Origin: a virus
IMG/VR virus record: IMGVR_UViG_3300032268_000973
Coordinates: 62,001-126,000 of that record
Strand: one strand, 5' to 3'
DNA: 64,000 bases
Shown here: one piece after another, positions 1-64,000 of the stretch
Position numbering within the stretch: position 1 is the first letter of the stretch
Layout of the letters: the number at the start of each line of letters is the position of its first letter
Position numbers and translations under genes: made by a program
The notes under the pieces: model-generated
Databases searched by the model: none
Seen by the model: only the letters and a program-made list of their open reading frames with translations
Told to the model about the DNA's origin: nothing

Positions 1-1518
1 GATCAAAAAATAAATATGGACCAGTTTGATGTTCAATGGGCGGCAATATCAGGGGGAACATATGTTAATACCGTTCCTGCTTATTTGCCTGGATCAACAT
101 ATAAAATAAAGGGGCAAACTTTTAGTGCGTTTACTTCATCAGCAACGTATGAAGATGTTAATACACAGTTGGATGATTATCCTGTTGATGTTGAGGGATT
201 TCCTAAAGCTCCTGTGAATACTGAATCATATTTCTTTCAGTTGGGTGCGGGTTGGTATGAATCAACACCATCTCACAGAAGTCCTGATGAAGTGGTAATT
301 ACTGGAAATGTTTATACAGGGCAAAATTTTGATGTCCAAAGTCAGTTAACACCATTCACTTATGGACAACCATATTTGAATAGATTCCGAGATTTCCCTT
401 TCATGACAGAAGGGTTCAAATTAAGAAAAATTGTTGATAATAATAAATCTTGGTTAGAGAATGATGATAAGATAAGAATATCAACCAATGCTGATTATAA
501 CGCTTATTATTTTGTCGACAATGAAAAATTAGTGTTGAACGTAAAGAATGTGGATTTGTTTTTGAATCCATCACAAGGTTTAGTTTATGATGTTTGGGAT
601 CAATCAAGAAGATATGATTATCCGATACCTGAATCAGGTTTAACTATTGGTTATCCAGTTCCTGGTGGTGTAGATTCAACATTTGTGAAACCAGAGCCTA
701 AGAAAAAGACATTCTTTGAATTCTCTCAGACTTTTTGGGAGAATATGATCAATGTTAGAAACCGACAATACATAACAGATGGTAAAACAGGTGGATATCC
801 GACACTTCAATCCATTTTTTGGAAATACATTGAATCTCAAGAGACCGTTGGATTACCGAACAACAAATACACTTATCAAAAGTTAATTGATTATGTTAAC
901 GGAATCGGCCCATTTTGGATGAAGTTAGTTGAACAAATGATTCCAGCAACAACTTTATGGAATACGGGAGTCAAAATGGAAAACTCTATTTTCCAACGTC
1001 AGAAATTTGTTTACAGAAGGCAAAGAGGATGTCAATTTATTCCTGTTCCCGTTGATCCATGTTTTATTATTTCAAATATTTTTGATTATACCTGTACGAC
1101 TGAATATGTTGACTTCAATATCTATCCGTGGTTGAATGGGGATGTTACAGTGAGTAATTTTAATAGTATTTTATCCAATAGGGTAAATAATATGTTAAGT
1201 CAGAGTGGTCTAACACTTAATGATTGTATTCAGAATTCGGTTGAAAGCAATTGGTATGTAGATTTGAGAATTGACAATCAAATTTTGATTCAAGAATTAT
1301 TTTATACGGGATATGGTTTGAATGATGTTCCAACAAATACAATGTGGAGAAATGCTTTGATTCAATATCTTCCTCAATTATATGATTATGGATACACCTA
1401 TTTCTTAAATGGTAATTTTTTAACAATTACAAGTCTGACTTGCACAGAAAGAAATATAAATGAAACGCTTTCACTCAACTCTGGGATAAATATAGGTATA
1501 AACTGTTCGACTAACTAA
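1..1518 (+). CDS. Putative virion structural protein, 5' partial
   Basis: The reading frame is open to base 1 (five codons precede the first ATG at 16), so the gene probably starts upstream of the window. At least 500 residues are visible. I recognise no catalytic motif. The protein is rich in Tyr, Asn and aromatic residues with no signal peptide or membrane segment, as is common in virion proteins. Its last ~105 residues resemble the end of the next protein: a VPT-x3-W motif (Val438) lies exactly 62 residues from the C-terminus in both, followed by a similar hydrophobic pattern and a terminal Cys. The stop overlaps the next ATG (TAATG). Position next to SprB-repeat and fibre genes suggests a tail, neck or fibre-base component. 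This is assigned by context, not by a recognised family. Confidence 0.65.
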   Translation, partial: DQKINMDQFDVQWAAISGGTYVNTVPAYLPGSTYKIKGQTFSAFTSSATYEDVNTQLDDYPVDVEGFPKAPVNTESYFFQLGAGWYESTPSHRSPDEVVITGNVYTGQNFDVQSQLTPFTYGQPYLNRFRDFPFMTEGFKLRKIVDNNKSWLENDDKIRISTNADYNAYYFVDNEKLVLNVKNVDLFLNPSQGLVYDVWDQSRRYDYPIPESGLTIGYPVPGGVDSTFVKPEPKKKTFFEFSQTFWENMINVRNRQYITDGKTGGYPTLQSIFWKYIESQETVGLPNNKYTYQKLIDYVNGIGPFWMKLVEQMIPATTLWNTGVKMENSIFQRQKFVYRRQRGCQFIPVPVDPCFIISNIFDYTCTTEYVDFNIYPWLNGDVTVSNFNSILSNRVNNMLSQSGLTLNDCIQNSVESNWYVDLRIDNQILIQELFYTGYGLNDVPTNTMWRNALIQYLPQLYDYGYTYFLNGNFLTITSLTCTERNINETLSLNSGINIGINCSTN

Positions 1519-3650
1519 TGGCCTTGAATTATAACATAACGGTAACTGGAGATTGTAGTAACAACAATTCAGGGGCATTTAATTTATATGTCAGTGGGGG
1601 TACACCTCCATACACTGTGCAATTCACTGACCCTGTTTATGCGTCACAAACTTTTACATTACAACCCGCTTCATTGGCTGGATTGGCAAGTAGAGTTTAT
1701 TATATGAGGGTTAACGATAGTAGCCTACCTGTCAACGAACAATTTTTACTTAATATACCAATATCGAGTGGTGTCTGCGGTTCAATAGTTTCCACCAAGA
1801 ATACCACATGTGGATTAAATAATGGATCGGTAACAGGGTCTTCAACATCTCTTTATTCATCTACAAATTTTTATTTGTATGGCATTAATAATAACTATTT
1901 AGCTTCAGCATCCACTAATACAAATGAAGCAGTTTTTGGATCGTTGAGTGCTGGAACTTATTATTTGGGTGTTAGAGATCTAGGAGGGTGTACCGCTTTC
2001 ACACAAACATTCATAATCGAAAATTCGGAGACATTAAATTACGGACTTTATGCGGTTCCTAATTCGAGTTGTGGAGGTAGCCCGATAGGTAAAATTTTTG
2101 TTACAGGCCAAACAGGGTTAGCCCCTTATTCTTATTTGTGGAGTAATGGACAAACAGGTAGCACTATTACAGGTTTGACATCGGGGACTTATTCGGTCGA
2201 TGTAACCGATGCTTATGGGTGTGTAGTTACAAAAACAGCCGTTATAACTGATGTAAATCCAGTCGGATTAGGATTATTTACATCAACGGCGCCAACTTGT
2301 TTACAGTCCAATGGGGTGATCAATATGACGATTACTGGAGGAACTGAGCCATTTTATTATTCCGCGTCAACAGGAGACGTATTGGTTTCTTATTCAAGAA
2401 CATATACTTTATCTAATCTTTCTGCTGGGCAATATAACTTTCAAGTAACAGACGCGGGACTTTGCCAAATGTTTGCTGGAACGACTTTGGAGTCTCCAAG
2501 TGGAATCACCTCTGTGTCGGTGGTCGGACAAAATTCAAGTTGTTCAAGTAGTAATGGGTTGATTACAGTGAGTGTTGTGGGTGGAACTGCCCCATACACC
2601 TATACTTTGATTTATCCTACAGGAAATCAATTGAATATTAACACATCTCAAACAACACAAATATTTCAAAATTTAAGTGGGGGAACTTATACGGTTGGTG
2701 TGTCGGACAATTCAGGATGTTCTTATTTGGAAGAACTTACAATAGTTGCTCAAAATAAATTTTCATTTACGACTCAAGTTGGTGGAACGTCCTGTAACCA
2801 AAACAATGGGACTGTAACCATAACTACAACTACGGGGGCTACTTTACCTTTGGATTATTCTGTGGATGGAATACAAAATATTATTGATACAAACCTTACC
2901 GCGGTTACATTCAATAATTTGTCGGCAGGAACTCATTCAGTTAGTGTTACTGATGCCGATGGATGTGTAAGAACGGCAAATATTTTAATACCATTTAGTC
3001 AACCACTAACATACTCTTTGGTTAGTACTTCTTGCGGAAGTGGTAATAGTGGTAAAATTACAGCATTTATAACGTCGGGGGAACCTCCATTCACATTCAA
3101 TTGGTCTAATAATGTGCCTAACAACCCACAAACTATTCAAGTTTCAGGGTTGACTGCAGGAACTTATTCACTGACTGTCGTTGATAGTAATGGATGTTCT
3201 TTGACTAGAAATTCAACAATATCTTGTAATTCAAATTATACAACCTATCAAACTTATACCATGGGGGCTGAGGTATTCAATATTGAGTCTCCGACTAAGT
3301 TCGGTCTATTACAAATGTTGAATGAGGGATATGAAGATTTAACCAATTCAAATAACGGATGCGATCTCATAGATGCGACATTTACTGCAAAAGTTTCAGT
3401 GAATCCGAGTGGGGTAGTTGTAAGCCAAAACTTCTTTACTTCAACCTCTTTAATACAAGTTCCAACCGACAATCAATGGTATGACACTTTGAAAAACTTG
3501 TTGTTAAGTATAAGTGGAGTTGGAAATGTGATTATAGATCAATTGAATAATCAAATAACGATTGAAACAAGCCGAAACAATACTTCATTGGAAGGGGAAG
3601 AAATTGTTGTAGAGTTGATAATCGACTATAATATAATTTGTTTATCATGA
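1518..3650 (+). CDS. SprB-repeat virion/fibre protein
   Basis: 710 residues. After an N-terminal module (about 1-90) come six tandem modules of about 70-80 residues (about 93-570). Each begins near a Cys-x4-N-G motif and ends in the hallmark L(S/T)AGTYSVxVTDxxGC, with SGGTPPYxxxW in the better copies. This is the SprB-repeat pattern of Bacteroidota gliding adhesins such as SprB of Flavobacterium johnsoniae. The last ~115 residues form a different domain shared with the upstream protein (VPT-x3-W, Val648, 62 residues from the end). No signal peptide is seen, so it is not a normally secreted adhesin. Likely role: extended Ig-like fibre that binds host surface material, with the shared C-terminal domain as a possible attachment or trimerisation unit. 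The stop overlaps the next gene (ATGA). Confidence 0.75.
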   Translation: MALNYNITVTGDCSNNNSGAFNLYVSGGTPPYTVQFTDPVYASQTFTLQPASLAGLASRVYYMRVNDSSLPVNEQFLLNIPISSGVCGSIVSTKNTTCGLNNGSVTGSSTSLYSSTNFYLYGINNNYLASASTNTNEAVFGSLSAGTYYLGVRDLGGCTAFTQTFIIENSETLNYGLYAVPNSSCGGSPIGKIFVTGQTGLAPYSYLWSNGQTGSTITGLTSGTYSVDVTDAYGCVVTKTAVITDVNPVGLGLFTSTAPTCLQSNGVINMTITGGTEPFYYSASTGDVLVSYSRTYTLSNLSAGQYNFQVTDAGLCQMFAGTTLESPSGITSVSVVGQNSSCSSSNGLITVSVVGGTAPYTYTLIYPTGNQLNINTSQTTQIFQNLSGGTYTVGVSDNSGCSYLEELTIVAQNKFSFTTQVGGTSCNQNNGTVTITTTTGATLPLDYSVDGIQNIIDTNLTAVTFNNLSAGTHSVSVTDADGCVRTANILIPFSQPLTYSLVSTSCGSGNSGKITAFITSGEPPFTFNWSNNVPNNPQTIQVSGLTAGTYSLTVVDSNGCSLTRNSTISCNSNYTTYQTYTMGAEVFNIESPTKFGLLQMLNEGYEDLTNSNNGCDLIDATFTAKVSVNPSGVVVSQNFFTSTSLIQVPTDNQWYDTLKNLLLSISGVGNVIIDQLNNQITIETSRNNTSLEGEEIVVELIIDYNIICLS

Positions 3651-3976
3651 GTAATCAGGTAGTTGTAACATCGATAACAGGGGGGACTCCACCAATTAGT
3701 GTGTACATATCTGACATATATGGAAACTATGAAACGTTTTTAGGAACAATTAGTGGGGCAGTCCCTCCACAAGTCGAATATAATACGGTTATTCCACCAA
3801 TATTTCAAACTGCGCCTGAAATATTGTTGAAAATGGTTGATGCTAACAATTGCCAAGTATTTAAAGTATTGACTTGTGTATTTGGTGATTTCATCATAAC
3901 TCAAAATGGAATTATAATAATAACTCAAAGTGGTAACAGTTTGGTTTTACAGTCATCAGGAGACGTTCCTCTATAG
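3647..3976 (+). CDS. Small fibre-module protein
   Basis: The ATG at 3647 overlaps the previous stop (ATGA); a TTG nine bases upstream is in frame but less likely. 109 residues. The first ~75 residues match the N-terminal domain of the fibre proteins starting at 59430 and 62999. The shared pattern is (V/T)xTSxTxxTPxxVY, a central Gly-Thr strand, a Pro-rich turn, then IxIKxxDxNxC. It lacks the Thr-Pro linker and receptor-like domains of those two, so it is a stand-alone version or short accessory. The C-terminus is a run of short I/T-rich strands (ITQNGIIIITQSGN). Probably a virion component; function unknown. Confidence 0.65.
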   Translation: MSNQVVVTSITGGTPPISVYISDIYGNYETFLGTISGAVPPQVEYNTVIPPIFQTAPEILLKMVDANNCQVFKVLTCVFGDFIITQNGIIIITQSGNSLVLQSSGDVPL

Positions 3977-4022
3977 AACGAAAAATAAAAAAAATGATAT
4001 AGAGAAAAAAATAAATAGAAAA

Positions 4023-4032
4023 ATATTTATAA
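4023..4032 (+). promoter_or_regulatory. Candidate phage promoter motif ATATTTATAA
   Basis: ATATTTATAA lies 5 bases upstream of the fibre-gene ATG after a 59-base gap. The 11-mer AATATTTATAA recurs exactly at 8657-8667, and TATTTAT recurs before other genes that follow gaps. It reads as the reverse of the T4 late box TATAAATA, so identity with that element is not claimed. Confidence 0.35.
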
Positions 4033-4035
4033 GTT

Positions 4036-7000
4036 ATGTCAAACACTCGAATAACTGATTTACCCATAGTCTCCGCTGCAACCCCAAACGACAGACTATA
4101 CATTGTTACTGGCTTTACTGGAGGAACCTCAGGTACTTCAGGTCAGATTGCTTTTTCATCATTCACTGCTAGTATTTCAGGTGGAACTAGCGGTACAAGT
4201 GGGTCATCAGGATCGAGTGGAACTTCTGGAACTAGTGGATCATCAGGATCTAGTGGAACTTCTGGATTAGAGGGTAATTTGGCTATATGGAGATTTACGG
4301 GAAATACCGATACTACAAGTAATCCAGGATCTTCATATTTTTCATTGAATACAGGTGATGACTTTTCATTGACAACAACTTCAATTGCAGTCAATGATAC
4401 TGCTTACGCGCCATCGGCATCTTTCCAAACTATATTAAATTCACTTACAGTTGATACAATTATTAAACTTGTAAGAGTTGATGATCCATCATATTTCAAA
4501 GTTCTTAAAATTACCGCAATAATTCCACCTCAACCAGGATTTGAAGATTATACTGTTCAACAAATTGCGGGTGGTGGTTCATTGTCAGTTCCGAATAATA
4601 CACAATTTGCGTTCACTATTGCAGGACAGCCAGGAACCTCAGGATCTGCTGGAACGGCAGGAACCTCAGGAACCTCAGGAACATCAGGTACTTCAGGATC
4701 TAGTGGAACTTCTGGAACAAGTGGTAGTTCGGGTACATCAGGAACAAGTGGTAGTTCGGGAACAAATGGGACCTCGGGAACAAATGGAACTTCGGGAACA
4801 TCTGGAACCTCAGGATCTAGTGGAACTTCGGGGACATCAGGAACTAGTGGAACATCAGGAAGTAGTGGAACCTCAGGAACTGATGGGACCTCAGGAACAA
4901 ATGGAACCTCAGGAACAAATGGAACCTCAGGAACAAGTGGAACTTCAGGTACATCAGGAACAAGTGGAACGTCTGGTACTTCAGGGACATCAGGGACATC
5001 TGGAACAAGTGGAACTGATGGGACTTCTGGTACTAATGGAACTTCAGGGACATCTGGAACAAGTGGAACATCAGGAACAAGTGGTACTTCAGGTACATCA
5101 GGAAGTAGCGGAACATCGGGTACTTCAGGTACATCAGGGACTAGCGGTACTAATGGAACTTCAGGTACATCAGGAACAAGTGGGACTTCAGGTACATCAG
5201 GAACTTCAGGGACATCAGGAAGTAGTGGAACATCGGGCACTTCAGGAACATCAGGAACTTCGGGTACTAATGGAACATCGGGTACTTCAGGTACAAGTGG
5301 AACTTCGGGTACAAGTGGAACAAGTGGATCATCAGGTCTTAGTGGAGTAAATGGAACTTCTGGAACAAGTGCGACTTCAGGAACAAGTGGTACTTCAGGT
5401 ACATCAGGAACGTCAGGAACAAGTGGAACCTCAGGTACATCAGGAACGTCAGGAACTAGTGGAACTGATGGGACTTCAGGTACCAATGGAACTTCAGGTA
5501 CTTCAGGTACATCAGGAACAAGTGGTAGTTCAGGAACTTCGGGGACAAGTGGAACTTCGGGGACAAGTGGAACATCAGGATCAAGTGGTACGTCAGGAAC
5601 AAGCGGTTCTTCAGGAACTGATGGAACTTCAGGAACAAGTGGTTCTTCAGGAACGAGTGGAACCTCGGGCACCTCAGGAACTTCAGGAACATCAGGAAGT
5701 AGTGGAACATCAGGTACTAGTGGTACATCAGGAACTAGTGGTACTGATGGGACTTCAGGTACATCGGGTACTTCAGGGACAAGTGGCACCTCAGGAACTT
5801 CAGGAACATCAGGAAGTAGTGGAACATCAGGAACTAGTGGTACCTCAGGAACTAGTGGCACTAATGGGACTTCAGGTACATCAGGTACTTCAGGGACAAG
5901 TGGCACTTCGGGAACTTCGGGTACATCAGGAAGTAGTGGAACATCAGGAACTAGTGGTACTTCGGGAACTAGCGGTACTAATGGAACTTCAGGGACATCA
6001 GGAACTAGCGGGACCTCGGGAACTTCTGGTACAAGTGGATCAAGTGGAACATCAGGAACTAGTGGTACTTCGGGAACTAGCGGTACTAATGGAACTTCGG
6101 GGACTAGCGGTACATCTGGAACCTCAGGTACTAGCGGGACCTCGGGAACTTCTGGTACAAGTGGATCAAGCGGGACTTCAGGAACAAGTGGTACTTCAGG
6201 AACTAGTGGTAGTTCGGGAACTAGTGGAACATCAGGTACTAGTGGAACATCAGGTGTAAACGGAGTTTCAGGAGGAGCGATATATTATTTTAATGAGTCA
6301 CTAACTTCAGGGCCATATAAGGAGTTTTCGATCATTCCAACGAATACAGGAGAACAAACTATAACAACGGCATCAATTGTATCTGGTGGAACGGATACAA
6401 TTCAGTCATTTTTGACGGATACAGGTAAACCAGGGGTTACTGCAATTCCTGCTGGAATATGGCAATTCTTTTTACATAGTTATAAATCAAGTGCTAGTGT
6501 CTCCTTTGATATATTCTGTGAGGTATATAAAAGAACAACTGGAGGTACCGAAACGTTTTTATTCGCATCAGACCCAACACCAATACTATCGGATTCACCG
6601 ACGTTTATAATGGAAATTTCTGATGCATATCAAAGTGGATATACAATTACAATTTCAGACCAAATTCTTGTTAAAGTACGTGCTACAAACACAGGAAGTG
6701 TAACAGGTACAGTCACGTTAGCAACTGAAGGATCGACACATTACTCTTACGCACAGACTACGTTGGGTATTGTAAATGGTACATCTGGATCTTCAGGATC
6801 AAGTGGAACTGATGGTACTTCAGGTACTAGTGGAACATCAGGGACAAGTGGGACCTCAGGAACTTCTGGAACAAGTGGTAGCTCTGGAACAAGTGGAACT
6901 TCAGGTACTAGTGGTACTAATGGAACATCAGGGACAAGTGGAACCTCAGGAACTAGTGGAACATCAGGAACTTCTGGAACAAGCGGTAGTTCGGGAACAA

Positions 7001-8610
7001 GTGGTAGTTCGGGAACAAGTGGTACTTCAGGAACTAATGGAACTTCAGGGACTAATGGAACTTCAGGGACTAGTGGAACCTCAGGGACAAGTGGAACTTC
7101 AGGAACCTCAGGGACAAGTGGAACATCAGGAACTTCAGGGTCATCAGGATCAAGTGGAACATCAGGAACTAATGGAACTTCTGGTACTAATGGGACTTCT
7201 GGAACTGATGGAACTTCTGGAACTAGTGGAACTAGTGGAACATCAGGTACAAGTGGTACCTCAGGATCTAGTGGAACATCAGGTACAAGTGGAAGTTCAG
7301 GAACTAATGGGACTTCAGGAACTGATGGGACATCAGGAACTTCTGGAACAAGTGGTACATCGGGTTCTTCAGGGACATCTGGAACAAGTGGAACTTCAGG
7401 AACTTCTGGATCAAGTGGTACTAATGGAACATCAGGAACCTCTGGTACGAATGGAACTTCAGGTACTAGTGGAACGAGTGGGACTAATGGAACTTCGGGA
7501 ACATCTGGAACAAGCGGTAGCTCGGGAACAAGCGGAACATCTGGATCAAGTGGAACTAATGGAACATCTGGTTCTTCGGGAACAAATGGAACTTCAGGAA
7601 CAAATGGAACTTCAGGGACATCAGGTTCTTCAGGTACATCAGGTTCTAGTGGAACATCAGGATCAAGCGGATCTTCAGGTACGTCAGGATCAAGCGGATC
7701 TTCAGGTACGTCAGGATCTTCAGGAACTAATGGTACATCAGGAACTAATGGTACATCAGGAACTAATGGTACATCAGGAACTAATGGTACATCAGGATCT
7801 AGTGGAACGTCTGGAACAAATGGTACATCAGGAACTAATGGTACTTCAGGATCTAGTGGATCTTCAGGAACTAATGGAACGTCAGGAACAAACGGAACTT
7901 CAGGAACAAACGGAACGTCAGGAACTAATGGAACGTCAGGAACAAACGGAACTTCAGGATCAAGTGGATCTTCAGGTACATCGGGTACAAACGGTACTTC
8001 AGGTACAAACGGTACTTCAGGAATAAATGGAACATCTGGATCAAGTGGAACAAATGGTACATCAGGTTCAAGCGGTTCTTCAGGTTTGGGAACTATTAAC
8101 TCTAATGTTGACAATTATGTTCTAACCGCAACAGGTAGTGCAGGTACTATTCAAGGGGAAGCTAACTTTACTTTCAATGGTACAACTGCAAGAATAGGAA
8201 TTGGTTCCGCTGGAGCTTTAGGAGTTGGAACAGCCGCTGCGACTCCAACCACAGATGGATTGATAAGAGCGACAAATGATGTGATTGCATATTTTAGTTC
8301 TGACAAGAGATTAAAGACGAATGTAGTTCCTCTCTCAAATCCTTTAGAAAAAGTGAACAAGATTGGTGGATATGAATTTGATTGGATTGTTAAAGAAGGT
8401 ATACATGAAAACGAAGGACACGATATTGGAGTAATCGCTCAAGAAGTTGAATCAGTTTTGCCCGAAGTTGTTACAACTAGAAATAATGGATTCAAAGCGG
8501 TTAAATATGAAAAACTAGTTGCTCTTCTAATTGAATGTGTTAAAGAACAAAATAAAGAAATAGATTCACTTAAAAAACATATTGGTTACCCATCGTCCGA
8601 TACCGAATAA
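4036..8610 (+). CDS. Collagen-like tail fibre with peptidase S74 C-terminal chaperone
   Basis: 1524 residues. Layout: N-terminal anchor (1-50), short GTS stretch, globular island (about 86-200), long (Gly-Thr/Ser/Asn-Ser)n stalk (about 200-738), second globular island (about 745-910), second stalk (about 912-1350), then a C-terminal domain. The stalk triplets GTS, GSS, GTN and GTD keep Gly at every third position, as in collagen-like phage fibres. The end carries the S74 signature SDKRLK (Ser1422, Lys1427), followed by [16 protein letters not shown] and a coiled-coil tail. In this family the domain trimerises the fibre and cuts itself off just before the catalytic Ser, releasing about 103 residues here. 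Very likely a trimeric receptor-binding fibre. Many Thr/Ser make the stalk a possible glycosylation target. Confidence 0.9.
4633..6249 (+). repeat. GTS-triplet repeat block 1 with 117-base super-repeat
   Basis: Tandem 9-base units (GGN-ACN-TCN/AGT variants) encode Gly-Thr-Ser type triplets. A higher-order period is visible: the GGAAGTAG marker recurs at 5101 and 5218, and at 5695, 5812 and 5929, each time 117 bases apart (39 residues, 13 triplets). GGATCAAG markers at 6037 and 6163 continue the series at 108 and 126 bases. Codon choice varies between units, so the protein is more conserved than the DNA. Confidence 0.9.
6774..8084 (+). repeat. GTS-triplet repeat block 2
   Basis: Second collagen-like stalk of the same fibre, with the same 9-base logic but richer in GTN and GSS triplets, especially after 7430. 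At 7735-7800 the unit GGAACTAATGGTACATCA is repeated almost without change, suggesting recent slippage or unequal recombination. Confidence 0.9.
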
Positions 8611-8640
8611 AATATAGGATATATTATTATTAGTTTATTT

Positions 8641-8655
8641 TGTAATACTATTACA
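8641..8655. promoter_or_regulatory. Inverted repeat TGTAATA-C-TATTACA
   Basis: A perfect 7-base inverted repeat around one central base sits directly upstream of the candidate promoter at 8658. The position suits an operator, or a weak hairpin after the fibre gene. No T-run follows. Confidence 0.3.
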
Positions 8656-8657
8656 TA

Positions 8658-8667
8658 ATATTTATAA
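8658..8667 (+). promoter_or_regulatory. Candidate phage promoter motif ATATTTATAA
   Basis: Exact second copy of the 10-mer found before the fibre gene, here 34 bases upstream of the ATG at 8702. The leader that follows is A-rich and lacks a Shine-Dalgarno sequence. Confidence 0.35.
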
Positions 8668-8701
8668 AGTTAGGAATAAAATTAAAATCTAAAATAAAGA
8701 A

Positions 8702-8944
8702 ATGGGTGTATTACCAGCTACAGGGTCTCAAATTTCGATGGGAAGCACATGGAGGGCTATGACAAATATTAACCCTGTAGCTGGTTTGAACTTGGGTCTT
8801 AATGCCACTTTAGGATTTAACAGACAACCACCACAAGTAAATGGTACCGTTGCGCAACAAACTAGAATCAATAATGGTGTTATAACAACATTCTCGGTAG
8901 ATTTCGGAGGGTTAACTACTCCTCACAATTATACCTTCCCTTAA
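8702..8944 (+). CDS. Small fibre-associated protein
   Basis: 80 residues starting at the only ATG after a 91-base gap. Gly-, Asn- and Thr-rich, no charged helix, no Cys, ending with Phe-Pro. No catalytic motif recognised. It stands alone between a candidate promoter and a terminator-like hairpin, directly after the fibre gene, so it may be a small virion decoration or fibre-tip protein. Its composition is unlike the soluble enzymes downstream. Function unknown. Confidence 0.6.
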   Translation: MGVLPATGSQISMGSTWRAMTNINPVAGLNLGLNATLGFNRQPPQVNGTVAQQTRINNGVITTFSVDFGGLTTPHNYTFP

Positions 8945-8978
8945 TCAAGTTTGATTATGATCATATTAGTGATATGTC

Positions 8979-8999
8979 TTTGACAATTCAAATTTTTTT
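8979..8999 (+). terminator. Rho-independent-like terminator after the fibre block
   Basis: TTTGA-CAAT-TCAAA forms a 5-base stem with a 4-base loop, followed at once by seven T. It separates the virion genes from the glycan-modification genes. The stem is AT-rich and weak. Confidence 0.5.
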
Positions 9000-9024
9000 A
9001 TTATTTTTTTGAAAAATCAAAGAT

Positions 9025-9471
9025 ATGCAATTTCAACATAAAAACTTCCCATCAGAATACAAACTCAAAAATGTAATTTGGGTTGGTATTGATTACAATA
9101 AGAAAAAACTAATCAAATTTTTTAAAAAATATAATTATTACAAATCTCTACCTCAAAACGAAGAATCAGATGAAATGATTCGTATCATGGATGAAATAAT
9201 TTCATTCCACGGATTAGAAAATTTGAATAGTCTATTGAATAATGATCCTGAATACAGTCGTTGGTCGACCATAGAAATGATATCGAAAAAGGCTTCATTA
9301 GAATTGATGATTGATGGTAGATATTCCAAAAAAACATTTTTTAAAATGTCTCACTTACCTATTGTTGATTTCAAGTTGACATTGAAACGAATTCAAGAAC
9401 TTGTGAGGAACATAGATAAACTTGTTAAAGATACCGATTTAGGTAATACCAACATCCCAGGTGTTAAGTGA
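9025..9471 (+). CDS. Hypothetical protein at head of glycan operon
   Basis: 148 residues, Lys-rich, mostly helical by composition, with a predicted amphipathic C-terminal helix. I recognise no family. It is the first gene after the terminator-like hairpin and its stop overlaps the GTG start of the following glycosyltransferase (GTGA), so it is co-transcribed with the glycan genes. Function unknown. Confidence 0.6.
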   Translation: MQFQHKNFPSEYKLKNVIWVGIDYNKKKLIKFFKKYNYYKSLPQNEESDEMIRIMDEIISFHGLENLNSLLNNDPEYSRWSTIEMISKKASLELMIDGRYSKKTFFKMSHLPIVDFKLTLKRIQELVRNIDKLVKDTDLGNTNIPGVK

Positions 9472-10160
9472 GCATTTACAAAAATACTTCGTGGAGTCAT
9501 AATGTGACTTCTGTATCTATATTAGTACCAACTAAAGATACAGTATATTCCCATTTTTCATACTCTCTTAGTAATTTAGTAAAAGTATCTACCCAAATGG
9601 GAATTGATACTCATCTTTTTTTCGATTCTTCAACCATATTGATCAACCAAAGAGAAAAGTTGATTGAAAATGCTATGGAGATTGAATCGGATTGGTGCCT
9701 ATGGTTGGATAGTGATATGATGTTTCCACCAACAACGCTTTTGAGGTTACTATCACACAATCAAGATATTGTCGCTTGTAACTATATGAAACGTTCTTTT
9801 CCATCCAAGTCAGTTGCCTTTACTGATACAAAAGATTGGGACAGCTGGGTTCCTTTGGATTATTTCGATGAATTGGTTACAGTTGAGGCTATTGGTATGG
9901 GGTGTGTTTTGATGAAGACAAACATATTTCGGAATCTACAAAAACCTTATTTTGAGTATACCTATCATTCTGAAACCAAAGATTGGATTGGAGAAGATTT
10001 CACATTATTTAAAAAATTGAATAACTTAGGATATCAAGTTAAGGTTGATATGAATCTGAGTAATGAAATTTACCATATAGGTACTTTTGCCTATGGAGAA
10101 AATTTGCCAGCAAATACTGAAAAAAGAAAAGGTTGGACTTCAAAAAAAAGTAAAAAATGA
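9468..10160 (+). CDS. GT-A fold glycosyltransferase (GT2-like)
   Basis: The GTG start at 9468 overlaps the previous stop (GTGA). The next in-frame ATG is over 40 residues in and would remove the first beta strand (SVSILVPTKD), so GTG is preferred. 230 residues. WLDSDMMFP holds the DxD motif that binds metal and the sugar nucleotide. A central EAIGMGCVLMK strand and GEDFTLFKKL match the acceptor side of GT2-like enzymes (E/D-D base region). It lacks membrane helices, so it is cytoplasmic. Donor and acceptor cannot be told from sequence. It overlaps the methyltransferase downstream by 4 bases. Confidence 0.8.
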   Translation: MSIYKNTSWSHNVTSVSILVPTKDTVYSHFSYSLSNLVKVSTQMGIDTHLFFDSSTILINQREKLIENAMEIESDWCLWLDSDMMFPPTTLLRLLSHNQDIVACNYMKRSFPSKSVAFTDTKDWDSWVPLDYFDELVTVEAIGMGCVLMKTNIFRNLQKPYFEYTYHSETKDWIGEDFTLFKKLNNLGYQVKVDMNLSNEIYHIGTFAYGENLPANTEKRKGWTSKKSKK

Positions 10161-10882
10161 TAACAAATCAGAATTTTATCGAAAAATATATTACTTCTGA
10201 TGACGGAGTCAAAATTCCTTATTTGTGGACACACGGTGCTACTTCATATCATATGGGGGATGGGATGATTATATATTCGTTGATTCAACACATGAGAGCA
10301 AAAGTGTGTGTTTGTATAGGATCGGGAGGAGGTTTTATCCCGAGAATAATGACGCAAGCTAGATTCGATTTATATCAACAAAAGATTTTTGAGGGTAACC
10401 CTGATTATAATTGGGGAGACATTGGGGTAACTTATTTGGTTGATGCTTGTAATGGAGTTGGGGGTCCAACAAACGTAGAAGATCAAAACTCTTTTTTTAA
10501 TTCATTTTTTTTCCCTCGATTGATAAAAGAAACTTCTGAAGACGCTTACTACAATTTTTTTGTTTTACAAGACATTAAAATTGATTTTTTATTTATTGAT
10601 GGGGATCATTCGTATGATGGTGTGAAAAAAGATTTTGATTTGTATTCAAAATTATTATCTGATTCTGGTGTTATTGTTTTACACGATACTGACTCGAATT
10701 ATGAAAAATCCTTGGTTGTTTCTGAAGATTCAAAACAAAATCATTTTCCTTTTGATGGACCTAGTAAACTTGTTTCTGAACTACAGACTGATTCAAATTG
10801 GGATTTGATTAAGTTACATAATTTTGGTATATTGAAAGATAAACCATCTTCGAGTGGTATTACAATAATCAAAAGAAAATAA
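10157..10882 (+). CDS. Class I SAM-dependent methyltransferase (Methyltransf_24-like)
   Basis: 241 residues. The N-terminal half carries a glycine-rich SAM loop (CIGSGGGF). The second half has DFLFIDGDHSYDGVKKDF, then a strand and VIVLHD. This is the pattern of the Methyltransf_24/cephalosporin-hydroxylase group often found in surface-sugar gene clusters, where members methylate sugar hydroxyls. The gene sits between a glycosyltransferase (4-base overlap) and an epimerase that starts with no gap. Substrate unknown; a sugar intermediate is likely by context. Confidence 0.75.
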   Translation: MITNQNFIEKYITSDDGVKIPYLWTHGATSYHMGDGMIIYSLIQHMRAKVCVCIGSGGGFIPRIMTQARFDLYQQKIFEGNPDYNWGDIGVTYLVDACNGVGGPTNVEDQNSFFNSFFFPRLIKETSEDAYYNFFVLQDIKIDFLFIDGDHSYDGVKKDFDLYSKLLSDSGVIVLHDTDSNYEKSLVVSEDSKQNHFPFDGPSKLVSELQTDSNWDLIKLHNFGILKDKPSSSGITIIKRK

Positions 10883-11869
10883 ATGAGAGTATTGATAACT
10901 GGAGTAGCTGGCTTCTTAGGTTCTAGGTTAGCTGATTGGATTATTGAACATATTCCAAACGTTGAAGTTATTGGTATTGATAATCTTTCAGGTGGATATA
11001 AAGAAAATCTCCACGATCTTGTAGAGTTTTTTCCTGTTGACATCTTAGATGACAAAATCTCTGAAATTTTTTCAACTTATAGACCTGACTATGTTTTTCA
11101 TTTTGCGGCATTTGCTGCCGAAGGATTATCTCCATTTGTAAGGTCATACAATTATAGAAATAATTTAGAAGCCACTTCCAAGATTGTTACCGAGTGTATT
11201 AAAAATGATGTTACGAGACTGATTTTTTCATCGACCATGGGGGTATACGGGGACAATCCCACACCATTCTATGAAAGTGATCAACCCAATCCAATTGATC
11301 CATATGGAATTGCAAAATACGCATGTGAACTTGATATTAAGGTTGCGGGAGAACATCATGGATTGGATTGGTGTATTATAAGACCTCACAATGTTTACGG
11401 GGTTAAACAAAACATTTGGGACCGATATAGAAATGTTTTGGGTATTTGGATGTACCAACATGTAAATGGGTTACCTATGACAATATATGGGGATGGAGAA
11501 CAAACAAGGGCATTTAGTTATATTGATGATTGTTTAGAACCTCTGTGGAAATCATCCCAAGAAAGTATTTGTTCCAAACAAATAATAAATTTAGGAGGAA
11601 CAAAACATTACTCAATGAATGAGGCTAACGAAATTATTAGAGAAGTAATGGGGGGAGGAACATTAAGTTACAAAGAAAAAAGATATGAAGTAAAGAATGC
11701 ATACTCATCCTATCAAAAGTCTATTGATTTGTTGGGGTATAATGATAAAACTTCTTTAATTGATGGATTAACAACTATGTGGAATTGGGTGAAAACTCAA
11801 CCAAATAGGGTTAGTAAAGGGTTTGACCAATATGAATTGGATAAAGGGTTATATAGTTTTTGGAAATAA
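10883..11869 (+). CDS. NAD-dependent sugar-nucleotide epimerase/dehydratase (GalE-like)
   Basis: 328 residues, extended short-chain dehydrogenase fold. GVAGFLG at the N-terminus is the GxxGxxG dinucleotide-binding loop; HFAAFAAEG, SSTMGVYG and the catalytic Tyr-x3-Lys in YGIAK follow. The C-terminal part (IRPHNVYG, YIDDCLEPL) is typical of UDP-sugar 4-epimerases. It probably interconverts or oxidises a nucleotide sugar used by the neighbouring transferases. All key residues are present, unlike in two SDR proteins of the minus-strand operon. It overlaps the next gene by one base (TAATG). Confidence 0.88.
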   Translation: MRVLITGVAGFLGSRLADWIIEHIPNVEVIGIDNLSGGYKENLHDLVEFFPVDILDDKISEIFSTYRPDYVFHFAAFAAEGLSPFVRSYNYRNNLEATSKIVTECIKNDVTRLIFSSTMGVYGDNPTPFYESDQPNPIDPYGIAKYACELDIKVAGEHHGLDWCIIRPHNVYGVKQNIWDRYRNVLGIWMYQHVNGLPMTIYGDGEQTRAFSYIDDCLEPLWKSSQESICSKQIINLGGTKHYSMNEANEIIREVMGGGTLSYKEKRYEVKNAYSSYQKSIDLLGYNDKTSLIDGLTTMWNWVKTQPNRVSKGFDQYELDKGLYSFWK

Positions 11870-12726
11870 TGATAAGATTAGTTACGGTAATTGGACACGG
11901 GGTAAATTTGTTACCTCATTTTATTAACCACTATAAGTCATACGTGGATGAAATAAATATAGTGTGTTATAACTCTGATTTACATCCCAATATTACTGAT
12001 CAAGTTAGTAAAGTTATTTCTGAGTTTGATAATGTGAAAATAGTTAAGGACATTTTTCATCACAACTTTGACTGGGAAATGGTCACCAAAATGTATAACT
12101 TGGTTAAGTTGACTTATCCCAATGATTGGTGGGTTGTATCGGATATAGATGAGTTTCATCTATATCCAAATGACGATCTCAAAAAATTGATTTCGGATTG
12201 TGAAAAAAATGGATGGGATATGGCTCGTGGAGGATTTATAGATAGAATCGGTGAAAATGGTAATTTCCCTACTATAAGGAAAGATATGAGTTTGTGGTCA
12301 CAAATGCCTGTGATGGGGTTTTTTAGATATCCAATGAGTCAAGCTTGCCCAAATAAAGTTTGTGTTATGAAAGGTCATGTTACTTTGACAAATGGTCAAC
12401 ATTACGCAAACATAGATGGACATACAACGTGGAGATGGCAAGGATGGAATAATCCACTTATAGCTTCAATTGAGACACATTCTGTTCAAGTTCATCACTT
12501 TAAATGGGATAGAACATCAATCGAAAGGGTTAAAAAAGTTGCGGACACTAATAAAGAATACTCATATTCAAGTGAATATCTTAAAATGTATGAGGAGTTG
12601 AAAAAATCTGATTTTTTGATAAATTTAGATAACCCTGAGTATATGATTGAGAGTGATGGTTATATCGGGAAATATGAAAAATATACACAATGGAATAAAC
12701 TAATAAGAAAAATTATATCAATATGA
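11869..12726 (+). CDS. Glycosyltransferase, GT2-like (Glyco_tranf_2_4 type)
   Basis: The ATG at 11869 overlaps the upstream stop; an in-frame TTG nine bases earlier is a poorer choice. 285 residues. It begins with a beta strand and LLPHFINHYKSYVDEI, the pattern of the Glyco_tranf_2_4 group, and has SDIDEFHLYP (DxD) at the metal site and a His-rich end (ETHSVQVHHFKW). No membrane segment. Cytoplasmic transferase of unknown specificity. The following 67-residue gene overlaps it by 4 bases. Confidence 0.78.
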   Translation: MIRLVTVIGHGVNLLPHFINHYKSYVDEINIVCYNSDLHPNITDQVSKVISEFDNVKIVKDIFHHNFDWEMVTKMYNLVKLTYPNDWWVVSDIDEFHLYPNDDLKKLISDCEKNGWDMARGGFIDRIGENGNFPTIRKDMSLWSQMPVMGFFRYPMSQACPNKVCVMKGHVTLTNGQHYANIDGHTTWRWQGWNNPLIASIETHSVQVHHFKWDRTSIERVKKVADTNKEYSYSSEYLKMYEELKKSDFLINLDNPEYMIESDGYIGKYEKYTQWNKLIRKIISI

Positions 12727-12926
12727 CACAAGAAGAAAGAGAAGAAGAACTACACAAGTTAGAATTACGAAAGGTAAAGGCTTTGGAAAAAATTGGAAAT
12801 TCATTAGACTCATTAACAATTTGGTTTGAAGAAATTGATAAACAAGAATGGAGCGATAGGGTTCAGTTTTACTTGGCGGAGTGGCATAGAATTGCTAAAC
12901 TAAAAGACCCAACAGTGGATGGATAG
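12723..12926 (+). CDS. Small charged helical protein
   Basis: 67 residues. The first half is a Glu/Lys/Arg-rich helix with leucines at heptad-like spacing; the second half has several Trp. It overlaps the upstream transferase by 4 bases and the GT7 gene downstream by 8 bases, so it is translated with them. No recognised family. It could be a partner or regulator of the GT7 enzymes, but there is no direct evidence for that. Confidence 0.6.
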   Translation: MTQEEREEELHKLELRKVKALEKIGNSLDSLTIWFEEIDKQEWSDRVQFYLAEWHRIAKLKDPTVDG

Positions 12927-14349
12927 ACATAAGTTAGGTATCATTATTCCTTACAGACGTAGGGTAGAACAGATAGATTTTTTTGTAAAATACATGACAA
13001 ATTATCTCAAGGATAAAAACATTAGATATGAGATAATTGTTATTGATCAAGATGACGCCAAACAATTCAACAGAGGCATTTTGTTGAACATCGGTTATGT
13101 CTATGCTAAAAAATTAAAATGTGACTATATTGTTTTTCACGATGTAGACATGATACCAATTGATGTTGATTACTCATATTCGGATATACCTCTGCATTTG
13201 GCAACAGATTTTTTTACAGAGGAAAATGAAAAAAAACGTGAAATATTTGAAGAATATTTTGGTGGGGTTACTATGTTTCCAATTTCTGTATTTGAAAAAA
13301 TAAACGGTTATTCAAACAAATATTGGGGATGGGGGTTTGAAGATACTGATTTATTGTTCAGATGTAAAATGAATGGAATAAGTTTGGACAAACTGAAACT
13401 TCGTAACTACGGTAAAAAAGGAAAAAGTTTGAAATTCAATGGAGTTGATGCATATGTTGAGTTCAACAATACAATTGACTTAGATAGAGATGCGACCTTT
13501 TTTGTGAATTTTTTTCCTGAGAGAATTCCTTTTGATCATACTAGATCTTCTGATGAATTCACTGTGTTTAGTATACCTGGTTGGGATTTTGCGATATGTT
13601 ATAATTCTTTTTCGAGATATAATTTTTGTGCTTTTGATAGGACTCATAACGCATATTTTATAAACTCGGAAATTAAACCTAAATACAAAACAACTATATG
13701 TGTCGTTTTGAATAAAGATGATAATACGATAAAAATGTATCAGGACGGAGTTTTAGTTGGTCAAACAGAAAGTTTCAACAGACTTTATTTTTATCGTAAA
13801 GAACCAAAAGCCTATTTAGGGGTAGGAAAGCCAAATAGAGAAAAAATACCAAATTACTTTAAAGGAACCATATCATCATTTGCATATTTTGATGAAATGT
13901 TGAATGAGGATGAAATAATAGAGATATCTAATAATGAATCTTACACACTAAGGAAAAATTTTGGGGACTATAAATCTTCAGAAAATCTCAAATGTTACTT
14001 TGATTCAAATCACATTTCAAAAAAATATAAATTGATTGACCTCAGTAATAATAAAAATGATGGGGACATATTCAATTGTGAGATAGTAGATGATGATTAT
14101 GATGAATTTGTTGAAGTAGATATCCCCTTCAGAAGAAAATCAGTTTTTAAATCGTTACCTCATGAAGAAAACGGTTTTACAGGATATGGATGGAAAGATC
14201 AGGCGACTAGATGGAATCAGTTAAGATTCCACAATGAAGTAATGATGAATCCTGATATGATAAAAAATGATGGTCTTTCCGATTTGGAATTTATTGAACA
14301 CGGCAAAGAAGTAGTCAAAAAAATTACACATGTTATTGTTGGTATATGA
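12919..14349 (+). CDS. GT7 (beta-1,4-galactosyltransferase-like) enzyme with LamG domain inserted in the catalytic domain
   Basis: 476 residues. The first ~165 residues show GT7 hallmarks in order: IIPYRRR, FNRGILLNIGY, HDVDMIP (DVD metal site), EEYFGGVTMF and WGWGFEDTD. Residues about 168-395 are a concanavalin-like LamG jelly roll (FNGVDAYVEF near 173, then FKGTISSFAYFDEML). After it the GT7 fold resumes: from about 402 come IPFRR, SLPHEENG (the His equivalent to the metal-binding His of GT7) and NQLRFHNEVM...NDGLSDLEF, matching the C-terminus of beta4GalT. The LamG unit therefore interrupts, rather than follows, the enzyme. It may bind the acceptor glycan. The next gene has the same architecture. 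Confidence 0.85.
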   Translation: MDRHKLGIIIPYRRRVEQIDFFVKYMTNYLKDKNIRYEIIVIDQDDAKQFNRGILLNIGYVYAKKLKCDYIVFHDVDMIPIDVDYSYSDIPLHLATDFFTEENEKKREIFEEYFGGVTMFPISVFEKINGYSNKYWGWGFEDTDLLFRCKMNGISLDKLKLRNYGKKGKSLKFNGVDAYVEFNNTIDLDRDATFFVNFFPERIPFDHTRSSDEFTVFSIPGWDFAICYNSFSRYNFCAFDRTHNAYFINSEIKPKYKTTICVVLNKDDNTIKMYQDGVLVGQTESFNRLYFYRKEPKAYLGVGKPNREKIPNYFKGTISSFAYFDEMLNEDEIIEISNNESYTLRKNFGDYKSSENLKCYFDSNHISKKYKLIDLSNNKNDGDIFNCEIVDDDYDEFVEVDIPFRRKSVFKSLPHEENGFTGYGWKDQATRWNQLRFHNEVMMNPDMIKNDGLSDLEFIEHGKEVVKKITHVIVGI

Positions 14350-15731
14350 GTCATAAATTGGGTATATGTATCCCTTACAGGAATAGAAAAGATCATTTAG
14401 ATAAGTTAATACCACATTTAACAAACCATCTGAATAATAAAAAAATCGACCATTATTTTTATGTTGTGCATCAGGTAGATGACAAACTTTTTAATAGAGG
14501 TGCGATGAAAAATATTGCGGCACAACATGCATTTGATGATGGTTGTGATTATGTGGCATGGCATGATGTTGACATGTTACCTCACGAAGATGCTGATTAC
14601 TCGTATCCAGTTGAAACTCCGATACATATTGCAACTAAGTTATCAAAGTATTCTTATAAAATGGGGTATGATCAATACTTTGGAGGAGTTGTATTGTTCA
14701 ACAAAGACCATGTTGAAAAAACAAATGGTTATTCTAATGACTATTGGGATTGGGGTCAAGAAGATGATGATTTATTTTGGAGATGTTACTTCGAGGGACT
14801 TACTACAGGCAAAATAATAAAAAGCGAGAAGAATACTGTTGTTGCAAATTTCAATGGTATTGATTCGGTTGTTGCTGTACCAACAAATAGAGAAATAAGT
14901 TCCTGTTTACATCGAGATCATACAATAGTGTTAACTTTTAACGCTGAACAACAAAATGATAAAATACCGATTTGGTTGGTTGGGGATAAAGATAATAAAT
15001 TTATCGAATATCCGATTCTCAGAAAAGACGGCAGTTGGACTTGGGGATTATCATTCAACAATTCGAGAGCTGTAACGATGCAACTAATAGATCGAGATGG
15101 ATCAAATCATTATAATTGGGCAAAAAGGTTTGAAGGGTTATGGACTCGGGTTATATTATCGTACGACAGTAATAAAAATTTGGCGTATTTTTATGTTAAT
15201 GATGAGTTAGTCTCACAAATTAGTGATGTAAAACAAAACATTCCGTTTCCAATAAATAATAAATTAAAAACGCATGATTCTCAGAGACCTTTCATATTAG
15301 GGTATTGTCCATTTATGGATACATTCTATAAAGGAAAAATTTCGGAATTCAAAATTTACAATAAGTTTTTTGATAAAATTGAAAACATCCAATCGGATAG
15401 AGATAGTTTGATACTAAATGTTGATTTCAAGAGTAAAATGCTACCCCAAAAAAATATTGAATATACCTCTGAAACTATTGATGTCATTAAAAATATAATT
15501 CCATTCAGAAGAGATGGTAAGTTTGATTGTTTACCACATGTTGATGAGGGGTTTGTAGATGGAAAATGGGCTAAGGGAGAAACAACTGCTAGAAATGAGA
15601 AAAGGTTTGTAACTGAGATGCAACAAGGAAAAATAGATTACAAGCAAGACGGTATAAATAATTTAAAATATAACGTAGTAAACGTAGAGAATTACTCAAA
15701 TAATTGTAAATTTATAAATGTAACCCTTTAA
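14346..15731 (+). CDS. Second GT7-like glycosyltransferase with inserted LamG domain
   Basis: 461 residues, diverged tandem paralogue of the preceding gene (4-base overlap). GT7 motifs: CIPYRNR, FNRGAMKNIAAQ, HDVDMLP, DQYFGGVVLF, WDWGQEDDDLFWR. The LamG insert runs from about 168 (FNGIDSVVAV) to about 375 (FYKGKISEFKIY). The GT7 end resumes near 385 with IPFRR, CLPHVDEG and ARNEKRFVTEM...QDGINNLKY. Its acidic EDDD is closer to canonical GT7 than the EDTD of its neighbour. Both metal ligand sets look intact, so it is probably active. Two diverged copies suggest two sequential transfers or two acceptors. Confidence 0.85.
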   Translation: MSHKLGICIPYRNRKDHLDKLIPHLTNHLNNKKIDHYFYVVHQVDDKLFNRGAMKNIAAQHAFDDGCDYVAWHDVDMLPHEDADYSYPVETPIHIATKLSKYSYKMGYDQYFGGVVLFNKDHVEKTNGYSNDYWDWGQEDDDLFWRCYFEGLTTGKIIKSEKNTVVANFNGIDSVVAVPTNREISSCLHRDHTIVLTFNAEQQNDKIPIWLVGDKDNKFIEYPILRKDGSWTWGLSFNNSRAVTMQLIDRDGSNHYNWAKRFEGLWTRVILSYDSNKNLAYFYVNDELVSQISDVKQNIPFPINNKLKTHDSQRPFILGYCPFMDTFYKGKISEFKIYNKFFDKIENIQSDRDSLILNVDFKSKMLPQKNIEYTSETIDVIKNIIPFRRDGKFDCLPHVDEGFVDGKWAKGETTARNEKRFVTEMQQGKIDYKQDGINNLKYNVVNVENYSNNCKFINVTL

Positions 15732-15732
15732 T

Positions 15733-16134
15733 ATGGAACGAAAATATTTACCAACAATTTCCGAGTTGATCGATCGATTATCAATTGTTCAATTGAAAGA
15801 AGTAAAAATACCAGAACACAAAGAAGAATATGCACAAGAAATTAAAGATATCTTACACGATATACAATTGATCTTGGACACTTCAGACGTAGAAATAACC
15901 GCAGAGGTAATCAGATCAATTATTGTTTGTTCTCAAATGAATACACACATTTGGTATAATGAAACAAATGTAAGGAAAGGAATTGAAGGACCAACAATGT
16001 TAGCATTAACTCACGGTATAAATGGAATTAGAAATACATCTAAAAATAAAATACAAGAAAATTTTGGAGGTAGAAAAGATTACAAGATTGATTGTTTAGC
16101 TGCAGATTTTAAAGATTGGGAGGTAAGTTGGTAA
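15733..16134 (+). CDS. Hypothetical helical protein (weak DUF4254-like resemblance)
   Basis: 133 residues, mainly helical. The N-terminal ISELIDRLSIVQLKE and the mid-protein MNTHIWYNETNVRKG recall small proteins found beside glycosyltransferases in surface-polysaccharide clusters (DUF4254-like). The resemblance is from memory and weak. It starts one base after the GT7 stop and is followed one base later by an oxygenase gene, so it belongs to the same transcription unit. Function unknown. Confidence 0.55.
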   Translation: MERKYLPTISELIDRLSIVQLKEVKIPEHKEEYAQEIKDILHDIQLILDTSDVEITAEVIRSIIVCSQMNTHIWYNETNVRKGIEGPTMLALTHGINGIRNTSKNKIQENFGGRKDYKIDCLAADFKDWEVSW

Positions 16135-16135
16135 T

Positions 16136-16687
16136 ATGGAACATCAAACAATAATGTTTAAAAACCACAAAATTTATAAGAAAAAAATTTCAGATATCGA
16201 TCTGAATAAAGTTTCTGAAGAATTTTTTGATGAGATTGATTTTTTTTCAAAATTCACTTCTTCTGATACGGTAATGAAACCTAATATCAGGAAAATGAAT
16301 GAAATATGTTTTAATGAACTAAAATTTATTTATGAAAGTGAACTCAATTTGAAAATTAAGTCAGGATATCAAAAAAGTTGGTTTTTTTATGCTCCTCCAA
16401 AATCAAATGATTTGGGAAATTATCATACTCATCAGCAACTATCGGATAGATATCCCGAAATATTCACAGATTACGTTTGGACTTTTTACTTGAAAACACC
16501 CAATAATTGTATTGGTAATGAAGGAAAATTAGCATTCAAAGACGGTGACGATGAATTTTTTGTTGATGTGGAAGAAGGATACATTTATTCTTTTGGATAT
16601 AGTCTATTACATAAAGGTGTTGATGCTCCGAACTCAGACTTAGAGAGGTTGGTTGCGGTAGGGAATATCGCTTTTAAATTCGAATAA
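16136..16687 (+). CDS. Putative 2-oxoglutarate/Fe(II) oxygenase, paralogue of the gene at 44224
   Basis: 183 residues. A jelly-roll pattern with YHTHQQL, then VWTFYLKTPNNCIGNEGKLAF, and a distal LLHKGVDAPNSDLERLVAVGNIAF (His plus Arg) fits the His-x-His/Asp...His...Arg layout of Fe(II)/2-oxoglutarate oxygenases. The protein at 44224-44811 aligns along its second half (YTFTFYVQQP, GDEGKIIF, LHTAVPTP, RVVYAGNFAY). The exact first metal ligand is uncertain because the His spacing differs between the two. Likely hydroxylates a sugar, peptide or lipid intermediate. Confidence 0.6.
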   Translation: MEHQTIMFKNHKIYKKKISDIDLNKVSEEFFDEIDFFSKFTSSDTVMKPNIRKMNEICFNELKFIYESELNLKIKSGYQKSWFFYAPPKSNDLGNYHTHQQLSDRYPEIFTDYVWTFYLKTPNNCIGNEGKLAFKDGDDEFFVDVEEGYIYSFGYSLLHKGVDAPNSDLERLVAVGNIAFKFE

Positions 16688-16715
16688 AATTAACTATTTT
16701 TAATAAAAATTACAC

Positions 16716-17492
16716 ATGTTTAAACATTTAACAGATTTAGAGATCCAACAAATTACCTTTGATTGGAGATATCGAGGGTTCACGGTATTAGAATTATTAA
16801 CCGAAGAAGAGTGCGATGAGATAAATGACGAGTTAGAAAAACTTCGTATAGAAAGAAAGAATACAAAAACACCTGATGGTAATGAATGGGGAGAATGGGA
16901 TCCATTTTCTTACCCACATAAATTGTCGAGTGCACTTGAAAAGATCTTTGTTCACCCCAAAATAATTGAAGCGTGTGAATTCTTGATGGGTGGGGATATA
17001 GTTGGTATGCAAAGTTGGGCGTATTTTAAGCCCCCTGGTCAATTGGGACGAGATCAACATCAAAATGCATTTTATACAGGTTGTAAACACAATGAAATAA
17101 TCAATACTGCAATTGCTTTGGATAATCACGACCCTGAAAATGGGGCGGTTTGGAACTATGAAGGATCTCACAGATTACAAACTCTACCAATTGAAGTTGA
17201 TGAAGAAAGGACCAAAACAAACCCTTCGTTTTGGAGAAACGAAAGAGGTAAACCTTGTATTATGCCCGAAGGACATGACTTCAGAAAAGTTGAAGGTTAT
17301 TTGAGAAAAGGACAAGTTGTGTTACTTCACTCACATTGTGTTCATGGGTCAGAACCTAATTTATCAAATAGATTTAGAAGAAATTTGTTAGGAGGATACT
17401 TGAAAGACGGGGCTTATTTCAATAAAGGAAGTCACATGAAACGAGAACCGATCGAATTGTATTCTTTACAACAAAAGTATTGGGGGGAATAA
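16716..17492 (+). CDS. Phytanoyl-CoA dioxygenase (PhyH) family oxygenase
   Basis: 258 residues. An N-terminal helix pair (FTVLELLTEEECDEINDEL) and WAYFKPPGQLGRDQHQNAF lead to the proximal metal site. The distal His is in LLHSHCVHGSEPN and the 2OG-binding Arg lies in NRFRRNLLGGYL. The proximal motif reads His-Gln-Asn instead of the usual His-x-Asp, so the metal ligand may be changed or lie elsewhere. GAVWNYEGSHR matches the PhyH core. It likely hydroxylates a small molecule made in the cluster. The next gene starts on its stop codon (TAATG). Confidence 0.78.
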   Translation: MFKHLTDLEIQQITFDWRYRGFTVLELLTEEECDEINDELEKLRIERKNTKTPDGNEWGEWDPFSYPHKLSSALEKIFVHPKIIEACEFLMGGDIVGMQSWAYFKPPGQLGRDQHQNAFYTGCKHNEIINTAIALDNHDPENGAVWNYEGSHRLQTLPIEVDEERTKTNPSFWRNERGKPCIMPEGHDFRKVEGYLRKGQVVLLHSHCVHGSEPNLSNRFRRNLLGGYLKDGAYFNKGSHMKREPIELYSLQQKYWGE

Positions 17493-18895
17493 TGTCTGAA
17501 AACCAGTTTGAAGTAATAAAAAATAAACTTGATTCTGTCGGGTGTGGGTTTTGTCTTGCAAAATGGACACAAGTCACAATGCATTTACATAATGGATTGA
17601 CACATTCTTGCCATCACCCAAGCCCACATAAAATACCTCTACAAGAAATAAAAAATAATCCCTCAGCATTACACAACACTAGATTCAAAAAAGAGAAAAG
17701 GAAAGAAATGTTGAGTGGTCAAAGACCAAGTGAGTGTTCTTATTGTTGGAATGTTGAAGATAATTCTGATTCTTTTTCTGATAGGATATTTAAGTCCGAG
17801 GAACCTTGGTCCCAACCTTTTTTGAAGGAAATATCTGAATTAGATTGGAGGGCAAACTATAACCCCAAATACGTTGAGGTTTCTTTTTCAAATACGTGTA
17901 ATTTCAAATGTTCTTATTGCGGACCGATGTTTTCATCCAAGTGGGTTGAAGAGATTGAAAAATTTGGATCGTATCCTACTTCAACTAAGTTCAACGGGTT
18001 GGAATATCTTACGGATAACAATTTAAATTCTTACAAACATTCTGACGAAAACCCTTATGTTGATGCGTTTTGGGAGTGGTGGCCAGATCTATATAGAGAT
18101 CTACATACTTTTAGAATAACTGGGGGAGAACCACTATTGGCAAAAGATACTTGGAAGGTTTTAGATTATATTATTTCACAAGAAACTCCAAACCGAGGTC
18201 TTCATTTGGCAATCAATACTAATTTAGGTGTTCCTGATAAATTGATTGATAATCTTATTGAAAAAATAAATAAAATTGAAACTGGTCAAAAAGTTAAAGA
18301 TTTTATAATTTTCACATCAGTTGATGGATGGGGGAAACAATCTGAGTATGGTAGGAATGGTTTGAATTTCGAAAAGTTTTGGGGAAATCTTGAAAAGATA
18401 TTACAAAAATGTCCTACGGTCACTATTGGAATCATGTGTACGTATAACGTGTTTTCAATCACAAGTTTTGATAAGTTGATTGAAGGAGTGTATGAATTAA
18501 AGAAAAAATATTCTTCAATGGATAGAGCTTGGAACACTGCGGTAACTTTGGATTCATCATACTTGAGGTATCCAAATCATCAGACAGTACAAATAGTTCC
18601 TGAGGAGTTTCACCATCTTGTTAAATCAAGTTATGAATTGATGAAAAATTACGAAGAAGTTTATCATACAACTCACAATGAATTTGGAGTTACCTATGGG
18701 TTTTCCGAGGTTGAAATAACAAAAATCAAAAGAATTTTCGACTGGATGCAATCAGATCAAAAATATGAAGAATTGGAAAAAAATAGACATGACTTCGTAA
18801 AGTTTGTAGATGAGCACGATCACAGAAGAAACACTAATTTTTTGGAAACATTTCCAGAATTTGAACATTTTTACAAAAAATATAAGACAAAATAA
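17492..18895 (+). CDS. Radical SAM protein 1 with N-terminal SPASM-like module
   Basis: The ATG at 17492 overlaps the upstream stop; an in-frame TTG 12 bases earlier is less likely. 467 residues. The radical SAM cluster motif is C136-x3-C140-x2-C143 (CNFKCSYC), followed by RITGGEPLL, which binds the SAM amino group. Before it, residues 17-80 carry CGFCLAKW, SCHHPSPHK and CSYCW, a Cys pattern resembling a SPASM/twitch auxiliary cluster but placed N-terminally. The substrate is unknown. SPASM proteins often act on peptides, but members in phage glycan clusters are uncharacterised. First of five consecutive radical SAM genes. Confidence 0.85.
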   Translation: MSENQFEVIKNKLDSVGCGFCLAKWTQVTMHLHNGLTHSCHHPSPHKIPLQEIKNNPSALHNTRFKKEKRKEMLSGQRPSECSYCWNVEDNSDSFSDRIFKSEEPWSQPFLKEISELDWRANYNPKYVEVSFSNTCNFKCSYCGPMFSSKWVEEIEKFGSYPTSTKFNGLEYLTDNNLNSYKHSDENPYVDAFWEWWPDLYRDLHTFRITGGEPLLAKDTWKVLDYIISQETPNRGLHLAINTNLGVPDKLIDNLIEKINKIETGQKVKDFIIFTSVDGWGKQSEYGRNGLNFEKFWGNLEKILQKCPTVTIGIMCTYNVFSITSFDKLIEGVYELKKKYSSMDRAWNTAVTLDSSYLRYPNHQTVQIVPEEFHHLVKSSYELMKNYEEVYHTTHNEFGVTYGFSEVEITKIKRIFDWMQSDQKYEELEKNRHDFVKFVDEHDHRRNTNFLETFPEFEHFYKKYKTK

Positions 18896-18897
18896 GT

Positions 18898-20466
18898 ATG
18901 GGAGTTTTTTCAAAAAAACCAGATGAAACTTACGTTGAATATCGGGAAAGAGCAGTCAATAAAATATCTCCAGCTTTCTGTGGAGCTAAGTGGTATAACG
19001 CAACTATTTGGTTGGGTAATGGAACAACTGCAAGTTGTCACCACCCACCAGCACATAAAATACCATTGGAAGAGGTTGCTCAAAATTATAAAGCAATCCA
19101 CAATACCAATTACAAAAAACTTATTCGAAAACAAATGCTCGAGGGAGAAAGACCTAAAGAGTGTGAATACTGTTGGAAAATTGAAGACTTAGGGCCTGAT
19201 AATATTTCAGATCGAGTTCATAAGTCCGTTATATACTCAGATGAAGAACTGGCGGAATGTAAATCTTTATACGGGTGGGATAAAGATGTAGATCTTAAAA
19301 CTTTAGAAATCGCATTTGATCCTAACTGTAATTTTGGATGTTCTTATTGTAATGCTTCATTCTCAACTACTTGGCAAAATGATATCAAAAAGAATGGAGC
19401 GTATCAGAATCTTGTCTCAGATGGTGCGGCGGCGTTCCAACACGATGGAAGTCACTCTTTACCTTATGGTAGAAAAAACGAGGGAAATCCATATATTGAA
19501 GCCTTTTGGAAATGGTGGGAAGGGGAGTTGCAATATACTTTAAGAGAACTACGTGTTACAGGAGGAGAACCCACGATGTCCCAAGACTTTTGGAAGTTAA
19601 TGAAGTGGTGGGAACAAAATCCAGATTGTAATGTTGAATTTGCCGTAAACTCCAACTTGGGGCAAAAAGAGGAATTATTCAACGCACTTTTGAAAGCGTC
19701 TCATAATATTAAAAGTTTTCATCTCTACACTAGTTGTGAAGCGACAGGCAAGCAGGCTGAATACATTAGAGATGGTTTGAACTGGGAAAAGTGGTTGGTA
19801 AACATGGATAGAATGTTAAGTGAAGGTAATGTACAATCTGCAAATTGTATGATGACAATAAATGCATTGTGTTTGTTCAGTATTACTGAATTTATGGATG
19901 AAATGTTGAAATTAAAAGTTAAATACAAGACTCAGTCTCCAGTTTGTTCTTTCAATATTTTACGATTTCCGTCATTTCAATCAATTGTCACACTTCCAAA
20001 AGACATCAGATTAGAACGAGCTGATGCTATTGAAAAGTGGATCAACGATAATTGGGATAATGAGAAAAACGGATTCATTCAGTGGGAAAAAGATAGTATG
20101 GTAAGGTTAGTGAAATACATTCGTGAAGTTGATACGGGACATTCATTTACATCTTCATTAGAATCAAGAGAAAGAGATTTCAAATCTTTTTATTCTCAGT
20201 ATGATAAGAGAAGAAATCAAAATTTCTTGGAAGCTTTCCCTATGTTAAAAGAATGGTGGGATTCCATTCCTGAAACTAATATTACTCCTTTGAAAGGACT
20301 TGTAGATGGGGATGATGCTAAGTCTAACAGATATGTTGATGAAGTGATGGATACTGCTAAAAAAGAAGGGTGGGTATTAAACCCTCAACATCCTAATCCT
20401 GGATCTCAAGAGTATAAAGAAATGGAATATGAAGAGGATCTTTTGAACTTTATTAAAGAAAAATGA
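18898..20466 (+). CDS. Radical SAM protein 2 with N-terminal SPASM-like module
   Basis: 522 residues, closest paralogue of the preceding gene: AKWYNATIWLGNGTTASCHHPPAHKIP and CEYCWKIED in the N-terminal module, then C144-x3-C148-x2-C151 (CNFGCSYC) and LRVTGGEPTM. It has a C-terminal extension of about 55 residues absent from copy 1 (ending EEDLLNFIKEK). The start at 18898 is two bases after the upstream stop. The near-duplicate N-terminal modules suggest that both recognise the same partner or substrate class. Confidence 0.85.
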   Translation: MGVFSKKPDETYVEYRERAVNKISPAFCGAKWYNATIWLGNGTTASCHHPPAHKIPLEEVAQNYKAIHNTNYKKLIRKQMLEGERPKECEYCWKIEDLGPDNISDRVHKSVIYSDEELAECKSLYGWDKDVDLKTLEIAFDPNCNFGCSYCNASFSTTWQNDIKKNGAYQNLVSDGAAAFQHDGSHSLPYGRKNEGNPYIEAFWKWWEGELQYTLRELRVTGGEPTMSQDFWKLMKWWEQNPDCNVEFAVNSNLGQKEELFNALLKASHNIKSFHLYTSCEATGKQAEYIRDGLNWEKWLVNMDRMLSEGNVQSANCMMTINALCLFSITEFMDEMLKLKVKYKTQSPVCSFNILRFPSFQSIVTLPKDIRLERADAIEKWINDNWDNEKNGFIQWEKDSMVRLVKYIREVDTGHSFTSSLESRERDFKSFYSQYDKRRNQNFLEAFPMLKEWWDSIPETNITPLKGLVDGDDAKSNRYVDEVMDTAKKEGWVLNPQHPNPGSQEYKEMEYEEDLLNFIKEK

Positions 20467-21812
20467 AAATAAAACCGTCTGAAGGTAATACAACTTTCTG
20501 TATGGCTCCTTTTACCCATACTTACTTATCTCCACAAAGTGAGAGGAGATTATGTTGTGCTAGCCGTGAAAAAGCTTCTTGGGCAACGCAATATATAGAT
20601 TCTGAGAAAGCTGATTCCAATTCAACGTATCAACCATCTACATTGGATGAACATTGGAACAGTGATTATATGAAATCAATTCGAAAAAAATTGTTAGCGG
20701 GAGAAGAAATTCCTCAATGTGCGGTTTGTAATGATAAGATATTGAACATATATACATACCGAGACTATTTTAATAATACGTTATTTCCTCATAAGATAGA
20801 TGACATCTTTGATGAAACTAAAGATGATGGTTATTTGGAAAGCAAGCCTATTTCTTATGATTATAGAATTTCTAATTTATGTAATTTTAAATGTAGGATG
20901 TGTGGGGATCAGTTATCGTCTCAATGGGAAGCTGAGAACAGAATAATGGGTTATTATGATAATGGATCAGAACCTTGGGCATCTAAAAAATATAAACCAA
21001 CTATAGAAAAATTTCAAAAGGAGGTTGCGGAAAAAGAATTATGGGACGCGGTATATGATGGGAGGATAGAAGAGATTTATTGGGTTGGTGGAGAACCTTT
21101 GATGTGGGAGATTCATTGGGATATAATGAAGTATTTGGTCGAAAATGGGTTATCAAAAAACGTAGTCATAAGATATAATACAAATTTGAGTAGTGTGAAA
21201 TATAAGAATCATAATCTCTATGATTATTTACCCCACTTCAAAAATGTAAATGTTTGTGCTAGTATAGATGGTACAGGTGAAATAGTGGAATATGTGAGAC
21301 ATGGTATAAATTGGGACAAATGGATTTCTAATTTTAAAGATGGATTGTTTTTGAACAAATTATACAACAATTACGCTATGACTTTTGATTTGACAGTTAC
21401 ACTCCCTGGACTCTTTTCAATCAAAGATCTTATCGATTTGAGTATAGAACTCGATGTTGAAACTTTTATCAAAACCACTTTCGCTTTCGACAGTTCAATT
21501 GTAATGTCACCAATGTTTTTACCAAGAGAAATACTAGATCCGATATTGGACGACATAATTGAATACGCTGAAAAAAAATCTGTGGAATATCCAAAAATAA
21601 AAAAATATGTTGAATGCTTCAGAGACATCAAAACCAAAAAAACATTTCAAGAAGAATATGGGGATTGGGAAATTGGACAAATTAGAGGTAAAACAAGAAT
21701 TTTGAAAATAGATACATATAGAAATAACGTTGGAAAAATTGAAAAAATATTTTCGAACTATCCACCACTATTAGAATGGTGGAATAAAATTATAGTTGAT
21801 CCATCCAAATGA
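20463..21812 (+). CDS. Radical SAM protein 3 with N-terminal SPASM-like module
   Basis: 449 residues, ATGA overlap with copy 2. N-terminal FCMAPFTHTYLSPQSERRLCC and CAVCNDK form the SPASM-like Cys set. The core motif is C140-x3-C144-x2-C147 (CNFKCRMC), and IYWVGGEPLMW is the SAM-binding strand. CASIDGTGEIVEYVRHG is the conserved later strand shared with its neighbours. This belongs to the twitch-domain radical SAM group that I associate with phage and marine gene clusters. Substrate unknown. Confidence 0.85.
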   Translation: MKIKPSEGNTTFCMAPFTHTYLSPQSERRLCCASREKASWATQYIDSEKADSNSTYQPSTLDEHWNSDYMKSIRKKLLAGEEIPQCAVCNDKILNIYTYRDYFNNTLFPHKIDDIFDETKDDGYLESKPISYDYRISNLCNFKCRMCGDQLSSQWEAENRIMGYYDNGSEPWASKKYKPTIEKFQKEVAEKELWDAVYDGRIEEIYWVGGEPLMWEIHWDIMKYLVENGLSKNVVIRYNTNLSSVKYKNHNLYDYLPHFKNVNVCASIDGTGEIVEYVRHGINWDKWISNFKDGLFLNKLYNNYAMTFDLTVTLPGLFSIKDLIDLSIELDVETFIKTTFAFDSSIVMSPMFLPREILDPILDDIIEYAEKKSVEYPKIKKYVECFRDIKTKKTFQEEYGDWEIGQIRGKTRILKIDTYRNNVGKIEKIFSNYPPLLEWWNKIIVDPSK

Positions 21813-23008
21813 GAGATAATAATACTTCTTTTTGTACCTTACCTTGGATTCATTTGGCAACACACCCAAGTGGAACTGTTAGCCCATGTTGTATAACTGA
21901 TATGGAAAATGGAGTCAGTATGGCAAAAAAAAATGGGCAAAATTTATTTCTGAAAGAAAATACTTTAGAAGAAATAACAAACTCCGAATCATTTAATCAA
22001 CTTCGATTAGAAATGATGGAAAATAAATTTCCAAGTGTATGTAAGACTTGTTATAAAAATGATTTAAATCAAGTAAAAAGTAGAAGGATTGAAAGTAACG
22101 AATCCTATCAACATTTGATAGATAACTGTTTTGAAAACACTAATCCCGACGGGTCATTAAAAATGATTGATTACCGTTATGTTGAACTGAGATTAGGAAC
22201 CGTGTGTAATTTGAAATGTGTTACCTGTAATCCTTTCAGTAGTAATAAATGGAATGAGGATGTTTCAATCTTCAAAAACACAGAGTTTGAGACAAATTAT
22301 TTCAAAAATCAGATAAAAACAGAATGGTATAGGGACCCTAAATTTTATGATGATTTATTAAAAAAATGCGATAAATTAGAGGAAGTTTGGATAAACGGAG
22401 GAGAACCAACTCTAATCAGAGAACATGCGTATTTTTTAAATAAACTGATTGAGAATGATAGGGCCAAAGATATCAATCTACATTATAGTATTAACGTTAC
22501 AAAAATTCCTCAAGAATTTATAGACCTTTGGAAAAAGTTCAAAAAGTTGAAATTACAACTTTCAATTGACGATTTGGGGGAAAGAAACGACTACATCCGA
22601 TTTGGGTCGAATTGGGAAATCATCAACAAAAATTTGAATTTTATATCAGAATATAAAGATCAATTTGATATTGAAGTTTGTCAAACCGTTAGTGCTTTAA
22701 ACGTTTCAAATATCAATAACTTCAAAAAATTTGTTATGGATCATGGTTTAATTACCGCTCATAACTTTGTACACCATCCATCTTTCATGCACGTGTCTGT
22801 TATACCTGATAAATTGAAAGAAAAAATTCTAACAAATTTAAATTTTTTAACTAATGAAGAGATTTTCAGATTGGAATCTGAATTTAAACAAAGTTGTGAC
22901 GATCAAGAATTATTGAAGTTCAAAAAATTTATGAAATTATTAGATTTGAAACGAAATGTTAAGATTGAGAATTATTTACCTGAGTGGGAAGAATTTTTTC
23001 AAGAGTAG
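21809..23008 (+). CDS. Radical SAM protein 4 with N-terminal SPASM-like module
   Basis: 399 residues, ATGA overlap with copy 3. FCTLPWIHLATHPSGTVSPCC followed by a NSESFNQLRLEMM helix and CKTCY is a clear SPASM consensus, here ahead of the core rather than after it. The core Cys triplet is C133-x3-C137-x2-C140 (CNLKCVTC); EVWINGGEPTL follows. LQLSIDDLGERNDYIRFG is the shared late strand. Likely needs at least one extra iron-sulphur cluster. Substrate unknown. Confidence 0.85.
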   Translation: MRDNNTSFCTLPWIHLATHPSGTVSPCCITDMENGVSMAKKNGQNLFLKENTLEEITNSESFNQLRLEMMENKFPSVCKTCYKNDLNQVKSRRIESNESYQHLIDNCFENTNPDGSLKMIDYRYVELRLGTVCNLKCVTCNPFSSNKWNEDVSIFKNTEFETNYFKNQIKTEWYRDPKFYDDLLKKCDKLEEVWINGGEPTLIREHAYFLNKLIENDRAKDINLHYSINVTKIPQEFIDLWKKFKKLKLQLSIDDLGERNDYIRFGSNWEIINKNLNFISEYKDQFDIEVCQTVSALNVSNINNFKKFVMDHGLITAHNFVHHPSFMHVSVIPDKLKEKILTNLNFLTNEEIFRLESEFKQSCDDQELLKFKKFMKLLDLKRNVKIENYLPEWEEFFQE

Positions 23009-23011
23009 AAT

Positions 23012-24184
23012 ATGAGTAAAAGTGATTCAATTAAATTCATCGATTTTGAAATATCCTCGATTTGTAATGCGGGGTGTTCCGTATGTCCTAGAAGGAGTTT
23101 CGGTCATTTTACCGAATTTGCTCATACCTATTGGTCAATAGAAGATACTATACAAACAATTGATAAAGATATCGCTTCAAATTTGGTAGGATTACAATTT
23201 TGTGGGAATTTTGGGGATCCTATGGGGAATCCAGATGTCTCAAAAATTACAAGATATTTTAGAGAGAACAACGAAGACCTGTCGATTTATGTCAAAACCA
23301 ACGGTGGTATTGGTGATAGTTCATTATATGAAGAATTAGCGGAATTAGGTGTAGTTATTACTTTTGGTATTGACGGGTTTGGTAGTAAAAATGAACTTTA
23401 TCGTGTTAACGTCAAATGGGACAAACTTATTCAGAACTTAGAAAGTTTTACAAAAAAATGTAAGCCAGAACAATTTGAGGTTCAATTCATAATGTGGAGA
23501 GAAACAACTGATCAAATATTACCTATAATCGAATTGATGGAAAAAATTGGTTTTGGTACCTTGTTTTTAAGAAAGCCATTCACCACAGGTATCAAGACAG
23601 AAGTATTCAACATGAGAGGAGAGTCAACTCATTTTTTAACTGAAATACAAGATGTTCGTTTGTGGAAATATTTAGATACCAAGTGGGAATTTAAAGATTT
23701 AGAATCTCTGAAAAAAGAAATTTCAAACTTGAATTTAGGTGAACCATTTGTAGAATACAGTGATTTGAAAATATATCCAAAATCCGAAATCTTACCCAAA
23801 ACATACGAATTTTCAGAAATACCACAAAAAAAGAAAGAAAATAAAAAGTGTCAAACCTGTTTTTCTAAAAATTTCAAAGATCCTAAAAATTTATTTGGGG
23901 AGTGTTATAATATTTTTATAACCCATAACAAATATATAATGCCATGTTGTTTTATACCTCCAAACATTTCCAATGAAATGTTTTTTTCGAGTGGCCAAAA
24001 AACCGATGATCAAAAAGAAGTTTTGAATAGGATGATTGAAATAGGGTTTGAAAAGTTCAATTTGAAAAATAAAACTCTACGAGAGGTATTTGACAGTGGA
24101 GTTTTACATTCATTTGTTTATAATGATTTAATGAATAATACAGAACTCGAAATGTGTAATATTTTTTGTAATAAATGTGATTAA
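23012..24184 (+). CDS. Radical SAM protein 5 with C-terminal SPASM-like domain
   Basis: 390 residues. The core motif comes at once: C18-x3-C22-x2-C25 (CNAGCSVC), followed by GLQFCGNFGDPMGNP in place of the usual GGEP loop. The auxiliary Cys set is C-terminal (KCQTC near 280, GECYN, MPCCF, then CNIFCNKC at the end), the conventional SPASM order. So this member has the reverse domain order to the four genes before it. Starts 3 bases after copy 4. Substrate unknown. Confidence 0.83.
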   Translation: MSKSDSIKFIDFEISSICNAGCSVCPRRSFGHFTEFAHTYWSIEDTIQTIDKDIASNLVGLQFCGNFGDPMGNPDVSKITRYFRENNEDLSIYVKTNGGIGDSSLYEELAELGVVITFGIDGFGSKNELYRVNVKWDKLIQNLESFTKKCKPEQFEVQFIMWRETTDQILPIIELMEKIGFGTLFLRKPFTTGIKTEVFNMRGESTHFLTEIQDVRLWKYLDTKWEFKDLESLKKEISNLNLGEPFVEYSDLKIYPKSEILPKTYEFSEIPQKKKENKKCQTCFSKNFKDPKNLFGECYNIFITHNKYIMPCCFIPPNISNEMFFSSGQKTDDQKEVLNRMIEIGFEKFNLKNKTLREVFDSGVLHSFVYNDLMNNTELEMCNIFCNKCD

Positions 24185-24185
24185 T

Positions 24186-25214
24186 ATGAGTCTCAAACAT
24201 CTAATAACTGGAGGTTGTTCATTTACTTCTTACGAAAGAGTCAACATTCATCGTTCGGAGGATGAATTCATGAATGATCCGAAAGAATTTTGGTATTATC
24301 CCCATTGGATTCAGAATCAAGGATCCGACATAAAAGTTTACAACATGGGGAGCCCTGGTAGTGGAAATCTTTCAATTGCTCGGTCAGTAATTTATAAAAT
24401 CAATGAATTATTAACTTCAGGAATCAAAGGGGAAGACCTTTCGATTATTGTCGAATGGAGTAACTTTCATAGAAAAAGTTACTTTGTTTCTAAAAATATA
24501 CTCAAAAGACATCCATTGTCCTCCAATGTAAACTATGCTACAGATTGGATTAAAGAGAAAAAAGCTCCTGGTGAAAAGGGATATTGGCTTACCTGTCAGG
24601 TCCCTGATATGTCTAGGTCATCTTTAGAACAGGTGAACAATCGAGCGTTCAAATTCAATCAACATTATTTAGAAGTTTTATATAATGACGAAGAAAGATT
24701 TATTGAATGGATGGAATACTTTCACCATTTAATAACTTTATGCGAAAACAAAAAAATTAAATTTAAATGTTTTTTCATGCATAATCCTTTCTCTCCCAAA
24801 TATCATTATGGGATGATGCCTTGGAATTTTCAACCAGGTAAGCAAACAATTGATGCTCTATTTGTTGATAAACGAGTTGAAAATACTTGTAATGAAACTG
24901 AAAATGATTTATTCGAAAGATTTCCTTACTCCGAAGGATTATATAAAATGATAGATTGGGGTAAATATTGTTGGTTCTTTAATGAAGAAAATATACACAA
25001 GAATGGTGGAGTTTTGGAATGGACAATCAGGAATCAAATAACTAGTACTTACGAAAACTTTGTGCCATTATATCAAGAATACCATCAATATGGTAGTCAA
25101 AAAAAGACTGAAGAGGCTTTAATTGTTGGACATGCAAGTTCTTGGGGACATACTAGTAGTGAGAACTATAAAAAGTTCACCGAGGAAGTAATTTTAAGTT
25201 GGGGGATATTATAA
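24186..25214 (+). CDS. SGNH-hydrolase-like protein 1
   Basis: The ATG at 24186 is one base after the upstream stop and is preferred to an in-frame GTG at 24177. 342 residues. GGCSFT holds the block-I nucleophile Ser, GSPGSGN is block II/III, and HASSWGHTSSENY near the end replaces the usual DxxH block with GH-containing loops. SGNH/GDSL family members are esterases or acyltransferases, and in glycan clusters they usually add or remove O-acetyl groups. First of five consecutive SGNH-type genes interrupted only by one GT-like gene. Confidence 0.72.
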   Translation: MSLKHLITGGCSFTSYERVNIHRSEDEFMNDPKEFWYYPHWIQNQGSDIKVYNMGSPGSGNLSIARSVIYKINELLTSGIKGEDLSIIVEWSNFHRKSYFVSKNILKRHPLSSNVNYATDWIKEKKAPGEKGYWLTCQVPDMSRSSLEQVNNRAFKFNQHYLEVLYNDEERFIEWMEYFHHLITLCENKKIKFKCFFMHNPFSPKYHYGMMPWNFQPGKQTIDALFVDKRVENTCNETENDLFERFPYSEGLYKMIDWGKYCWFFNEENIHKNGGVLEWTIRNQITSTYENFVPLYQEYHQYGSQKKTEEALIVGHASSWGHTSSENYKKFTEEVILSWGIL

Positions 25215-26036
25215 ATGAAAAATCTTTTAATTACTTTGGGGGATTCTTTTACCTACGGAGAAGGGTTGACTTATGAGTTCATTCAAAAAAATCATCCTGA
25301 TGGATTCCAAGAAATTTTTAATACACCGAAAAACATTTTAGGAAATCAAATTTTTCGATTATCTGAAATGGTAAAAGATTTTGATAAGTATAGGGTAGAA
25401 AATAACTATTCTTTTTTCTTAAAAGAGAAGTTAAATACCTCATTAATCTCGAGTAGTGAAAACGGTGGTCGTAATGTAGAAAGACTGATGAATTTAGATT
25501 TTATAATAGAAAATTTGAAATTTATTAAAAATAGTACTCCAAAATACTTGGTTTTTCAATTGACACATATAGGGAGAGATATCGAGGACATGTTGATAAC
25601 AAATAACAGAACTGAAAAATATATTTTAGAAACATTTGGAATTGATTTTATAACCAAGGTAAAAAATGCCTCGGTAAATGAAAAAACTGCTTGGGACTTA
25701 GACCTTTTTTTTGAGGAAGCCGTGGAAATTTTCATAACAAAACTTCAAGATAGGTTTAATTTTTTAAAAGAAAAATATGGGACTAAATGTTTATTTTTTT
25801 TCGGATTAGGAGATTTGAAATCAATAGAAAAAAAACATAAGAATTATTTAACCAATCCATACTTTATGGAAATTATTGATAATAGCATAGTTTATTATAC
25901 TTGGTTAGATATGTGTTTAAAATTGAAATTAAATTTAAGGTCCAAATTAGGTGTTCTTGATGACCATCCTACCTCTGAATCACATAAGTTAATCGCAGAT
26001 AAACTATATCAAAAACTAACGGCTGATGGTTTCTAA
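25215..26036 (+). CDS. SGNH-hydrolase-like protein 2
   Basis: 273 residues, no gap after the previous stop. LGDSFTYGEG is a canonical GDS block I and VLDDHPTSESH a canonical block V (Asp and His of the triad). No signal peptide, so it is cytoplasmic. The middle is Lys/Phe-rich and diverged from its neighbours. Likely an O-acyl esterase or transferase acting on a sugar or glycopeptide made by the cluster. Confidence 0.78.
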   Translation: MKNLLITLGDSFTYGEGLTYEFIQKNHPDGFQEIFNTPKNILGNQIFRLSEMVKDFDKYRVENNYSFFLKEKLNTSLISSSENGGRNVERLMNLDFIIENLKFIKNSTPKYLVFQLTHIGRDIEDMLITNNRTEKYILETFGIDFITKVKNASVNEKTAWDLDLFFEEAVEIFITKLQDRFNFLKEKYGTKCLFFFGLGDLKSIEKKHKNYLTNPYFMEIIDNSIVYYTWLDMCLKLKLNLRSKLGVLDDHPTSESHKLIADKLYQKLTADGF

Positions 26037-26037
26037 A

Positions 26038-26820
26038 ATGTATGTAAATGGATGTAGCTGGACCGATGGAGATACTCTTTCGGTTAATGGTTTATTAGAT
26101 CGATTAAACATTAAAGAATCTGGTAAAAATTTTTCTTATCCTAAATTGTTGGCGGATTATTATAGTTTAAGTTTGACTGACGATTCAAGGTATGGGGGCT
26201 CTCTGAATAGGATAATACGTAAAACATGGAGATACATTGAGAGTCAAGAAAATTTAAAAGAAACAGTTTTTATTTTAGAGATTCCCAATGGTATTCGAGA
26301 TGAAATATTTTGTGTTGATTCTAATGACTATTTGAATGTAACTCCATCAGATTTAGATATTACTGATGAAGTTCGTAGTAAAAATTTTTTTTGGAGGAAA
26401 TACAAAAAGGATATAATATCTTATTATGAAAAATTTTGGGATTTCGAAGAATTCGAATTTAAAGAATGGATAAATTTTTTTTCATTGTTAGTTTATATTA
26501 AAAATTATACTAACCATGTATACTTGATACACTATGATCGTCTGTTCATAGATAAAATTCCTTACTTGAATATTGAAAAATTTTTATCCGATCAAAATTT
26601 TATCAAATTGATCCATCCTAAGTCAAAAATTCAATATAAGTACATCGAAGACTTATGTAAAAAAGAAAAAATTTCAATTGGTGACATTACTGGAGTATTC
26701 GACTCACATCCGAATTTATCTGGCCATAAAATAATTTACCAAATAATAAGAGAACATTTAAATGACATGGATGATTTTTCACAAATAAAACAGAATTATG
26801 AGGGGGATTATTTACACTGA
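26038..26820 (+). CDS. SGNH-hydrolase-like protein 3
   Basis: The ATG at 26038, one base after the upstream stop, gives a start like its paralogues (MYVNGCSW); an ATG at 26026 is also in frame. 260 residues. NGCSWTDGD is block I; SRYGGSLNRIIRKTWRYIE is a distinctive block shared with the minus-strand protein at 30334-31179; VFDSHPNLSGH holds the Asp/His. That pair forms a subfamily within the SGNH set. The next gene overlaps it by 23 bases. Confidence 0.75.
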   Translation: MYVNGCSWTDGDTLSVNGLLDRLNIKESGKNFSYPKLLADYYSLSLTDDSRYGGSLNRIIRKTWRYIESQENLKETVFILEIPNGIRDEIFCVDSNDYLNVTPSDLDITDEVRSKNFFWRKYKKDIISYYEKFWDFEEFEFKEWINFFSLLVYIKNYTNHVYLIHYDRLFIDKIPYLNIEKFLSDQNFIKLIHPKSKIQYKYIEDLCKKEKISIGDITGVFDSHPNLSGHKIIYQIIREHLNDMDDFSQIKQNYEGDYLH

Positions 26821-27895
26821 CGACGGTAATTTGATTGAGATTGTTGATAATGAAAACAATTACTCTTTACCTAAAGAATTTATAAATTTAAGAAACGATA
26901 TTCTTACCATCGTTTTTTATAATTCATTCGGATATAATTTTACAGAATTTTATAAAAAAGAAAGTTTAATCGAAAAAATTTACGAATACGAAAAAAAGTT
27001 CGGGATTGTTAAAAAAATAGTATTGGTTTTCAATGAAATCATTGTTGACCCAACTCAGATTTATAAATTAGAAAATGAAATATTTCGTAAATTTTATTAT
27101 TGCACCTACGACATGGAAGCTCCGAAAGATGGTAAAAAATTATTTTTACCCCTTTCATTATTATCTCAATTGGACTTTGCTTTGAATTCAGGATATCTCG
27201 AGGCTAAAAAATTTTTATTGACAATGACTTCAAATTATTACGATTTAGTGAAACCTCATAAAGCGGTTTTTTTATCTAATCACGTAAGTCCAATTAGAAT
27301 TGATATTTTCAACATTTTAAAAAATACGGATAATCTAAAGAACTGTGCTTGGTCATTTCAAAAAAAGTTGGTTTATTATAGTGACGAAAAACATGACTTG
27401 GATCTTTTTTTTGAGGAGAATAAAGAATTGATCCCGTTTTCATATGATGGATTTGATGATAAAAGAAATGTATTAAAGAGCACTTATTTTTATCAATTTG
27501 AGTCTTATTTCGAAATTTCTACAGATTCATATTTTTTCAAAGATATTCGAAATATAAGTAAATTTTCACCCGTGACCGAAAAAATTGTTAAACCAATTTT
27601 ATCATTTATCCCATTCATTATGTTTGGGTCACCTAGACTGAAACATAATCTCGAACAAATTGGTATGACTTTCAATTGTCCAATTTATGGATTTTATGAT
27701 AATTCTTCTCAAGAAAGTATTGATCAAGGGCTAGAGCATGTAAGAAACATGATTACTAAAAGCAAAGAGGAATTGCACAAAATATATTTTGAATACTTCA
27801 ATGAATTCACTAAAAATAATGAAAGTTTTTTACAGTATTTTTCGGATTTGAGAAAATCCTATAAAAATAATATTTTAAATGTAACAATTATATGA
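26798..27895 (+). CDS. Putative GT-B-like glycosyltransferase (same family as 35070-36320)
   Basis: 365 residues. The C-terminal third has YFEISTDSYFF...VTEKIVKPILSFIPFIMFG and then LEQIGMTF. This matches the (S/T)EK-x2-KP-x6-PF(I/F) segment of the two minus-strand GT-like proteins, a pattern also seen in GT10/exostosin-type enzymes where it lines the nucleotide-sugar site. The N-terminal half is not recognisable. The assignment is from that motif and the context between SGNH genes. It overlaps both neighbours, which suggests tight translational coupling. Confidence 0.55.
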   Translation: MRGIIYTDDGNLIEIVDNENNYSLPKEFINLRNDILTIVFYNSFGYNFTEFYKKESLIEKIYEYEKKFGIVKKIVLVFNEIIVDPTQIYKLENEIFRKFYYCTYDMEAPKDGKKLFLPLSLLSQLDFALNSGYLEAKKFLLTMTSNYYDLVKPHKAVFLSNHVSPIRIDIFNILKNTDNLKNCAWSFQKKLVYYSDEKHDLDLFFEENKELIPFSYDGFDDKRNVLKSTYFYQFESYFEISTDSYFFKDIRNISKFSPVTEKIVKPILSFIPFIMFGSPRLKHNLEQIGMTFNCPIYGFYDNSSQESIDQGLEHVRNMITKSKEELHKIYFEYFNEFTKNNESFLQYFSDLRKSYKNNILNVTII

Positions 27896-28956
27896 AACAT
27901 GTAATCTTCGCAGGATGTTCATTCTCAGATGATGGGGCACTGTCCGATGATTTTGATAAATCTCAATATTCCAAAAGTATGAATTTGAATGATTTAAGAT
28001 ATCCTGTCTCAGTAAAAATACATCAACTTCTCACTTTTGATTTGATTACACAAAATGTTGATGATGTTGTAATACACACAATTGCTAGAGGGTCTTTTGG
28101 AAATCATATAATTTTCGAAAAATTGAAAAGTAAAATTTATGAAATCAAAGAAAACCACAGAGACGCTGAAATTTTTGCTGTGGTTCAGTTGACCGCCTTT
28201 GCTCGTGAGGGAGTCAAAAGTCTTCCTTGGATTGAAATAAGTAAATATCCATACGATTACCCAACTAAAAATTTGAATTATTTTAATTTCAAGGAAATAA
28301 AAAATTTTTTTGAAGTCCACTTGGATAATTTAATATCAATGAGAAACTTTTTACAAGATCAAGATGTTACTCATAATTTTTATTTTGGTTGGGCTAATAT
28401 ATTCACTGAAGATATAATTGCTTATGACTTACAAAATAAAATGGATGAGTTGAAAAACTTTATAAATTTCTATGAGTATACAAATACGATTGATGAAATT
28501 GGTGTATATTGTGCTGGTAAAAAAATTGTTACTGATAAGATCAATGAAGACAAAATTTTCGAAAATCTTTACAAGATTAGACCTGATAGATTTGGAGGAT
28601 TAATAGAATATGGAAGAGATAATTTAAAATTGGGGGAAAGATATCATCTTATTTTTGATCCTCACCCTTCATCCAAAACTTATTATATTTATTATAAGAA
28701 TGTTCTCCGTGATTGGTTTTTCAAAGTTGGAGTAATAAAAGAAAACGATGAAATGGATTCTCATTTTTTACAATTATTGGATAAAATTTTTGAATTTGAA
28801 TATACTCGATTTATATCAACTTTGAAAACAAAAAACACTGATTATGTTGAAATTGACCATTTATCCTTTAATTTAATTAAAACAGAAAAGTTTTTAGATA
28901 AAAATTATACAAGTGAACAATTCAATAAATTACAAAATAAATTAAGAATTTTATGA
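27892..28956 (+). CDS. SGNH-hydrolase-like protein 4
   Basis: 354 residues, ATGA overlap with the GT-like gene. FAGCSFSDDG carries the block-I Ser, ARGSFGNHI the oxyanion block and IFDPHPSSKTYY the terminal Asp/His. About 80 residues follow block V, longer than in its neighbours, and may form an extra domain or partner surface. Cytoplasmic by lack of signal peptide. Predicted esterase/acyltransferase of unknown substrate. Confidence 0.74.
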   Translation: MKHVIFAGCSFSDDGALSDDFDKSQYSKSMNLNDLRYPVSVKIHQLLTFDLITQNVDDVVIHTIARGSFGNHIIFEKLKSKIYEIKENHRDAEIFAVVQLTAFAREGVKSLPWIEISKYPYDYPTKNLNYFNFKEIKNFFEVHLDNLISMRNFLQDQDVTHNFYFGWANIFTEDIIAYDLQNKMDELKNFINFYEYTNTIDEIGVYCAGKKIVTDKINEDKIFENLYKIRPDRFGGLIEYGRDNLKLGERYHLIFDPHPSSKTYYIYYKNVLRDWFFKVGVIKENDEMDSHFLQLLDKIFEFEYTRFISTLKTKNTDYVEIDHLSFNLIKTEKFLDKNYTSEQFNKLQNKLRIL

Positions 28957-29780
28957 GAATTTTTGTTTTAGGAGACTCCTATTCAGACAATTTGTTTCAA
29001 AGATCCAAAGAAACTACAAACTTACCAGAAATAACAAAATACGTTGATTCAGTCAATGAGGAAACAAGTGAAAAAGCAAAATGGTGGACCGATTGGTTAT
29101 CAGAATGGGGATATGAAGTTTTCAACTACGCCATCGGAGGATCAACAATGGAGTCCCTAATTTATCAATTTGCAAAAATTGATGAAAATTATGAAGTGGG
29201 TGATAGAATTATTTTGAATTTAACGCATCCTTCGAGATACAATTGGTACGATGATATGGGGAATTGCATGTTTATCCATAATCGATCTGATCAATTTCAA
29301 TATCGAATAGTTAAAGATTTAATAGAAGAACAGGCAATAAATAGGGATATCAGTTTCAATGATAATTATCTAAGTCAGAATTTAACCCCTTTCCTGAAAT
29401 ACCTTATAAATAAACATTCCTATTATAGACCAATCGTGTGGACAACCTTTTGGGATGTCATAAATCATTTCGTGGGGTATAAATATTTTTTCGAAACACA
29501 TAAAATAATGAATCTCAGAAAAGATTTAGATGTTAAACGTTGTTTCGAACGAGGGGTAGATTGGAAATCTAAACTTGAAATGGACAAAGAATCTTCATAC
29601 TTTGTTCAAGATGGACACTTTGGAAGATATGGGAATTATGAATTAGCCATAATGTTTCGATGTATTCTTGAATCAAATACAGATGGGTACTATTTAGAGG
29701 ATCAGTCTCTAAATTCCGAATTGGAAAAAACTATCTTGGAATATGATAAAGTTTTCGAAGTACCGAAGTCTTGGTTATAA
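28953..29780 (+). CDS. SGNH-hydrolase-like protein 5
   Basis: 275 residues, ATGA overlap with copy 4 and last gene of this plus-strand block. LGDSYSDNL is block I, YAIGGSTMESLI is block II/III, and QDGHFGRYGNYELA gives the terminal His in a GHFGxxGN context. It ends 11 bases before the convergent stop of the minus-strand operon. Confidence 0.74.
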   Translation: MRIFVLGDSYSDNLFQRSKETTNLPEITKYVDSVNEETSEKAKWWTDWLSEWGYEVFNYAIGGSTMESLIYQFAKIDENYEVGDRIILNLTHPSRYNWYDDMGNCMFIHNRSDQFQYRIVKDLIEEQAINRDISFNDNYLSQNLTPFLKYLINKHSYYRPIVWTTFWDVINHFVGYKYFFETHKIMNLRKDLDVKRCFERGVDWKSKLEMDKESSYFVQDGHFGRYGNYELAIMFRCILESNTDGYYLEDQSLNSELEKTILEYDKVFEVPKSWL

Positions 29781-29781
29781 T

Positions 29782-29795
29782 TTGATTAAGATCAA
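29782..29795. terminator. Weak hairpin between convergent operons
   Basis: TTGAT-TAAG-ATCAA forms a 5-base stem with a 4-base loop exactly between the two convergent stops. No T-run follows on either strand, so it is a weak candidate. A second small inverted repeat (AACTAT-AAT-ATAGTT) adjoins it. Confidence 0.3.
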
Positions 29796-30337
29796 CTATA
29801 ATATAGTTCTGGATATTCAACAATTACATTGATCCCTCCTTTGTTGTAACAATTGGAATATACCTCATCTATTTTTTCCCAATGATCCAAATCGTAAAAA
29901 TTAATGTTGGGGCATAATTCTCGAAATTGGTTTAAATAGTTTCCTTTGTGTTGATGACCAGGATCCAAAGGTTTGTCCGATCCTTTTCCTAGTCTTATAA
30001 TTATATTGGGGGTCCAATCACCCCCACTCATCAATCCTATCTTGTCTAAATGGTTTACTAGCTGGTTTGTTGCACAAATAATAAAATCCCAACGTGGATA
30101 AAAAGTGATTACAAATTTTCCAGTCATTGCCATTCCTAAACTCATTCCCATCTGAGATTCCTCCATTACGGGTAATTCGATCATCTTAGACTTTGGGACT
30201 TCTCCCAAAGTTGTGCTCATAGGATTACCTTGAAAAATAATTTGTTGACCTACGAATATGGTATCATCTTTTTTCCCTAATTCGGTCATTACATTTGTTA
30301 ATGCATCTTTGTATCTGGTATATTGTGGTTTTGTCAT
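29792..30337 (-). CDS. Transketolase-like pyrimidine-binding protein (E1 beta-like half of a thiamine-diphosphate enzyme)
   Basis: 181 residues. ELPVMEESQMGMSLGMAMTG and YPRWDFIICATNQLVNHLDKI match the pyrimidine-binding domain of E1-beta subunits (pyruvate dehydrogenase type), including the Glu that activates the cofactor. It lacks the C-terminal transketolase domain, so it is about half the usual length. Its likely partner is the pyrophosphate-binding protein at 36305-36934, about 6 kb upstream in the same operon. Together they would form a minimal split ThDP enzyme, plausibly transferring a two-carbon unit to make a branched or elongated sugar. Last gene of the operon, with an ATGA overlap. 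Confidence 0.78.
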   Translation of the reverse strand: MTKPQYTRYKDALTNVMTELGKKDDTIFVGQQIIFQGNPMSTTLGEVPKSKMIELPVMEESQMGMSLGMAMTGKFVITFYPRWDFIICATNQLVNHLDKIGLMSGGDWTPNIIIRLGKGSDKPLDPGHQHKGNYLNQFRELCPNINFYDLDHWEKIDEVYSNCYNKGGINVIVEYPELYYS

Positions 30338-31179
30338 ACTAAATTTTTTTCTTTTAATTTATTGTAAATAAACTCTGAATATTTTTGATTTCCAAAATAC
30401 CCTAAATGTGAGTCGGTTGTGTCTGATATTTCGTCACATATTCTCCATCCTTGTTTAACCGAAAGTTCCCATATTGTTGGGATTTCGATTATGTTGGGAT
30501 TCAATTTGTGGCTGTAGTTATTTTTATATAAAACTAATGAATTTTTATCGTATCCTGAAGCAGTAAACAAACTGTCATTCAAATCAATGTTATAATTTAT
30601 TTTTTTGTTATCTAAGAAATTATAAAAAAGAATAAGTTGTCTTACCATCCGTGTTATTTCTACTTCAAAATCATAATACTCGTCAACGAACATGTTAATT
30701 TTTTCATTATGTTTGAAGTAATCTTCATAATTCAAATTGTATTCTTTTTTTGTATAAGCTCTAGAAAATGAAATCTTTGAATTTATTATTTTGTTTTCTA
30801 TTTCTATAGGGTAGATTTTATTATATACTGAAACGACCAAATAATCCTGAAATTCCTTCGAGTATAATTCCATTCTATTAGGTTGTAGTGGGATATCGAA
30901 TAAAAAAAGGGTGGAGGATATTTCAGATTCTGAGAGTGTGTCAATGTAATCAAATGTTTTTCTTATTAGTCTATCCAACCCACCACCTTGTTTTGAATCA
31001 TTTACACATTCAACATCCAATTTTGTTGATAGTAGGTTCCCATATGAAACCTCTTTTTCCGATTTCCATTTTTTTTGTTCGAGATTCTGAGTGTAATATT
31101 TGTAAAATTCTGATCCGACTTCTAAACTTCCACCACAACTTAAACTACTACCGTTGATATAAATTCTTTCAAGTTTCAT
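30334..31179 (-). CDS. SGNH-hydrolase-like protein 6
   Basis: 281 residues. INGSSLSCGG (block-I Ser), GGGLDRLIRKTFDYID and DTTDSHLGYFGNQKY (Asp/His) place it with SGNH protein 3 on the other strand; both share the GGxLxRxIRKTxxYI block. The ATG follows the upstream SDR stop with no gap. Cytoplasmic. Likely deals with the same substrate class as its plus-strand paralogue. Confidence 0.72.
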   Translation of the reverse strand: MKLERIYINGSSLSCGGSLEVGSEFYKYYTQNLEQKKWKSEKEVSYGNLLSTKLDVECVNDSKQGGGLDRLIRKTFDYIDTLSESEISSTLFLFDIPLQPNRMELYSKEFQDYLVVSVYNKIYPIEIENKIINSKISFSRAYTKKEYNLNYEDYFKHNEKINMFVDEYYDFEVEITRMVRQLILFYNFLDNKKINYNIDLNDSLFTASGYDKNSLVLYKNNYSHKLNPNIIEIPTIWELSVKQGWRICDEISDTTDSHLGYFGNQKYSEFIYNKLKEKNLV

Positions 31180-32154
31180 TTATTCAAACTCTTTCTTATT
31201 TTCAATATACCAATCATAAGTTAATTTTAAACCGTTATCTAATGAAGTTTTAGGGGTCCAATTAAACTTCGACATAAACTTACTTGAATTTATTTTTCTA
31301 ACAGGAATCATGGATGGTTTTCCTTTTATAAATTCAATTGGAGCTTCATAACTCACAATTTTTTTCATTAAATCCAAGACCTCTAAAACGGAATATACTT
31401 TATTCGATCCAACATTATATACTTCAAACATTTCTGTTTCATTCTCCATAACTTTTTGAAGTGCATCTACAAAATCTTCGATATATAATAAATCTCTAAG
31501 TTCTAATCCATCACCCCAAATTGGTATTGGATTCATTTGATCTGCTACTTTTCTTATTGTTGCGGGAGTTACGTGACATTTGTTCAAATTGTATTTGTCA
31601 TGAGGACCGTATAGGTTCGCGGGCCTGATTACAGTACATTTCATTTTTTTATTAAGATGTCGACCAAAGAGCTCACATTGAATTTCGGCATAACGTTTCA
31701 TCCAACCAACTGGAAAATATACAGGATATGGTTCATTATATAAAAAATCAGTTTCAATTACTGGTTCATCTCCTTTAGGTGGATAAACTGTGTTCGAAGA
31801 GATGAAAATATAATGATTAACACCATTTCTCCAAGCGGCATCAATTAAAAAATTATTCATTGCCACATTTGGAGTAACGTGGAGTAAAGGATCTTCAATA
31901 GTATCAACTGCATTAGATGTTGAGGCCGCACAATGGAATACGACATCAATTCCCTTTGTTATGTCCAAACATTTCTCATGAGTCATTAAATCCCCATTCC
32001 AATATTCAACTTCATCATAAACAATTCTAGGTTGTCTGACGTGCACTAAAACTTTAATATTTTTATACCCCTCGCTTAATAGTTTGGAGGTTAAATTTTG
32101 ACCAACCAAACCAGATCCACCAGTGATTAGTATTTTTGAATTTTTATTTATCAT
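31180..32154 (-). CDS. Extended SDR, NAD-dependent epimerase/dehydratase family, catalytic Tyr replaced
   Basis: 324 residues. GGSGLVG is the dinucleotide loop; HCAASTSN, SSNTVYPP, IRPANLYGPHD and YIEDFVDAL give the extended-SDR order, similar to GDP-fucose synthase-like proteins. The usual Tyr-x3-Lys is VGWMK, with Val where Tyr is expected, so the acid/base Tyr may be missing or supplied from elsewhere. It overlaps the SGNH gene upstream by 11 bases. It likely works on a nucleotide sugar, perhaps with changed chemistry or as a non-catalytic partner. Confidence 0.8.
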   Translation of the reverse strand: MINKNSKILITGGSGLVGQNLTSKLLSEGYKNIKVLVHVRQPRIVYDEVEYWNGDLMTHEKCLDITKGIDVVFHCAASTSNAVDTIEDPLLHVTPNVAMNNFLIDAAWRNGVNHYIFISSNTVYPPKGDEPVIETDFLYNEPYPVYFPVGWMKRYAEIQCELFGRHLNKKMKCTVIRPANLYGPHDKYNLNKCHVTPATIRKVADQMNPIPIWGDGLELRDLLYIEDFVDALQKVMENETEMFEVYNVGSNKVYSVLEVLDLMKKIVSYEAPIEFIKGKPSMIPVRKINSSKFMSKFNWTPKTSLDNGLKLTYDWYIENKKEFE

Positions 32155-32923
32155 ATAATTTTATTTTTTCTATAAACTCGTAAAGTTCTTGACTAATTAT
32201 TTCATATCCAATGTGATTAGGATGTTGACTTGCTCTTGTTTCAAATTTTTCATCTTGGTATTCCCAAAGATCAACTTTATTTATTTCATTCAAATAAGTT
32301 CTGAAAGTTTTGATTCCGAAATTCCAATAGTATTTTTTATCAATAAACTCAGTGATATCGTCTTTTTTTTCTAAGTCAATTAACATTGACTCGAACGAAT
32401 CACACATAATGTATTTTATATCAAAAAAACTTAACATACGTTGAATAAAAATTATATAATATTGATTCACAATATTATAATAGTTTTGTCTGAAAAGATC
32501 TGATATAAAAAATTTTTTGTAGTCAGAGAAAAAAGTGTCAAAATTTTTATTGTCACTTGTGTAAGAATTCAAGAATTTATGTGGTTCTTCAGTGAGATGT
32601 TTTATTGACCAAGTTACCCATTCACCTGATGGTAAAAATGGAACTGGATCTCTCAAAGATGAACTCCACATGATTATAACTAAATCTGAAGGATTTATTA
32701 CCTTATTTCTTATATCATCAACTATATTGTTAAAAATTTTGAAATTTGAGTTACCTGATACTCCATTGTTGACAGACTCAATCCCAAACTTTTTAGCGAG
32801 TAAATTAACCCAACTATAGTTTTTTTGAAATAATATTTTTTCTTCTTTATCTAGTTTGTCCTCGATCAATCTATTACATCCTTGGCCAACTGTCCAACTA
32901 TCTCCGTAAGCTCTTAAAATCAT
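32144..32923 (-). CDS. SGNH-hydrolase-like protein 7
   Basis: 259 residues. AYGDSWTVGQG is a clean block I, NNGVSGNSNFKI is block II/III, and SQHPNHIGYE gives the terminal His in the HPN-x2-GY form also used by the two plus-strand proteins near 47 kb. The start overlaps the upstream fusion gene (ATGA). Cytoplasmic esterase/acyltransferase prediction. Confidence 0.78.
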   Translation of the reverse strand: MILRAYGDSWTVGQGCNRLIEDKLDKEEKILFQKNYSWVNLLAKKFGIESVNNGVSGNSNFKIFNNIVDDIRNKVINPSDLVIIMWSSSLRDPVPFLPSGEWVTWSIKHLTEEPHKFLNSYTSDNKNFDTFFSDYKKFFISDLFRQNYYNIVNQYYIIFIQRMLSFFDIKYIMCDSFESMLIDLEKKDDITEFIDKKYYWNFGIKTFRTYLNEINKVDLWEYQDEKFETRASQHPNHIGYEIISQELYEFIEKIKLYDK

Positions 32924-35073
32924 TTGGTTGTTTCTTTGTAATAATCGTAAGTTAATTTTAACCCATCATAAAGGGAACGCTTTGGCATTATATTATATTT
33001 TTTTTGAATACTTGTATCCATCAATCTCCTCAAATCTCCATTAGGCTTGGAGTCATCCCAAGTAATTTCAATTTGCTTTCCACTTATTTTAACAATCTCT
33101 TCAACTAATTGTTTTATTGTGACCTCTAAGCCAGATCCAAAATTTGTGATGGTATGAATCCCATCTTCAAATAGTTTTATAATCCCATCTGCAACATCTC
33201 CAGCGTAAACAAAATCTCTAATAGGAGACCCATCCCCCCAACATTCTATAACCCCATCAGATTCGAATACTTTCTTTATTGTAGATGAAATTACAGTGCC
33301 ATTACCACTAAAGTCATCATATTCACCATATATGTTTGCAGGTCTAATAATTGACCATTTGGAATATGATTCTTGAATCTTATACGCTTCTAATAAAAGT
33401 TCTCCAGCCCTTTTTGACCAAGATGGAAACCAATCAGAAGATGATGGTAAAGTTTTCCAAACATCTTCTTCTATAAATTTTTCTGAAGGTGAATATACCC
33501 CTACAGAACTCATAAAAATCAAATATATTTTTCTTTTTGCACATTGATTTATAATCTCTGTATTAATTTTGAAAGATGGATATAAGAAATCTACAGGTTT
33601 TTCCTTGGCTCGTAATGGAGAACCTTTGACCCCGAAACAGTTGAAAACGGCATCTGGCTTTTCAAACTCAAACAAATTCCTTACGTTATCTTCTTTTGTC
33701 AAATCCATTTGAATGTATTTGAAATAGTATGAATTTTCTTCGGCAAAACTTTTGGGAGGATTGATATCACACCCAATAACATAATAACCTTTCTCAATGC
33801 ATTTTCTTGTTAGATGAGTCCCAACTAAACCCGAAGATCCTGTAATCAATATTTTTTTCATTTTAATTTTATTTAAAACCTTTTTAAACAAGTCGTCTTT
33901 CGAATATTCTAAAAATTTATTTCTGTTATATTCGATTTTATCTATATTTTTTTTATACCAATCTATAATGTATTCTCTACCTAAACTGTGAATTCTAGAA
34001 ATTTCACTGAATACCCTATTCAGTCTTCTTTGAGGATCAAAGATATCATCAAATGAATAATTTATCAAATCGTCATAAAGTTCAAACCCCAATTCTTTGA
34101 GTTTCAAATGAGAATGATAATCGCCAACAATTATAAATGGATGACAATTAGCTATTGGTTTGAAAGTTTTTTCTGTCAGGGTCAAGCTCTCATAGTCAAA
34201 AGATGTTTCGGTAACTATGGAAAATAAAGTTGTTGAGTAGTGGTCGGAGGTAGTGAATTTAGTATCTGTAAATTTAGTATGTTCTTCTGATTGATCCTCA
34301 ATATCCCAATCCAATACTTTGACTGGTAGATTATTAAAATCATCAGTGTAATGAGATAGGTCACATATTTCAGTGTATTCTGAATTAAACCATATATTTT
34401 TCCTATCCGATTCAGTCAAAGTTGGTTTTACCAACAAAGAATAAAGTGTATCATTGATAAGTTTTGTTTTCAACAACCACAGTATAAAATATATTCTAAC
34501 TTCTCTAGTAACGTTTTTATTGTAAGATAAAAAAAACTTTTCTTTATCTGTTGTAATATATTTTTCAGTTGTTGACAATTCAACCTTATAATTGTGAACA
34601 AAAAAATCGTTATCCTTTATTTGATTATAATTTCGAGACAAATCAAAAAGTAGGAATGGTTCTGATATTATAGTTAATTCATCTTCGAATCCCCTTTTAT
34701 AAAAATTAGGGGTAATGACTATAACTTGATATTTTTTAAGTCTAAATTCTTTTTTTAGCTCGACTATTACACTATAAAAATCGTTCATGTATAGCCCTTC
34801 GTATATATTCGAAAAGACTACTTTGATATTTGGTTTGTTTGATATTTTTTTGAAAACGTTTCTGAAATATTCGATATTATTGTTGATATACGCACCTCCT
34901 TGAGGAATATTGTTAGACGAGAATAACCATACGATTTCGTCATCATCAGTTAATTCATATATTCTATTCCTTAATCCATAAATTTCATCTAATTCGGCAA
35001 TCTTACACCAGCCTTTAGGACCATTTGGTATTTGTACTCCTTCGATTGGGGCATTTTCGTAAAAGAATTTCAT
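32920..35073 (-). CDS. Fusion: GT-B-like glycosyltransferase plus extended SDR
   Basis: 717 residues. Residues 1-400 form a GT-like region with TETSFDYESLTLTEKTFKPI then HPFIIVG, the segment shared with the genes at 35070 and 26798. At Met405 a full extended SDR begins (MKKILITGSSGLVG) and continues through VFNCFGVKG, SSVGVYSP, IRPANIYGEYD and FVYAGDVADGI to the end. The SDR active-site Tyr-x3-Lys is replaced by PSWSK. Met405 could also be a separate start, but no stop separates the halves. The fusion suggests the SDR product is passed directly to the transferase. Confidence 0.78.
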   Translation of the reverse strand: MKFFYENAPIEGVQIPNGPKGWCKIAELDEIYGLRNRIYELTDDDEIVWLFSSNNIPQGGAYINNNIEYFRNVFKKISNKPNIKVVFSNIYEGLYMNDFYSVIVELKKEFRLKKYQVIVITPNFYKRGFEDELTIISEPFLLFDLSRNYNQIKDNDFFVHNYKVELSTTEKYITTDKEKFFLSYNKNVTREVRIYFILWLLKTKLINDTLYSLLVKPTLTESDRKNIWFNSEYTEICDLSHYTDDFNNLPVKVLDWDIEDQSEEHTKFTDTKFTTSDHYSTTLFSIVTETSFDYESLTLTEKTFKPIANCHPFIIVGDYHSHLKLKELGFELYDDLINYSFDDIFDPQRRLNRVFSEISRIHSLGREYIIDWYKKNIDKIEYNRNKFLEYSKDDLFKKVLNKIKMKKILITGSSGLVGTHLTRKCIEKGYYVIGCDINPPKSFAEENSYYFKYIQMDLTKEDNVRNLFEFEKPDAVFNCFGVKGSPLRAKEKPVDFLYPSFKINTEIINQCAKRKIYLIFMSSVGVYSPSEKFIEEDVWKTLPSSSDWFPSWSKRAGELLLEAYKIQESYSKWSIIRPANIYGEYDDFSGNGTVISSTIKKVFESDGVIECWGDGSPIRDFVYAGDVADGIIKLFEDGIHTITNFGSGLEVTIKQLVEEIVKISGKQIEITWDDSKPNGDLRRLMDTSIQKKYNIMPKRSLYDGLKLTYDYYKETTK

Positions 35074-36320
35074 ATGAGGACTTTTTGTTTACATAAAGAT
35101 AAGAAAAAATTGTCTACTTGTCTTTTGTTCTTATAATCTCTGATGTAATTGTGATTGTGAATCAACTTATCTACATTTTTTTTGTAAAAATTTTTTATTT
35201 CTTCTTTTTTCTCTGACAGTCGTTTTATTTCTTTAACGACCAATTGAAGTCTCTTCATTGTGTTTTTTTCAAAATCATAAGAATGATCTATCAATTCATC
35301 GAAAAGAAACAAATCATGTTCTTTCCTGAAATACTCTACGTGTTTGTGTGACGCAACAAAAATAGGTAATTGAAAATAATAAAATGGTTTAAATGATTTC
35401 TCACTTATATGAATATTTTCTACACCAAAATGAGACTCAGTTATAATGTTAATGTAACTTTGTTGATGACTTTCCGATGAAATATGATTATTTGCGTTAT
35501 AATTTCTGTGGTCATCAAACCAAGTTACTTCTTGTTCATAAAATGATAATTTTCTATTTTTTATTATTTTATCACAAGAACTTATGAATTCGGTTGTGTC
35601 CAATATTTCATCATATTCAAAATTTTCTGATCCCATATTGTAATCATTATTGATACCATAAGTGAATGACCAATCGATAATTTCTGTATTATCTAATAAT
35701 CCTTCCATATCCAACAATGTTAACAGAGCAATTCTGTGGGGTTTAGGTCTACGGTTATGACATAAAAAAGTAAATTTTTTTTCAAAATTGATATCATTGT
35801 AGTCAAATTTGACATTGATATACTTACTCACTAATTCTAGTAAGTAATTAGTTTTGAAAACATTTAAATTTGACGGATATTTGCTTTTAGCTTCATAAAT
35901 TTGTGATGAATTATTCACCAAATAAAAAAGGGATTCTTCAAGATTTTTCCTTCGGATAGTCATAACTAACTTGTTGTAATGATCTTGGATGTCTTTGAAA
36001 CTTTCATGCTCATTGAAAAAAATTACCTTAAGATTTTTGAATCTTATCAAATTTTCTACTTCTTCAGATATTTCCCAATTTTTTCCGTCATATAAGTTCT
36101 CATAAGTGCAATTATGATTTATGAAATAATAAAAAAATTCCTCTGTGGTTACCTCAGAAGGTTTACACATTCTTAACTTTATTTCGGGGGGAGTAAGATT
36201 TAAAAGTGTGGTAGGCATAATCATATACTCTCCCTCCAACCTTCGGTTAAGTTGAATTAAATTCGGGAGTGGTTTCTCATCATCCCATTCGTCGAATACT
36301 AAATTTAAAATATGACCCAT
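35070..36320 (-). CDS. Putative GT-B-like glycosyltransferase
   Basis: The ATG at 36320 overlaps the upstream gene by 16 bases; a TTG at 36344 is in frame but less likely. 416 residues. The middle has FTFLCHNRRPKPHRIALL, and the later part has ITESHFGVENIHISEKSFKPFYYFQLPIFVAS, the (S/T)EK-x2-KP pattern shared with the next gene and with 26798-27895. In GT10/exostosin-type enzymes a similar segment contacts the sugar nucleotide. The C-terminus is a long Lys-rich helix. No membrane segment. Specificity unknown. Confidence 0.6.
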   Translation of the reverse strand: MGHILNLVFDEWDDEKPLPNLIQLNRRLEGEYMIMPTTLLNLTPPEIKLRMCKPSEVTTEEFFYYFINHNCTYENLYDGKNWEISEEVENLIRFKNLKVIFFNEHESFKDIQDHYNKLVMTIRRKNLEESLFYLVNNSSQIYEAKSKYPSNLNVFKTNYLLELVSKYINVKFDYNDINFEKKFTFLCHNRRPKPHRIALLTLLDMEGLLDNTEIIDWSFTYGINNDYNMGSENFEYDEILDTTEFISSCDKIIKNRKLSFYEQEVTWFDDHRNYNANNHISSESHQQSYINIITESHFGVENIHISEKSFKPFYYFQLPIFVASHKHVEYFRKEHDLFLFDELIDHSYDFEKNTMKRLQLVVKEIKRLSEKKEEIKNFYKKNVDKLIHNHNYIRDYKNKRQVDNFFLSLCKQKVLI

Positions 36321-36934
36321 TTTCCAGTTCCGTAGTGAGGCCAAACTTTTGAATATTCGTAATAAACTACGTCATCAGGAATATTGGATTTAACACCCCA
36401 AGTCTCAATAGTTGGGGTGTTAGTTGATACTCCATTGTCTTCAACAACAAATGTGATTGGCAAATCAAAGTTTTTGGAATACTTGTAATTTTCCATAAAT
36501 CCACCAGTTTCGAATGACATATCTCCGACAAAACACCAAACCCGACCATCAATATTATCTTTTTTCAATGCCATTGCAACTCCGACAGCAATTGGAATAG
36601 TTCCACCGACTATTGCAGAGGAATAAAAGTTTTCGTTTTTATTCACTAAAGTTATCGATCTTCCTTCAAGAATTTCCGATTCTAACCATTCTTCAGAAAT
36701 TCCCTTCAATAATGCATGATAGTGGGATCTCCAAGTTGAAAATACCCAATCATTTTTTTTGATCCGTTTGAAAATTTCAATCAAGGGGTCTTCATTTCCA
36801 CCACTTAGGTGAATTGGACCTCTAATTTTACCTCCCTCCCAAGAATCGGCAATTTTTCTTTCGAAACCGATTAAGTCCTCTTTCGTAAAGTTATGGTCAT
36901 TGACTATTGGAAATTTTTCTAAATTTTTTATCAT
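36305..36934 (-). CDS. Thiamine-diphosphate-binding protein (E1 alpha-like half)
   Basis: 209 residues. SAIVGGTIPIAVGVAMALK and then CFVGDMSFETGGFMENY ending in VVEDNG are the pyrophosphate-binding site: a GD(M)S start and Asn about 30 residues later bind Mg and diphosphate, as in E1-alpha/transketolase enzymes. TWRSHYHALLKG matches the E1-alpha substrate-side segment. Shorter than a normal E1-alpha (over 300 residues). Its partner is the beta-like protein at 29792-30337. The two sit at opposite ends of the operon, with sugar enzymes between them, which argues for a sugar substrate rather than pyruvate. Confidence 0.8.
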   Translation of the reverse strand: MIKNLEKFPIVNDHNFTKEDLIGFERKIADSWEGGKIRGPIHLSGGNEDPLIEIFKRIKKNDWVFSTWRSHYHALLKGISEEWLESEILEGRSITLVNKNENFYSSAIVGGTIPIAVGVAMALKKDNIDGRVWCFVGDMSFETGGFMENYKYSKNFDLPITFVVEDNGVSTNTPTIETWGVKSNIPDDVVYYEYSKVWPHYGTGKWVIF

Positions 36935-37476
36935 CTGTCTCTTTTTTGTAAAATTGGTTTATCAGTTGGCCATTCCATTTGATACTCGGGATCGTTCCAT
37001 TTTACAACTCCTTGTTCATCAGCATCGACGTATCCATCCTTGTAAAACAAATTGTAATGGAACATACAATCTGTTAATGCGAAATGACCGTTCGCAAATC
37101 CTGGTGGAACCAATACTTGGTTTCTAAGACTCTCAGTAATTATGAAACTTTCCCAATCCCCAAAGGTAGGAGAATCTTGTCTCATATCCAAAACTACTAA
37201 GTATATGTCCCCCACTGCGGCTTGAACTAATTTCCAAGTTTTATTATCCCAGTGTAATCCTCTCAAAACTCCTTTATAGGATCTCGAGAATCTTCCATGA
37301 ATCGAAAGTTCATTTTTATCATAATGAATATGATTCATTACAGGATGTTCCTCGGTATGAAAAGTTGTCCATATTTCTCCTCTGTATTCTCTGAAGACAG
37401 AAGGTTGAAAAACTGGTACTTCATACCCAAATTTTTTTGATGGGGTGACGATAAACTCGTCCCATTTGTTATTCAT
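36931..37476 (-). CDS. dTDP-4-dehydrorhamnose 3,5-epimerase-like cupin (RmlC family)
   Basis: 181 residues. The RmlC jelly roll is clear: VFREYRGEIWTTF, FSRSYKGVLRGLHWD (catalytic His region), AAVGDIYLVVLDMR, VLVPPGFANGHFAL and the late Tyr region YNLFYKDGYVDAD. In this family the enzyme epimerises C3 and C5 of a 4-keto-6-deoxy sugar nucleotide; relatives act only at C3. No RmlA, RmlB or RmlD is seen nearby, although the SDR genes could provide reductase or dehydratase steps. ATGA overlap with the E1-alpha-like gene. Confidence 0.85.
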   Translation of the reverse strand: MNNKWDEFIVTPSKKFGYEVPVFQPSVFREYRGEIWTTFHTEEHPVMNHIHYDKNELSIHGRFSRSYKGVLRGLHWDNKTWKLVQAAVGDIYLVVLDMRQDSPTFGDWESFIITESLRNQVLVPPGFANGHFALTDCMFHYNLFYKDGYVDADEQGVVKWNDPEYQMEWPTDKPILQKRDR

Positions 37477-37488
37477 ATAAAGTATTAC

Positions 37489-38460
37489 TTATGTGTTGTT
37501 AGCGTATCCTAAAGGAAATCCGTTTCGAAACTCAGAAATCATTTTTGGTAAAAGCATTTGATATGTTTTTATAAGTTCCCCAATCCCTTCGTTGAGAGAA
37601 TACTCGGGGGACCATCCAGCACTTTCAATTTTTTTATTCGAAACAATGTAGTCTCTCTTATCGGGATCCTCGTAATAATCGGAATAAGAAATTGAGAAAT
37701 CTGGAATGTGTTGTTTGATTATCTGTAATAACTCTTGTTTATTGAGATTAGCATCACTCAAACCAACATTATAAATGTTTTTTTTCATCTTTTCATAGTT
37801 CTCCAATGAGAATAAAAAAACGTTGGCAACATCTTGAATGTGTATAAAATTTCGTTTGAAATGCTTCTCAAAAACAACGATATACTTATCAGTCATTGCC
37901 TTGTAAACAAATTCGTTGACCAATAAATCCGTTCTCATCCTTGGGGAAGATCCGAATACAGTTGCTAGTCTGAAACAAATTGCATCTGTATTTTCCATCA
38001 ACAAATTTTCAGCGGCACACTTAGATTCACCATAAACAGAAATAGGGTTCAAAGGGGAATCTTCGGTGCATTCTGAACTATCCGATCCAATACCGTATCC
38101 ACTATTAGTGTTAGGGAAAAGAATTTTTTTACCTTTATTTTTTGTGAATTCAACAATATTGACAATCTGTTTATAATTTATGTCCCAAGCTGAAATAGGA
38201 TCAGAAGAACAAGCAGGAAATCCCACTAATGCGGCTAATGGAATGATTACCTCATTCTCGTCGCATAATTTTTCTAATAGCTTAACATTTCTAACATCTC
38301 CGTAAACAAAGTTGAAATTTTTATTTGTGACTTGTGGAAGAAGTGAAATTTGATTAAAAATTAACTTATCCAGTACAGTTACTTTATGGCCTTTAGATAA
38401 TAACCTTTCAGTTAGAACCGATCCAAGATAACCTGCACCCCCTGTTATTAGTATTTTCAT
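37489..38460 (-). CDS. NAD-dependent epimerase/dehydratase (extended SDR)
   Basis: 323 residues, first gene of the minus-strand operon. GGAGYLG loop, PLAALVGFPACSSDP, NTNSGYG and a complete YGESK active site, followed by FRLATVFG and FIHIQDVANV. All catalytic residues are present. The PLAALVGFP-type signature resembles a group of dehydratase/epimerase SDRs of surface-sugar clusters. It likely supplies the keto-sugar used by the RmlC-like and ThDP enzymes downstream. Confidence 0.85.
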   Translation of the reverse strand: MKILITGGAGYLGSVLTERLLSKGHKVTVLDKLIFNQISLLPQVTNKNFNFVYGDVRNVKLLEKLCDENEVIIPLAALVGFPACSSDPISAWDINYKQIVNIVEFTKNKGKKILFPNTNSGYGIGSDSSECTEDSPLNPISVYGESKCAAENLLMENTDAICFRLATVFGSSPRMRTDLLVNEFVYKAMTDKYIVVFEKHFKRNFIHIQDVANVFLFSLENYEKMKKNIYNVGLSDANLNKQELLQIIKQHIPDFSISYSDYYEDPDKRDYIVSNKKIESAGWSPEYSLNEGIGELIKTYQMLLPKMISEFRNGFPLGYANNT

Positions 38461-38540
38461 TCTGAAATAATGATTAAATTATCCCGAAAGTCAATTTTTT
38501 TTTCTGAAAAATTGATTATTCTTATAATAGAAGTTTAGAG
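38461..38540. promoter_or_regulatory. Divergent control region between two operons
   Basis: 80 bases separate the divergent starts at 38460 (-) and 38541 (+). It holds a 9-base inverted repeat with a 7-base loop (TCAATTTTT at 38491-38499, AAAAATTGA at 38507-38515), suited to a regulator site or hairpin. TTCTTATAAT near 38519 resembles TTCTTATAAT at 63677 upstream of the last gene and may be a plus-strand promoter box. Confidence 0.35.
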
Positions 38541-40208
38541 ATGAATATACTTGGAATATCTGCATTTTATCACGATTCATCCGCGTGTCTTTTTAAGGAC
38601 GGGGAATTGGTATTTGCTTGCGAAGAAGAGAAATTTACAGGAATCAAACACGACAGTTCTTTCCCTAGTCAAACTATAAATTACATCTTGGATCATTATG
38701 GGATCAGTTATGATGACATCGATGTTGTGTGTTATTATGAGGACTTAGACTTGAAATTCAAAAGGATCATAGCAAACTTCAAACGAAATTTTTTTAAATC
38801 TCCGAAATATTGTTTTAGATCAATATTCAAATTTTTGGAGACTAAGAAAAAGTTGAAAAAATTCTTAGAACCTTTTAAAGGGAGAATATTTTTTTCTGAA
38901 CATCATTCATCTCACCAGTATTATTCTTTCTTTTCTTCTGAATTCGAGAAGGCAATTTGTTTATCTATTGATGGTGTTGGCGAAATTGATACCTTAACCT
39001 TTGGAGTTGCAAATGGTGAAAATATTTCATACCACAGTTTAGGACAATATCCTCATTCTTTAGGATTATACTATTCGTGTATGACATCGTTCTTGGGATT
39101 TAAACCAAATGAAGGAGAATATAAATTGATGGGTCTAGCTCCATACGGTGATCCTACTTTGTATATAGAAAAAATACGGGAATTGATATCGTTTAAAAAT
39201 GGGGAATTAATTTGTAACATGAATTTATTTTCTTGGGATCAATCGGATAAGTTAATGTTTGGGGAAAAACTTATGGAACACTTATCTATGACACCAAGAA
39301 TGACGGAAGAAGCTATAACACAAGATCACAAAAATTTGGCAGCCTCGGTTCAACTTAGATATGAAGAAGTTTTGTTTGATGTAATTGAACACCTTGAAGT
39401 ATTAGGGTGTCAAAATCTTTGTTTAGGTGGTGGATCTGCATATAACGGAACTGCAAATGGTAAAATAACTTCTAACTCTCTTATCGATAAAATTTGGATT
39501 CCACCTGCACCTTCAGATGCAGGTTCCTGTATAGGGGCTGTTTTGAATTATTTGGTGAATAATAAGATAGTAACAAACAGATTATATAAGAGTCCTTTTC
39601 TTGGACCTAAATACGAATCAGAAATTTTTGTAAAAGGATTAAAGAATTATGAAGTAGAAGAAATTGAGTCCTCACAAAAATTATTCGAAATAGTTGCGAA
39701 AGAAATTTATGAAGGGAAAATTATCGGGTGGTATCGAGACAGAATCGAGTTTGGAGCACGAGCTTTAGGAAACCGATCTATATTAGCGGACCCAACGAGG
39801 TCTGATATGAAATCAAGGATAAACAAAGTAATAAAGAAGAGAGAGGGGTTCAGGCCATTTGCTCCAATGGTTATACAAGAAAAGCAAAAGAAATATTTTG
39901 ATGTAATTGATGATGTACCCTATATGAACCAAATTGTGAAAGTTAAGAAAAAATACTCAAAAAAATTAAGTGCGGTAGTCCATGTTGATGGAACCTCTCG
40001 GATTCAAACTGTGTATAAAGATAATTCAGTTTACAATTTACTCACTGAATTCGAAAAACTTAGTGGAGTACCAGTACTACTCAATACATCATTTAATGTA
40101 AAAGATAAAACTATGGTTTTAACCCCCCAAGACGCTATTGATACATTCGAAGACACGGAATTGGATTTATTAATAATTGATAATTATATTATAAAGAAAC
40201 GTTTATGA
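38541..40208 (+). CDS. Carbamoyltransferase, NodU/CmcH family
   Basis: 555 residues, near full family length. The N-terminal ASKHA-type domain starts with ILGISAFYHDSSACLF and CEEEKFTGIKHD, continues with SEHHSSHQYYSFF and ICLSIDGVGEIDT, and includes LGGGSAYNGTANGK. The C-terminal domain has WYRDRIEFGARALGNRSILADP and REGFRPFAPMV. The family makes carbamoyl-adenylate from carbamoyl phosphate and ATP and transfers the carbamoyl group to a sugar or antibiotic hydroxyl. All major motifs look intact. It overlaps a 38-residue gene by 4 bases. Confidence 0.92.
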   Translation: MNILGISAFYHDSSACLFKDGELVFACEEEKFTGIKHDSSFPSQTINYILDHYGISYDDIDVVCYYEDLDLKFKRIIANFKRNFFKSPKYCFRSIFKFLETKKKLKKFLEPFKGRIFFSEHHSSHQYYSFFSSEFEKAICLSIDGVGEIDTLTFGVANGENISYHSLGQYPHSLGLYYSCMTSFLGFKPNEGEYKLMGLAPYGDPTLYIEKIRELISFKNGELICNMNLFSWDQSDKLMFGEKLMEHLSMTPRMTEEAITQDHKNLAASVQLRYEEVLFDVIEHLEVLGCQNLCLGGGSAYNGTANGKITSNSLIDKIWIPPAPSDAGSCIGAVLNYLVNNKIVTNRLYKSPFLGPKYESEIFVKGLKNYEVEEIESSQKLFEIVAKEIYEGKIIGWYRDRIEFGARALGNRSILADPTRSDMKSRINKVIKKREGFRPFAPMVIQEKQKKYFDVIDDVPYMNQIVKVKKKYSKKLSAVVHVDGTSRIQTVYKDNSVYNLLTEFEKLSGVPVLLNTSFNVKDKTMVLTPQDAIDTFEDTELDLLIIDNYIIKKRL

Positions 40209-40321
40209 AAAAGTTAATTTTATGGATCAAAAGTAAAATTTCTGATTACAAAAGAAAAAAAAGATTTAAGAAAAAAATCGAAGAATTGAGGAAAAGAGAC
40301 CCATTTATCTACAATCATTAA
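40205..40321 (+). CDS. 38-residue basic partner of the carbamoyltransferase
   Basis: The ATG overlaps the carbamoyltransferase stop (ATGA) and the frame ends with TAA at 40319. The protein is Lys/Arg-rich, with a short hydrophobic start (KKLILWIKSKI) and the end LRKRDPFIYNH. I recall small proteins ending in RDPFIY beside carbamoyltransferases in other gene clusters; this is memory and not a search result. The conserved position argues for a real gene, perhaps an activator or membrane tether. Confidence 0.7.
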   Translation: MKKLILWIKSKISDYKRKKRFKKKIEELRKRDPFIYNH

Positions 40322-40326
40322 TTTTT

Positions 40327-40821
40327 ATGAGTCAAGTTTTTTTCACAGATAACGAATGTGATGAGATAATTTCATTATCAACCAAATTAAAAACCCATCA
40401 TTCGAGTGAATGGTGGATGGGGGACAAAACGAGTTATTTTGCTTGGCACATAGAAAAAAATGAGGAAACAAAATGGATATTCGATAGACTTACATTATTT
40501 TTATCTAAAAATACCAATTTCAAACTATTAAAAGATATTGATATGATTCATTTACAAAATGTAAAACAGGGTCATGGGTTCGAACCACATATTGATAAAC
40601 ATAGTGAGTATAACATTGGAGTTTGTTTGAATATCGATTATGAGGGGGGAGAACTGATATGTCATGATTATAAATTATATATCCCCAAAATAAAAGGGCT
40701 TATCTATTCCTTTTATGGAACTCAGTTACATGAAGTAAAGAAAGTTTTATCAGGAGAACGGTGGTCGTTGATCGCATTTCTCGACAATACTATTATTGAA
40801 AGAAAAAAAGGTCTTATTTGA
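40327..40821 (+). CDS. Fe(II)/2-oxoglutarate oxygenase, prolyl-4-hydroxylase-like
   Basis: 164 residues. The order is MIHLQNVKQGHGFEPHID (His-x-Asp metal ligands), VCLNIDYEGGELICHD, IYSFYGTQLHEVKKV (distal His) and GERWSLIAFL (Arg for 2-oxoglutarate). All four key residues are present. This is the minimal P4H-type fold. Targets could be a sugar hydroxylation or prolines in the Thr-Pro linkers of the phage fibres; the sequence does not decide. Confidence 0.8.
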   Translation: MSQVFFTDNECDEIISLSTKLKTHHSSEWWMGDKTSYFAWHIEKNEETKWIFDRLTLFLSKNTNFKLLKDIDMIHLQNVKQGHGFEPHIDKHSEYNIGVCLNIDYEGGELICHDYKLYIPKIKGLIYSFYGTQLHEVKKVLSGERWSLIAFLDNTIIERKKGLI

Positions 40822-40868
40822 CCATAACAATTATCAAATATCAAACAACGGGGATTAAATCTTTCCAG

Positions 40869-40876
40869 ATATTTAT
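40869..40876 (+). promoter_or_regulatory. Candidate phage promoter motif ATATTTAT
   Basis: ATATTTAT lies 13 bases before the ATG of the Hint protein, in a 68-base gap. Same core as the motifs near 4023, 8658, 56188 and 56109. Confidence 0.3.
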
Positions 40877-40889
40877 CTAAAAAAACATA

Positions 40890-43625
40890 ATGAAAGGAAC
40901 ATTATTTTCAGCCGATTTTGTAAAAGATTCTAATGGTAATTTAAGATTATTAGAGTTGAACACCGACACTGGATTCATAGACCAAGAGTTGGTGAATTTC
41001 AACTTCGATGAATTCTTAACAGTTTTATCATCAAATAATCTCACTACTTTAGATATTATTTACAAACCATACTTACATATTGATTTTGTGAATAAACTCA
41101 TTGAGGAGGTTAATACCAATCTCCCATCAGTAACAACGGTCAATCTACACGATGAGAATATCAACTCTATCTATCCAACATCCGTAATGGATAATGGAGA
41201 TAACTTTATACTAAGAATTGCCTACGATGAGTCTGCAATTTTTGATAGTACTTATTGTAAAAATAGACTAAATGTCTATAATCTTTTCACCGAAAATTCA
41301 ATTACTGATAATTGTGTTGCCTATTATCATTCCTCCGCTTTAGGAACATTCAACACTCTGGACAAAGAAATAAATGATAGTAATATTCCAGATGTTACAA
41401 TGAAAGACATTAACGAGTCTTTTAATCCGATTGATTTTTTCAAACTTGGTGGAAGTGGAACCCCCGAAGAGAAATGGGATAATTTTATTGCAGCAAATAG
41501 CAGTGATGATAAGTTGATAGAACAATATCATTTTCATTCGAGCGTTCCCGATTCTGATGGACACATGACTTCTATCAGGTATTTTGGTTTAGTATACGGA
41601 CCGAATTTGGATGTTATTACTCTACACACTTATAAAATTAGTGCTATATTCGAGTTGCCATCTACTATAGATTTTGATCCTGACACAAATAAGATTCAAG
41701 ATCAACATTACTATGAGTATACAACAAACTTTGTAAAAAGTGATTCTGGTGGAATTTTATCCAAACATGAAGTTCTAATGGACGATGATTCTTGGATAGA
41801 AATATCTCAGATACAAGTGGGTGAAACTATCAAGTCTTATTATGTTAGTGGATCTCCACAAAGCGAATCAGATTTAAACTCTCTGACATGGAATTATGAC
41901 GGAGGTCAATTTCCTATTGGATCATACATAACAACTTCTGATGTAATTTTCAAGGATGTTCAAACTATGAAGTATGGAGCTATGATGGAGATGGTTGTGG
42001 ATAGTGATTCGTTATTTTCGGGAATAAATAAAAAATATTTAGTTTTTGATAGTTTAACAAACAAAAGTAGTTTCAAGTTTATTTCAGAAATAAATGCAGT
42101 TACCGATTCACTTTACGACTTGGATGGAAACTTGATACAAGTTGATGAACTAAATTTTTATGTATCAACAGATAAAAATTTGACTTTTGTTGAAATAGAT
42201 GTTGAAGATACTGACACATATATAATAAATGGATCCACGGCTTTCCACAGTCTTGTATCTCACAACTCTCCTTGTTTTGTTGCAGGAACAAAGGTTATGA
42301 TGGAAGATGGGTCAACAAAAAATATTGAAGATGTTGTCGTTGGAGATATCGTCATGTCTTTTGATTTCAAAAATGACGAGGTAAGGGCTAGCAAGGTCAA
42401 TAATATTTTTTCAAAGAAGGTTAGTAAAATAGTAACCTACGAGTTTGATAATGGAGGTATTTTGAAGGCAACTTTAGATCACCCATTATTTGTGAATGGA
42501 AAAGGATGGTCCTCCTATGATAATGAGCTTTCAAATAGTTTATATAATATTGGAGAGGAGGTTCATAAAATAGAGGAAGGAGATTCGGTAAAATTATTGA
42601 ACAAAGATGTTAATTTGATTAAAATGACAATTTCTGATGAGGAAATAAAAGTCTTTAATTTATCAGACGTTGAGGTAAATCATAATTATTTCGCAAATGA
42701 TGTCTTAGTCCACAATAGAGCTTGTTTTGTTGAGGGGACTCTTATCGAGATGGGAGACGGATCTCAAAAACCAATCGAACAAATTGAAGTCGGTGACATC
42801 GTTGTATCATGGAATGTATTGGATAACACAAAGGAAAATCAAAAAGTTACTAATTTAATAAAACCAATTCATGATGATTTGGTTAAGTATACTTTTGATA
42901 ATGGTACGGAAATCGTTTGTACATTTGATCACCCATTCTTTGTTAATGGATTTAATTTATCTTCATACTCTCCATTACTCACGAATGAAAGATACAGCTT
43001 CAATGAAAAAGTGAGTGAAATAGAATTAGGGGATAGCGTTAATTTGATAAATGGAGAAAATAGTAGAATTGTTTCGATTGAAGAATTAGAAACCAAACCA
43101 ACCCAAACTTATATTTTTGAAGTCGAAAATAATCATAATTTCTACGCTAATGGTATTTTAACACATAATAAGGCATGTTTTGTAAATGGAACTAAAGTTT
43201 TGATGGGAGATGGTACCGAAAAAGGAATCGAAGAAATCGTGATTGGAGACACAGTAATTTCTTATAATGAAGATCTACATGTGTTGGAGGAAAAAAAGGT
43301 TGTTGACGTTAATTCACCAATTCATGATGATTTGGTCGAGTATGTTTTTTCTGATGGGAAAACTATAATTTCAACTTACGACCACCCATATTATATTGAA
43401 GGGTTAAAATTAGCATCATACAAACCTAGTTGGACAAACGAACGATACCAATTACCTGATGTTACCGAAATAAAAGTTGGGGATAAATTATATACCTCTA
43501 ATGGTAAAACTGTAGAAATATTATCAATAAGAGAACTTGAAAGAATAAACACTCAGACTCATATCATATCTGTCGATGGAAATCGGAATTTTTATGCAAA
43601 TGGGATTTTAGTACATAACAAATAA
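40890..43625 (+). CDS. Protein with three tandem Hint (intein-like) domains plus one degenerate copy
   Basis: 911 residues. Residues 1-290 are an unrecognised N-terminal region (starts MKGTLFSADFV; LRLLELNTDTGF follows). A degenerate Hint-like unit seems to run from about 292 (HEVLMDDDSWIEISQIQVGE) to SHNS near 460 and lacks the starting Cys. Three full Hint domains then follow back to back, starting at C462, C612 and C763, about 150 residues each. Each has CFVxGT, DG-x2-K-I-E-x4-GD, a DHPxFxxG block and a C-terminal N(F/Y)(Y/F)ANxxLxHN. Junctions are HNSPC, HNRAC and HNKAC, and the last ends in HNK at the stop. Such domains cleave or splice peptide bonds. With no typical +1 Ser/Cys/Thr at two junctions, cleavage is likelier than splicing. 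Confidence 0.85.
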   Translation: MKGTLFSADFVKDSNGNLRLLELNTDTGFIDQELVNFNFDEFLTVLSSNNLTTLDIIYKPYLHIDFVNKLIEEVNTNLPSVTTVNLHDENINSIYPTSVMDNGDNFILRIAYDESAIFDSTYCKNRLNVYNLFTENSITDNCVAYYHSSALGTFNTLDKEINDSNIPDVTMKDINESFNPIDFFKLGGSGTPEEKWDNFIAANSSDDKLIEQYHFHSSVPDSDGHMTSIRYFGLVYGPNLDVITLHTYKISAIFELPSTIDFDPDTNKIQDQHYYEYTTNFVKSDSGGILSKHEVLMDDDSWIEISQIQVGETIKSYYVSGSPQSESDLNSLTWNYDGGQFPIGSYITTSDVIFKDVQTMKYGAMMEMVVDSDSLFSGINKKYLVFDSLTNKSSFKFISEINAVTDSLYDLDGNLIQVDELNFYVSTDKNLTFVEIDVEDTDTYIINGSTAFHSLVSHNSPCFVAGTKVMMEDGSTKNIEDVVVGDIVMSFDFKNDEVRASKVNNIFSKKVSKIVTYEFDNGGILKATLDHPLFVNGKGWSSYDNELSNSLYNIGEEVHKIEEGDSVKLLNKDVNLIKMTISDEEIKVFNLSDVEVNHNYFANDVLVHNRACFVEGTLIEMGDGSQKPIEQIEVGDIVVSWNVLDNTKENQKVTNLIKPIHDDLVKYTFDNGTEIVCTFDHPFFVNGFNLSSYSPLLTNERYSFNEKVSEIELGDSVNLINGENSRIVSIEELETKPTQTYIFEVENNHNFYANGILTHNKACFVNGTKVLMGDGTEKGIEEIVIGDTVISYNEDLHVLEEKKVVDVNSPIHDDLVEYVFSDGKTIISTYDHPYYIEGLKLASYKPSWTNERYQLPDVTEIKVGDKLYTSNGKTVEILSIRELERINTQTHIISVDGNRNFYANGILVHNK

Positions 43626-43633
43626 TATAAAAA

Positions 43634-43786
43634 ATGGACGTTTCAAAACACCCTCAACTTTACAAAAAAAAACCGCTCAGCGAAGTAAAAAATAGAACAA
43701 CATCTCAGTTATCTACAACCGAAAAACAACGAATCGATAGTGTGATTGGTAAATTTTTTGAGTTGTTCGTGAACAAACATCTGTAA
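43634..43786 (+). CDS. 50-residue protein between Hint and SET genes
   Basis: ATG at 43634, stop TAA at 43784-43786 overlapping the ATG of the SET gene (TAATG). 50 residues, basic, with a Ser/Thr-rich middle and a C-terminal amphipathic helix (IDSVIGKFFELFVNKHL). The start-stop coupling and lack of other coding space support it as real. No family recognised. Confidence 0.6.
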   Translation: MDVSKHPQLYKKKPLSEVKNRTTSQLSTTEKQRIDSVIGKFFELFVNKHL

Positions 43787-44223
43787 TGGATCCATACGAT
43801 TACATAAAAGATTGTGTTTTTGTAAAACTTAAGCCAAGTAAAATTTCAGGAATAGGAGTCTTTGCAATCAAAGATATTCCTAAGGATACAATCTTGTTTC
43901 AAACTTGGGAGGGTGAGACTGGATTTTACCCAATTAGTCAAAACCAATTGAACGAATTGGATGATGAAGTACGTCGACATATTCAAGATTTATTCATATA
44001 TTCTTCAGATTTCCCAAAAGATACTAACATTTATGTAAAATTAACAAATGGTTGTCATTGGGTTTATACTAATCCGTACCTATTCATTAACAGTGGATAT
44101 TATGAAAATAAATCAAACGTTGATAAAGATGGTATGAACTCTTTGAGATTTATAAAAAAAGGGGAAGAGTTACTTAGTAACTACCCAAGATATGAAAAAA
44201 TGATTAAGAAAATTTTAATATAA
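43786..44223 (+). CDS. SET-domain protein (putative protein lysine methyltransferase)
   Basis: 145 residues, essentially a bare SET domain. KISGIGVFAIKDIPKDT is the N-terminal SET strand pair; the pseudoknot segment FINSGYYENKSNV corresponds to the usual NHSCxPN, with NSG instead of NHS; FIKKGEELLSNYPR gives GEEL-x3-Y with the catalytic Tyr. These enzymes use SAM to methylate lysine side chains. The His of NHS, which contacts SAM, is changed, so activity is uncertain. In a phage the target could be a virion or host protein. Confidence 0.82.
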   Translation: MDPYDYIKDCVFVKLKPSKISGIGVFAIKDIPKDTILFQTWEGETGFYPISQNQLNELDDEVRRHIQDLFIYSSDFPKDTNIYVKLTNGCHWVYTNPYLFINSGYYENKSNVDKDGMNSLRFIKKGEELLSNYPRYEKMIKKILI

Positions 44224-44811
44224 ATGGAAATAATTAAACTTTCAAACCAAGAAATTGTTTACAAAAGTCGATACAGTGGAGTTTATAATAAAAATGATTT
44301 TTTATTAAGGTTTGAACAGAATAAAAAAATTTCAACTATTCCTGAAGACAATTCTATATGGATAGAATTTGAATGTGATGAATTCAACTCAATTGATTCT
44401 TTTATCATGAATTTGATTGAAAAAGAAATTGCGAAAGAAAGTTTCAACTATTACGCTAAACATAGTTGGGTTTATACTCAAAAAAAAGGGTTTGATATGA
44501 CTTACATGCATCAACATTTGATACTACATTCAAGCACCAACCGATCACTCATCAAGTCTGATTATACATTTACGTTTTATGTTCAACAACCTAAAAATTT
44601 GATTGGTGATGAAGGGAAAATAATATTTCAAACAAAAGATGGTGTATTACATAAATTTTTACCAGAAGAAATGGATATTTTTATATTTCCTGCTAATATG
44701 CTTCATACCGCAGTACCAACGCCACTTCATGATGAATTTAGGGTGGTTTATGCTGGAAACTTTGCGTATAATTTTTTTGATAAAAAAACTAACAATTTGA
44801 ATCTAATTTGA
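44224..44811 (+). CDS. Putative 2-oxoglutarate/Fe(II) oxygenase, paralogue of the gene at 16136
   Basis: 195 residues, starting directly after the SET stop. YMHQHLILHSS (proximal His cluster), YTFTFYVQQPKNLIGDEG, PEEMDIFIFPANMLHTAVP (distal His) and FRVVYAGNFAYNF (Arg) follow the jelly-roll oxygenase order and align with the protein at 16136-16687. The first metal motif is HQH here and HTHQ there, so the exact ligands need a structure. Likely hydroxylase acting on an intermediate of the cluster. Confidence 0.6.
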   Translation: MEIIKLSNQEIVYKSRYSGVYNKNDFLLRFEQNKKISTIPEDNSIWIEFECDEFNSIDSFIMNLIEKEIAKESFNYYAKHSWVYTQKKGFDMTYMHQHLILHSSTNRSLIKSDYTFTFYVQQPKNLIGDEGKIIFQTKDGVLHKFLPEEMDIFIFPANMLHTAVPTPLHDEFRVVYAGNFAYNFFDKKTNNLNLI

Positions 44812-44891
44812 ATTAAAAATGATTATACTTCATCGGGGTAGATGATATTTTTAATATTTCATTTTGGAAAAATAAATTCAATTAAAGTTAT
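44812..44891 (+). other. Short non-coding gap inside the plus-strand block
   Basis: 80 bases, AT-rich, no ORF and no tRNA-like fold seen. It breaks an otherwise overlapping run of genes and may hold an internal promoter; no TATTTAT core is present. Confidence 0.4.
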
Positions 44892-45341
44892 ATGATAAAA
44901 TACATAAATTCATTTTTGGATGATTGGGAAGTAAATTACTTTATCGACTTATTAACTAACTCTGAAATATCGTATCATGAAGATGATGTTTATAAGTTTT
45001 ATTTTTTGAATTTAATCAATTTAGAACTAAAGACAAAAAAATTCGAAAGCTTTGTCTTCAACAAATTTCGGATACAGATGACAAATGAAACTATTGATCA
45101 AATTGAGGCTTCTCATGGGCATTCAAATCCGTGGTCATTTGTAATTTTTTTAAATGAAAACTTCTTGGGAGGAGAAATTGTTTTTGGCAATAGACTATTT
45201 CTTCCAAAGAAAGGTGATATGATTTATTTTTCGGGAAATGAGAAACACTCCGTAAAAAATTGTGTTGGAAATAGATATACCTTAGTTGGGTTTATGTCAA
45301 ATAATCCTCTGAATATAGAAGATAGTAAATCAATTATTTAA
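44892..45341 (+). CDS. Small Fe(II)/2-oxoglutarate oxygenase, P4H-like
   Basis: 149 residues. An N-terminal YINSFLDDWEVNYFIDLL helix region, then EASHGHSNPWSFVIFLN, FLGGEIVFG, LPKKGDMIYFSGNEKHSV and NRYTLVGFM reproduce the minimal P4H fold. The proximal ligands read His-x-His rather than His-x-Asp, while the distal His and the Arg are present. It may bind iron differently or be inactive. It is a distant paralogue of the 164-residue protein at 40327. The next gene starts directly after its stop. Confidence 0.7.
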   Translation: MIKYINSFLDDWEVNYFIDLLTNSEISYHEDDVYKFYFLNLINLELKTKKFESFVFNKFRIQMTNETIDQIEASHGHSNPWSFVIFLNENFLGGEIVFGNRLFLPKKGDMIYFSGNEKHSVKNCVGNRYTLVGFMSNNPLNIEDSKSII

Positions 45342-46391
45342 ATGATCGATAAATCAAAATATTTGTGCACTACACCATTTTATTTCACTGAAGTGCAAGA
45401 CACAAAACAATTTCTGTGTTGTCCATCTTGGTTAAAAGAAAACATTGATGATGGAAATGGAATTGTATCTAGTTTCAACTCAGAAAGGGCAAAAGAAATA
45501 AGGGAAAGTATAATTGATGGAAGTTATAGATATTGCGAGGAGAATGAGTGTCCGTATCTATCAAGGTTGAAAAGTAATCGATTGCCTACAAGGTTTATAC
45601 CAAACACCCAAAAAAATGTTGAAATATTGAGACAGAACAAACATCCAAAAACTGTAAATTTTACATTTGATAGGAGTTGTAATTTTGTTTGTCCATCTTG
45701 TCGTCTCGAACTTATCAATTACAAAGGGAATCAAAGAGTTTCGGTTGAAAAAAAATTAGAAGAAATAAATGACGAGATTTCTGAATTTGTTGAACGTTTA
45801 GTAGTCACAGGAAGTGCAGATCCATTTTTCTCAAACTCATTTAGAAAGTTTTTGATCAATCTTGATACTAAAAAATTCAAAAACTTGAAAGGTATACATT
45901 TACATACCAATGCGTCTCTATGGACACCAGAAATGTGGGAAAAGATGAAAAATATTCATGTATACGTAGAAAGTTGTGAAATATCTATAGATGCATCAAC
46001 TAAAGAGACATATGAACAAAAAACAAGAATCGGAGGTAACTGGGATATTTTACATGAAAATTTGAAATTTATAACAAAAATACCAGATATAAAGTTTTAT
46101 ATCTTCTCTTTTGTTGTACAAGATACAAATTATAAAGAAATGTATGATTTCTATAAAATGATAGAGAGTTATATGAAAGAAAGGAATGATGATGCAAAAT
46201 GGGAAGTAAGAACTAATGTGATTGTAAATTGGGGAACATATTCTGAAGAACAATTTAAAGTTAAAGATGTTTCCAATCCCGCTCATCCCGATTATAATTT
46301 ATTTATAGGTGAATTATATAAGATTAAAGATTTTCCAAATATCGTACATAACTTCCATCATTTATATGAGACCAAATCTCCCTTGATATGA
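45342..46391 (+). CDS. Radical SAM protein 6 with N-terminal SPASM-like module
   Basis: 349 residues. KYLCTTPFYFTEVQDTKQFLCC, then REAxIxDG-type helix and CEENECPYLSR form the N-terminal Cys module; the core is C113-x3-C117-x2-C120 (CNFVCPSC). The SAM-binding GGEP loop is replaced by VTGSADPFF. GIHLHTNASLW and CEISIDASTKETYEQ are later strands of the core. It is 20 kb from the other five and the most diverged. ATGA overlap with the SGNH gene downstream, which repeats the radical-SAM-then-SGNH order seen at 24 kb. Confidence 0.82.
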   Translation: MIDKSKYLCTTPFYFTEVQDTKQFLCCPSWLKENIDDGNGIVSSFNSERAKEIRESIIDGSYRYCEENECPYLSRLKSNRLPTRFIPNTQKNVEILRQNKHPKTVNFTFDRSCNFVCPSCRLELINYKGNQRVSVEKKLEEINDEISEFVERLVVTGSADPFFSNSFRKFLINLDTKKFKNLKGIHLHTNASLWTPEMWEKMKNIHVYVESCEISIDASTKETYEQKTRIGGNWDILHENLKFITKIPDIKFYIFSFVVQDTNYKEMYDFYKMIESYMKERNDDAKWEVRTNVIVNWGTYSEEQFKVKDVSNPAHPDYNLFIGELYKIKDFPNIVHNFHHLYETKSPLI

Positions 46392-47218
46392 AAAAGAAAA
46401 TTTTGATAACTATGGGGTGTTCCTTGACCGAAGGTCTTGGTTGTTACGATTTGAATAAAATTAGACCCGAAGAAATTGTGGAATCAAATAAGAGGAAATA
46501 TCCTCTTTTGAATGATGAGGAATACTTGTATCAGAGAAATCTATTTCATAATAATGGATGGCCAATTATTTTGGCGAAAAAATTAGGGTTTGATAAACTA
46601 ATAAATTTAGGTCTTGCGGCATCTTCACAATCAGGGAATGTCAAACAATTTGTAGAAAAATATTTAGATAAAAACTTTTTTGATTGTGAAGTTTTCATAA
46701 TTTGGATGATTTCTATACCAGAAAGATTTTCATTCTATAATAACCACAAAGTACAGACCTACTTACCAACTACGGAAAAAGGAAATAGGGTTGATTTAGA
46801 AAAATCGTGGTTAAAAGAAATCAAAGATATCCCTTACGATTCAAGCTATGAAACTATTTTTTATATAAGGATAATGGAACAAATTTGCCAAAACAAAAAC
46901 TATTCACTTCTAATCACGTCATGGGTACACAACCTAATGGTTAAACTAAATAAAATTTATCAATCGGAGAACTACATAAACCCAATAAATTTTCAACCTT
47001 GGGAAATCACTAACATAAAAAAATTCACGTTGGATCATTATTCTAAAATGGGATGTGGGCATCCCAATGAGGAAGGGTACAAGTTAATTGCTGAAAATTT
47101 GTATGATGTAATCGTTAAGAATCATAGAGAATTTTTACAAGGACCATATCAAGAAAATATTGAGATGGTTTACGATGGAGATGTTTTAGATTGGAAAAAA
47201 AAACAAACAATAATTTGA
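46388..47218 (+). CDS. SGNH-hydrolase-like protein 8
   Basis: 276 residues. MGCSLTEGLGCYD is block I, NLGLAASSQSGNVKQF is block II/III, and CGHPNEEGYKL is the terminal His block. ATGA overlap with the radical SAM gene. The next gene is a clear tandem duplicate. Cytoplasmic, predicted O-acyl esterase or transferase. Confidence 0.78.
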   Translation: MKKKILITMGCSLTEGLGCYDLNKIRPEEIVESNKRKYPLLNDEEYLYQRNLFHNNGWPIILAKKLGFDKLINLGLAASSQSGNVKQFVEKYLDKNFFDCEVFIIWMISIPERFSFYNNHKVQTYLPTTEKGNRVDLEKSWLKEIKDIPYDSSYETIFYIRIMEQICQNKNYSLLITSWVHNLMVKLNKIYQSENYINPINFQPWEITNIKKFTLDHYSKMGCGHPNEEGYKLIAENLYDVIVKNHREFLQGPYQENIEMVYDGDVLDWKKKQTII

Positions 47219-47224
47219 TAAACT

Positions 47225-48049
47225 ATGAAAAAAAAATTATTGATAACTTTAGGTTGTTCTTTTACTGAAGGAGTGGGATGTTATGATCCTGATACAATAC
47301 CTATTGACATGGTTGATAGAATGAAACATGAAAAAATAGAAGAGGTCTATATTTCGAATAAATCGAGATTTCATAACTATTCTTGGCCATCTCAGTTACA
47401 AAAAAAACTTAAATACGATAAATTGATAAATCTAGGATTAGGGGGGTCATCAACATCGGGTAATCTGAAAGTATGGTTCGAAAAATATTATGACAAAAAT
47501 TTTTCGGATGACTATGATGTTTTGATAATTTGGATGTTACCTGAGCCAACTAGATTTTCCTTTTATCGAGAGCGTAAAATAATGAACATCAACCCATCAA
47601 TGGCTAAGAATGTTTATAACATCTACAGTTATGACCTTGGGATTGAATATATCAATTTTTTGGAAAATTTAGATTTAGATCCAATCTTAGAACAAATTTT
47701 CTATTTAAAAATTTTTGAAGATCACCTAAAAAACCAAAAATATAATTTCCTTTATGTTCCTTTGAATCATACTCAAAATTGGTATTTTGATAAGCTTTAT
47801 AAAGCTGATAGTATGATAAATTTGAAAGAGAGTGTTCTCCCTAATTTTGTTATAAATCCTGATATGAAATCTTTAATTTGTAATCATCCAAACGAAAAAG
47901 GATATGAACAAGTTTCGGAAAAAATATTTGAATGGATTAAAAAATACAAACAAAATTTGATATCTGAAAATAATCCAACAGTATATGAATCAGTTTGGGA
48001 TGGATATCCAATTTTAGATCATTTAGAGGGGTATAGAACACTGATATAA
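47225..48049 (+). CDS. SGNH-hydrolase-like protein 9, tandem duplicate
   Basis: 274 residues, colinear with the preceding gene: LGCSFTEGVGCYD, NLGLGGSSTSGNLKVW, IIWMLPEPTRFSFY (IIWMISIPERFSFY in the partner) and CNHPNEKGYEQ. The two remain similar over the full length but differ in the middle, so they may serve different acyl positions. Ends at a terminator-like hairpin. Confidence 0.78.
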   Translation: MKKKLLITLGCSFTEGVGCYDPDTIPIDMVDRMKHEKIEEVYISNKSRFHNYSWPSQLQKKLKYDKLINLGLGGSSTSGNLKVWFEKYYDKNFSDDYDVLIIWMLPEPTRFSFYRERKIMNINPSMAKNVYNIYSYDLGIEYINFLENLDLDPILEQIFYLKIFEDHLKNQKYNFLYVPLNHTQNWYFDKLYKADSMINLKESVLPNFVINPDMKSLICNHPNEKGYEQVSEKIFEWIKKYKQNLISENNPTVYESVWDGYPILDHLEGYRTLI

Positions 48050-48063
48050 TCAGATTTTTTTTT
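48041..48063 (+). terminator. Terminator-like hairpin at the convergent junction
   Basis: CTGAT-ATA-ATCAG followed by A and nine T. The stem includes the last codons and stop of the SGNH gene, and the T-run lies in the end of the minus-strand GNAT gene. Suits termination of plus-strand transcription. Confidence 0.5.
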
Positions 48064-48544
48064 CTTCAAACCCTAATTTACTCCAAAAATTTATTGCTCG
48101 AGTATTGAAAAATTCAGTATAAAGTGAAATTTTAACAAAACCTGAATTAAATCTATCCAACATAGTATGTTCTATGAACCATTTGGATTCTCCAGTTTCA
48201 CGTTCTTTGGACACAAATGCATTATACAGATACCCTTCTGAATACCAAACGTGTCCTATAACCGAATTGAATTTAAGCAATACAAAAAGGGTATTATTAT
48301 TAAGAAATCTTTTCTGAGCGATATCTAAATCCCACATTTTATCCCAGTAAATTTCGGAATTGAACTTATCTATAGAATTTTTTATTTGTTCGGAGAAGGA
48401 TTCAAAATTTTGTTTTTCTATTTTTAAAATTTTTAAGTTTGAAGATTCTATTTTCGTAAAATCGAACTCAAATTCTTTTTCAAATTCATACCAAATTATT
48501 CCATCCATAGGTATATTATGTGACTGATCAATTCCTATTATCAA
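48050..48544 (-). CDS. GNAT-family acetyltransferase
   Basis: 164 residues from a TTG at 48544 (overlapping the upstream stop by 17 bases), or 152 from the ATG at 48508. The start is unsettled because an in-frame stop lies just upstream of the TTG. TLFVLLKFNSVIGHVWY, a splayed strand YLYNAFVSKE, EHTMLDRF and SLYTEFFNTRAINFWSKLGFEE follow the GNAT fold, with the typical N-x2-A-x2-F(W)-x3-GF ending. It likely N-acetylates an amino sugar or a protein. The acetyl-CoA loop (Q/RxxGxG/A) is poorly kept (KERETGES). Confidence 0.72.
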   Translation of the reverse strand: MIIGIDQSHNIPMDGIIWYEFEKEFEFDFTKIESSNLKILKIEKQNFESFSEQIKNSIDKFNSEIYWDKMWDLDIAQKRFLNNNTLFVLLKFNSVIGHVWYSEGYLYNAFVSKERETGESKWFIEHTMLDRFNSGFVKISLYTEFFNTRAINFWSKLGFEEKKI

Positions 48545-49202
48545 TATAAATCATAATTTCATTATAGTATGGAATAAAATTATCATTCCAAATTTGACTA
48601 GTAATATCAATTCCATCGAATGAGATAATTTTAAAATTAGGGAAAACTCGTAAATATAAATCCCTGAAAACAGTGAATTTGGATTTCATCCAAGGTTCAC
48701 CTAAATGCCATTCTCCAACTATTTTTCTCACATTATTTTTTATCCAAAACAAATTTTCAACAGTGAATATGTCGTATTCACCTGTTTCACAATCAGTTTT
48801 TAAAAAATCAATTTTTTGTATATTATAATCTTCAATAACTTTTTGGAAAGTTGTTGAATACAAAACATCATTGTTTGAATTTTCGAATACAAATTTAAAA
48901 TCAAATTTACCTATTTTATCAGATATCCCTTTGTTTATGTGTGTAACGTTTCCATGTCTTGTATTCATTGCAAGTGTTTTGAATTCTTCAAAACTTGGTT
49001 CGAAACAAAACACGTGTTTTGGGTTACGATCTAAAATCGAAAATGTAAATGGACCCAAACTAGCCCCGATATCAAAAACGATATCACCTTCCTCGACTTC
49101 GAAAAATCTTTCGTAGATTTTATCTTGAAAAATTTCTTTAGTCACAGTTTCTTGGAATCCATTATAACACTTAGGTTCCCATATAAAATTTTCTAAATTC
49201 AT
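48528..49202 (-). CDS. FkbM-family methyltransferase
   Basis: The ATG at 49202 gives an ATGA overlap with the upstream gene and is preferred to a TTG at 49304 that would run 100 bases into it. 224 residues. EVEEGDIVFDIGASLGPFTF is SAM motif I, VFCFEPSFEEF is motif II, and IDFLKTDCETGEYDIF is the FkbM signature, with Cys in place of the usual Val/Ile. Family members O-methylate sugars or polyketides. It probably methylates the glycan built by the giant protein upstream. Confidence 0.82.
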   Translation of the reverse strand: MNLENFIWEPKCYNGFQETVTKEIFQDKIYERFFEVEEGDIVFDIGASLGPFTFSILDRNPKHVFCFEPSFEEFKTLAMNTRHGNVTHINKGISDKIGKFDFKFVFENSNNDVLYSTTFQKVIEDYNIQKIDFLKTDCETGEYDIFTVENLFWIKNNVRKIVGEWHLGEPWMKSKFTVFRDLYLRVFPNFKIISFDGIDITSQIWNDNFIPYYNEIMIYIDNRN

Positions 49203-52200
49203 ACAAGTAAATTTTGAATTTGATTTATTACCATTTTTGATGTGATTGAAGTGTGACATTCGAATTGTCTTGAAGTCCCTTTGTGGAGGGGACACCAATT
49301 CCAATCACCTCTATCAAACTTGAAGTCGGCATTGTTCCAACAACTGTTACATACGTTAGGATTTGTAATTCTTGTGCAATTTGAAGTAAACTCATGGTCT
49401 TTTTCCGTAAAGTTACTAATCATGACTACGTGTTTTCCTAAAGCCCAAGATAACCAAGACAACCCGCTAGAAAGACCTATAAAGAAGTCACTATGATAAA
49501 TAACATTCATTGTATTTTCTATAGATGTGTCAGTAATTTTTTCACAATTATCGAATGCATTATCTTCCTTAGATACATTGATGACTTTATATCCAATGGA
49601 AGTTAGGTGATTTATCAATTCTTGCCATCCTTCTCTTGTCCAAAATTTACAACCAGCGGTAGAGTTGGTTGCAATTGTAATATATTTTGTATCATACGGG
49701 TTATCTTTTGGGACGAATGAAATTCTTGGCCTAATTTCTTCAAATGGTAACCCCAATATATTTGTCGCAGCTTTCTGTAATGGAATTGTGTTTGGTAAAG
49801 TTGGTTCTTTATTAAGGTCATAAAACCAACCGAGATTATATTGCCCAAATATACCGTGAACTATACTTCCAGGTTCCACAAATTCTAAATTTGGATAAAC
49901 ATCCTTGAATAACTTGTTCCAATAAGTACAAACTGTAACATCACATTGATGAACCTCTTTGAATTTTTCAACATATGGTAACCAAGCAATGTTGTCCCCC
50001 AAAGATTTACTATCGAAATTTATAAAAACACGAAGACCTGTATAGTCCAAAGTTTTATCGTATATCAAATCTCCATTCTCAAATATTTTTGTTCTCCAAC
50101 GGGTAAAATATTCCCTATTCAATTTTATCCAATGATTTGATTTAATGACATTGTGATAATGACAATAATTTTCTTCGTCGAACAACATGATGCTAAAATC
50201 GCTATCACTTTCTCCTTTGATTTCTAAGAAAGGTTGGTTAATAAAATATTGGGTTATTGAAATATTTGGATCAATCATATTATTTTTTTTGATTTCATTA
50301 GACATTATTTTTTTATAAAAAATATAATGAGTATCTGCAAATTTCTCTAAAGAACCTTTAGTCTCATTATATTTTCTTTCTGAACTTATTAGATCTCGTA
50401 ATATTTGAACATTTCTTTCCAAATCTTCTTCGAGATTTACAATGAATGGATCAAACATTTCCATGTATTGTGGTAAATTACGGCAAATAATTTTTAATCC
50501 ATAAGAAGCCGCTTCTCTCACAACTAATGGATTACATTCCCAAGTTGAATTGAAAATAAAAACATCTGAAGCTTTCATAAATGTTTCAATGTCTCCTCTT
50601 TCTCCCCAAATATGAACATTGGAAGGTAAATTCAACATTAATGGTTTCCAATATTCCTCAAAGTTTGGGGCTTGATTACCCACGAAATGGAATTCAACTC
50701 CCTCAGATTGAAAATATCTTGCGATATCGATAGCTTCCTTTTGATTTTTTCCTTGTGACCATAGCCCAACACTCAATACATGAATTTTTGTTGGGTCAAA
50801 GTCCAATTCCATTTGCGCGTTTGTCTGATCTTCTTTATTTCTGAATTTATTTTCAATCGGAAATTCCATTACCTCAGTTGGAGAAGACACATTTTTGAAT
50901 GTTTGTTGTTCATGGAATGGAGTACAAAAAGAGTATCCGTCGGGGTCATATTTCTTCATCAATTCTGGTTTAAACCAAATGTTGTGACAAGTTTCCACCA
51001 TTCTCCAAGTTCTATTATTATCATATAAAGCTTTCATTACAGTTCCTGAAACTTTATTGAATGAGTCAAAACCTTCTATCATTTCATCCACATGTACAAT
51101 ATCGATATTATTTCGTTTGATGATGTCGATTATCTTCAGTGAATCCGTGTCATTATTATTACCTAATGAATTCAGGGTCCAAAATCTATTTTCGGGAATA
51201 ATATTTTTGATAATATCTCGTTGAACGGTATATGTTGATGAATACAGGCAATATTCAACAACGTAGATTTCAATCTCAGGATAATTTTTTTGTAATGATT
51301 GAATTCTTTTCAATAGGTATGCTGGCATTCCTCCAGTCGATAAATGTGGGGCCAAATAAAGTATTCGGAGTTTTTTGGAAAACTTGTCTGAAAAAAACTC
51401 ATTATTTTTGTCGTTCCAAGGTGAGTTAATAAGCAAATTTTCAGAGATTGAAGTATCTCCAACTTCAAAATTTAATTCTGATAGTGTGGTATAATAAACA
51501 TCAGATGTAAGATTAGTTGCACTATAAAAATCTCTATTTACCGAAGCAAAATAATCCATAAATTTAAATTCCCCTCCGATTAAATTTTTACCTAAATTTA
51601 CATAATGGTTTGGCACACCATAAGCATCTGATACAATTAAACCGTGTAAACTTGAAGATAGAATCAATTCACATTCCAATAATTGATCTATAAATTCATA
51701 GATACCAGCGGTAATATTCACAATTTTTACCCCCAAATCTTCTAACTGGTTGATTGTCTTTAAACATAAATCCGATTGAAAATCTGAATAGTGGGGTATA
51801 ACACCATACTTATATCGTTTTTCAATATTCGGATTATACTTTTTCGGGAAAAGTAATGCGGGATCACCAAACACATTTGGAACATCCCATCCATTTTTCA
51901 ACAAACAATTTCTTGTTAGAGGGCCTCGAACTGCATAAACTTTTTGCGGTATATCACCTATGCTGTAAGGATCCAAACATCCTGGCCCCCAAACATAATC
52001 ATTGGGTTTGGAAAATAGGAGATTACTTCCGACAGATAAAATTTTACCATTTTTTTCAATCATTTGTCCCTCAGTGTCAAAATGAAAAACATCCGTATCT
52101 TCTAACGATTTCTGTGAAAAGTGAGTTAAAATATGTTTCGATACTATATCTCCCCAATTATTTTCAGGTTTTATATATTCGTATTTTCTTATATAGAAAT

Positions 52201-54943
52201 ATTTTTGGATATCGTGCATCATCATCTCCATTATTTCGGGATCTTTTTCTCCGTGAAAAAACAGGACTTGTTCTTTGATTGATGGAGCTCTTAACCAATC
52301 TCCCAAAAAGTTTAAAACATCTGGACCTTTATATTCCACTTGTGTAAACATCTTCTTAACAGTTTCCAAAGTTCCGTTGACGTATAGGTATGGAAGACCA
52401 ATGTCTATTTTGTATTTCCAAAGTAAAACATTCAAGATGGTTTCTTCATCATAAGGGGCATAATGGCTTATGTCTTTTTCAATTTTTGGGTGTTTACACA
52501 TCCAATACCATTCATCTAAGAAGTCCAAAGTATTTTGACCTGCCACAAAGTAACCCGTTTGTCTGTATAGTTTTCTGACCGATTGGTCGACACTAAAAAG
52601 TTCACAAGCATTGTGTTCTAATGTATCACATAATTCCCCTCCTAATGGTCCTCCTTTACCTCTTCCATTGTATGTAAGATATTCATATACACCTTCAACA
52701 AAATATGGGAAAGGTGATTTACGGTCGTAGTAAAAGAAGATTGTGTCAACTAATGGTGTTGCAACTGAATCACTATCCACATAACAAACGTTGTGGGCAT
52801 ATTTTTGAAGAGCGTCTTTAATTATGAGAGGTCTTTGAATTAAAATCTTATATATTGTTGGATTTTTTCTATCAATATAAAAATTACCTTCAACGGATAG
52901 GTATGAATTTTCATCTGGTTGGTCAATATCACAATCCCATCGTATGACTGTTACGTCATCCACATTTATTTTTTTGTTGGAGTTAATCAAATAAACTATG
53001 ATTGGAATTCCACTATATCTTCTGATTGATTTGACACACATTGTGACAACATCCAAATAATTTTCAGTACAATATAGAACAAACGCTTTGTCTGATTTGG
53101 ACTGATACTTATCTGTGAAGTAATACCCGTATTCGTCATTCGAATAGATCATATTCAACTTTGGATATCTTGATGACATTACCTTAGGGGTCAAATCATA
53201 TTGATGATGGGTTTCATACTTATTTCCAAAGCATTCACTTTGTTTCATCAAATAATGAACCCCAACCAAGCAAGTTTTAAATTTGAAGTGTATTCGATCA
53301 ATCAAATCAACTGATTGAACTTCTGTCAAGTGATCCAATACATCCCCTAAAATTAAAAAATCGTATTCACTGAAGTCAAAGTCACATATGTCTCCAATGA
53401 ATACGTTGTCATATTTTTCTCGTAAATTAAATTCACTAACATAGGGTTCCCAAATTTCTATGCAATCCATTTGATAACCAAATTGCCTTAATAAGTCAGA
53501 ATATGTTCCTTTTCCTGGCCCAACATCTAAAATTTTACTGTCTAAAGGAATATTTGCGATTATAAAATCCCTTACTTCTTCTTTATAAAATTTATTATTT
53601 TCGGAGCAATATTGAACAAGTTCTTTGAAATGTTTTGGAGATTCTTTTGAATTAGGATTCATAATTATGAATTCGTCTTTAGAAACGTTAGTTCCATACA
53701 AATAACCGTGATAAGTAATAGCACCGTTGTATATCAAATTTATTTCATTTTCAATTTGAAATTCTCTAACTGGAGAATCAACTCTGTAAAATCTATAATC
53801 ATCTATTAACGATAGGATTGCTTTGCTGTAAGCGACAGGACCCGTCAAATGAAGGACAGCTTTTTTTCCTTTTTTTCCATCATAATTTCTTATGTTTTCT
53901 TTGACAAGTTCAATAGTTTGTTTTAAAAAAGGGTGATTTGGAACACTTATAATGTGCCAGTTTTGAAATTCCCCCAACTGGTATTCTAATAATTCATTCC
54001 AATCTTTTCCAATCCAATGAGAGAGTAAGTATTCATCTGTTGGGAGAATTGTTTCACTCAAAGGTCTACTCGTTGAAGATTTGATATCTAGATAGACACC
54101 TCCGATTTTATAAATCAAAAGGTATCTGAAAAAATCAGCTCTACATGATCCATAATTGGGATTTATACTTAGATATAACGAAAGTGTTTCATCATCATAA
54201 TGTTCTTTGATAAAATTGTAACAATCTTCGTCATCATAAAATCTATATTCGAAATCAGGATTCATTTTTTTTAAATTTTCTACCGTATTCTCGATTTCTT
54301 TTGGTAGTTCTTTCGTCCTGAATGTTTGATGAATTATTTTAGGTATTTTTATTTTTGTGAGAACAACATCGGTTTCATTGTAACTTATTTGATAATTTTT
54401 GAATCTTTGAAGTAATTTATTTATTTCTTCGATGTTGGATACATTTGGGTGTTTTTCGAATTTGATTTTGTCAGCAAATAATATTGGTAATTTTTCACAC
54501 ATATCTAAATAGTCATTCAGAATTACGTGATCATATCCTTCAGTATCAATTTTTAAGTATCCAATAGACCCTACTTCTTCACTTTGAACTAGAGTCTTCC
54601 AAGAAACGGTGGGTACTTTATCAATTTTTACAATTGAATTGTATAGTTCCTCACCTAATTCTTTAATAGCAAAAGGATGAGGGTGATTTACGCTATTACT
54701 TCCTCTTATCCACCATTTTAAATCGTGTTCTTTAATTTTTTCATCAGGTATGTAATAAATGTCTATGTCACCGTCCACATCTGATACCGCTAGTTGAATT
54801 TTTTTGACGTTTTTTTTATTTGGTAATCTGTCTAAATAATATTTTATCGGTTCTATACTAAGACCAACCATATTATCGTCCGACGATTCAATTAAAGTGT
54901 CAAAATCGGATGTCCCGATTTCTATAAAATCGTAATGTTTCAT
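49199..54943 (-). CDS. 1914-residue seven-domain glycan-modifying protein
   Basis: Domains in order. About 1-195: FkbM-type methyltransferase (GYLKIDTEGYDHVI; motif I loop reduced). About 200-440: GT32-like (IPKIIHQTFRTKELP, SCRADFFRYLLIYKIGGVY, DIKS). About 450-615: class I methyltransferase (KILDVGPGKGTYSD). About 621-890: GT-A-like transferase (CYVDSDSVATP). About 920-1190: polysaccharide pyruvyl transferase-like (NNWGDIVSKHIL, AVRGPLTRNCL, FGDPALLFP, SSSLHGLIVSDAYG). About 1191-1560: GT4 (APHLSTGGMPAYL, VLSVGLWSQGKNQ, STWECNPLVVREAASYG). About 1565-1914: BAHT autotransporter-heptosyltransferase-like domain with CNSC, WCPLH and FEC iron-site cysteines. No frameshift is seen. It may act as a cytoplasmic assembly line that builds and transfers one glycan. 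ATGA overlaps on both sides. Confidence 0.82.
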   Translation of the reverse strand: MKHYDFIEIGTSDFDTLIESSDDNMVGLSIEPIKYYLDRLPNKKNVKKIQLAVSDVDGDIDIYYIPDEKIKEHDLKWWIRGSNSVNHPHPFAIKELGEELYNSIVKIDKVPTVSWKTLVQSEEVGSIGYLKIDTEGYDHVILNDYLDMCEKLPILFADKIKFEKHPNVSNIEEINKLLQRFKNYQISYNETDVVLTKIKIPKIIHQTFRTKELPKEIENTVENLKKMNPDFEYRFYDDEDCYNFIKEHYDDETLSLYLSINPNYGSCRADFFRYLLIYKIGGVYLDIKSSTSRPLSETILPTDEYLLSHWIGKDWNELLEYQLGEFQNWHIISVPNHPFLKQTIELVKENIRNYDGKKGKKAVLHLTGPVAYSKAILSLIDDYRFYRVDSPVREFQIENEINLIYNGAITYHGYLYGTNVSKDEFIIMNPNSKESPKHFKELVQYCSENNKFYKEEVRDFIIANIPLDSKILDVGPGKGTYSDLLRQFGYQMDCIEIWEPYVSEFNLREKYDNVFIGDICDFDFSEYDFLILGDVLDHLTEVQSVDLIDRIHFKFKTCLVGVHYLMKQSECFGNKYETHHQYDLTPKVMSSRYPKLNMIYSNDEYGYYFTDKYQSKSDKAFVLYCTENYLDVVTMCVKSIRRYSGIPIIVYLINSNKKINVDDVTVIRWDCDIDQPDENSYLSVEGNFYIDRKNPTIYKILIQRPLIIKDALQKYAHNVCYVDSDSVATPLVDTIFFYYDRKSPFPYFVEGVYEYLTYNGRGKGGPLGGELCDTLEHNACELFSVDQSVRKLYRQTGYFVAGQNTLDFLDEWYWMCKHPKIEKDISHYAPYDEETILNVLLWKYKIDIGLPYLYVNGTLETVKKMFTQVEYKGPDVLNFLGDWLRAPSIKEQVLFFHGEKDPEIMEMMMHDIQKYFYIRKYEYIKPENNWGDIVSKHILTHFSQKSLEDTDVFHFDTEGQMIEKNGKILSVGSNLLFSKPNDYVWGPGCLDPYSIGDIPQKVYAVRGPLTRNCLLKNGWDVPNVFGDPALLFPKKYNPNIEKRYKYGVIPHYSDFQSDLCLKTINQLEDLGVKIVNITAGIYEFIDQLLECELILSSSLHGLIVSDAYGVPNHYVNLGKNLIGGEFKFMDYFASVNRDFYSATNLTSDVYYTTLSELNFEVGDTSISENLLINSPWNDKNNEFFSDKFSKKLRILYLAPHLSTGGMPAYLLKRIQSLQKNYPEIEIYVVEYCLYSSTYTVQRDIIKNIIPENRFWTLNSLGNNNDTDSLKIIDIIKRNNIDIVHVDEMIEGFDSFNKVSGTVMKALYDNNRTWRMVETCHNIWFKPELMKKYDPDGYSFCTPFHEQQTFKNVSSPTEVMEFPIENKFRNKEDQTNAQMELDFDPTKIHVLSVGLWSQGKNQKEAIDIARYFQSEGVEFHFVGNQAPNFEEYWKPLMLNLPSNVHIWGERGDIETFMKASDVFIFNSTWECNPLVVREAASYGLKIICRNLPQYMEMFDPFIVNLEEDLERNVQILRDLISSERKYNETKGSLEKFADTHYIFYKKIMSNEIKKNNMIDPNISITQYFINQPFLEIKGESDSDFSIMLFDEENYCHYHNVIKSNHWIKLNREYFTRWRTKIFENGDLIYDKTLDYTGLRVFINFDSKSLGDNIAWLPYVEKFKEVHQCDVTVCTYWNKLFKDVYPNLEFVEPGSIVHGIFGQYNLGWFYDLNKEPTLPNTIPLQKAATNILGLPFEEIRPRISFVPKDNPYDTKYITIATNSTAGCKFWTREGWQELINHLTSIGYKVINVSKEDNAFDNCEKITDTSIENTMNVIYHSDFFIGLSSGLSWLSWALGKHVVMISNFTEKDHEFTSNCTRITNPNVCNSCWNNADFKFDRGDWNWCPLHKGTSRQFECHTSITSKMVINQIQNLLV

Positions 54944-55881
54944 TTTAAAATTTCTAAAATTTTGTTAAAAACTTGTAACACGTTTGGATGACAAACAAAT
55001 TCTGATTTGTTTTCCAAACATCCAATCAACGGGGGTACTCCCCGAATAGAATCCCATTCCCTTACACCATATCTCATATCAGATGCACAAGCAATTTTAC
55101 AAGCACCATCAACATAATGATATTTGTAATCTTGTGATCCATTTCTATAAGGTGCTCTTAATTTGTGATTTATTGAACCACCGAGTTGAATGATGTTTGC
55201 GTCCGTTGTTCCTGCTAAATGTAGAAACCCTGAGTCCATTGTAACAACAGCCAAACTTTTTTGCATCAACCACCAAGTTTGAGAAATTGAGGTGAGGTTC
55301 ATTAAATTCAATCCATCTCGAATTGGGAAATCAAAAATTGGTTTTTGAACTTTGTGAAATCCATCTTCTTGAGAATTTTTACCGACCGAAATAACCGAAA
55401 TACCTGAATCGTTCAACATAGTTGTAAGTAATACCCACTTTTCTGCTGACCAAGTTCTTGATGGCCAAGATTGAACGGGATGTATTACCACAAACTTTTC
55501 AGGTAAATTAGGAATTGGTTTCCATTCATCAGGAAAATAATCCATTTGACATTCCTCGGGTAAAAGTTGAAATCCAAGGCCTGCGGCATGAAATTGCCTG
55601 ATATCCATCACGTTATGCCTCAAACCAAGACCATACCTATTTTCCAAGTTGGGTGCAAAACTTACTAGTAATTCATAGTTGTCTTGTAATTCCTCCCTAT
55701 TAGAATTATCTGTATTGTAAATTCGATTTACATACTTGTTGTTTTTGAATAAATGAGGGAAATCAGTTAGGACTGAGATTCTTTTTCCGTATACGTAAAA
55801 AAGTTTTCGTAAAGATGGAGTAGAACAAATTGTGTCTCCGAGTCCTTTACATAAGTGTAAATCTAATAATGGTTCTTTCAT
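54940..55881 (-). CDS. GT9 heptosyltransferase-like protein
   Basis: 313 residues. LCKGLGDTICSTPSLRKL is the GT9 N-terminal loop, VVIHPVQSWPSRTWSAEKW is the GT9 Trp-rich motif, and VVTMDSGFLHLAGTTDANII is the donor-binding Asp/His region near the C-terminal end. GT9 enzymes move ADP-heptose or other sugars. It resembles the terminal domain of the giant protein that follows it (ATGA overlap), consistent with shared donor chemistry. No heptose biosynthesis gene is visible here, so the donor may come from the host. Confidence 0.83.
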   Translation of the reverse strand: MKEPLLDLHLCKGLGDTICSTPSLRKLFYVYGKRISVLTDFPHLFKNNKYVNRIYNTDNSNREELQDNYELLVSFAPNLENRYGLGLRHNVMDIRQFHAAGLGFQLLPEECQMDYFPDEWKPIPNLPEKFVVIHPVQSWPSRTWSAEKWVLLTTMLNDSGISVISVGKNSQEDGFHKVQKPIFDFPIRDGLNLMNLTSISQTWWLMQKSLAVVTMDSGFLHLAGTTDANIIQLGGSINHKLRAPYRNGSQDYKYHYVDGACKIACASDMRYGVREWDSIRGVPPLIGCLENKSEFVCHPNVLQVFNKILEILK

Positions 55882-55934
55882 ATTAAAAAAATATATGAAA
55901 GACTGAGGTCAAAATCTATAAACTAATGGTGTGT

Positions 55935-56102
55935 TTATCTAGTTTTTTTCTCAGAATTGTATAATTTGAGAAGTTTGAGAGAATCTTTATAACGTTTTTC
56001 CAATCTGTCAAGTTCTTCTACAGTTACACAAGTGTCACATGCGGCCTCATATTGGTCCTGAGCTTCCTTGATAATATTTTGTATTGTCTTCAAGAGTTTC
56101 AT
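55935..56102 (-). CDS. 55-residue helical protein, first gene of minus-strand unit
   Basis: ATG at 56102, stop TAA at 55937-55935; 55 residues. Sequence MKLLKTIQNIIKEAQDQYE then CDTC and a Leu/Lys-rich amphipathic helix. The Cys-x2-Cys and two-helix composition suggest a small coiled-coil protein. It begins six bases after a candidate promoter core and lies 53 bases upstream of the GT9 gene in the same direction. No family recognised; existence is supported by frame and position only. Confidence 0.5.
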   Translation of the reverse strand: MKLLKTIQNIIKEAQDQYEAACDTCVTVEELDRLEKRYKDSLKLLKLYNSEKKTR

Positions 56103-56108
56103 ACATCA

Positions 56109-56117
56109 ATAAATATT
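56109..56117 (-). promoter_or_regulatory. Candidate phage promoter motif AATATTTAT (minus strand)
   Basis: Read on the minus strand, AATATTTAT ends six bases before the ATG at 56102, much like the copy at 4023 that ends five bases before its ATG. It forms the minus half of a divergent pair with 56188. Confidence 0.35.
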
Positions 56118-56187
56118 ATCCAAGGTCTACTTTATTTGTTTTTTTAGAAAACTATATTTTGGGATGAGTAAAAACCTTTAGACTGGT

Positions 56188-56195
56188 TATTTATA
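56188..56195 (+). promoter_or_regulatory. Candidate phage promoter motif TATTTATA
   Basis: TATTTATA lies 18 bases before the ATG at 56214. With the minus-strand copy 71 bases away it would drive divergent transcription of fibre and glycan genes. Confidence 0.35.
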
Positions 56196-56213
56196 TTATA
56201 CAAAAAAATTTTT

Positions 56214-59200
56214 ATGGCGTGTACGTGTTTCTATTATGATGTTATTATCGACCAAATAGATTTGGATGACGCAACGGGTAATACCGATCCAGGTAAGTTT
56301 GATGGTACCGTATATGTTGACTATATTGATTGTAGTGGTAACTCACAACAAGATTTATACACACTTTCAGGTACATTCTTAAATGACCTTTGTATAGACA
56401 CAACTGGTTCTCCAGCACCTAACATTTATTATTATAAAAATAATACCCAAATTGTTGGACCATCTTCGTCAGTAAGTCAAACTTTAATTGAATGTTGTGG
56501 TGGAGGTGTAACCCCAACTCCAAATCCAACTCCGTCACAAACACCTACAAATCAAACTCCAACTAATACCGAAACACCAACTCCAACACCAACTCCAACT
56601 GAAACATCAACCCCCACCGAAACACCAACACAAACGGTAACTCCATCAACTACACCTCCACCAGATGGTTGTGTTTGTTATCAATATACAAATGATGGAG
56701 ATCCTGGTGGAATAAATTCAATAACTTATTTAGATTGTAATCACGTTTCACAATCTATAAACAATGTTCCATTTCCTGGTGGGACTGGATATTTCTGTGC
56801 AATTTTAGGGAGTGTTACTGCTTCATCAGGACTTACAATTATCCAAGTTGATGAAAGCTTTTGTGGTGGATGTATTGAAGGACTAACTCCGACTCCTACA
56901 CCAACAAATACTTCAACCCCTACTGAAACACCAACACAGACCTCAACTCAAACTGAAACTCCAACCGCTACGGTTGGATTGACTCCTACTGCCACTGAAA
57001 CTTCAACTCCGACTCCAACAGAGACACCTACAAATACTCCGAGCGAAACACCTACCAGTACACCGACTGAGACACCAACTCAGACGGCGACTAATACTGC
57101 AACGACAACTCCAACACAAACACCTACTCAAACTCCAACACAAACACCAACTAACACATCTACACCTACAGAAACACCTACTCAAACTCCAACTCAAACA
57201 CCAAGTCAAACTTCAACCCAAACACCGACTAATACGTCTACACCGACAGGGACACCAACTCAAACTTCAACCCAAACCCCAACTCAAACATCGACTCAAA
57301 CTCCAACAAATACTTCAACCCCAACTCAAACATCGACTCAAACTCCAACAAATACTTCAACGTCGACTCAAACTCCAACACCAACACAAACTCCAGGTTA
57401 TACTGTCCAATTCCAAGATTGTACAAACAGTTTAAATATATTCAGATTTTTTGACATCCCGATGACACTAACTCCAGGGTTGGTGTATTATATAAGTGGA
57501 GGAGTTGAATTTGAAGGATGTGCAACGGTTGTTGCTACAACTGGTGCAGGCGCTTTATATGATGGAGGTGGATACAGTTTTACTCAGACCGCGTCTGGAT
57601 GCGCTGACGCAGTTTGTCCTACAGAATCTAATGTTGCTGCTTTATTATATAAATGTTCTAATGGATCGGTATTTTATGCTAACGTAAAAGAAGATACTGC
57701 ATTCTTTGGAGCAACTTATCTATATAACGGAGAATGTTACAGTTTTGTTGAATTCTCAGGTCCAGGTGGACCTGATTTGAATGATCCTGATTTTGATGAT
57801 TGTTCATTTTGTGTTCCGACTCCAACACCTACTAACACACCACAACCTACTCCAACTCAAACACCAACCGTATCACCTTCACCTTCCGCATGTGCATTTA
57901 CTGATTTTTGTTTCTATACAACTTTACCTTCTTTTTCAGGGTATAATGGAAATTATGAAGTAGCAGGAACTTACAACTCAAGGTTATATTATTCTGGAGA
58001 TGGTTTGACCTCTGCTGTTATTTACCACACTGGTAATTATTGGTGTTTGAGTACATCATTGGGAGGTTCTTGTTTGTTGAGAGGGTCTTACCCTTGTAAA
58101 TCTCAGTGTCCTGATATTTCAGCCAATGATTTCAGTGGAGGGGTTTGTCCGACACCAACTCCAACCGCAATAGATTGTTCGACGTTCGACTTCGACGCAT
58201 ATTTCGATTGTGCTTACGTTCCTCCTGTAACTCCAACTCCAAGTATAGCTTGTGATGACGTAAACTTCACAATATCATCGTTTGGAGTAACTCCAACCCC
58301 TTCACCAACTGGTAACTTTTGTAGTGGAGTTGGTATTAGTTTCAGTTTGAGCGGATATAACCCTTCAACTCCAACGGTGACTTTAACTCCATCAGTGACT
58401 CTCACTAAAACCGTTTCAATCGAAGGAGTAGTGACCTATGGAATTATGGATCAAACTTTCAGTTGTGTTTCAGTAAAAGTCCTCACGGATTGTGGATCAG
58501 GAGAAGAATTCTATACTGCAGATTCTCTGTCTTTCAATGGAACCCCTGTGGTTATTGGAATGACAATGTTTGTTCAAGTTAATGGTGTAGATCGATGTGT
58601 AGTTTACACTCGAGACGATAAGAATTTATCTTCAAATAGTAATTTGGGGGCTATCACTCAGATATATGCTTCTTGTGAATATTGTAGCACTATCCCAACT
58701 CCAACACCAACTACGACATCAACACCAACCAATACTCCAACATCAACTGCAGGAATTACTCCAAGTGTAACCGCAACACAAACTGCGACACCATCTCAGA
58801 CTGCAACCGTTGGAACAACACCTCCACCAACTCCTACACAAACAAGTTCGCCAACGGCTACAAATACTCCAACACCATCTATTACAATGTCGCCATCAGC
58901 AACACCAAACTTCTTGTATGTGTATCAATCTTGTAACAGAATTGGTGGGGGTGCAGGAAGCTTTACTCAAGTAATTCAAACACAACCAGTTGGTTTTACT
59001 ATTGCGGTCAATGAAGTGTTCAAAGATACTAACGGAAATTGTTGGTATTATGTTGGGCAATTTAATACATCTTACATTGCTCCTCCAAAAGTTACTCCAA
59101 TCAACTTTGGAGGGAATTATTTTACAGGTGTTCCGAGTCAGACCTACACTGATTGTGTCACTTGTGCAACAGCTAACATCGGAACATTTGGAAATAGCGG

Positions 59201-59417
59201 AGTTAGTAATGTGAGTGTTGCCGACGCTTGTTCCGACGCAATAATTAACCCTAAGACATTATATTCTAACTGTACAGAGATAAATGTGGGATGTATATTA
59301 TATGACAACTCTAATTTGACAACAGTGGTTAGTGAAATATATGTATTCCACCAAGGTGCAAACTGGGATCTTAATGGATCAGGTGTTGTAACTGGATTAT
59401 CATCAACACAATGTTAA
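56214..59417 (+). CDS. Modular Thr-Pro-linked fibre protein
   Basis: 1067 residues. The N-terminal ACTCFYYDVIID domain (about 1-98) resembles the start of the gene at 63710. Small Cys-bearing beta modules follow, separated by (Thr-Pro-x)n linkers: CVCYQYTNDGDPGG near 152, then modules around 395-540, 565-665, 690-750, 760-825 and 900-1067. Several modules share a pattern: an early Cys, a Gly-x-x-F/Y-x-V strand, and a later C(W/Y)xxV near aromatic residues (for example NGNCWYYVG, NGECYSFVE). No signal peptide or membrane segment. Likely a long flexible virion fibre whose linkers hold rigid modules apart. Thr-rich linkers are typical O-glycosylation sites. Confidence 0.78.
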   Translation: MACTCFYYDVIIDQIDLDDATGNTDPGKFDGTVYVDYIDCSGNSQQDLYTLSGTFLNDLCIDTTGSPAPNIYYYKNNTQIVGPSSSVSQTLIECCGGGVTPTPNPTPSQTPTNQTPTNTETPTPTPTPTETSTPTETPTQTVTPSTTPPPDGCVCYQYTNDGDPGGINSITYLDCNHVSQSINNVPFPGGTGYFCAILGSVTASSGLTIIQVDESFCGGCIEGLTPTPTPTNTSTPTETPTQTSTQTETPTATVGLTPTATETSTPTPTETPTNTPSETPTSTPTETPTQTATNTATTTPTQTPTQTPTQTPTNTSTPTETPTQTPTQTPSQTSTQTPTNTSTPTGTPTQTSTQTPTQTSTQTPTNTSTPTQTSTQTPTNTSTSTQTPTPTQTPGYTVQFQDCTNSLNIFRFFDIPMTLTPGLVYYISGGVEFEGCATVVATTGAGALYDGGGYSFTQTASGCADAVCPTESNVAALLYKCSNGSVFYANVKEDTAFFGATYLYNGECYSFVEFSGPGGPDLNDPDFDDCSFCVPTPTPTNTPQPTPTQTPTVSPSPSACAFTDFCFYTTLPSFSGYNGNYEVAGTYNSRLYYSGDGLTSAVIYHTGNYWCLSTSLGGSCLLRGSYPCKSQCPDISANDFSGGVCPTPTPTAIDCSTFDFDAYFDCAYVPPVTPTPSIACDDVNFTISSFGVTPTPSPTGNFCSGVGISFSLSGYNPSTPTVTLTPSVTLTKTVSIEGVVTYGIMDQTFSCVSVKVLTDCGSGEEFYTADSLSFNGTPVVIGMTMFVQVNGVDRCVVYTRDDKNLSSNSNLGAITQIYASCEYCSTIPTPTPTTTSTPTNTPTSTAGITPSVTATQTATPSQTATVGTTPPPTPTQTSSPTATNTPTPSITMSPSATPNFLYVYQSCNRIGGGAGSFTQVIQTQPVGFTIAVNEVFKDTNGNCWYYVGQFNTSYIAPPKVTPINFGGNYFTGVPSQTYTDCVTCATANIGTFGNSGVSNVSVADACSDAIINPKTLYSNCTEINVGCILYDNSNLTTVVSEIYVFHQGANWDLNGSGVVTGLSSTQC
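56500..57393 (+). repeat. Thr-Pro linker repeats (low complexity)
   Basis: Runs of TPT, TET, TQT and TNTS codons occur at about 56509-56664 and 56887-57393. Codons are mainly ACN and CCN with alternating synonymous choice; CAAACTCCAAC and ACCAACTCAAAC recur. Shorter blocks of the same type lie at about 57822-57888, 58695-58908, 60789-61037 and 63211-63372. Confidence 0.85.
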
Positions 59418-59429
59418 ACAAAATTTGAA

Positions 59430-62400
59430 ATGGAAGTTCAATGTACGATAAATAATATAACAGGACAGACCCCCTACGACATATATGTTTGTCAAACGGA
59501 TGGTAGTGGTTGTTTTTATATTTCAACTATAAATAACTCATCTTTCCCTTATGTGTTTAACATACCAGCACCATACAACACTTCACCAAATTATATGATC
59601 AAGGCAATTGACGCCAATAACTGTATTATATCAGGAAGTAGCGCTGTTCAATTCTTTCCAACTCCTACACCAACCCCTTGGGACTTCTGTTACGAACTTG
59701 ATGGAGGATTCAACAATCAAGCGGAGGCTGCGGTTGAAGATTCGAGTGGAAGAATTATTTTTGGTGGTATTTTTACAACTTATAGTGGGCAATCATTCAA
59801 TCGAATTGTTCGTGTCAATAGTAATGGCAGTATTGATAACACGTTCACTATTGGAACTGGATTCGATAATGACGTTTATGCAGTTGAATTACAACCTGAT
59901 GGAAAAATTCTTGTTGGAGGTATATTCTCATCTTATAGTGGAGTTTCTGCGAATAAAATCATACGACTTAATTCTGACGGAACTGTGGATAATACATTTT
60001 CTAGTGGTTCTGGTTTTAATTTTTCAGTATGGTCTTTTGCAGTACAACCTGACGGGAAAATAGTTGTGGGTGGAGGATTTACTACTTACAGTGGGCAATC
60101 GGCTAATTCGATTATCAGATTAAACAGTGATGGCTCGATTGATAACTCATTTAGTATTGGTTCAGGATTGAATAACATTGCATACGATATTATTGAACAA
60201 ACGGACGGTAAAAAGTTAGTTCTTGGTTCATTTACGTCTTACAGTGGACAAACACATAATAGAATTCTTAGATTGAATAACGACGGGACCGTTGACAATA
60301 CCCTGAACGTTGGGACTGGATTCAATAGTGAGGTGTATTCATGTGTATTGGAAGATGATGGAAAAATGGTAATTGTAGGACTTTTCGACCAATTTAGTGG
60401 ACAAACTTACCGTCAAATTGTAAAATTGAATGCTGATGGATCGATTGATAATACATTTAATGTTGGAACTGGATTCCAAAGGTCTGTTGGATTATGTTTT
60501 GCTTTGAGTGTCTTCAAGTATGACACAAAATATTTTATTACAGGTGATTTTGATTTTTATAATGGAAATAGTGCAAATGGACTGATACAGCTCAATAGTG
60601 ATGGAAGTAAGGATACCTCATTCAATTACGGAACAGGATTATTATTTAGTGGTACTTCTTTCAATACAGGATTACTTCTCTCAAGCGGAGTTCACATAGT
60701 CTATGGCCAATTTACTCAATATAATGGATATGAAGTGAATGATGTGGCTTATTTGAATCCATTTGGTACTTTATTGAATTGTCCTCAATTGACACCAACA
60801 CCTACTGCAACGCCAACATTGACCCCAACAAATACACCAACAACTACAAGAACCCCAACAAATACACCAACAACCACTTCAACTCCAACAAATACACCAA
60901 CAACCACTTCAACTCCAACAACTACACCAACAACTACAACAACTCCAACTAATACTTCAACAATTAATATTACACCTACTGCGACGCCAACAAATACAAC
61001 AACAACTACAACAACTCCAACGCCATCCCCTACGTATGGTGGACTCACACCATTTGTTTCAGTTTGGAATACTTCGAATACTAGTGTAGGGTCGAGTGCT
61101 TCAAATCAGATTGCATTACCGCTTCAATCAAGCGGAGCTTATAATTTTGTTGTAAATTGGGGTGATAGTAACACCAACACAATCACGTCTTGGAACCAAC
61201 CTGAAGTGACTCATACTTACGCAAGTCCTGGCCAATATACAATTACAATTAGTGGAACTTGCGAAGACTTCGGATTTGGAGGAGGAGGTGATAGGAATAA
61301 ACTTCTGACTATTATATCTTTCGGGAATGTGGTTTTAGGTGATATTACAACACAATTCTCCAACTGTTTTAATTTAACTTTGACTGGAGTCACTGATACT
61401 CCTGATTTATCATCTATGACTACATTAGCGCAAATGTTCTATGGATGTAGTGGGTTGACTACAATTAACAATATAAATTTGTGGGATGTAAGTAACATAA
61501 CTAACATGCTGAGCATGTTTCAAGGGGCAACTAATTTTAACGATGATATAAGTTCTTGGGATGTTTCAAACGTGACTAATACGTCTTACATGTTCTCAGC
61601 GGCACAAGATTTCAATCAGGATATTGGTAGTTGGGATGTTTCTAATGTTACAAATATGGGTGGTATGTTCCAATTTGCAAGTAGTTTCAATCAAGATTTG
61701 AACACTTGGAACGTATCAAGTGCTACAACTTTTTCCTATATGTTCCAAGGAGCAACAGCATTTGATAGCAACATTAGTTCTTGGAATGTTTCGAACGCCA
61801 CAACTATGGTTCAAATGTTCGATCAAGCAACTTCATTCAACCAAAGTATAAGTGGATGGAATGTATCTAACGTCACAACCATGATTGGTATGTTTGGTTC
61901 TGCATCATCATTCAACCAAAATATTGATTCTTGGAATGTTTCTAACGTTACGAACATGGCGTCTATGTTCACTAATGCGGATAGTTTCAATCAGAGTTTG
62001 AATAGTTGGAATGTTTCTAATGTTACGAACATGGCGGGAATGTTTAGTTTGGCTAATGTATTCAATGGAGACATAACATCTTGGAATGTTTCAGGGGTGA
62101 CCAATATGGGCCAAATGTTTCTATCTGCAGTTAGTTTTAACCGAAATATTGGTAGTTGGAACGTTTCAAATGTAACAAATATGGGTCAAATGTTTGCTTC
62201 AGCGTCAATCTTCAATCAGGATATTAGTTCTTGGGATGTTTCGAGTGTAACAGATATGGGATCGATGTTTAATAGCGCTTTAGCATTTAACCAAAATATT
62301 GATACATGGGATGTTTCGAGTGTAACAGATATGTTCTTCATGTTTTCTAATGCAAATAGTTTTAATCAAAATCTTAATAGTTGGAACGTTTCAAATGTAA

Positions 62401-62987
62401 CTACAATGGAGTTAATGTTCTATGGTGCGGACAATTTTAATGGAAATGTCAGTAATTGGAATGTATCAGGAGTAACAAGCATGGCAGGAATGTTTTGGGA
62501 CGCGACTACATTTAATCAAAATATTGGTGGTTGGGATGTTTCAAATGTCACCGATATGAGTAGAATGTTCCGAAGTGCGGCGGCATTCAATCAAAACATC
62601 AGTGGATGGGATGTATCTAGTGTCACTAACATGCTAGAAATGTTCTATTTAGCCGCAAACTTCAATCAAAACATTGGTGGATGGGATGTTTCGAGTGTAA
62701 CAGATATGGAGGGAATGTTCAATAGTGCAAGTATTTTCGATCAAAATATCGGAAGCTGGGATATTTCTAATGTGACTAATTTTGTAGATTTCATGAACAA
62801 TAAAACATTTACGAATTATAGTTCAACTAACCTTAATGCTATTTATAATGGATGGAGTTTGTTGACCCTACAACCTAATATAGTGATTGATTTCAATACA
62901 ATAAAATACACTGCGGCTGGACAATCAGGAAGAAACATTTTGACAGGAGCCCCAAACAATTGGTCAATTACTGACGGAGGTATATAA
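59430..62987 (+). CDS. Fibre protein with delta-60 propeller-like and BspA/DUF285 repeats
   Basis: 1185 residues. About 1-80: shared fibre N-terminal domain (TPYDIYVCQTD, then IKAIDANNC). About 90-450: delta-60 repeats (DUF5122 type), with PDGKILVGGxFxxYSG and (I/V)xRLNSDGxxDNTF in about six copies. About 454-536: Thr-Pro linker. About 540-655: PKD-like VVNWGDSNTNTITSW and VTHTYASPGQYTITISG. About 684-1115: 17 copies of a 25-residue WDVSNVTNMxxMFxxAxxFNQNIGS unit (DUF285/BspA type). The end (AGQSGRNILTGAPNNWSI) is the usual cap of such proteins. These domains are common in Bacteroidota surface proteins. Probably a receptor-binding fibre. Confidence 0.88.
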   Translation: MEVQCTINNITGQTPYDIYVCQTDGSGCFYISTINNSSFPYVFNIPAPYNTSPNYMIKAIDANNCIISGSSAVQFFPTPTPTPWDFCYELDGGFNNQAEAAVEDSSGRIIFGGIFTTYSGQSFNRIVRVNSNGSIDNTFTIGTGFDNDVYAVELQPDGKILVGGIFSSYSGVSANKIIRLNSDGTVDNTFSSGSGFNFSVWSFAVQPDGKIVVGGGFTTYSGQSANSIIRLNSDGSIDNSFSIGSGLNNIAYDIIEQTDGKKLVLGSFTSYSGQTHNRILRLNNDGTVDNTLNVGTGFNSEVYSCVLEDDGKMVIVGLFDQFSGQTYRQIVKLNADGSIDNTFNVGTGFQRSVGLCFALSVFKYDTKYFITGDFDFYNGNSANGLIQLNSDGSKDTSFNYGTGLLFSGTSFNTGLLLSSGVHIVYGQFTQYNGYEVNDVAYLNPFGTLLNCPQLTPTPTATPTLTPTNTPTTTRTPTNTPTTTSTPTNTPTTTSTPTTTPTTTTTPTNTSTINITPTATPTNTTTTTTTPTPSPTYGGLTPFVSVWNTSNTSVGSSASNQIALPLQSSGAYNFVVNWGDSNTNTITSWNQPEVTHTYASPGQYTITISGTCEDFGFGGGGDRNKLLTIISFGNVVLGDITTQFSNCFNLTLTGVTDTPDLSSMTTLAQMFYGCSGLTTINNINLWDVSNITNMLSMFQGATNFNDDISSWDVSNVTNTSYMFSAAQDFNQDIGSWDVSNVTNMGGMFQFASSFNQDLNTWNVSSATTFSYMFQGATAFDSNISSWNVSNATTMVQMFDQATSFNQSISGWNVSNVTTMIGMFGSASSFNQNIDSWNVSNVTNMASMFTNADSFNQSLNSWNVSNVTNMAGMFSLANVFNGDITSWNVSGVTNMGQMFLSAVSFNRNIGSWNVSNVTNMGQMFASASIFNQDISSWDVSSVTDMGSMFNSALAFNQNIDTWDVSSVTDMFFMFSNANSFNQNLNSWNVSNVTTMELMFYGADNFNGNVSNWNVSGVTSMAGMFWDATTFNQNIGGWDVSNVTDMSRMFRSAAAFNQNISGWDVSSVTNMLEMFYLAANFNQNIGGWDVSSVTDMEGMFNSASIFDQNIGSWDISNVTNFVDFMNNKTFTNYSSTNLNAIYNGWSLLTLQPNIVIDFNTIKYTAAGQSGRNILTGAPNNWSITDGGI
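61480..62790 (+). repeat. BspA/DUF285 75-base repeats
   Basis: Seventeen full units of 75 bases (25 residues), plus a final partial unit, each starting at a TGG codon followed by GATGTTTC or AATGTTTC. Several units are nearly identical in DNA (TGGAATGTTTCTAACGTTACGAACATGG), pointing to recent duplication. Confidence 0.88.
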
Positions 62988-62998
62988 ATAAAAAAATT

Positions 62999-63646
62999 AT
63001 GAGTCGACAAGTAACAATAACTTCAGTAACCGCAAACACCCCAGTTGATGTATATTACTGTAATGCATTTAGTGCGAGTTGTGTGTCTGTTGGAACGGTT
63101 TCAACTTTTCCTTTCACCTTTACGGTTCCCTCACCTAATGATGAGACAAACATCGTTATCAAAATTGAGGACAACAATGGTTGTATTGATGGAGAAGTAA
63201 TTTATATAACACCGACACCAACATCTACAGTTACTCCGACAGTAACTAAGACTCCCACAAACACCCCTACAATAACTAAGACTCCTACAAATACTCCAAC
63301 ACTTTCACCTACAAATACTCTAAGTCCAACTACAACCCCAACGTTCACTCCTACACCATCTACTACACCAAACTTTGGATTACATTTGGTTGGTCAAAAC
63401 ACATTTCCTACTTCTGCAAATACTTGTAGTGATACTTTTACATCGGTAAATTATTATACGTATATAAGTCAGGCAAATACTGTTCCTGTAGTCGGCGCAG
63501 TGATTTATCAGACAGCTTTCGGAGGATCTTTATATAATCCATACAATGGTAATAATAGATTCACCAAGTTTACTTTCGGAGGTAATAATTACGCGGTTCA
63601 GGTGGATACTAGTGGGATGATAACAAGTTTTGTTGCGTGTCCATAA
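62999..63646 (+). CDS. Short Thr-Pro-linked fibre protein
   Basis: 215 residues. The N-terminal ~73 residues (VTITSVTANTPVDVYYC, then IKIEDNNGC) are the shared fibre domain. A Thr-Pro linker (about 73-125) leads to a 90-residue C-terminal domain starting FGLHLVGQNTFPT, with one early Cys and a terminal Cys-Pro. It is the minimal version of its large neighbours: anchor, linker, one head. The C-terminal head is not recognised. It follows the previous stop by 11 bases. Confidence 0.75.
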   Translation: MSRQVTITSVTANTPVDVYYCNAFSASCVSVGTVSTFPFTFTVPSPNDETNIVIKIEDNNGCIDGEVIYITPTPTSTVTPTVTKTPTNTPTITKTPTNTPTLSPTNTLSPTTTPTFTPTPSTTPNFGLHLVGQNTFPTSANTCSDTFTSVNYYTYISQANTVPVVGAVIYQTAFGGSLYNPYNGNNRFTKFTFGGNNYAVQVDTSGMITSFVACP

Positions 63647-63678
63647 ACTTCACAAATGTATACAAAATATTGTGAGTT

Positions 63679-63692
63679 CTTATAATTATAAG
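63679..63692. promoter_or_regulatory. 14-base palindrome upstream of the last gene
   Basis: CTTATAATTATAAG is a perfect palindrome, 17 bases before the ATG at 63710. It could be an operator or a promoter box; TTCTTATAAT also occurs before the gene at 38541. Confidence 0.35.
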
Positions 63693-63709
63693 ATATAATA
63701 AATTATTAG

Positions 63710-64000
63710 ATGTGTACTTGTTTTTACATTGAAGTCCCATTTGAATTGTCCACCAGTGGAGGGCAACAATTGTATGTTGTGTATACAGATTGTAACGGAG
63801 TTACTCAAAATACAAATACCGCGACTCTCCCAACAATAAATATTTCAGGAGGATTTGCATTCTATGTTTGTTCATTTTTATCTAATGCTCCGACTTTCAA
63901 ATATGGCTTTTTCGGTGATATCGAAGTAATTGGTGGTATTACAGTTACAGACACTGGAAACAGTTGTATTGATGATTCGAGTTGTTATCCCTCAGTCACA
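63710..64000 (+). CDS. Fibre protein, 3' partial at window edge
   Basis: ATG at 63710; 97 codons are open to the end of the window. The start CTCFYIEVPFE and the segment YVVYTDCNGVTQNT match the first domain of the protein at 56214 (CTCFYYDVIID, YVDYIDCSGNSQQD). It is therefore the start of a second fibre of that subtype. The remainder lies outside the window. Confidence 0.75.
   Translation, partial: MCTCFYIEVPFELSTSGGQQLYVVYTDCNGVTQNTNTATLPTINISGGFAFYVCSFLSNAPTFKYGFFGDIEVIGGITVTDTGNSCIDDSSCYPSVT

Follow-up and report, generated by a model that had tools for sequence, protein, structure and literature searches.

A phage ATP-grasp-like protein with a tandem array of BIL-like Hint domains and a linked small gene

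The array gene and its Hint units

In the current work, we describe a locus of a viral record in which a multidomain gene is followed by a short conserved one; the window, that is, the whole stretch of DNA analysed, is 64,000 nucleotides long. The open reading frame at exactly 40890-43625 (+) encodes 911 amino acids and comprises an N-terminal domain, a degenerate Hint unit (unit 0) and three intact Hint units (units 1-3). The features of the locus are as follows:

40327-40821, + strand: 2OG-Fe(II) oxygenase (PF13640, 8e-7), directly upstream of the array gene and not a constant part of the locus
40890-43625, + strand: gene for the ATP-grasp and Hint-array protein, 911 aa, whose plan is shared by at least 61 distinct viral-contig proteins
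40890-41756, + strand: domain modelled as ATP-grasp, residues 1-289, GspS / eukaryotic glutathione-synthetase class (AF2, Foldseek, ADFVKDSNGNLRLLELNTDTG motif)
41751-42266, + strand: unit 0, degenerate Hint, residues ~288-459, ending in HN (AF2, Foldseek, hhalign)
42273-42716, + strand: Hint unit 1, Cys462-Asn609, block B T-L-D-H, +1 Arg
42723-43169, + strand: Hint unit 2, Cys612-Asn760, block B T-F-D-H, +1 Lys
43176-43619, + strand: Hint unit 3, Cys763-Asn910, block B T-Y-D-H, then one Lys and the stop codon
43634-43786, + strand: conserved small partner gene, 50 aa (MDVSKHPQLYKKKPLSEVKNRTTSQLSTTEKQRIDSVIGKFFELFVNKHL), supported by linkage, dN/dS and a reciprocal scan
43786-44223, + strand: SET-domain protein (PF00856, 1.2e-5), whose start codon overlaps the small gene's stop codon (TAATG)
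44224-44811 and 44892-45341, + strand: two 2OG-Fe(II) oxygenase-like genes (PHROG 81, 5e-12; PF13640, 1.4e-6)

An earlier note on this DNA had read three tandem Hint domains in the protein, and this reading holds in detail: the intact units begin at Cys462, Cys612 and Cys763 (codons at 42273, 42723 and 43176; spacing 150, 151 and 149 residues), and the junctions are HN-SP-C, HN-RA-C and HN-KA-C as described, with the protein ending in HN-K and a stop. The linkers between the intact units are two residues long. The resemblance is not accidental: three Pfam Hint/intein models match the protein three times each above their curated cut-offs (PF14890, 86 bits; PF01079, 69 bits; PF07591, 56 bits), the NCBIfam model intein_Nterm likewise matches it three times, and the best PDB sequence matches are Tetrahymena BUBL1 BIL2 (8e-16, best for unit 2) and Clostridium CthBIL (1e-5). 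Block F reads NRNF in unit 3 versus NHNF in the other intact units. Because the three units are only 35-44% identical to one another, they are no assembly duplicate; this origin of the array is ruled out, and three-Hint arrays also occur on five independent contigs (L005, L007, L012, L086 and L117).

All three intact units show the Hint fold, Cys1 and block B T-x-D-H of type A BIL domains. The residue after HN (+1) is Ser in unit 0 only, and is Arg, Lys and Lys in units 1, 2 and 3, respectively. An intein is defined by Cys, Ser or Thr at +1 and by two exteins, whereas here +1 is Arg or Lys and nothing but one Lys follows as a C-extein. Judged by these residues, units 1-3 have the features of type A BIL domains and not of inteins.

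The earlier note had also proposed a degenerate fourth Hint domain upstream, and this unit proved to be real. Unit 0 has no significant Pfam match of its own; its AlphaFold2 model (pLDDT 87.8) nevertheless finds BIL2 (6y75, E 3e-9, TM 0.70) and CthBIL (2lwy, E 3e-8) in Foldseek, followed by inteins and the Hedgehog Hint domain, and a profile of 46 relatives aligns to the intact units with an hhalign E of 4e-7. Chance resemblance is ruled out by these matches. Neither Cys1 nor the block B His is left, while the final Asn is kept in 46/46 sequences and the His before it in 93%, with a median column conservation of 41%. Unit 0 thus appears to retain the residues required for C-terminal cleavage through cyclisation of Asn, without the thioester half, and may still cleave in this manner. 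It also carries a conserved motif of its own, lPsGSy.TsS, and Ser31, Ser60 and Ser65 are invariant.

The N-terminal domain and the family across viral contigs

The 460 residues before the first Cys, previously treated as a single N-terminal part, in fact form two domains, the ATP-grasp domain (1 to ~289) and the degenerate Hint (~288-459). Residues 1-289 have no match in Pfam or among PDB sequences, and the ATP-grasp models of Pfam stay below significance on the domain (best ATPgrasp_ST, E 0.016 in 2/56). The AlphaFold2 model, built with 56 relatives (pLDDT 89.4, pTM 0.85), was searched against the PDB with Foldseek, and the top seven matches were all ATP-grasp proteins of the GspS/GSS type (E 4.6e-6 to 4e-3, best probability 1.00), the sole class to score well and consistently; the matching folds include E. 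coli YgiC and YjfC as well as yeast, plant and nematode ATP-grasp proteins of the glutathione-synthetase type. The TM-score against YgiC is a moderate 0.43, and a viral structure library gave nothing below E 0.001.

At the sequence level, hhalign pairs the ADFVKDSNGNLRLLELNTDTG motif of the domain with YgiC, and aligns it to a 12-member profile of the YgiC class with an E of 1.9e-4 over 27 columns. Asp9, Glu22, Asn24, Lys172 and Arg230 are invariant in the 56 sequences; the first three align to D102, E115 and N117 of YgiC, and would, as in glutathionylspermidine synthetase, be metal ligands. An Arg that is invariant in the YgiC class (Arg100 in the profile, two residues before the Asp) is replaced by Ser or Gly in this family, so the activity or the substrate of the domain may differ. 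We therefore model residues 1-289 as an ATP-grasp enzyme of the GspS/YgiC class, which is likely, though not certain, to be active. The domain resembles YgiC, YjfC and glutathionylspermidine synthetase in its fold and its Asp-Glu-Asn motif (D..LLExNxDT), and differs from YgiC/YjfC in its length (289 versus 386 aa), in the position of the motif at the extreme N-terminus, in the loss of the class Arg and in its fusion to Hint domains. YgiC and YjfC are presented as peptide-spermidine ligases in a paper that cites Pederick 2023 on this point (PMC12568646), and they bear that name in RefSeq as well.

Relatives were recovered by scanning viral contigs with alignments: the Hint alignment gave at least 319 loci, and the N-domain alignment gave 112 relatives, 80 of which were kept. 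Scans of the same kind of contigs with single-sequence patterns had returned nothing, the patterns being too specific. Among the matches listed, at least 61 distinct proteins carry the N-domain, and the only one without a Hint is a fragment at a contig edge (L152). Beyond the region of unit 0, one Hint is present in 25 proteins, two in 28 and three in 7 (variant terminal units counted), and on the N-domain tree both the number of Hints and the type of the last Hint changed at least six times. At least one Hint in all members, with a changing number, is what would be expected if one self-processing unit is needed and the count is free.

Consecutive Hints in the family are separated by linkers of one to about ten residues. 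The +1 residue is Lys or Arg in 79/102 Hint units, and exactly one Lys follows the last HN in 39 proteins. Of the 102 units, 101 have Cys1 and 101 have the block B His; when the 151 columns of 101 distinct units are ranked by conservation, the block B His is first, Cys1 third, the block B Thr seventh, the Asn eighth and the penultimate His ninth.

Several variants deserve mention in their own right. The last Hint lacks HN in eight proteins (L093, L094, L096, L097, L100, L124, L137 and L158); it ends ...SGLGDN.LLN..F.RQ, resembles type B Hints (no Asn) and is scattered on the N-domain tree. In the array gene at 5989-8160 of L106, a stop codon shortens the last Hint and an in-frame remainder up to HNK follows, which represents either a broken terminal unit or a sequencing error. 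Hints with +1 Lys also occur, singly or in pairs, inside other phage proteins (L035, L050, L052, L056, L060, L061 and L062), often after Gly- or Pro-rich stretches; the host proteins in L056 and L062 are virion-like.

Outside these contigs, a pattern scan of 84,980 genomes of prokaryote species found no relative and hence no clue to the host, and tblastn with the N-domain found none in 50,697 phage records. Phage glutathionylspermidine synthase-like genes (136 phage records) belong to the same ATP-grasp class and are recognisable YgiC homologues, to which the array family is only distant kin; it has no tblastn match in that collection. Its absence from the isolated phages searched makes the family invisible to current annotation.

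The small downstream gene and its surroundings

Downstream of the array gene, a nearly constant distance (~142-170 bases) separates it from the next long gene, and this interval contains a small ORF of 41-53 codons in 58 of the 60 loci with sequence there (53 distinct sequences); the ORF is absent from the loci of two distant array proteins (L023 and L031). The small gene is under purifying selection: comparison with eleven close relatives gave dN of 0.10-0.31 and dS of at least 1.86, near or beyond saturation, and the closest pairs have a dN/dS of about 0.06. Searching in the reverse direction, with the small protein as query, returned 21 loci, all with the array gene or its contig-edge remainder (L176, L185) directly upstream, and added contigs new to the family (L172-L175, L178 and L187). 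In the present record the gene is single copy, and no paralogues of the N-domain, the Hints or the small protein were found elsewhere in it.

A basic, Lys-rich composition marks the small proteins, and the pI calculated for a dozen of them is close to 10. Tyr-Lys lies near the start in 49/53, the C-terminal half looks amphipathic and the end is often KHS or KHL. The small proteins match no PHROG, NCBIfam or PADLOC family, and no PDB entry below E 1. Cys occurs in 0/53 of them, by chance or perhaps through avoidance of reaction with Hint thioesters.

The third gene varies; by Pfam counts (n = 49) it is 2OG-FeII_Oxy_3 in 22 loci, SET in 13 and other families in the rest, and radical SAM proteins recur near array loci (neighbour cluster 2 in 21/61). 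In two cases (L036:6065-6565, also L161; L172:4151-4639), a separate Hint-like protein of ~165 aa, without Cys1 and without HN, follows the small gene in place of SET or 2OG.

Elsewhere, the window encodes a 1524-aa protein that matches collagen-like tail-fibre families (4036-8610) and could be hydroxylated by nearby 2OG oxygenases; a 1914-aa single-ORF fusion of an FkbM methyltransferase with several glycosyltransferase and pyruvyltransferase domains (49199-54943, - strand); and an 1185-aa protein (59430-62987) that combines about ten BspA-like DUF285 repeats with beta-propeller repeats of the DUF5122 type. Models of T4 capsid and terminase proteins had no match, so this attempt to place the phage fails; as the Gp23 control was silent too, the test with that control carries little weight.

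A possible two-gene module and its alternatives

Type A BILs end in HN, lack a +1 nucleophile and mostly cleave, sometimes splicing (PMC4031507, PMC7765530). The phage units resemble them, for example CthBIL (PDB 2lwy), in the Hint fold, Cys1, block B T-x-x-H, the HN end and the lack of a +1 nucleophile; unlike CthBIL-type BILs, however, they stand up to three head-to-tail after a degenerate copy, strongly prefer Lys or Arg at +1 and end one Lys later. More than one BIL per polypeptide is also found at the Tetrahymena BUBL1 polyubiquitin loci (BIL2, PDB 6tmm, 6y75), but there BIL2 sits between folded ubiquitin-like domains, whereas the phage Hints are consecutive, with short linkers, and the domain in front of them is an ATP-grasp domain rather than a ubiquitin-like one.

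We consider the locus a two-gene phage module, in which an ATP-grasp ligase with a self-processing tail of type A BILs acts with a small partner or substrate, a reading to which we give about half of our confidence. Unit 0 would cut after Asn459 by Asn cyclisation, freeing the ATP-grasp domain together with unit 0. In each of units 1-3, a thioester would arise at Cys1 and the last Asn would cyclise, such that the tail disassembles into single Hints or acyl groups pass to nearby amines; the first of the thioester steps may be slowed by the Pro that precedes Cys462 (-1). The ATP-grasp part would then use ATP to activate a carboxylate, possibly that at the small protein's C-terminus, and join it to an amine. 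The folds, the conserved residues, the changes in array length, the linkage of the genes and the purifying selection are computational results; we infer the cleavages and their order from conserved residues, and the ligase activity and its substrate from gene linkage and class membership; linkage is also what makes the small basic protein, which would work with the array protein, most likely the substrate or acceptor of the ligase. The earlier suggestions of staged cutting, release or crosslinking by the Hints are all plausible forms of self-processing, given the strong conservation of the catalytic residues, the cleavage known from related type A BILs and the isopeptide bonds made by at least one of these (PMC4031507, PMC8616854).

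The Lys or Arg usual at +1 is among the points in favour of another explanation, modelled on BUBL loci, in which the conjugation is done by the Hint array itself: the N-terminal part would be held as a thioester at Cys462 or a later unit, and the amine of a Lys would attack it, giving an isopeptide product without ATP. Donors could be the small protein, with its conserved Tyr-Lys and its basic, Lys-rich composition, or the +1 Lys, including the lone one after the last HN; moreover, BIL2, which forms an isopeptide bond with Lys (PMC8616854), is both the top PDB sequence match of unit 2 and the top fold match of unit 0. We judge this course of events possible but on balance unlikely, because Arg, which is common at +1, is unable to attack in this way, the reaction at Cys462 would require that unit 0 remain uncut, no ubiquitin-like domain was detected (among the matches of the array protein, or for the small protein against the PDB), and the conserved ATP-grasp motif would be left without explanation. 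A further explanation takes the small protein for a RiPP-like precursor that the ATP-grasp domain would modify together with neighbouring enzymes of the 2OG-Fe(II) oxygenase, SET or radical SAM families, with the BIL tail only maturing the ligase. In most loci the next gene codes for such an oxygenase or for SET, radical SAM proteins recur nearby, and a fungal pathway with a 2OG oxygenase and a YgiC-like ATP-grasp protein exists (PMC12568646). A graspetide-like cluster would have a precursor gene beside that of an ATP-grasp enzyme acting on peptides; here a small gene does adjoin the ATP-grasp gene, but it matches no known precursor family or core motif. 2OG-Fe(II) oxygenases are frequent throughout these phage regions and the third gene is inconstant; the small protein is conserved over its whole length, beyond a core, and no core with typical RiPP residues was seen, Cys being absent throughout. 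A RiPP-like role is, in our view, distinctly unlikely.

A purely structural or oligomerising role for the Hint tail, for instance in a virion protein, with its chemistry lost, is more doubtful still: Cys1, the block B Thr and His, the penultimate His and the Asn all rank within the top nine columns, against which stand the one unit per protein that lacks Cys1 and the related Hints in virion-type phage proteins (L056, L062). Ordinary inteins inserted in a phage enzyme are almost certainly the wrong explanation, even though intein models score on the array. Most proteins end one residue past HN, +1 is never Cys, Ser or Thr in units 1-3, several units are directly consecutive and their removal restores no known protein; with no C-extein and no endonuclease, inserted inteins were ruled out.

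Returning to the two-gene module, one specific and rather improbable form of it would be a phage protein-tagging system, in which the ATP-grasp ligase, once released by the BILs, attaches the dedicated protein of ~50 residues to host or virion amines. If true, this would be a viral counterpart, in kind and not by descent, of tagging of the ubiquitin or Pup type.

The single elements of the locus, type A BIL and ATP-grasp, belong to known kinds, and their combination is apparently new, which is an indication and not proof of novelty. A literature search that covered mostly papers outside subscription found neither the combination, nor a near-linkerless head-to-tail array, nor a fixed small partner, and no paper among those searched joins "ATP-grasp" with "intein-like" or "Hint domain". 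All this suggests that bacteriophages carry a two-gene module for protein modification that has so far gone undescribed. Since its tandem Hints keep their catalytic residues and have nothing folded between them to splice, the array poses directly the question of what BILs do in nature, and a ligase class that forms amides, together with a constantly linked small protein, offers two testable partners with which to address it.

Follow-up and report, generated by a model that had tools for sequence, protein, structure and literature searches.

A seven-domain transferase fusion in a large tailed phage, a probable O-glycosylation enzyme for Ser/Thr-rich phage proteins

Our analysis of 64,000 nucleotides (the window) of a large tailed phage, IMGVR_UViG_3300032268_000973, has shown that a single open reading frame with an ATG start joins seven domain segments along one 1,914-residue chain: FkbM, GT32-like, class I methyltransferase, GT-A, pyruvyl-transferase, GT4 and BAHT/TibC-like (Table 1). 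Based on these domains and the neighboring genes, we think it probable that the phage uses this protein as a glycan synthase in the cytoplasm, for O-glycosylation of its own Ser/Thr-rich virion or surface proteins, most likely the adjacent TPTPT-repeat proteins. Phage protein glycosylation is known in few cases, and fused enzymes beside Ser/Thr-rich proteins point to a widespread phage-encoded mucin-like coating.

Table 1. Features of the fusion gene and its surroundings; positions are those of the window unless stated otherwise
Feature	Position	Strand	Basis
Possible GNAT acetyltransferase gene at the end of the operon	48050..48544	-	PF00583 weak, 15.6 bits, below cut-off
FkbM methyltransferase gene that overlaps the fusion-gene stop	48528..49202	-	TIGR01444 51.5 bits
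Seven-domain transferase fusion gene, 1,914 residues	49199..54943	-	ORF, profiles, relatives
BAHT/TibC-like protein O-glycosyltransferase domain, residues 1561-1914	49202..50263	-	TIGR04414, TibC alignment
GT4 domain, residues 1193-1560	50264..51367	-	PF00534 46.6 bits; E1469-x7-E1477
Polysaccharide pyruvyl-transferase domain, residues 916-1192	51368..52198	-	PF04230 48.7 bits, cut-off 25.3
GT-A fold glycosyltransferase domain (predicted), residues 616-915	52199..53098	-	AlphaFold model, VIA match; invariant D723-S-D725
Class I SAM methyltransferase domain, residues 446-615	53099..53608	-	PF08241 23.6 bits, cut-off 21.2
GT32-like domain, residues 199-445, DIK replacing DXD	53609..54349	-	PF04488 39.8 bits, cut-off 23
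FkbM-type methyltransferase domain, residues 1-198	54350..54943	-	PF05050 33.1 bits, cut-off 22.7
GT9 heptosyltransferase-like gene, overlapping the start of the fusion gene (ATGA)	54940..55881	-	PF01075 49.6 bits
Thr/Pro-rich (TPTPTQT) protein 1, 1,067 aa, candidate acceptor	56214..59417	+	ORF
Thr/Pro-rich protein 2, 1,185 aa, DUF5122 and DUF285 repeats, candidate acceptor	59430..62987	+	
Thr/Pro-rich protein 3, candidate acceptor	62999..63646	+	
Fourth TPTPT protein, after protein 3	record position 125710		
GTSGTSG-repeat tail-fibre protein, second candidate acceptor type	4036..8610	+	PHROG tail fibre families

The original prediction had described seven domains in one uninterrupted frame, and a profile search of each segment bore this out: six segments matched Pfam families above the gathering cut-off, and the fourth (GT-A), which had no Pfam match, was assigned by predicted structure. 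There are no internal stops in the frame. A contig that is 93% identical (L002) carries a five-domain version with matching flanks at both sides, and each of the five domains common to the two proteins has a dN/dS of 0.05-0.10, indicating purifying selection. The frame is therefore neither a chance ORF nor an assembly join. An assembly error joining separate genes, which would have undone the prediction, was ruled out: L002 has the same genes on either side at high identity, and every join except that between the GT32-like and methyltransferase domains is found elsewhere. Only two Shine-Dalgarno-like in-frame sites occur inside the gene, neither of them at a domain border.

The C-terminal domain matches the NCBIfam BAHT profile TIGR04414 over residues 1581-1911 (274.4 bits, cut-off 200), the Pfam family Glyco_transf_9 over residues 1748-1858 and, in the PDB, TibC (E 6e-51). 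Using the residue assignments published for TibC (PMC4358343), we found that the catalytic Asp110 is kept as D1650, the donor residues Thr226, Lys230 and Trp305 as T1762, K1766 and W1830, and the four cysteines of the iron finger as C1865, C1868, C1884 and C1896. Identity as an LPS heptosyltransferase was ruled out (TIGR02193, 22 vs 185 bits). The domain differs from TibC and AAH, however, in that it is fused to six others, falls with the viral sequences in a separate clade (by a quick tree method) and has Thr (T1811) in place of Arg286, which contacts the adenine of ADP-heptose in TibC. At this position, 95 of 106 viral sequences have Thr and 84 of 90 from bacterial genomes have Arg, suggesting that the donor of the phage clade may differ from ADP-heptose. 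We therefore name the domain BAHT-like and not an ADP-heptosyltransferase; "BAHT-like" in the original prediction was correct, but the arginine for ADP recognition is missing. A search of the phage record for ADP-heptose supply genes gave no SIS_2 (GmhA) and no CTP_transf_like match. The TibC/AAH family is characterized by dodecamers and by heptosylation of autotransporter passengers, and no autotransporter substrate was seen for the phage domain; known BAHTs glycosylate beta-helix autotransporters, so the TPT and GTSG repeats proposed here are unlike their acceptors. Bacterial BAHT proteins almost always stand alone (78 of 90 frames in bacterial genomes are ≤520 aa), in agreement, for this domain, with the expectation that most bacteria encode such enzymes separately. 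The Arg-to-Thr swap predicts a new donor specificity in a direct Ser/Thr O-glycosyltransferase that works without a lipid carrier, which could be of use in glycoengineering.

The fourth segment is predicted to adopt a GT-A fold. Its AlphaFold model (residues 613-930, pLDDT 93) gave best VIA matches with Z 16 for GT6 enzymes and WbbM and 15.6 for LgtC, so that GT6 and LgtC are level by this measure and the candidate families are GT6 and GT8; both aspartates of the DxD motif, D723 and D725, are invariant. WbbM (6u4b), titled bifunctional, is matched through its residues 277-564, and the likeness is one of fold only, at 15% identity. No relatives of this domain were found in bacterial genomes by a search with short peptide patterns, which are of limited sensitivity. 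In the segments that follow, the Pfam matches are PS_pyruv_trans at residues 1003-1115 and Glycos_transf_1 (GT4) at residues 1377-1499; the pyruvyl-transferase also exists as a stand-alone protein in L005, L006 and L295-L297.

At the N-terminus, the FkbM domain keeps 20 of 21 conserved columns; its Pfam match (residues 26-180) exceeds the cut-off, whereas TIGR01444 scores 24.6 bits against a cut-off of 37.7. The Gly_transf_sug (GT32) match spans residues 214-301, and the second Asp of its DXD motif is absent: the motif is DIK in this protein and all fused relatives and DTD in the outgroup L011. We therefore call the domain GT32-like. Comparison of this segment with annotated phages gave no match. 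The methyltransferase (Methyltransf_11 at residues 472-544) has the glycine-rich SAM motif I, ILDVGPGKGTYS, but carries E537D, A561G, P563H and G569S at columns that are invariant in 41 relatives. It has 14-16 changes specific to the large protein vs 1-2 specific to L002, while the remaining domains are even; it is under relaxed constraint, with lineage-specific change. The methyltransferase and the DIK-bearing domain weaken the idea of a seven-step assembly line, and activity of all seven domains is not supported. The methyltransferase changes, together with a GT32-methyltransferase join that is confined to this record and removed the old start codon, would suit a recent, partly decaying fusion of neighboring genes, whose significant parts would be limited to the GT-A-GT4-BAHT core and perhaps FkbM-GT32. 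We regard this as unlikely, although it is the strongest competing explanation, because the 1,914-codon frame is kept, dN/dS in the methyltransferase is still ~0.1 and all other domains are conserved.

The large protein is the longest member of a family of modular fusions in uncultured phages, which forms 57 clusters when BAHT identity is set at 80%. GT-A–GT4–BAHT is the common base, to which further modules have been added or from which they have disappeared. Since the seven domains and their fusion are real, and many independent virus contigs carry versions with five, four or three domains, a shared glycan is the probable target of the domains. The family shows transferase domains being gained and lost in frame, a natural record of multi-step enzyme assembly. 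The same domain order was sought elsewhere and recurs for all joins but one, the GT32-methyltransferase join being found in this record alone. The proposed correspondence between a domain's place in the chain and its turn in the reaction sequence was not supported, as some relatives are permuted (GT4-GTA-x-BAHT-FkbM; GT4-FkbM-GT32-GTA) and others have their modules in split genes; moreover, by homology to TibC, the domain for the first sugar sits last. We infer the following donor use and order of steps. The BAHT-like domain would start the glycan by moving a sugar from a nucleotide-sugar donor onto a Ser or Thr residue of the acceptor, and chain extension would fall to GT4 and GT-A, perhaps with the GT32-like domain. 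The sugars could then be capped with a pyruvate ketal by the pyruvyl-transferase and with a methyl group by the FkbM domain. Fusion would keep the enzymes together on a single acceptor in a fixed ratio.

The best clue to the acceptor is provided by the neighboring Ser/Thr-rich proteins. The original prediction did not mention them. A Ser/Thr-rich ORF lies within 5 kb in 39 of the 42 BAHT clusters that have at least 4 kb of flank on both sides, and on the opposite strand in 35 of these 39. The corresponding figures are 3/52 for bacterial BAHT loci, 0/8 for FkbM-only virus loci and 24% for positions in this phage's own record. Since the family almost always adjoins such mucin-like phage proteins, the virus particle itself is probably sugar-coated. 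Fused proteins bearing PYR or GT32 lie beside TPT-type proteins (5/5 clusters) and others beside GTS-type proteins (37/41). The match of module to substrate is not absolute, because the split relatives L008 and L063/L064 pair GT32 with GTSG proteins. In the isolated Microcystis phage Mel-JY01, a fused GT4-to-BAHT protein adjoins the GTSG protein at positions 635-3052 of L029, with an annotated structural protein also next to it. The TPT proteins carry no virion assignment of their own, and part of the adjacency could be due to a general tendency of glycan genes to lie close to tail genes.

Capsule pathways commonly contain pyruvyl-transferases, and the window also encodes sugar-nucleotide epimerases and a dTDP-sugar isomerase. 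Both would fit an enzyme that alters host capsule, O-antigen or exopolysaccharide and blocks superinfection, as proposed for jumbo cyanophage glycosyltransferase clusters (PMC7824862). We consider this improbable. BAHT homologues put sugar directly on protein, the Ser/Thr-rich neighborhood is very strong, and no match to the phosphoglycosyl transferase, WecA, Wzx, Wzy or STT3 families was found anywhere in the phage record, which leaves no evident lipid-linked capsule or OTase route; the initiating enzyme, flippase, polymerase and ligase could nevertheless be supplied by the host. A secreted or host-surface acceptor, such as an adhesin-like, non-virion TPT protein, whose glycosylation would alter the infected cell and not the particle, is less likely still: one TPT protein has DUF5122 and DUF285 repeats of a type seen in surface proteins, and known BAHTs modify adhesins (PMC4358343), but in most relatives the enzyme family adjoins GTSG-repeat proteins that match tail-fibre families.

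Glycosylation of the phage's own Ser/Thr-rich proteins thus remains the favored reading, and chlorovirus A064R offers a precedent for viral multi-transferase proteins (PMC9614988, PMC7826918). In PBCV-1, A064R (638 aa; two glycosyltransferases and a methyltransferase) and A111/114R (three glycosyltransferases) are single viral chains that build part of the virion glycan, and the phage protein likewise holds at least two glycosyltransferase domains and a methyltransferase in one viral chain. Compared by description, the PBCV-1 proteins differ in having three domains, acting on an N-glycan and belonging to a eukaryotic algal virus; BAHT-like, pyruvyl-transferase and FkbM modules are not described for them (PMC9614988, PMC7826918). 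Mycobacteriophages (Che8 and relatives) also link phage glycosyltransferases to glycosylated virion proteins, but with separate genes and capsid or tail-tube acceptors, and the parts of these reports at hand do not mention a BAHT-like domain (PMC12619734, PMC11256854). The cyanophage and jumbo-phage capsular polysaccharide clusters share glycosyltransferases, sugar-nucleotide enzymes, 2OG oxygenases and methyltransferases in one region; their proposed target is the host surface, however, and multi-transferase BAHT fusions are not described in the text available (PMC7824862). A literature search for phage BAHT or multi-transferase fusions of this kind found none, which is weak evidence. More tentatively, large phages could practice a combinatorial single-chain O-glycosylation, in which a GT-A-GT4-BAHT core with altered nucleotide-sugar specificity assembles glycans directly on mucin-like virion acceptors. 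Modules for capping or extension would be exchanged in step with the type of acceptor repeat, so that every phage would have a sugar coat of its own.

Downstream of the fused gene, most relatives carry an FkbM gene (here its start was set at the ATG used in L002), and the GT9 heptosyltransferase-like gene has the same location in L002.

Our analysis has shown that the 1,914 residues of the fusion are encoded without a stop, as read from the ORF. The order of domains in the original prediction was borne out by profile searches, which matched FkbM, GT32-like, methyltransferase, pyruvyl-transferase (PYR), GT4 and GT9/BAHT segments in that sequence. The predicted GT-A segment had no match in a Pfam search, yet its AlphaFold model, built with 59 relatives (pLDDT 93), fits GT-A enzymes (GT6, WbbM and LgtC; VIA Z 15-16), and its D-x-D is invariant among aligned relatives. 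The phage is a contractile-tailed virus, with genes for a tail sheath and a baseplate wedge as well as for DNA polymerase and ribonucleotide reductase.

An assembly error joining separate genes was weighed against a relative, L002, that is 93% identical to the fusion across residues 441-1914. Its flanks are those of the window (a GT9 gene before and an FkbM gene after the fusion gene), and Thr/Pro-rich proteins on the other strand are common to both. The L002 version begins at the methyltransferase domain; in the window, the FkbM-GT32 module separates the GT9 gene from the methyltransferase, and the L002 start codon is absent at that place. A chimera would require two breakpoints plus a retained reading frame. 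Among the relatives compared, only the GT32-methyltransferase join is unique to the window; FkbM-GT32 is joined directly to GT-A-GT4-BAHT in L277, L279, L281-L283, L285 and L288, methyltransferase to GT-A in dozens of relatives, and GT-A-PYR-GT4 occurs in L002, L037, L046 and L113. The domains shared with L002 show dN/dS of 0.05-0.10.

A virus collection was scanned with the GT-A and BAHT domains, and the best 80 of 195 and of at least 562 relatives, respectively, were analyzed, a choice of best-scoring matches that skews the set toward close relatives. At 80% identity their BAHT domains formed 57 clusters: MT-GTA-GT4-BAHT in 13 (MT, methyltransferase; GTA, GT-A), GTA-GT4-BAHT in 12, BAHT without other recognized modules in 12, GT4-BAHT in 10, FkbM-GT32-GTA-GT4-BAHT in four, FkbM-GTA-GT4-BAHT in two, and other architectures as single cases. 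Partial versions of the chain thus recur among these relatives, but the seven-domain form was seen in the window only. Permuted relatives (GT4-GTA-x-BAHT-FkbM, ~1,600 aa; GT4-FkbM-GT32-GTA) and two-gene splits (e.g., L008, with FkbM-GT32-GTA-GT4 and then a separate BAHT) contradict the proposal that domains act in chain order, so where a domain sits in the chain does not tell when it reacts. BAHT usually stands alone in prokaryote genomes, with frames >520 aa in 12 of 90. Four genome-bin contigs (L204, L251, L254 and L261) carry BAHT fused to ~500 residues of unassigned sequence.

Active-site motifs of the GT4, GT-A and BAHT-like domains are mostly retained, but changes were found in the GT32-like and internal methyltransferase domains and at one BAHT position. 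GT4 keeps E-x7-E. The GT32-like domain has DIK at the expected DXD site in all fused relatives, whereas a free-standing GT32 (L011) has DTD; judged by sequence, activity of the GT32-like domain is doubtful. The internal methyltransferase retains SAM motif I, and four residues invariant in 41 relatives are changed, all inside 33 positions. With L003, L004 or L046 as outgroup, this domain has 14-16 unique changes in the window versus 1-2 in L002 (Tajima's relative-rate test, chi-square ~10-11, computed by hand from counts), and counts in other domains are roughly even. Since its dN/dS against L002 is still 0.1, constraint is relaxed rather than absent, plausibly owing to the FkbM methyltransferase on the same chain.

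Compared with TibC residues as given in PMC4358343, the BAHT-like domain retains equivalents of Asp110, Thr226, Lys230 and Trp305 and all four iron-finger cysteines. TibC needs Arg286 for activity, and this residue bonds the adenine of ADP-heptose (PMC4358343); its counterpart here is Thr1811. Of 106 viral sequences, 95 have Thr at this position, whereas 84 of 90 genome sequences have Arg. A quick tree separated 37 genome BAHTs from the viral BAHTs, with which eight genome-bin contigs grouped; a single clade holds 40 viral rows of the Thr type. Based on this substitution in the viral clade, and on a profile search of the virus record that matched no GmhA-type or nucleotidyltransferase family, the donor is likely other than ADP-heptose.

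The fusion lies in an operon ordered GT9, fusion, FkbM and a possible GNAT. A Ser/Thr-rich ORF lies no more than 5 kb away in 39 of the 42 BAHT clusters with at least 4 kb on both sides (opposite strand in 35). Among the controls, such an ORF was near 3 of 52 bacterial BAHT loci, none of 8 FkbM-only virus loci and 24% of positions in the fusion's own record. These candidate acceptors are repeat proteins of two types, GTSG, which includes tail fibres, and TPT. A TPT-type neighbor accompanies 5 of 5 clusters of PYR- or GT32-bearing fused proteins versus 4 of 41 others; the split relatives L008 and L063/L064 are exceptions. Profile searches of the record, which may be incomplete, matched none of the families for lipid-carrier, flippase, polymerase, ligase or OTase functions. 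This speaks against a complete phage-encoded capsule pathway, parts of which the host may supply, and favors direct cytoplasmic glycosylation of protein.

Chlorovirus A064R provides a proven viral example of a GT-GT-methyltransferase chain, completing a capsid glycan, and A111/114R is a likely triple GT (PMC9614988, PMC7826918). The phage family resembles A064R in principle, with several transferase domains on one viral chain; in contrast, it belongs to bacteriophages and adds a BAHT-like domain with a predicted role in attaching the first sugar. Mycobacteriophage virions are reported to be glycosylated, with phage-encoded glycosyltransferases (PMC12619734, PMC11256854), and jumbo cyanophage glycosyltransferase clusters have been interpreted as host-surface modifiers (PMC7824862). 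Our search of a limited literature collection found no description of a phage BAHT-containing multi-transferase fusion family. Sulfotransferase-linked genes in L008 (see table) suggest that some glycans may be sulfated.

Features of the window (62001-126000 of the 183,357-base record) and of relatives
Contig	Position	Feature
Window	4036-8610	GTSG-type tail fibre
Window	9468-38460	Large sugar/secondary-metabolism island: GT7-like enzymes joined to laminin-G-like domains, several GTs, four epimerase/dehydratases, dTDP-sugar 3,5-isomerase, PhyH oxygenase, TPP enzyme apparently split in two genes
Window	12919-15731	Two adjacent proteins (461-476 aa), GT7-type galactosyltransferase-like plus laminin-G-like lectin domain
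Window	17480-24184	Five consecutive radical-SAM genes, inside the island
Window	40890-43625	911-aa protein with several Hint/intein splicing domains
L002	18522-20357	Frame similar to the Hint/intein protein
Window	43786-48049	Small cassette, differing from L002: SET-domain protein, 2OG-Fe(II) oxygenase, radical SAM, two weakly GDSL-like proteins
Window	49199-54943 (-)	Fusion
Window	56214 onward	Four Thr/Pro-rich proteins, divergent from the fusion operon
L008	2-1954	FkbM-sulfotransferase fusion, adenylylsulfate-kinase-like frame (by eye), cytidylyltransferase-like protein; adjoins GTSG tail fibre and split GT/BAHT genes
L029 (isolated Microcystis phage Mel-JY01)	635-8430	1,227-aa fusion running from GT4 to BAHT, its sole annotation being FkbM methyltransferase; adjoins GTSG repeat protein and structural protein
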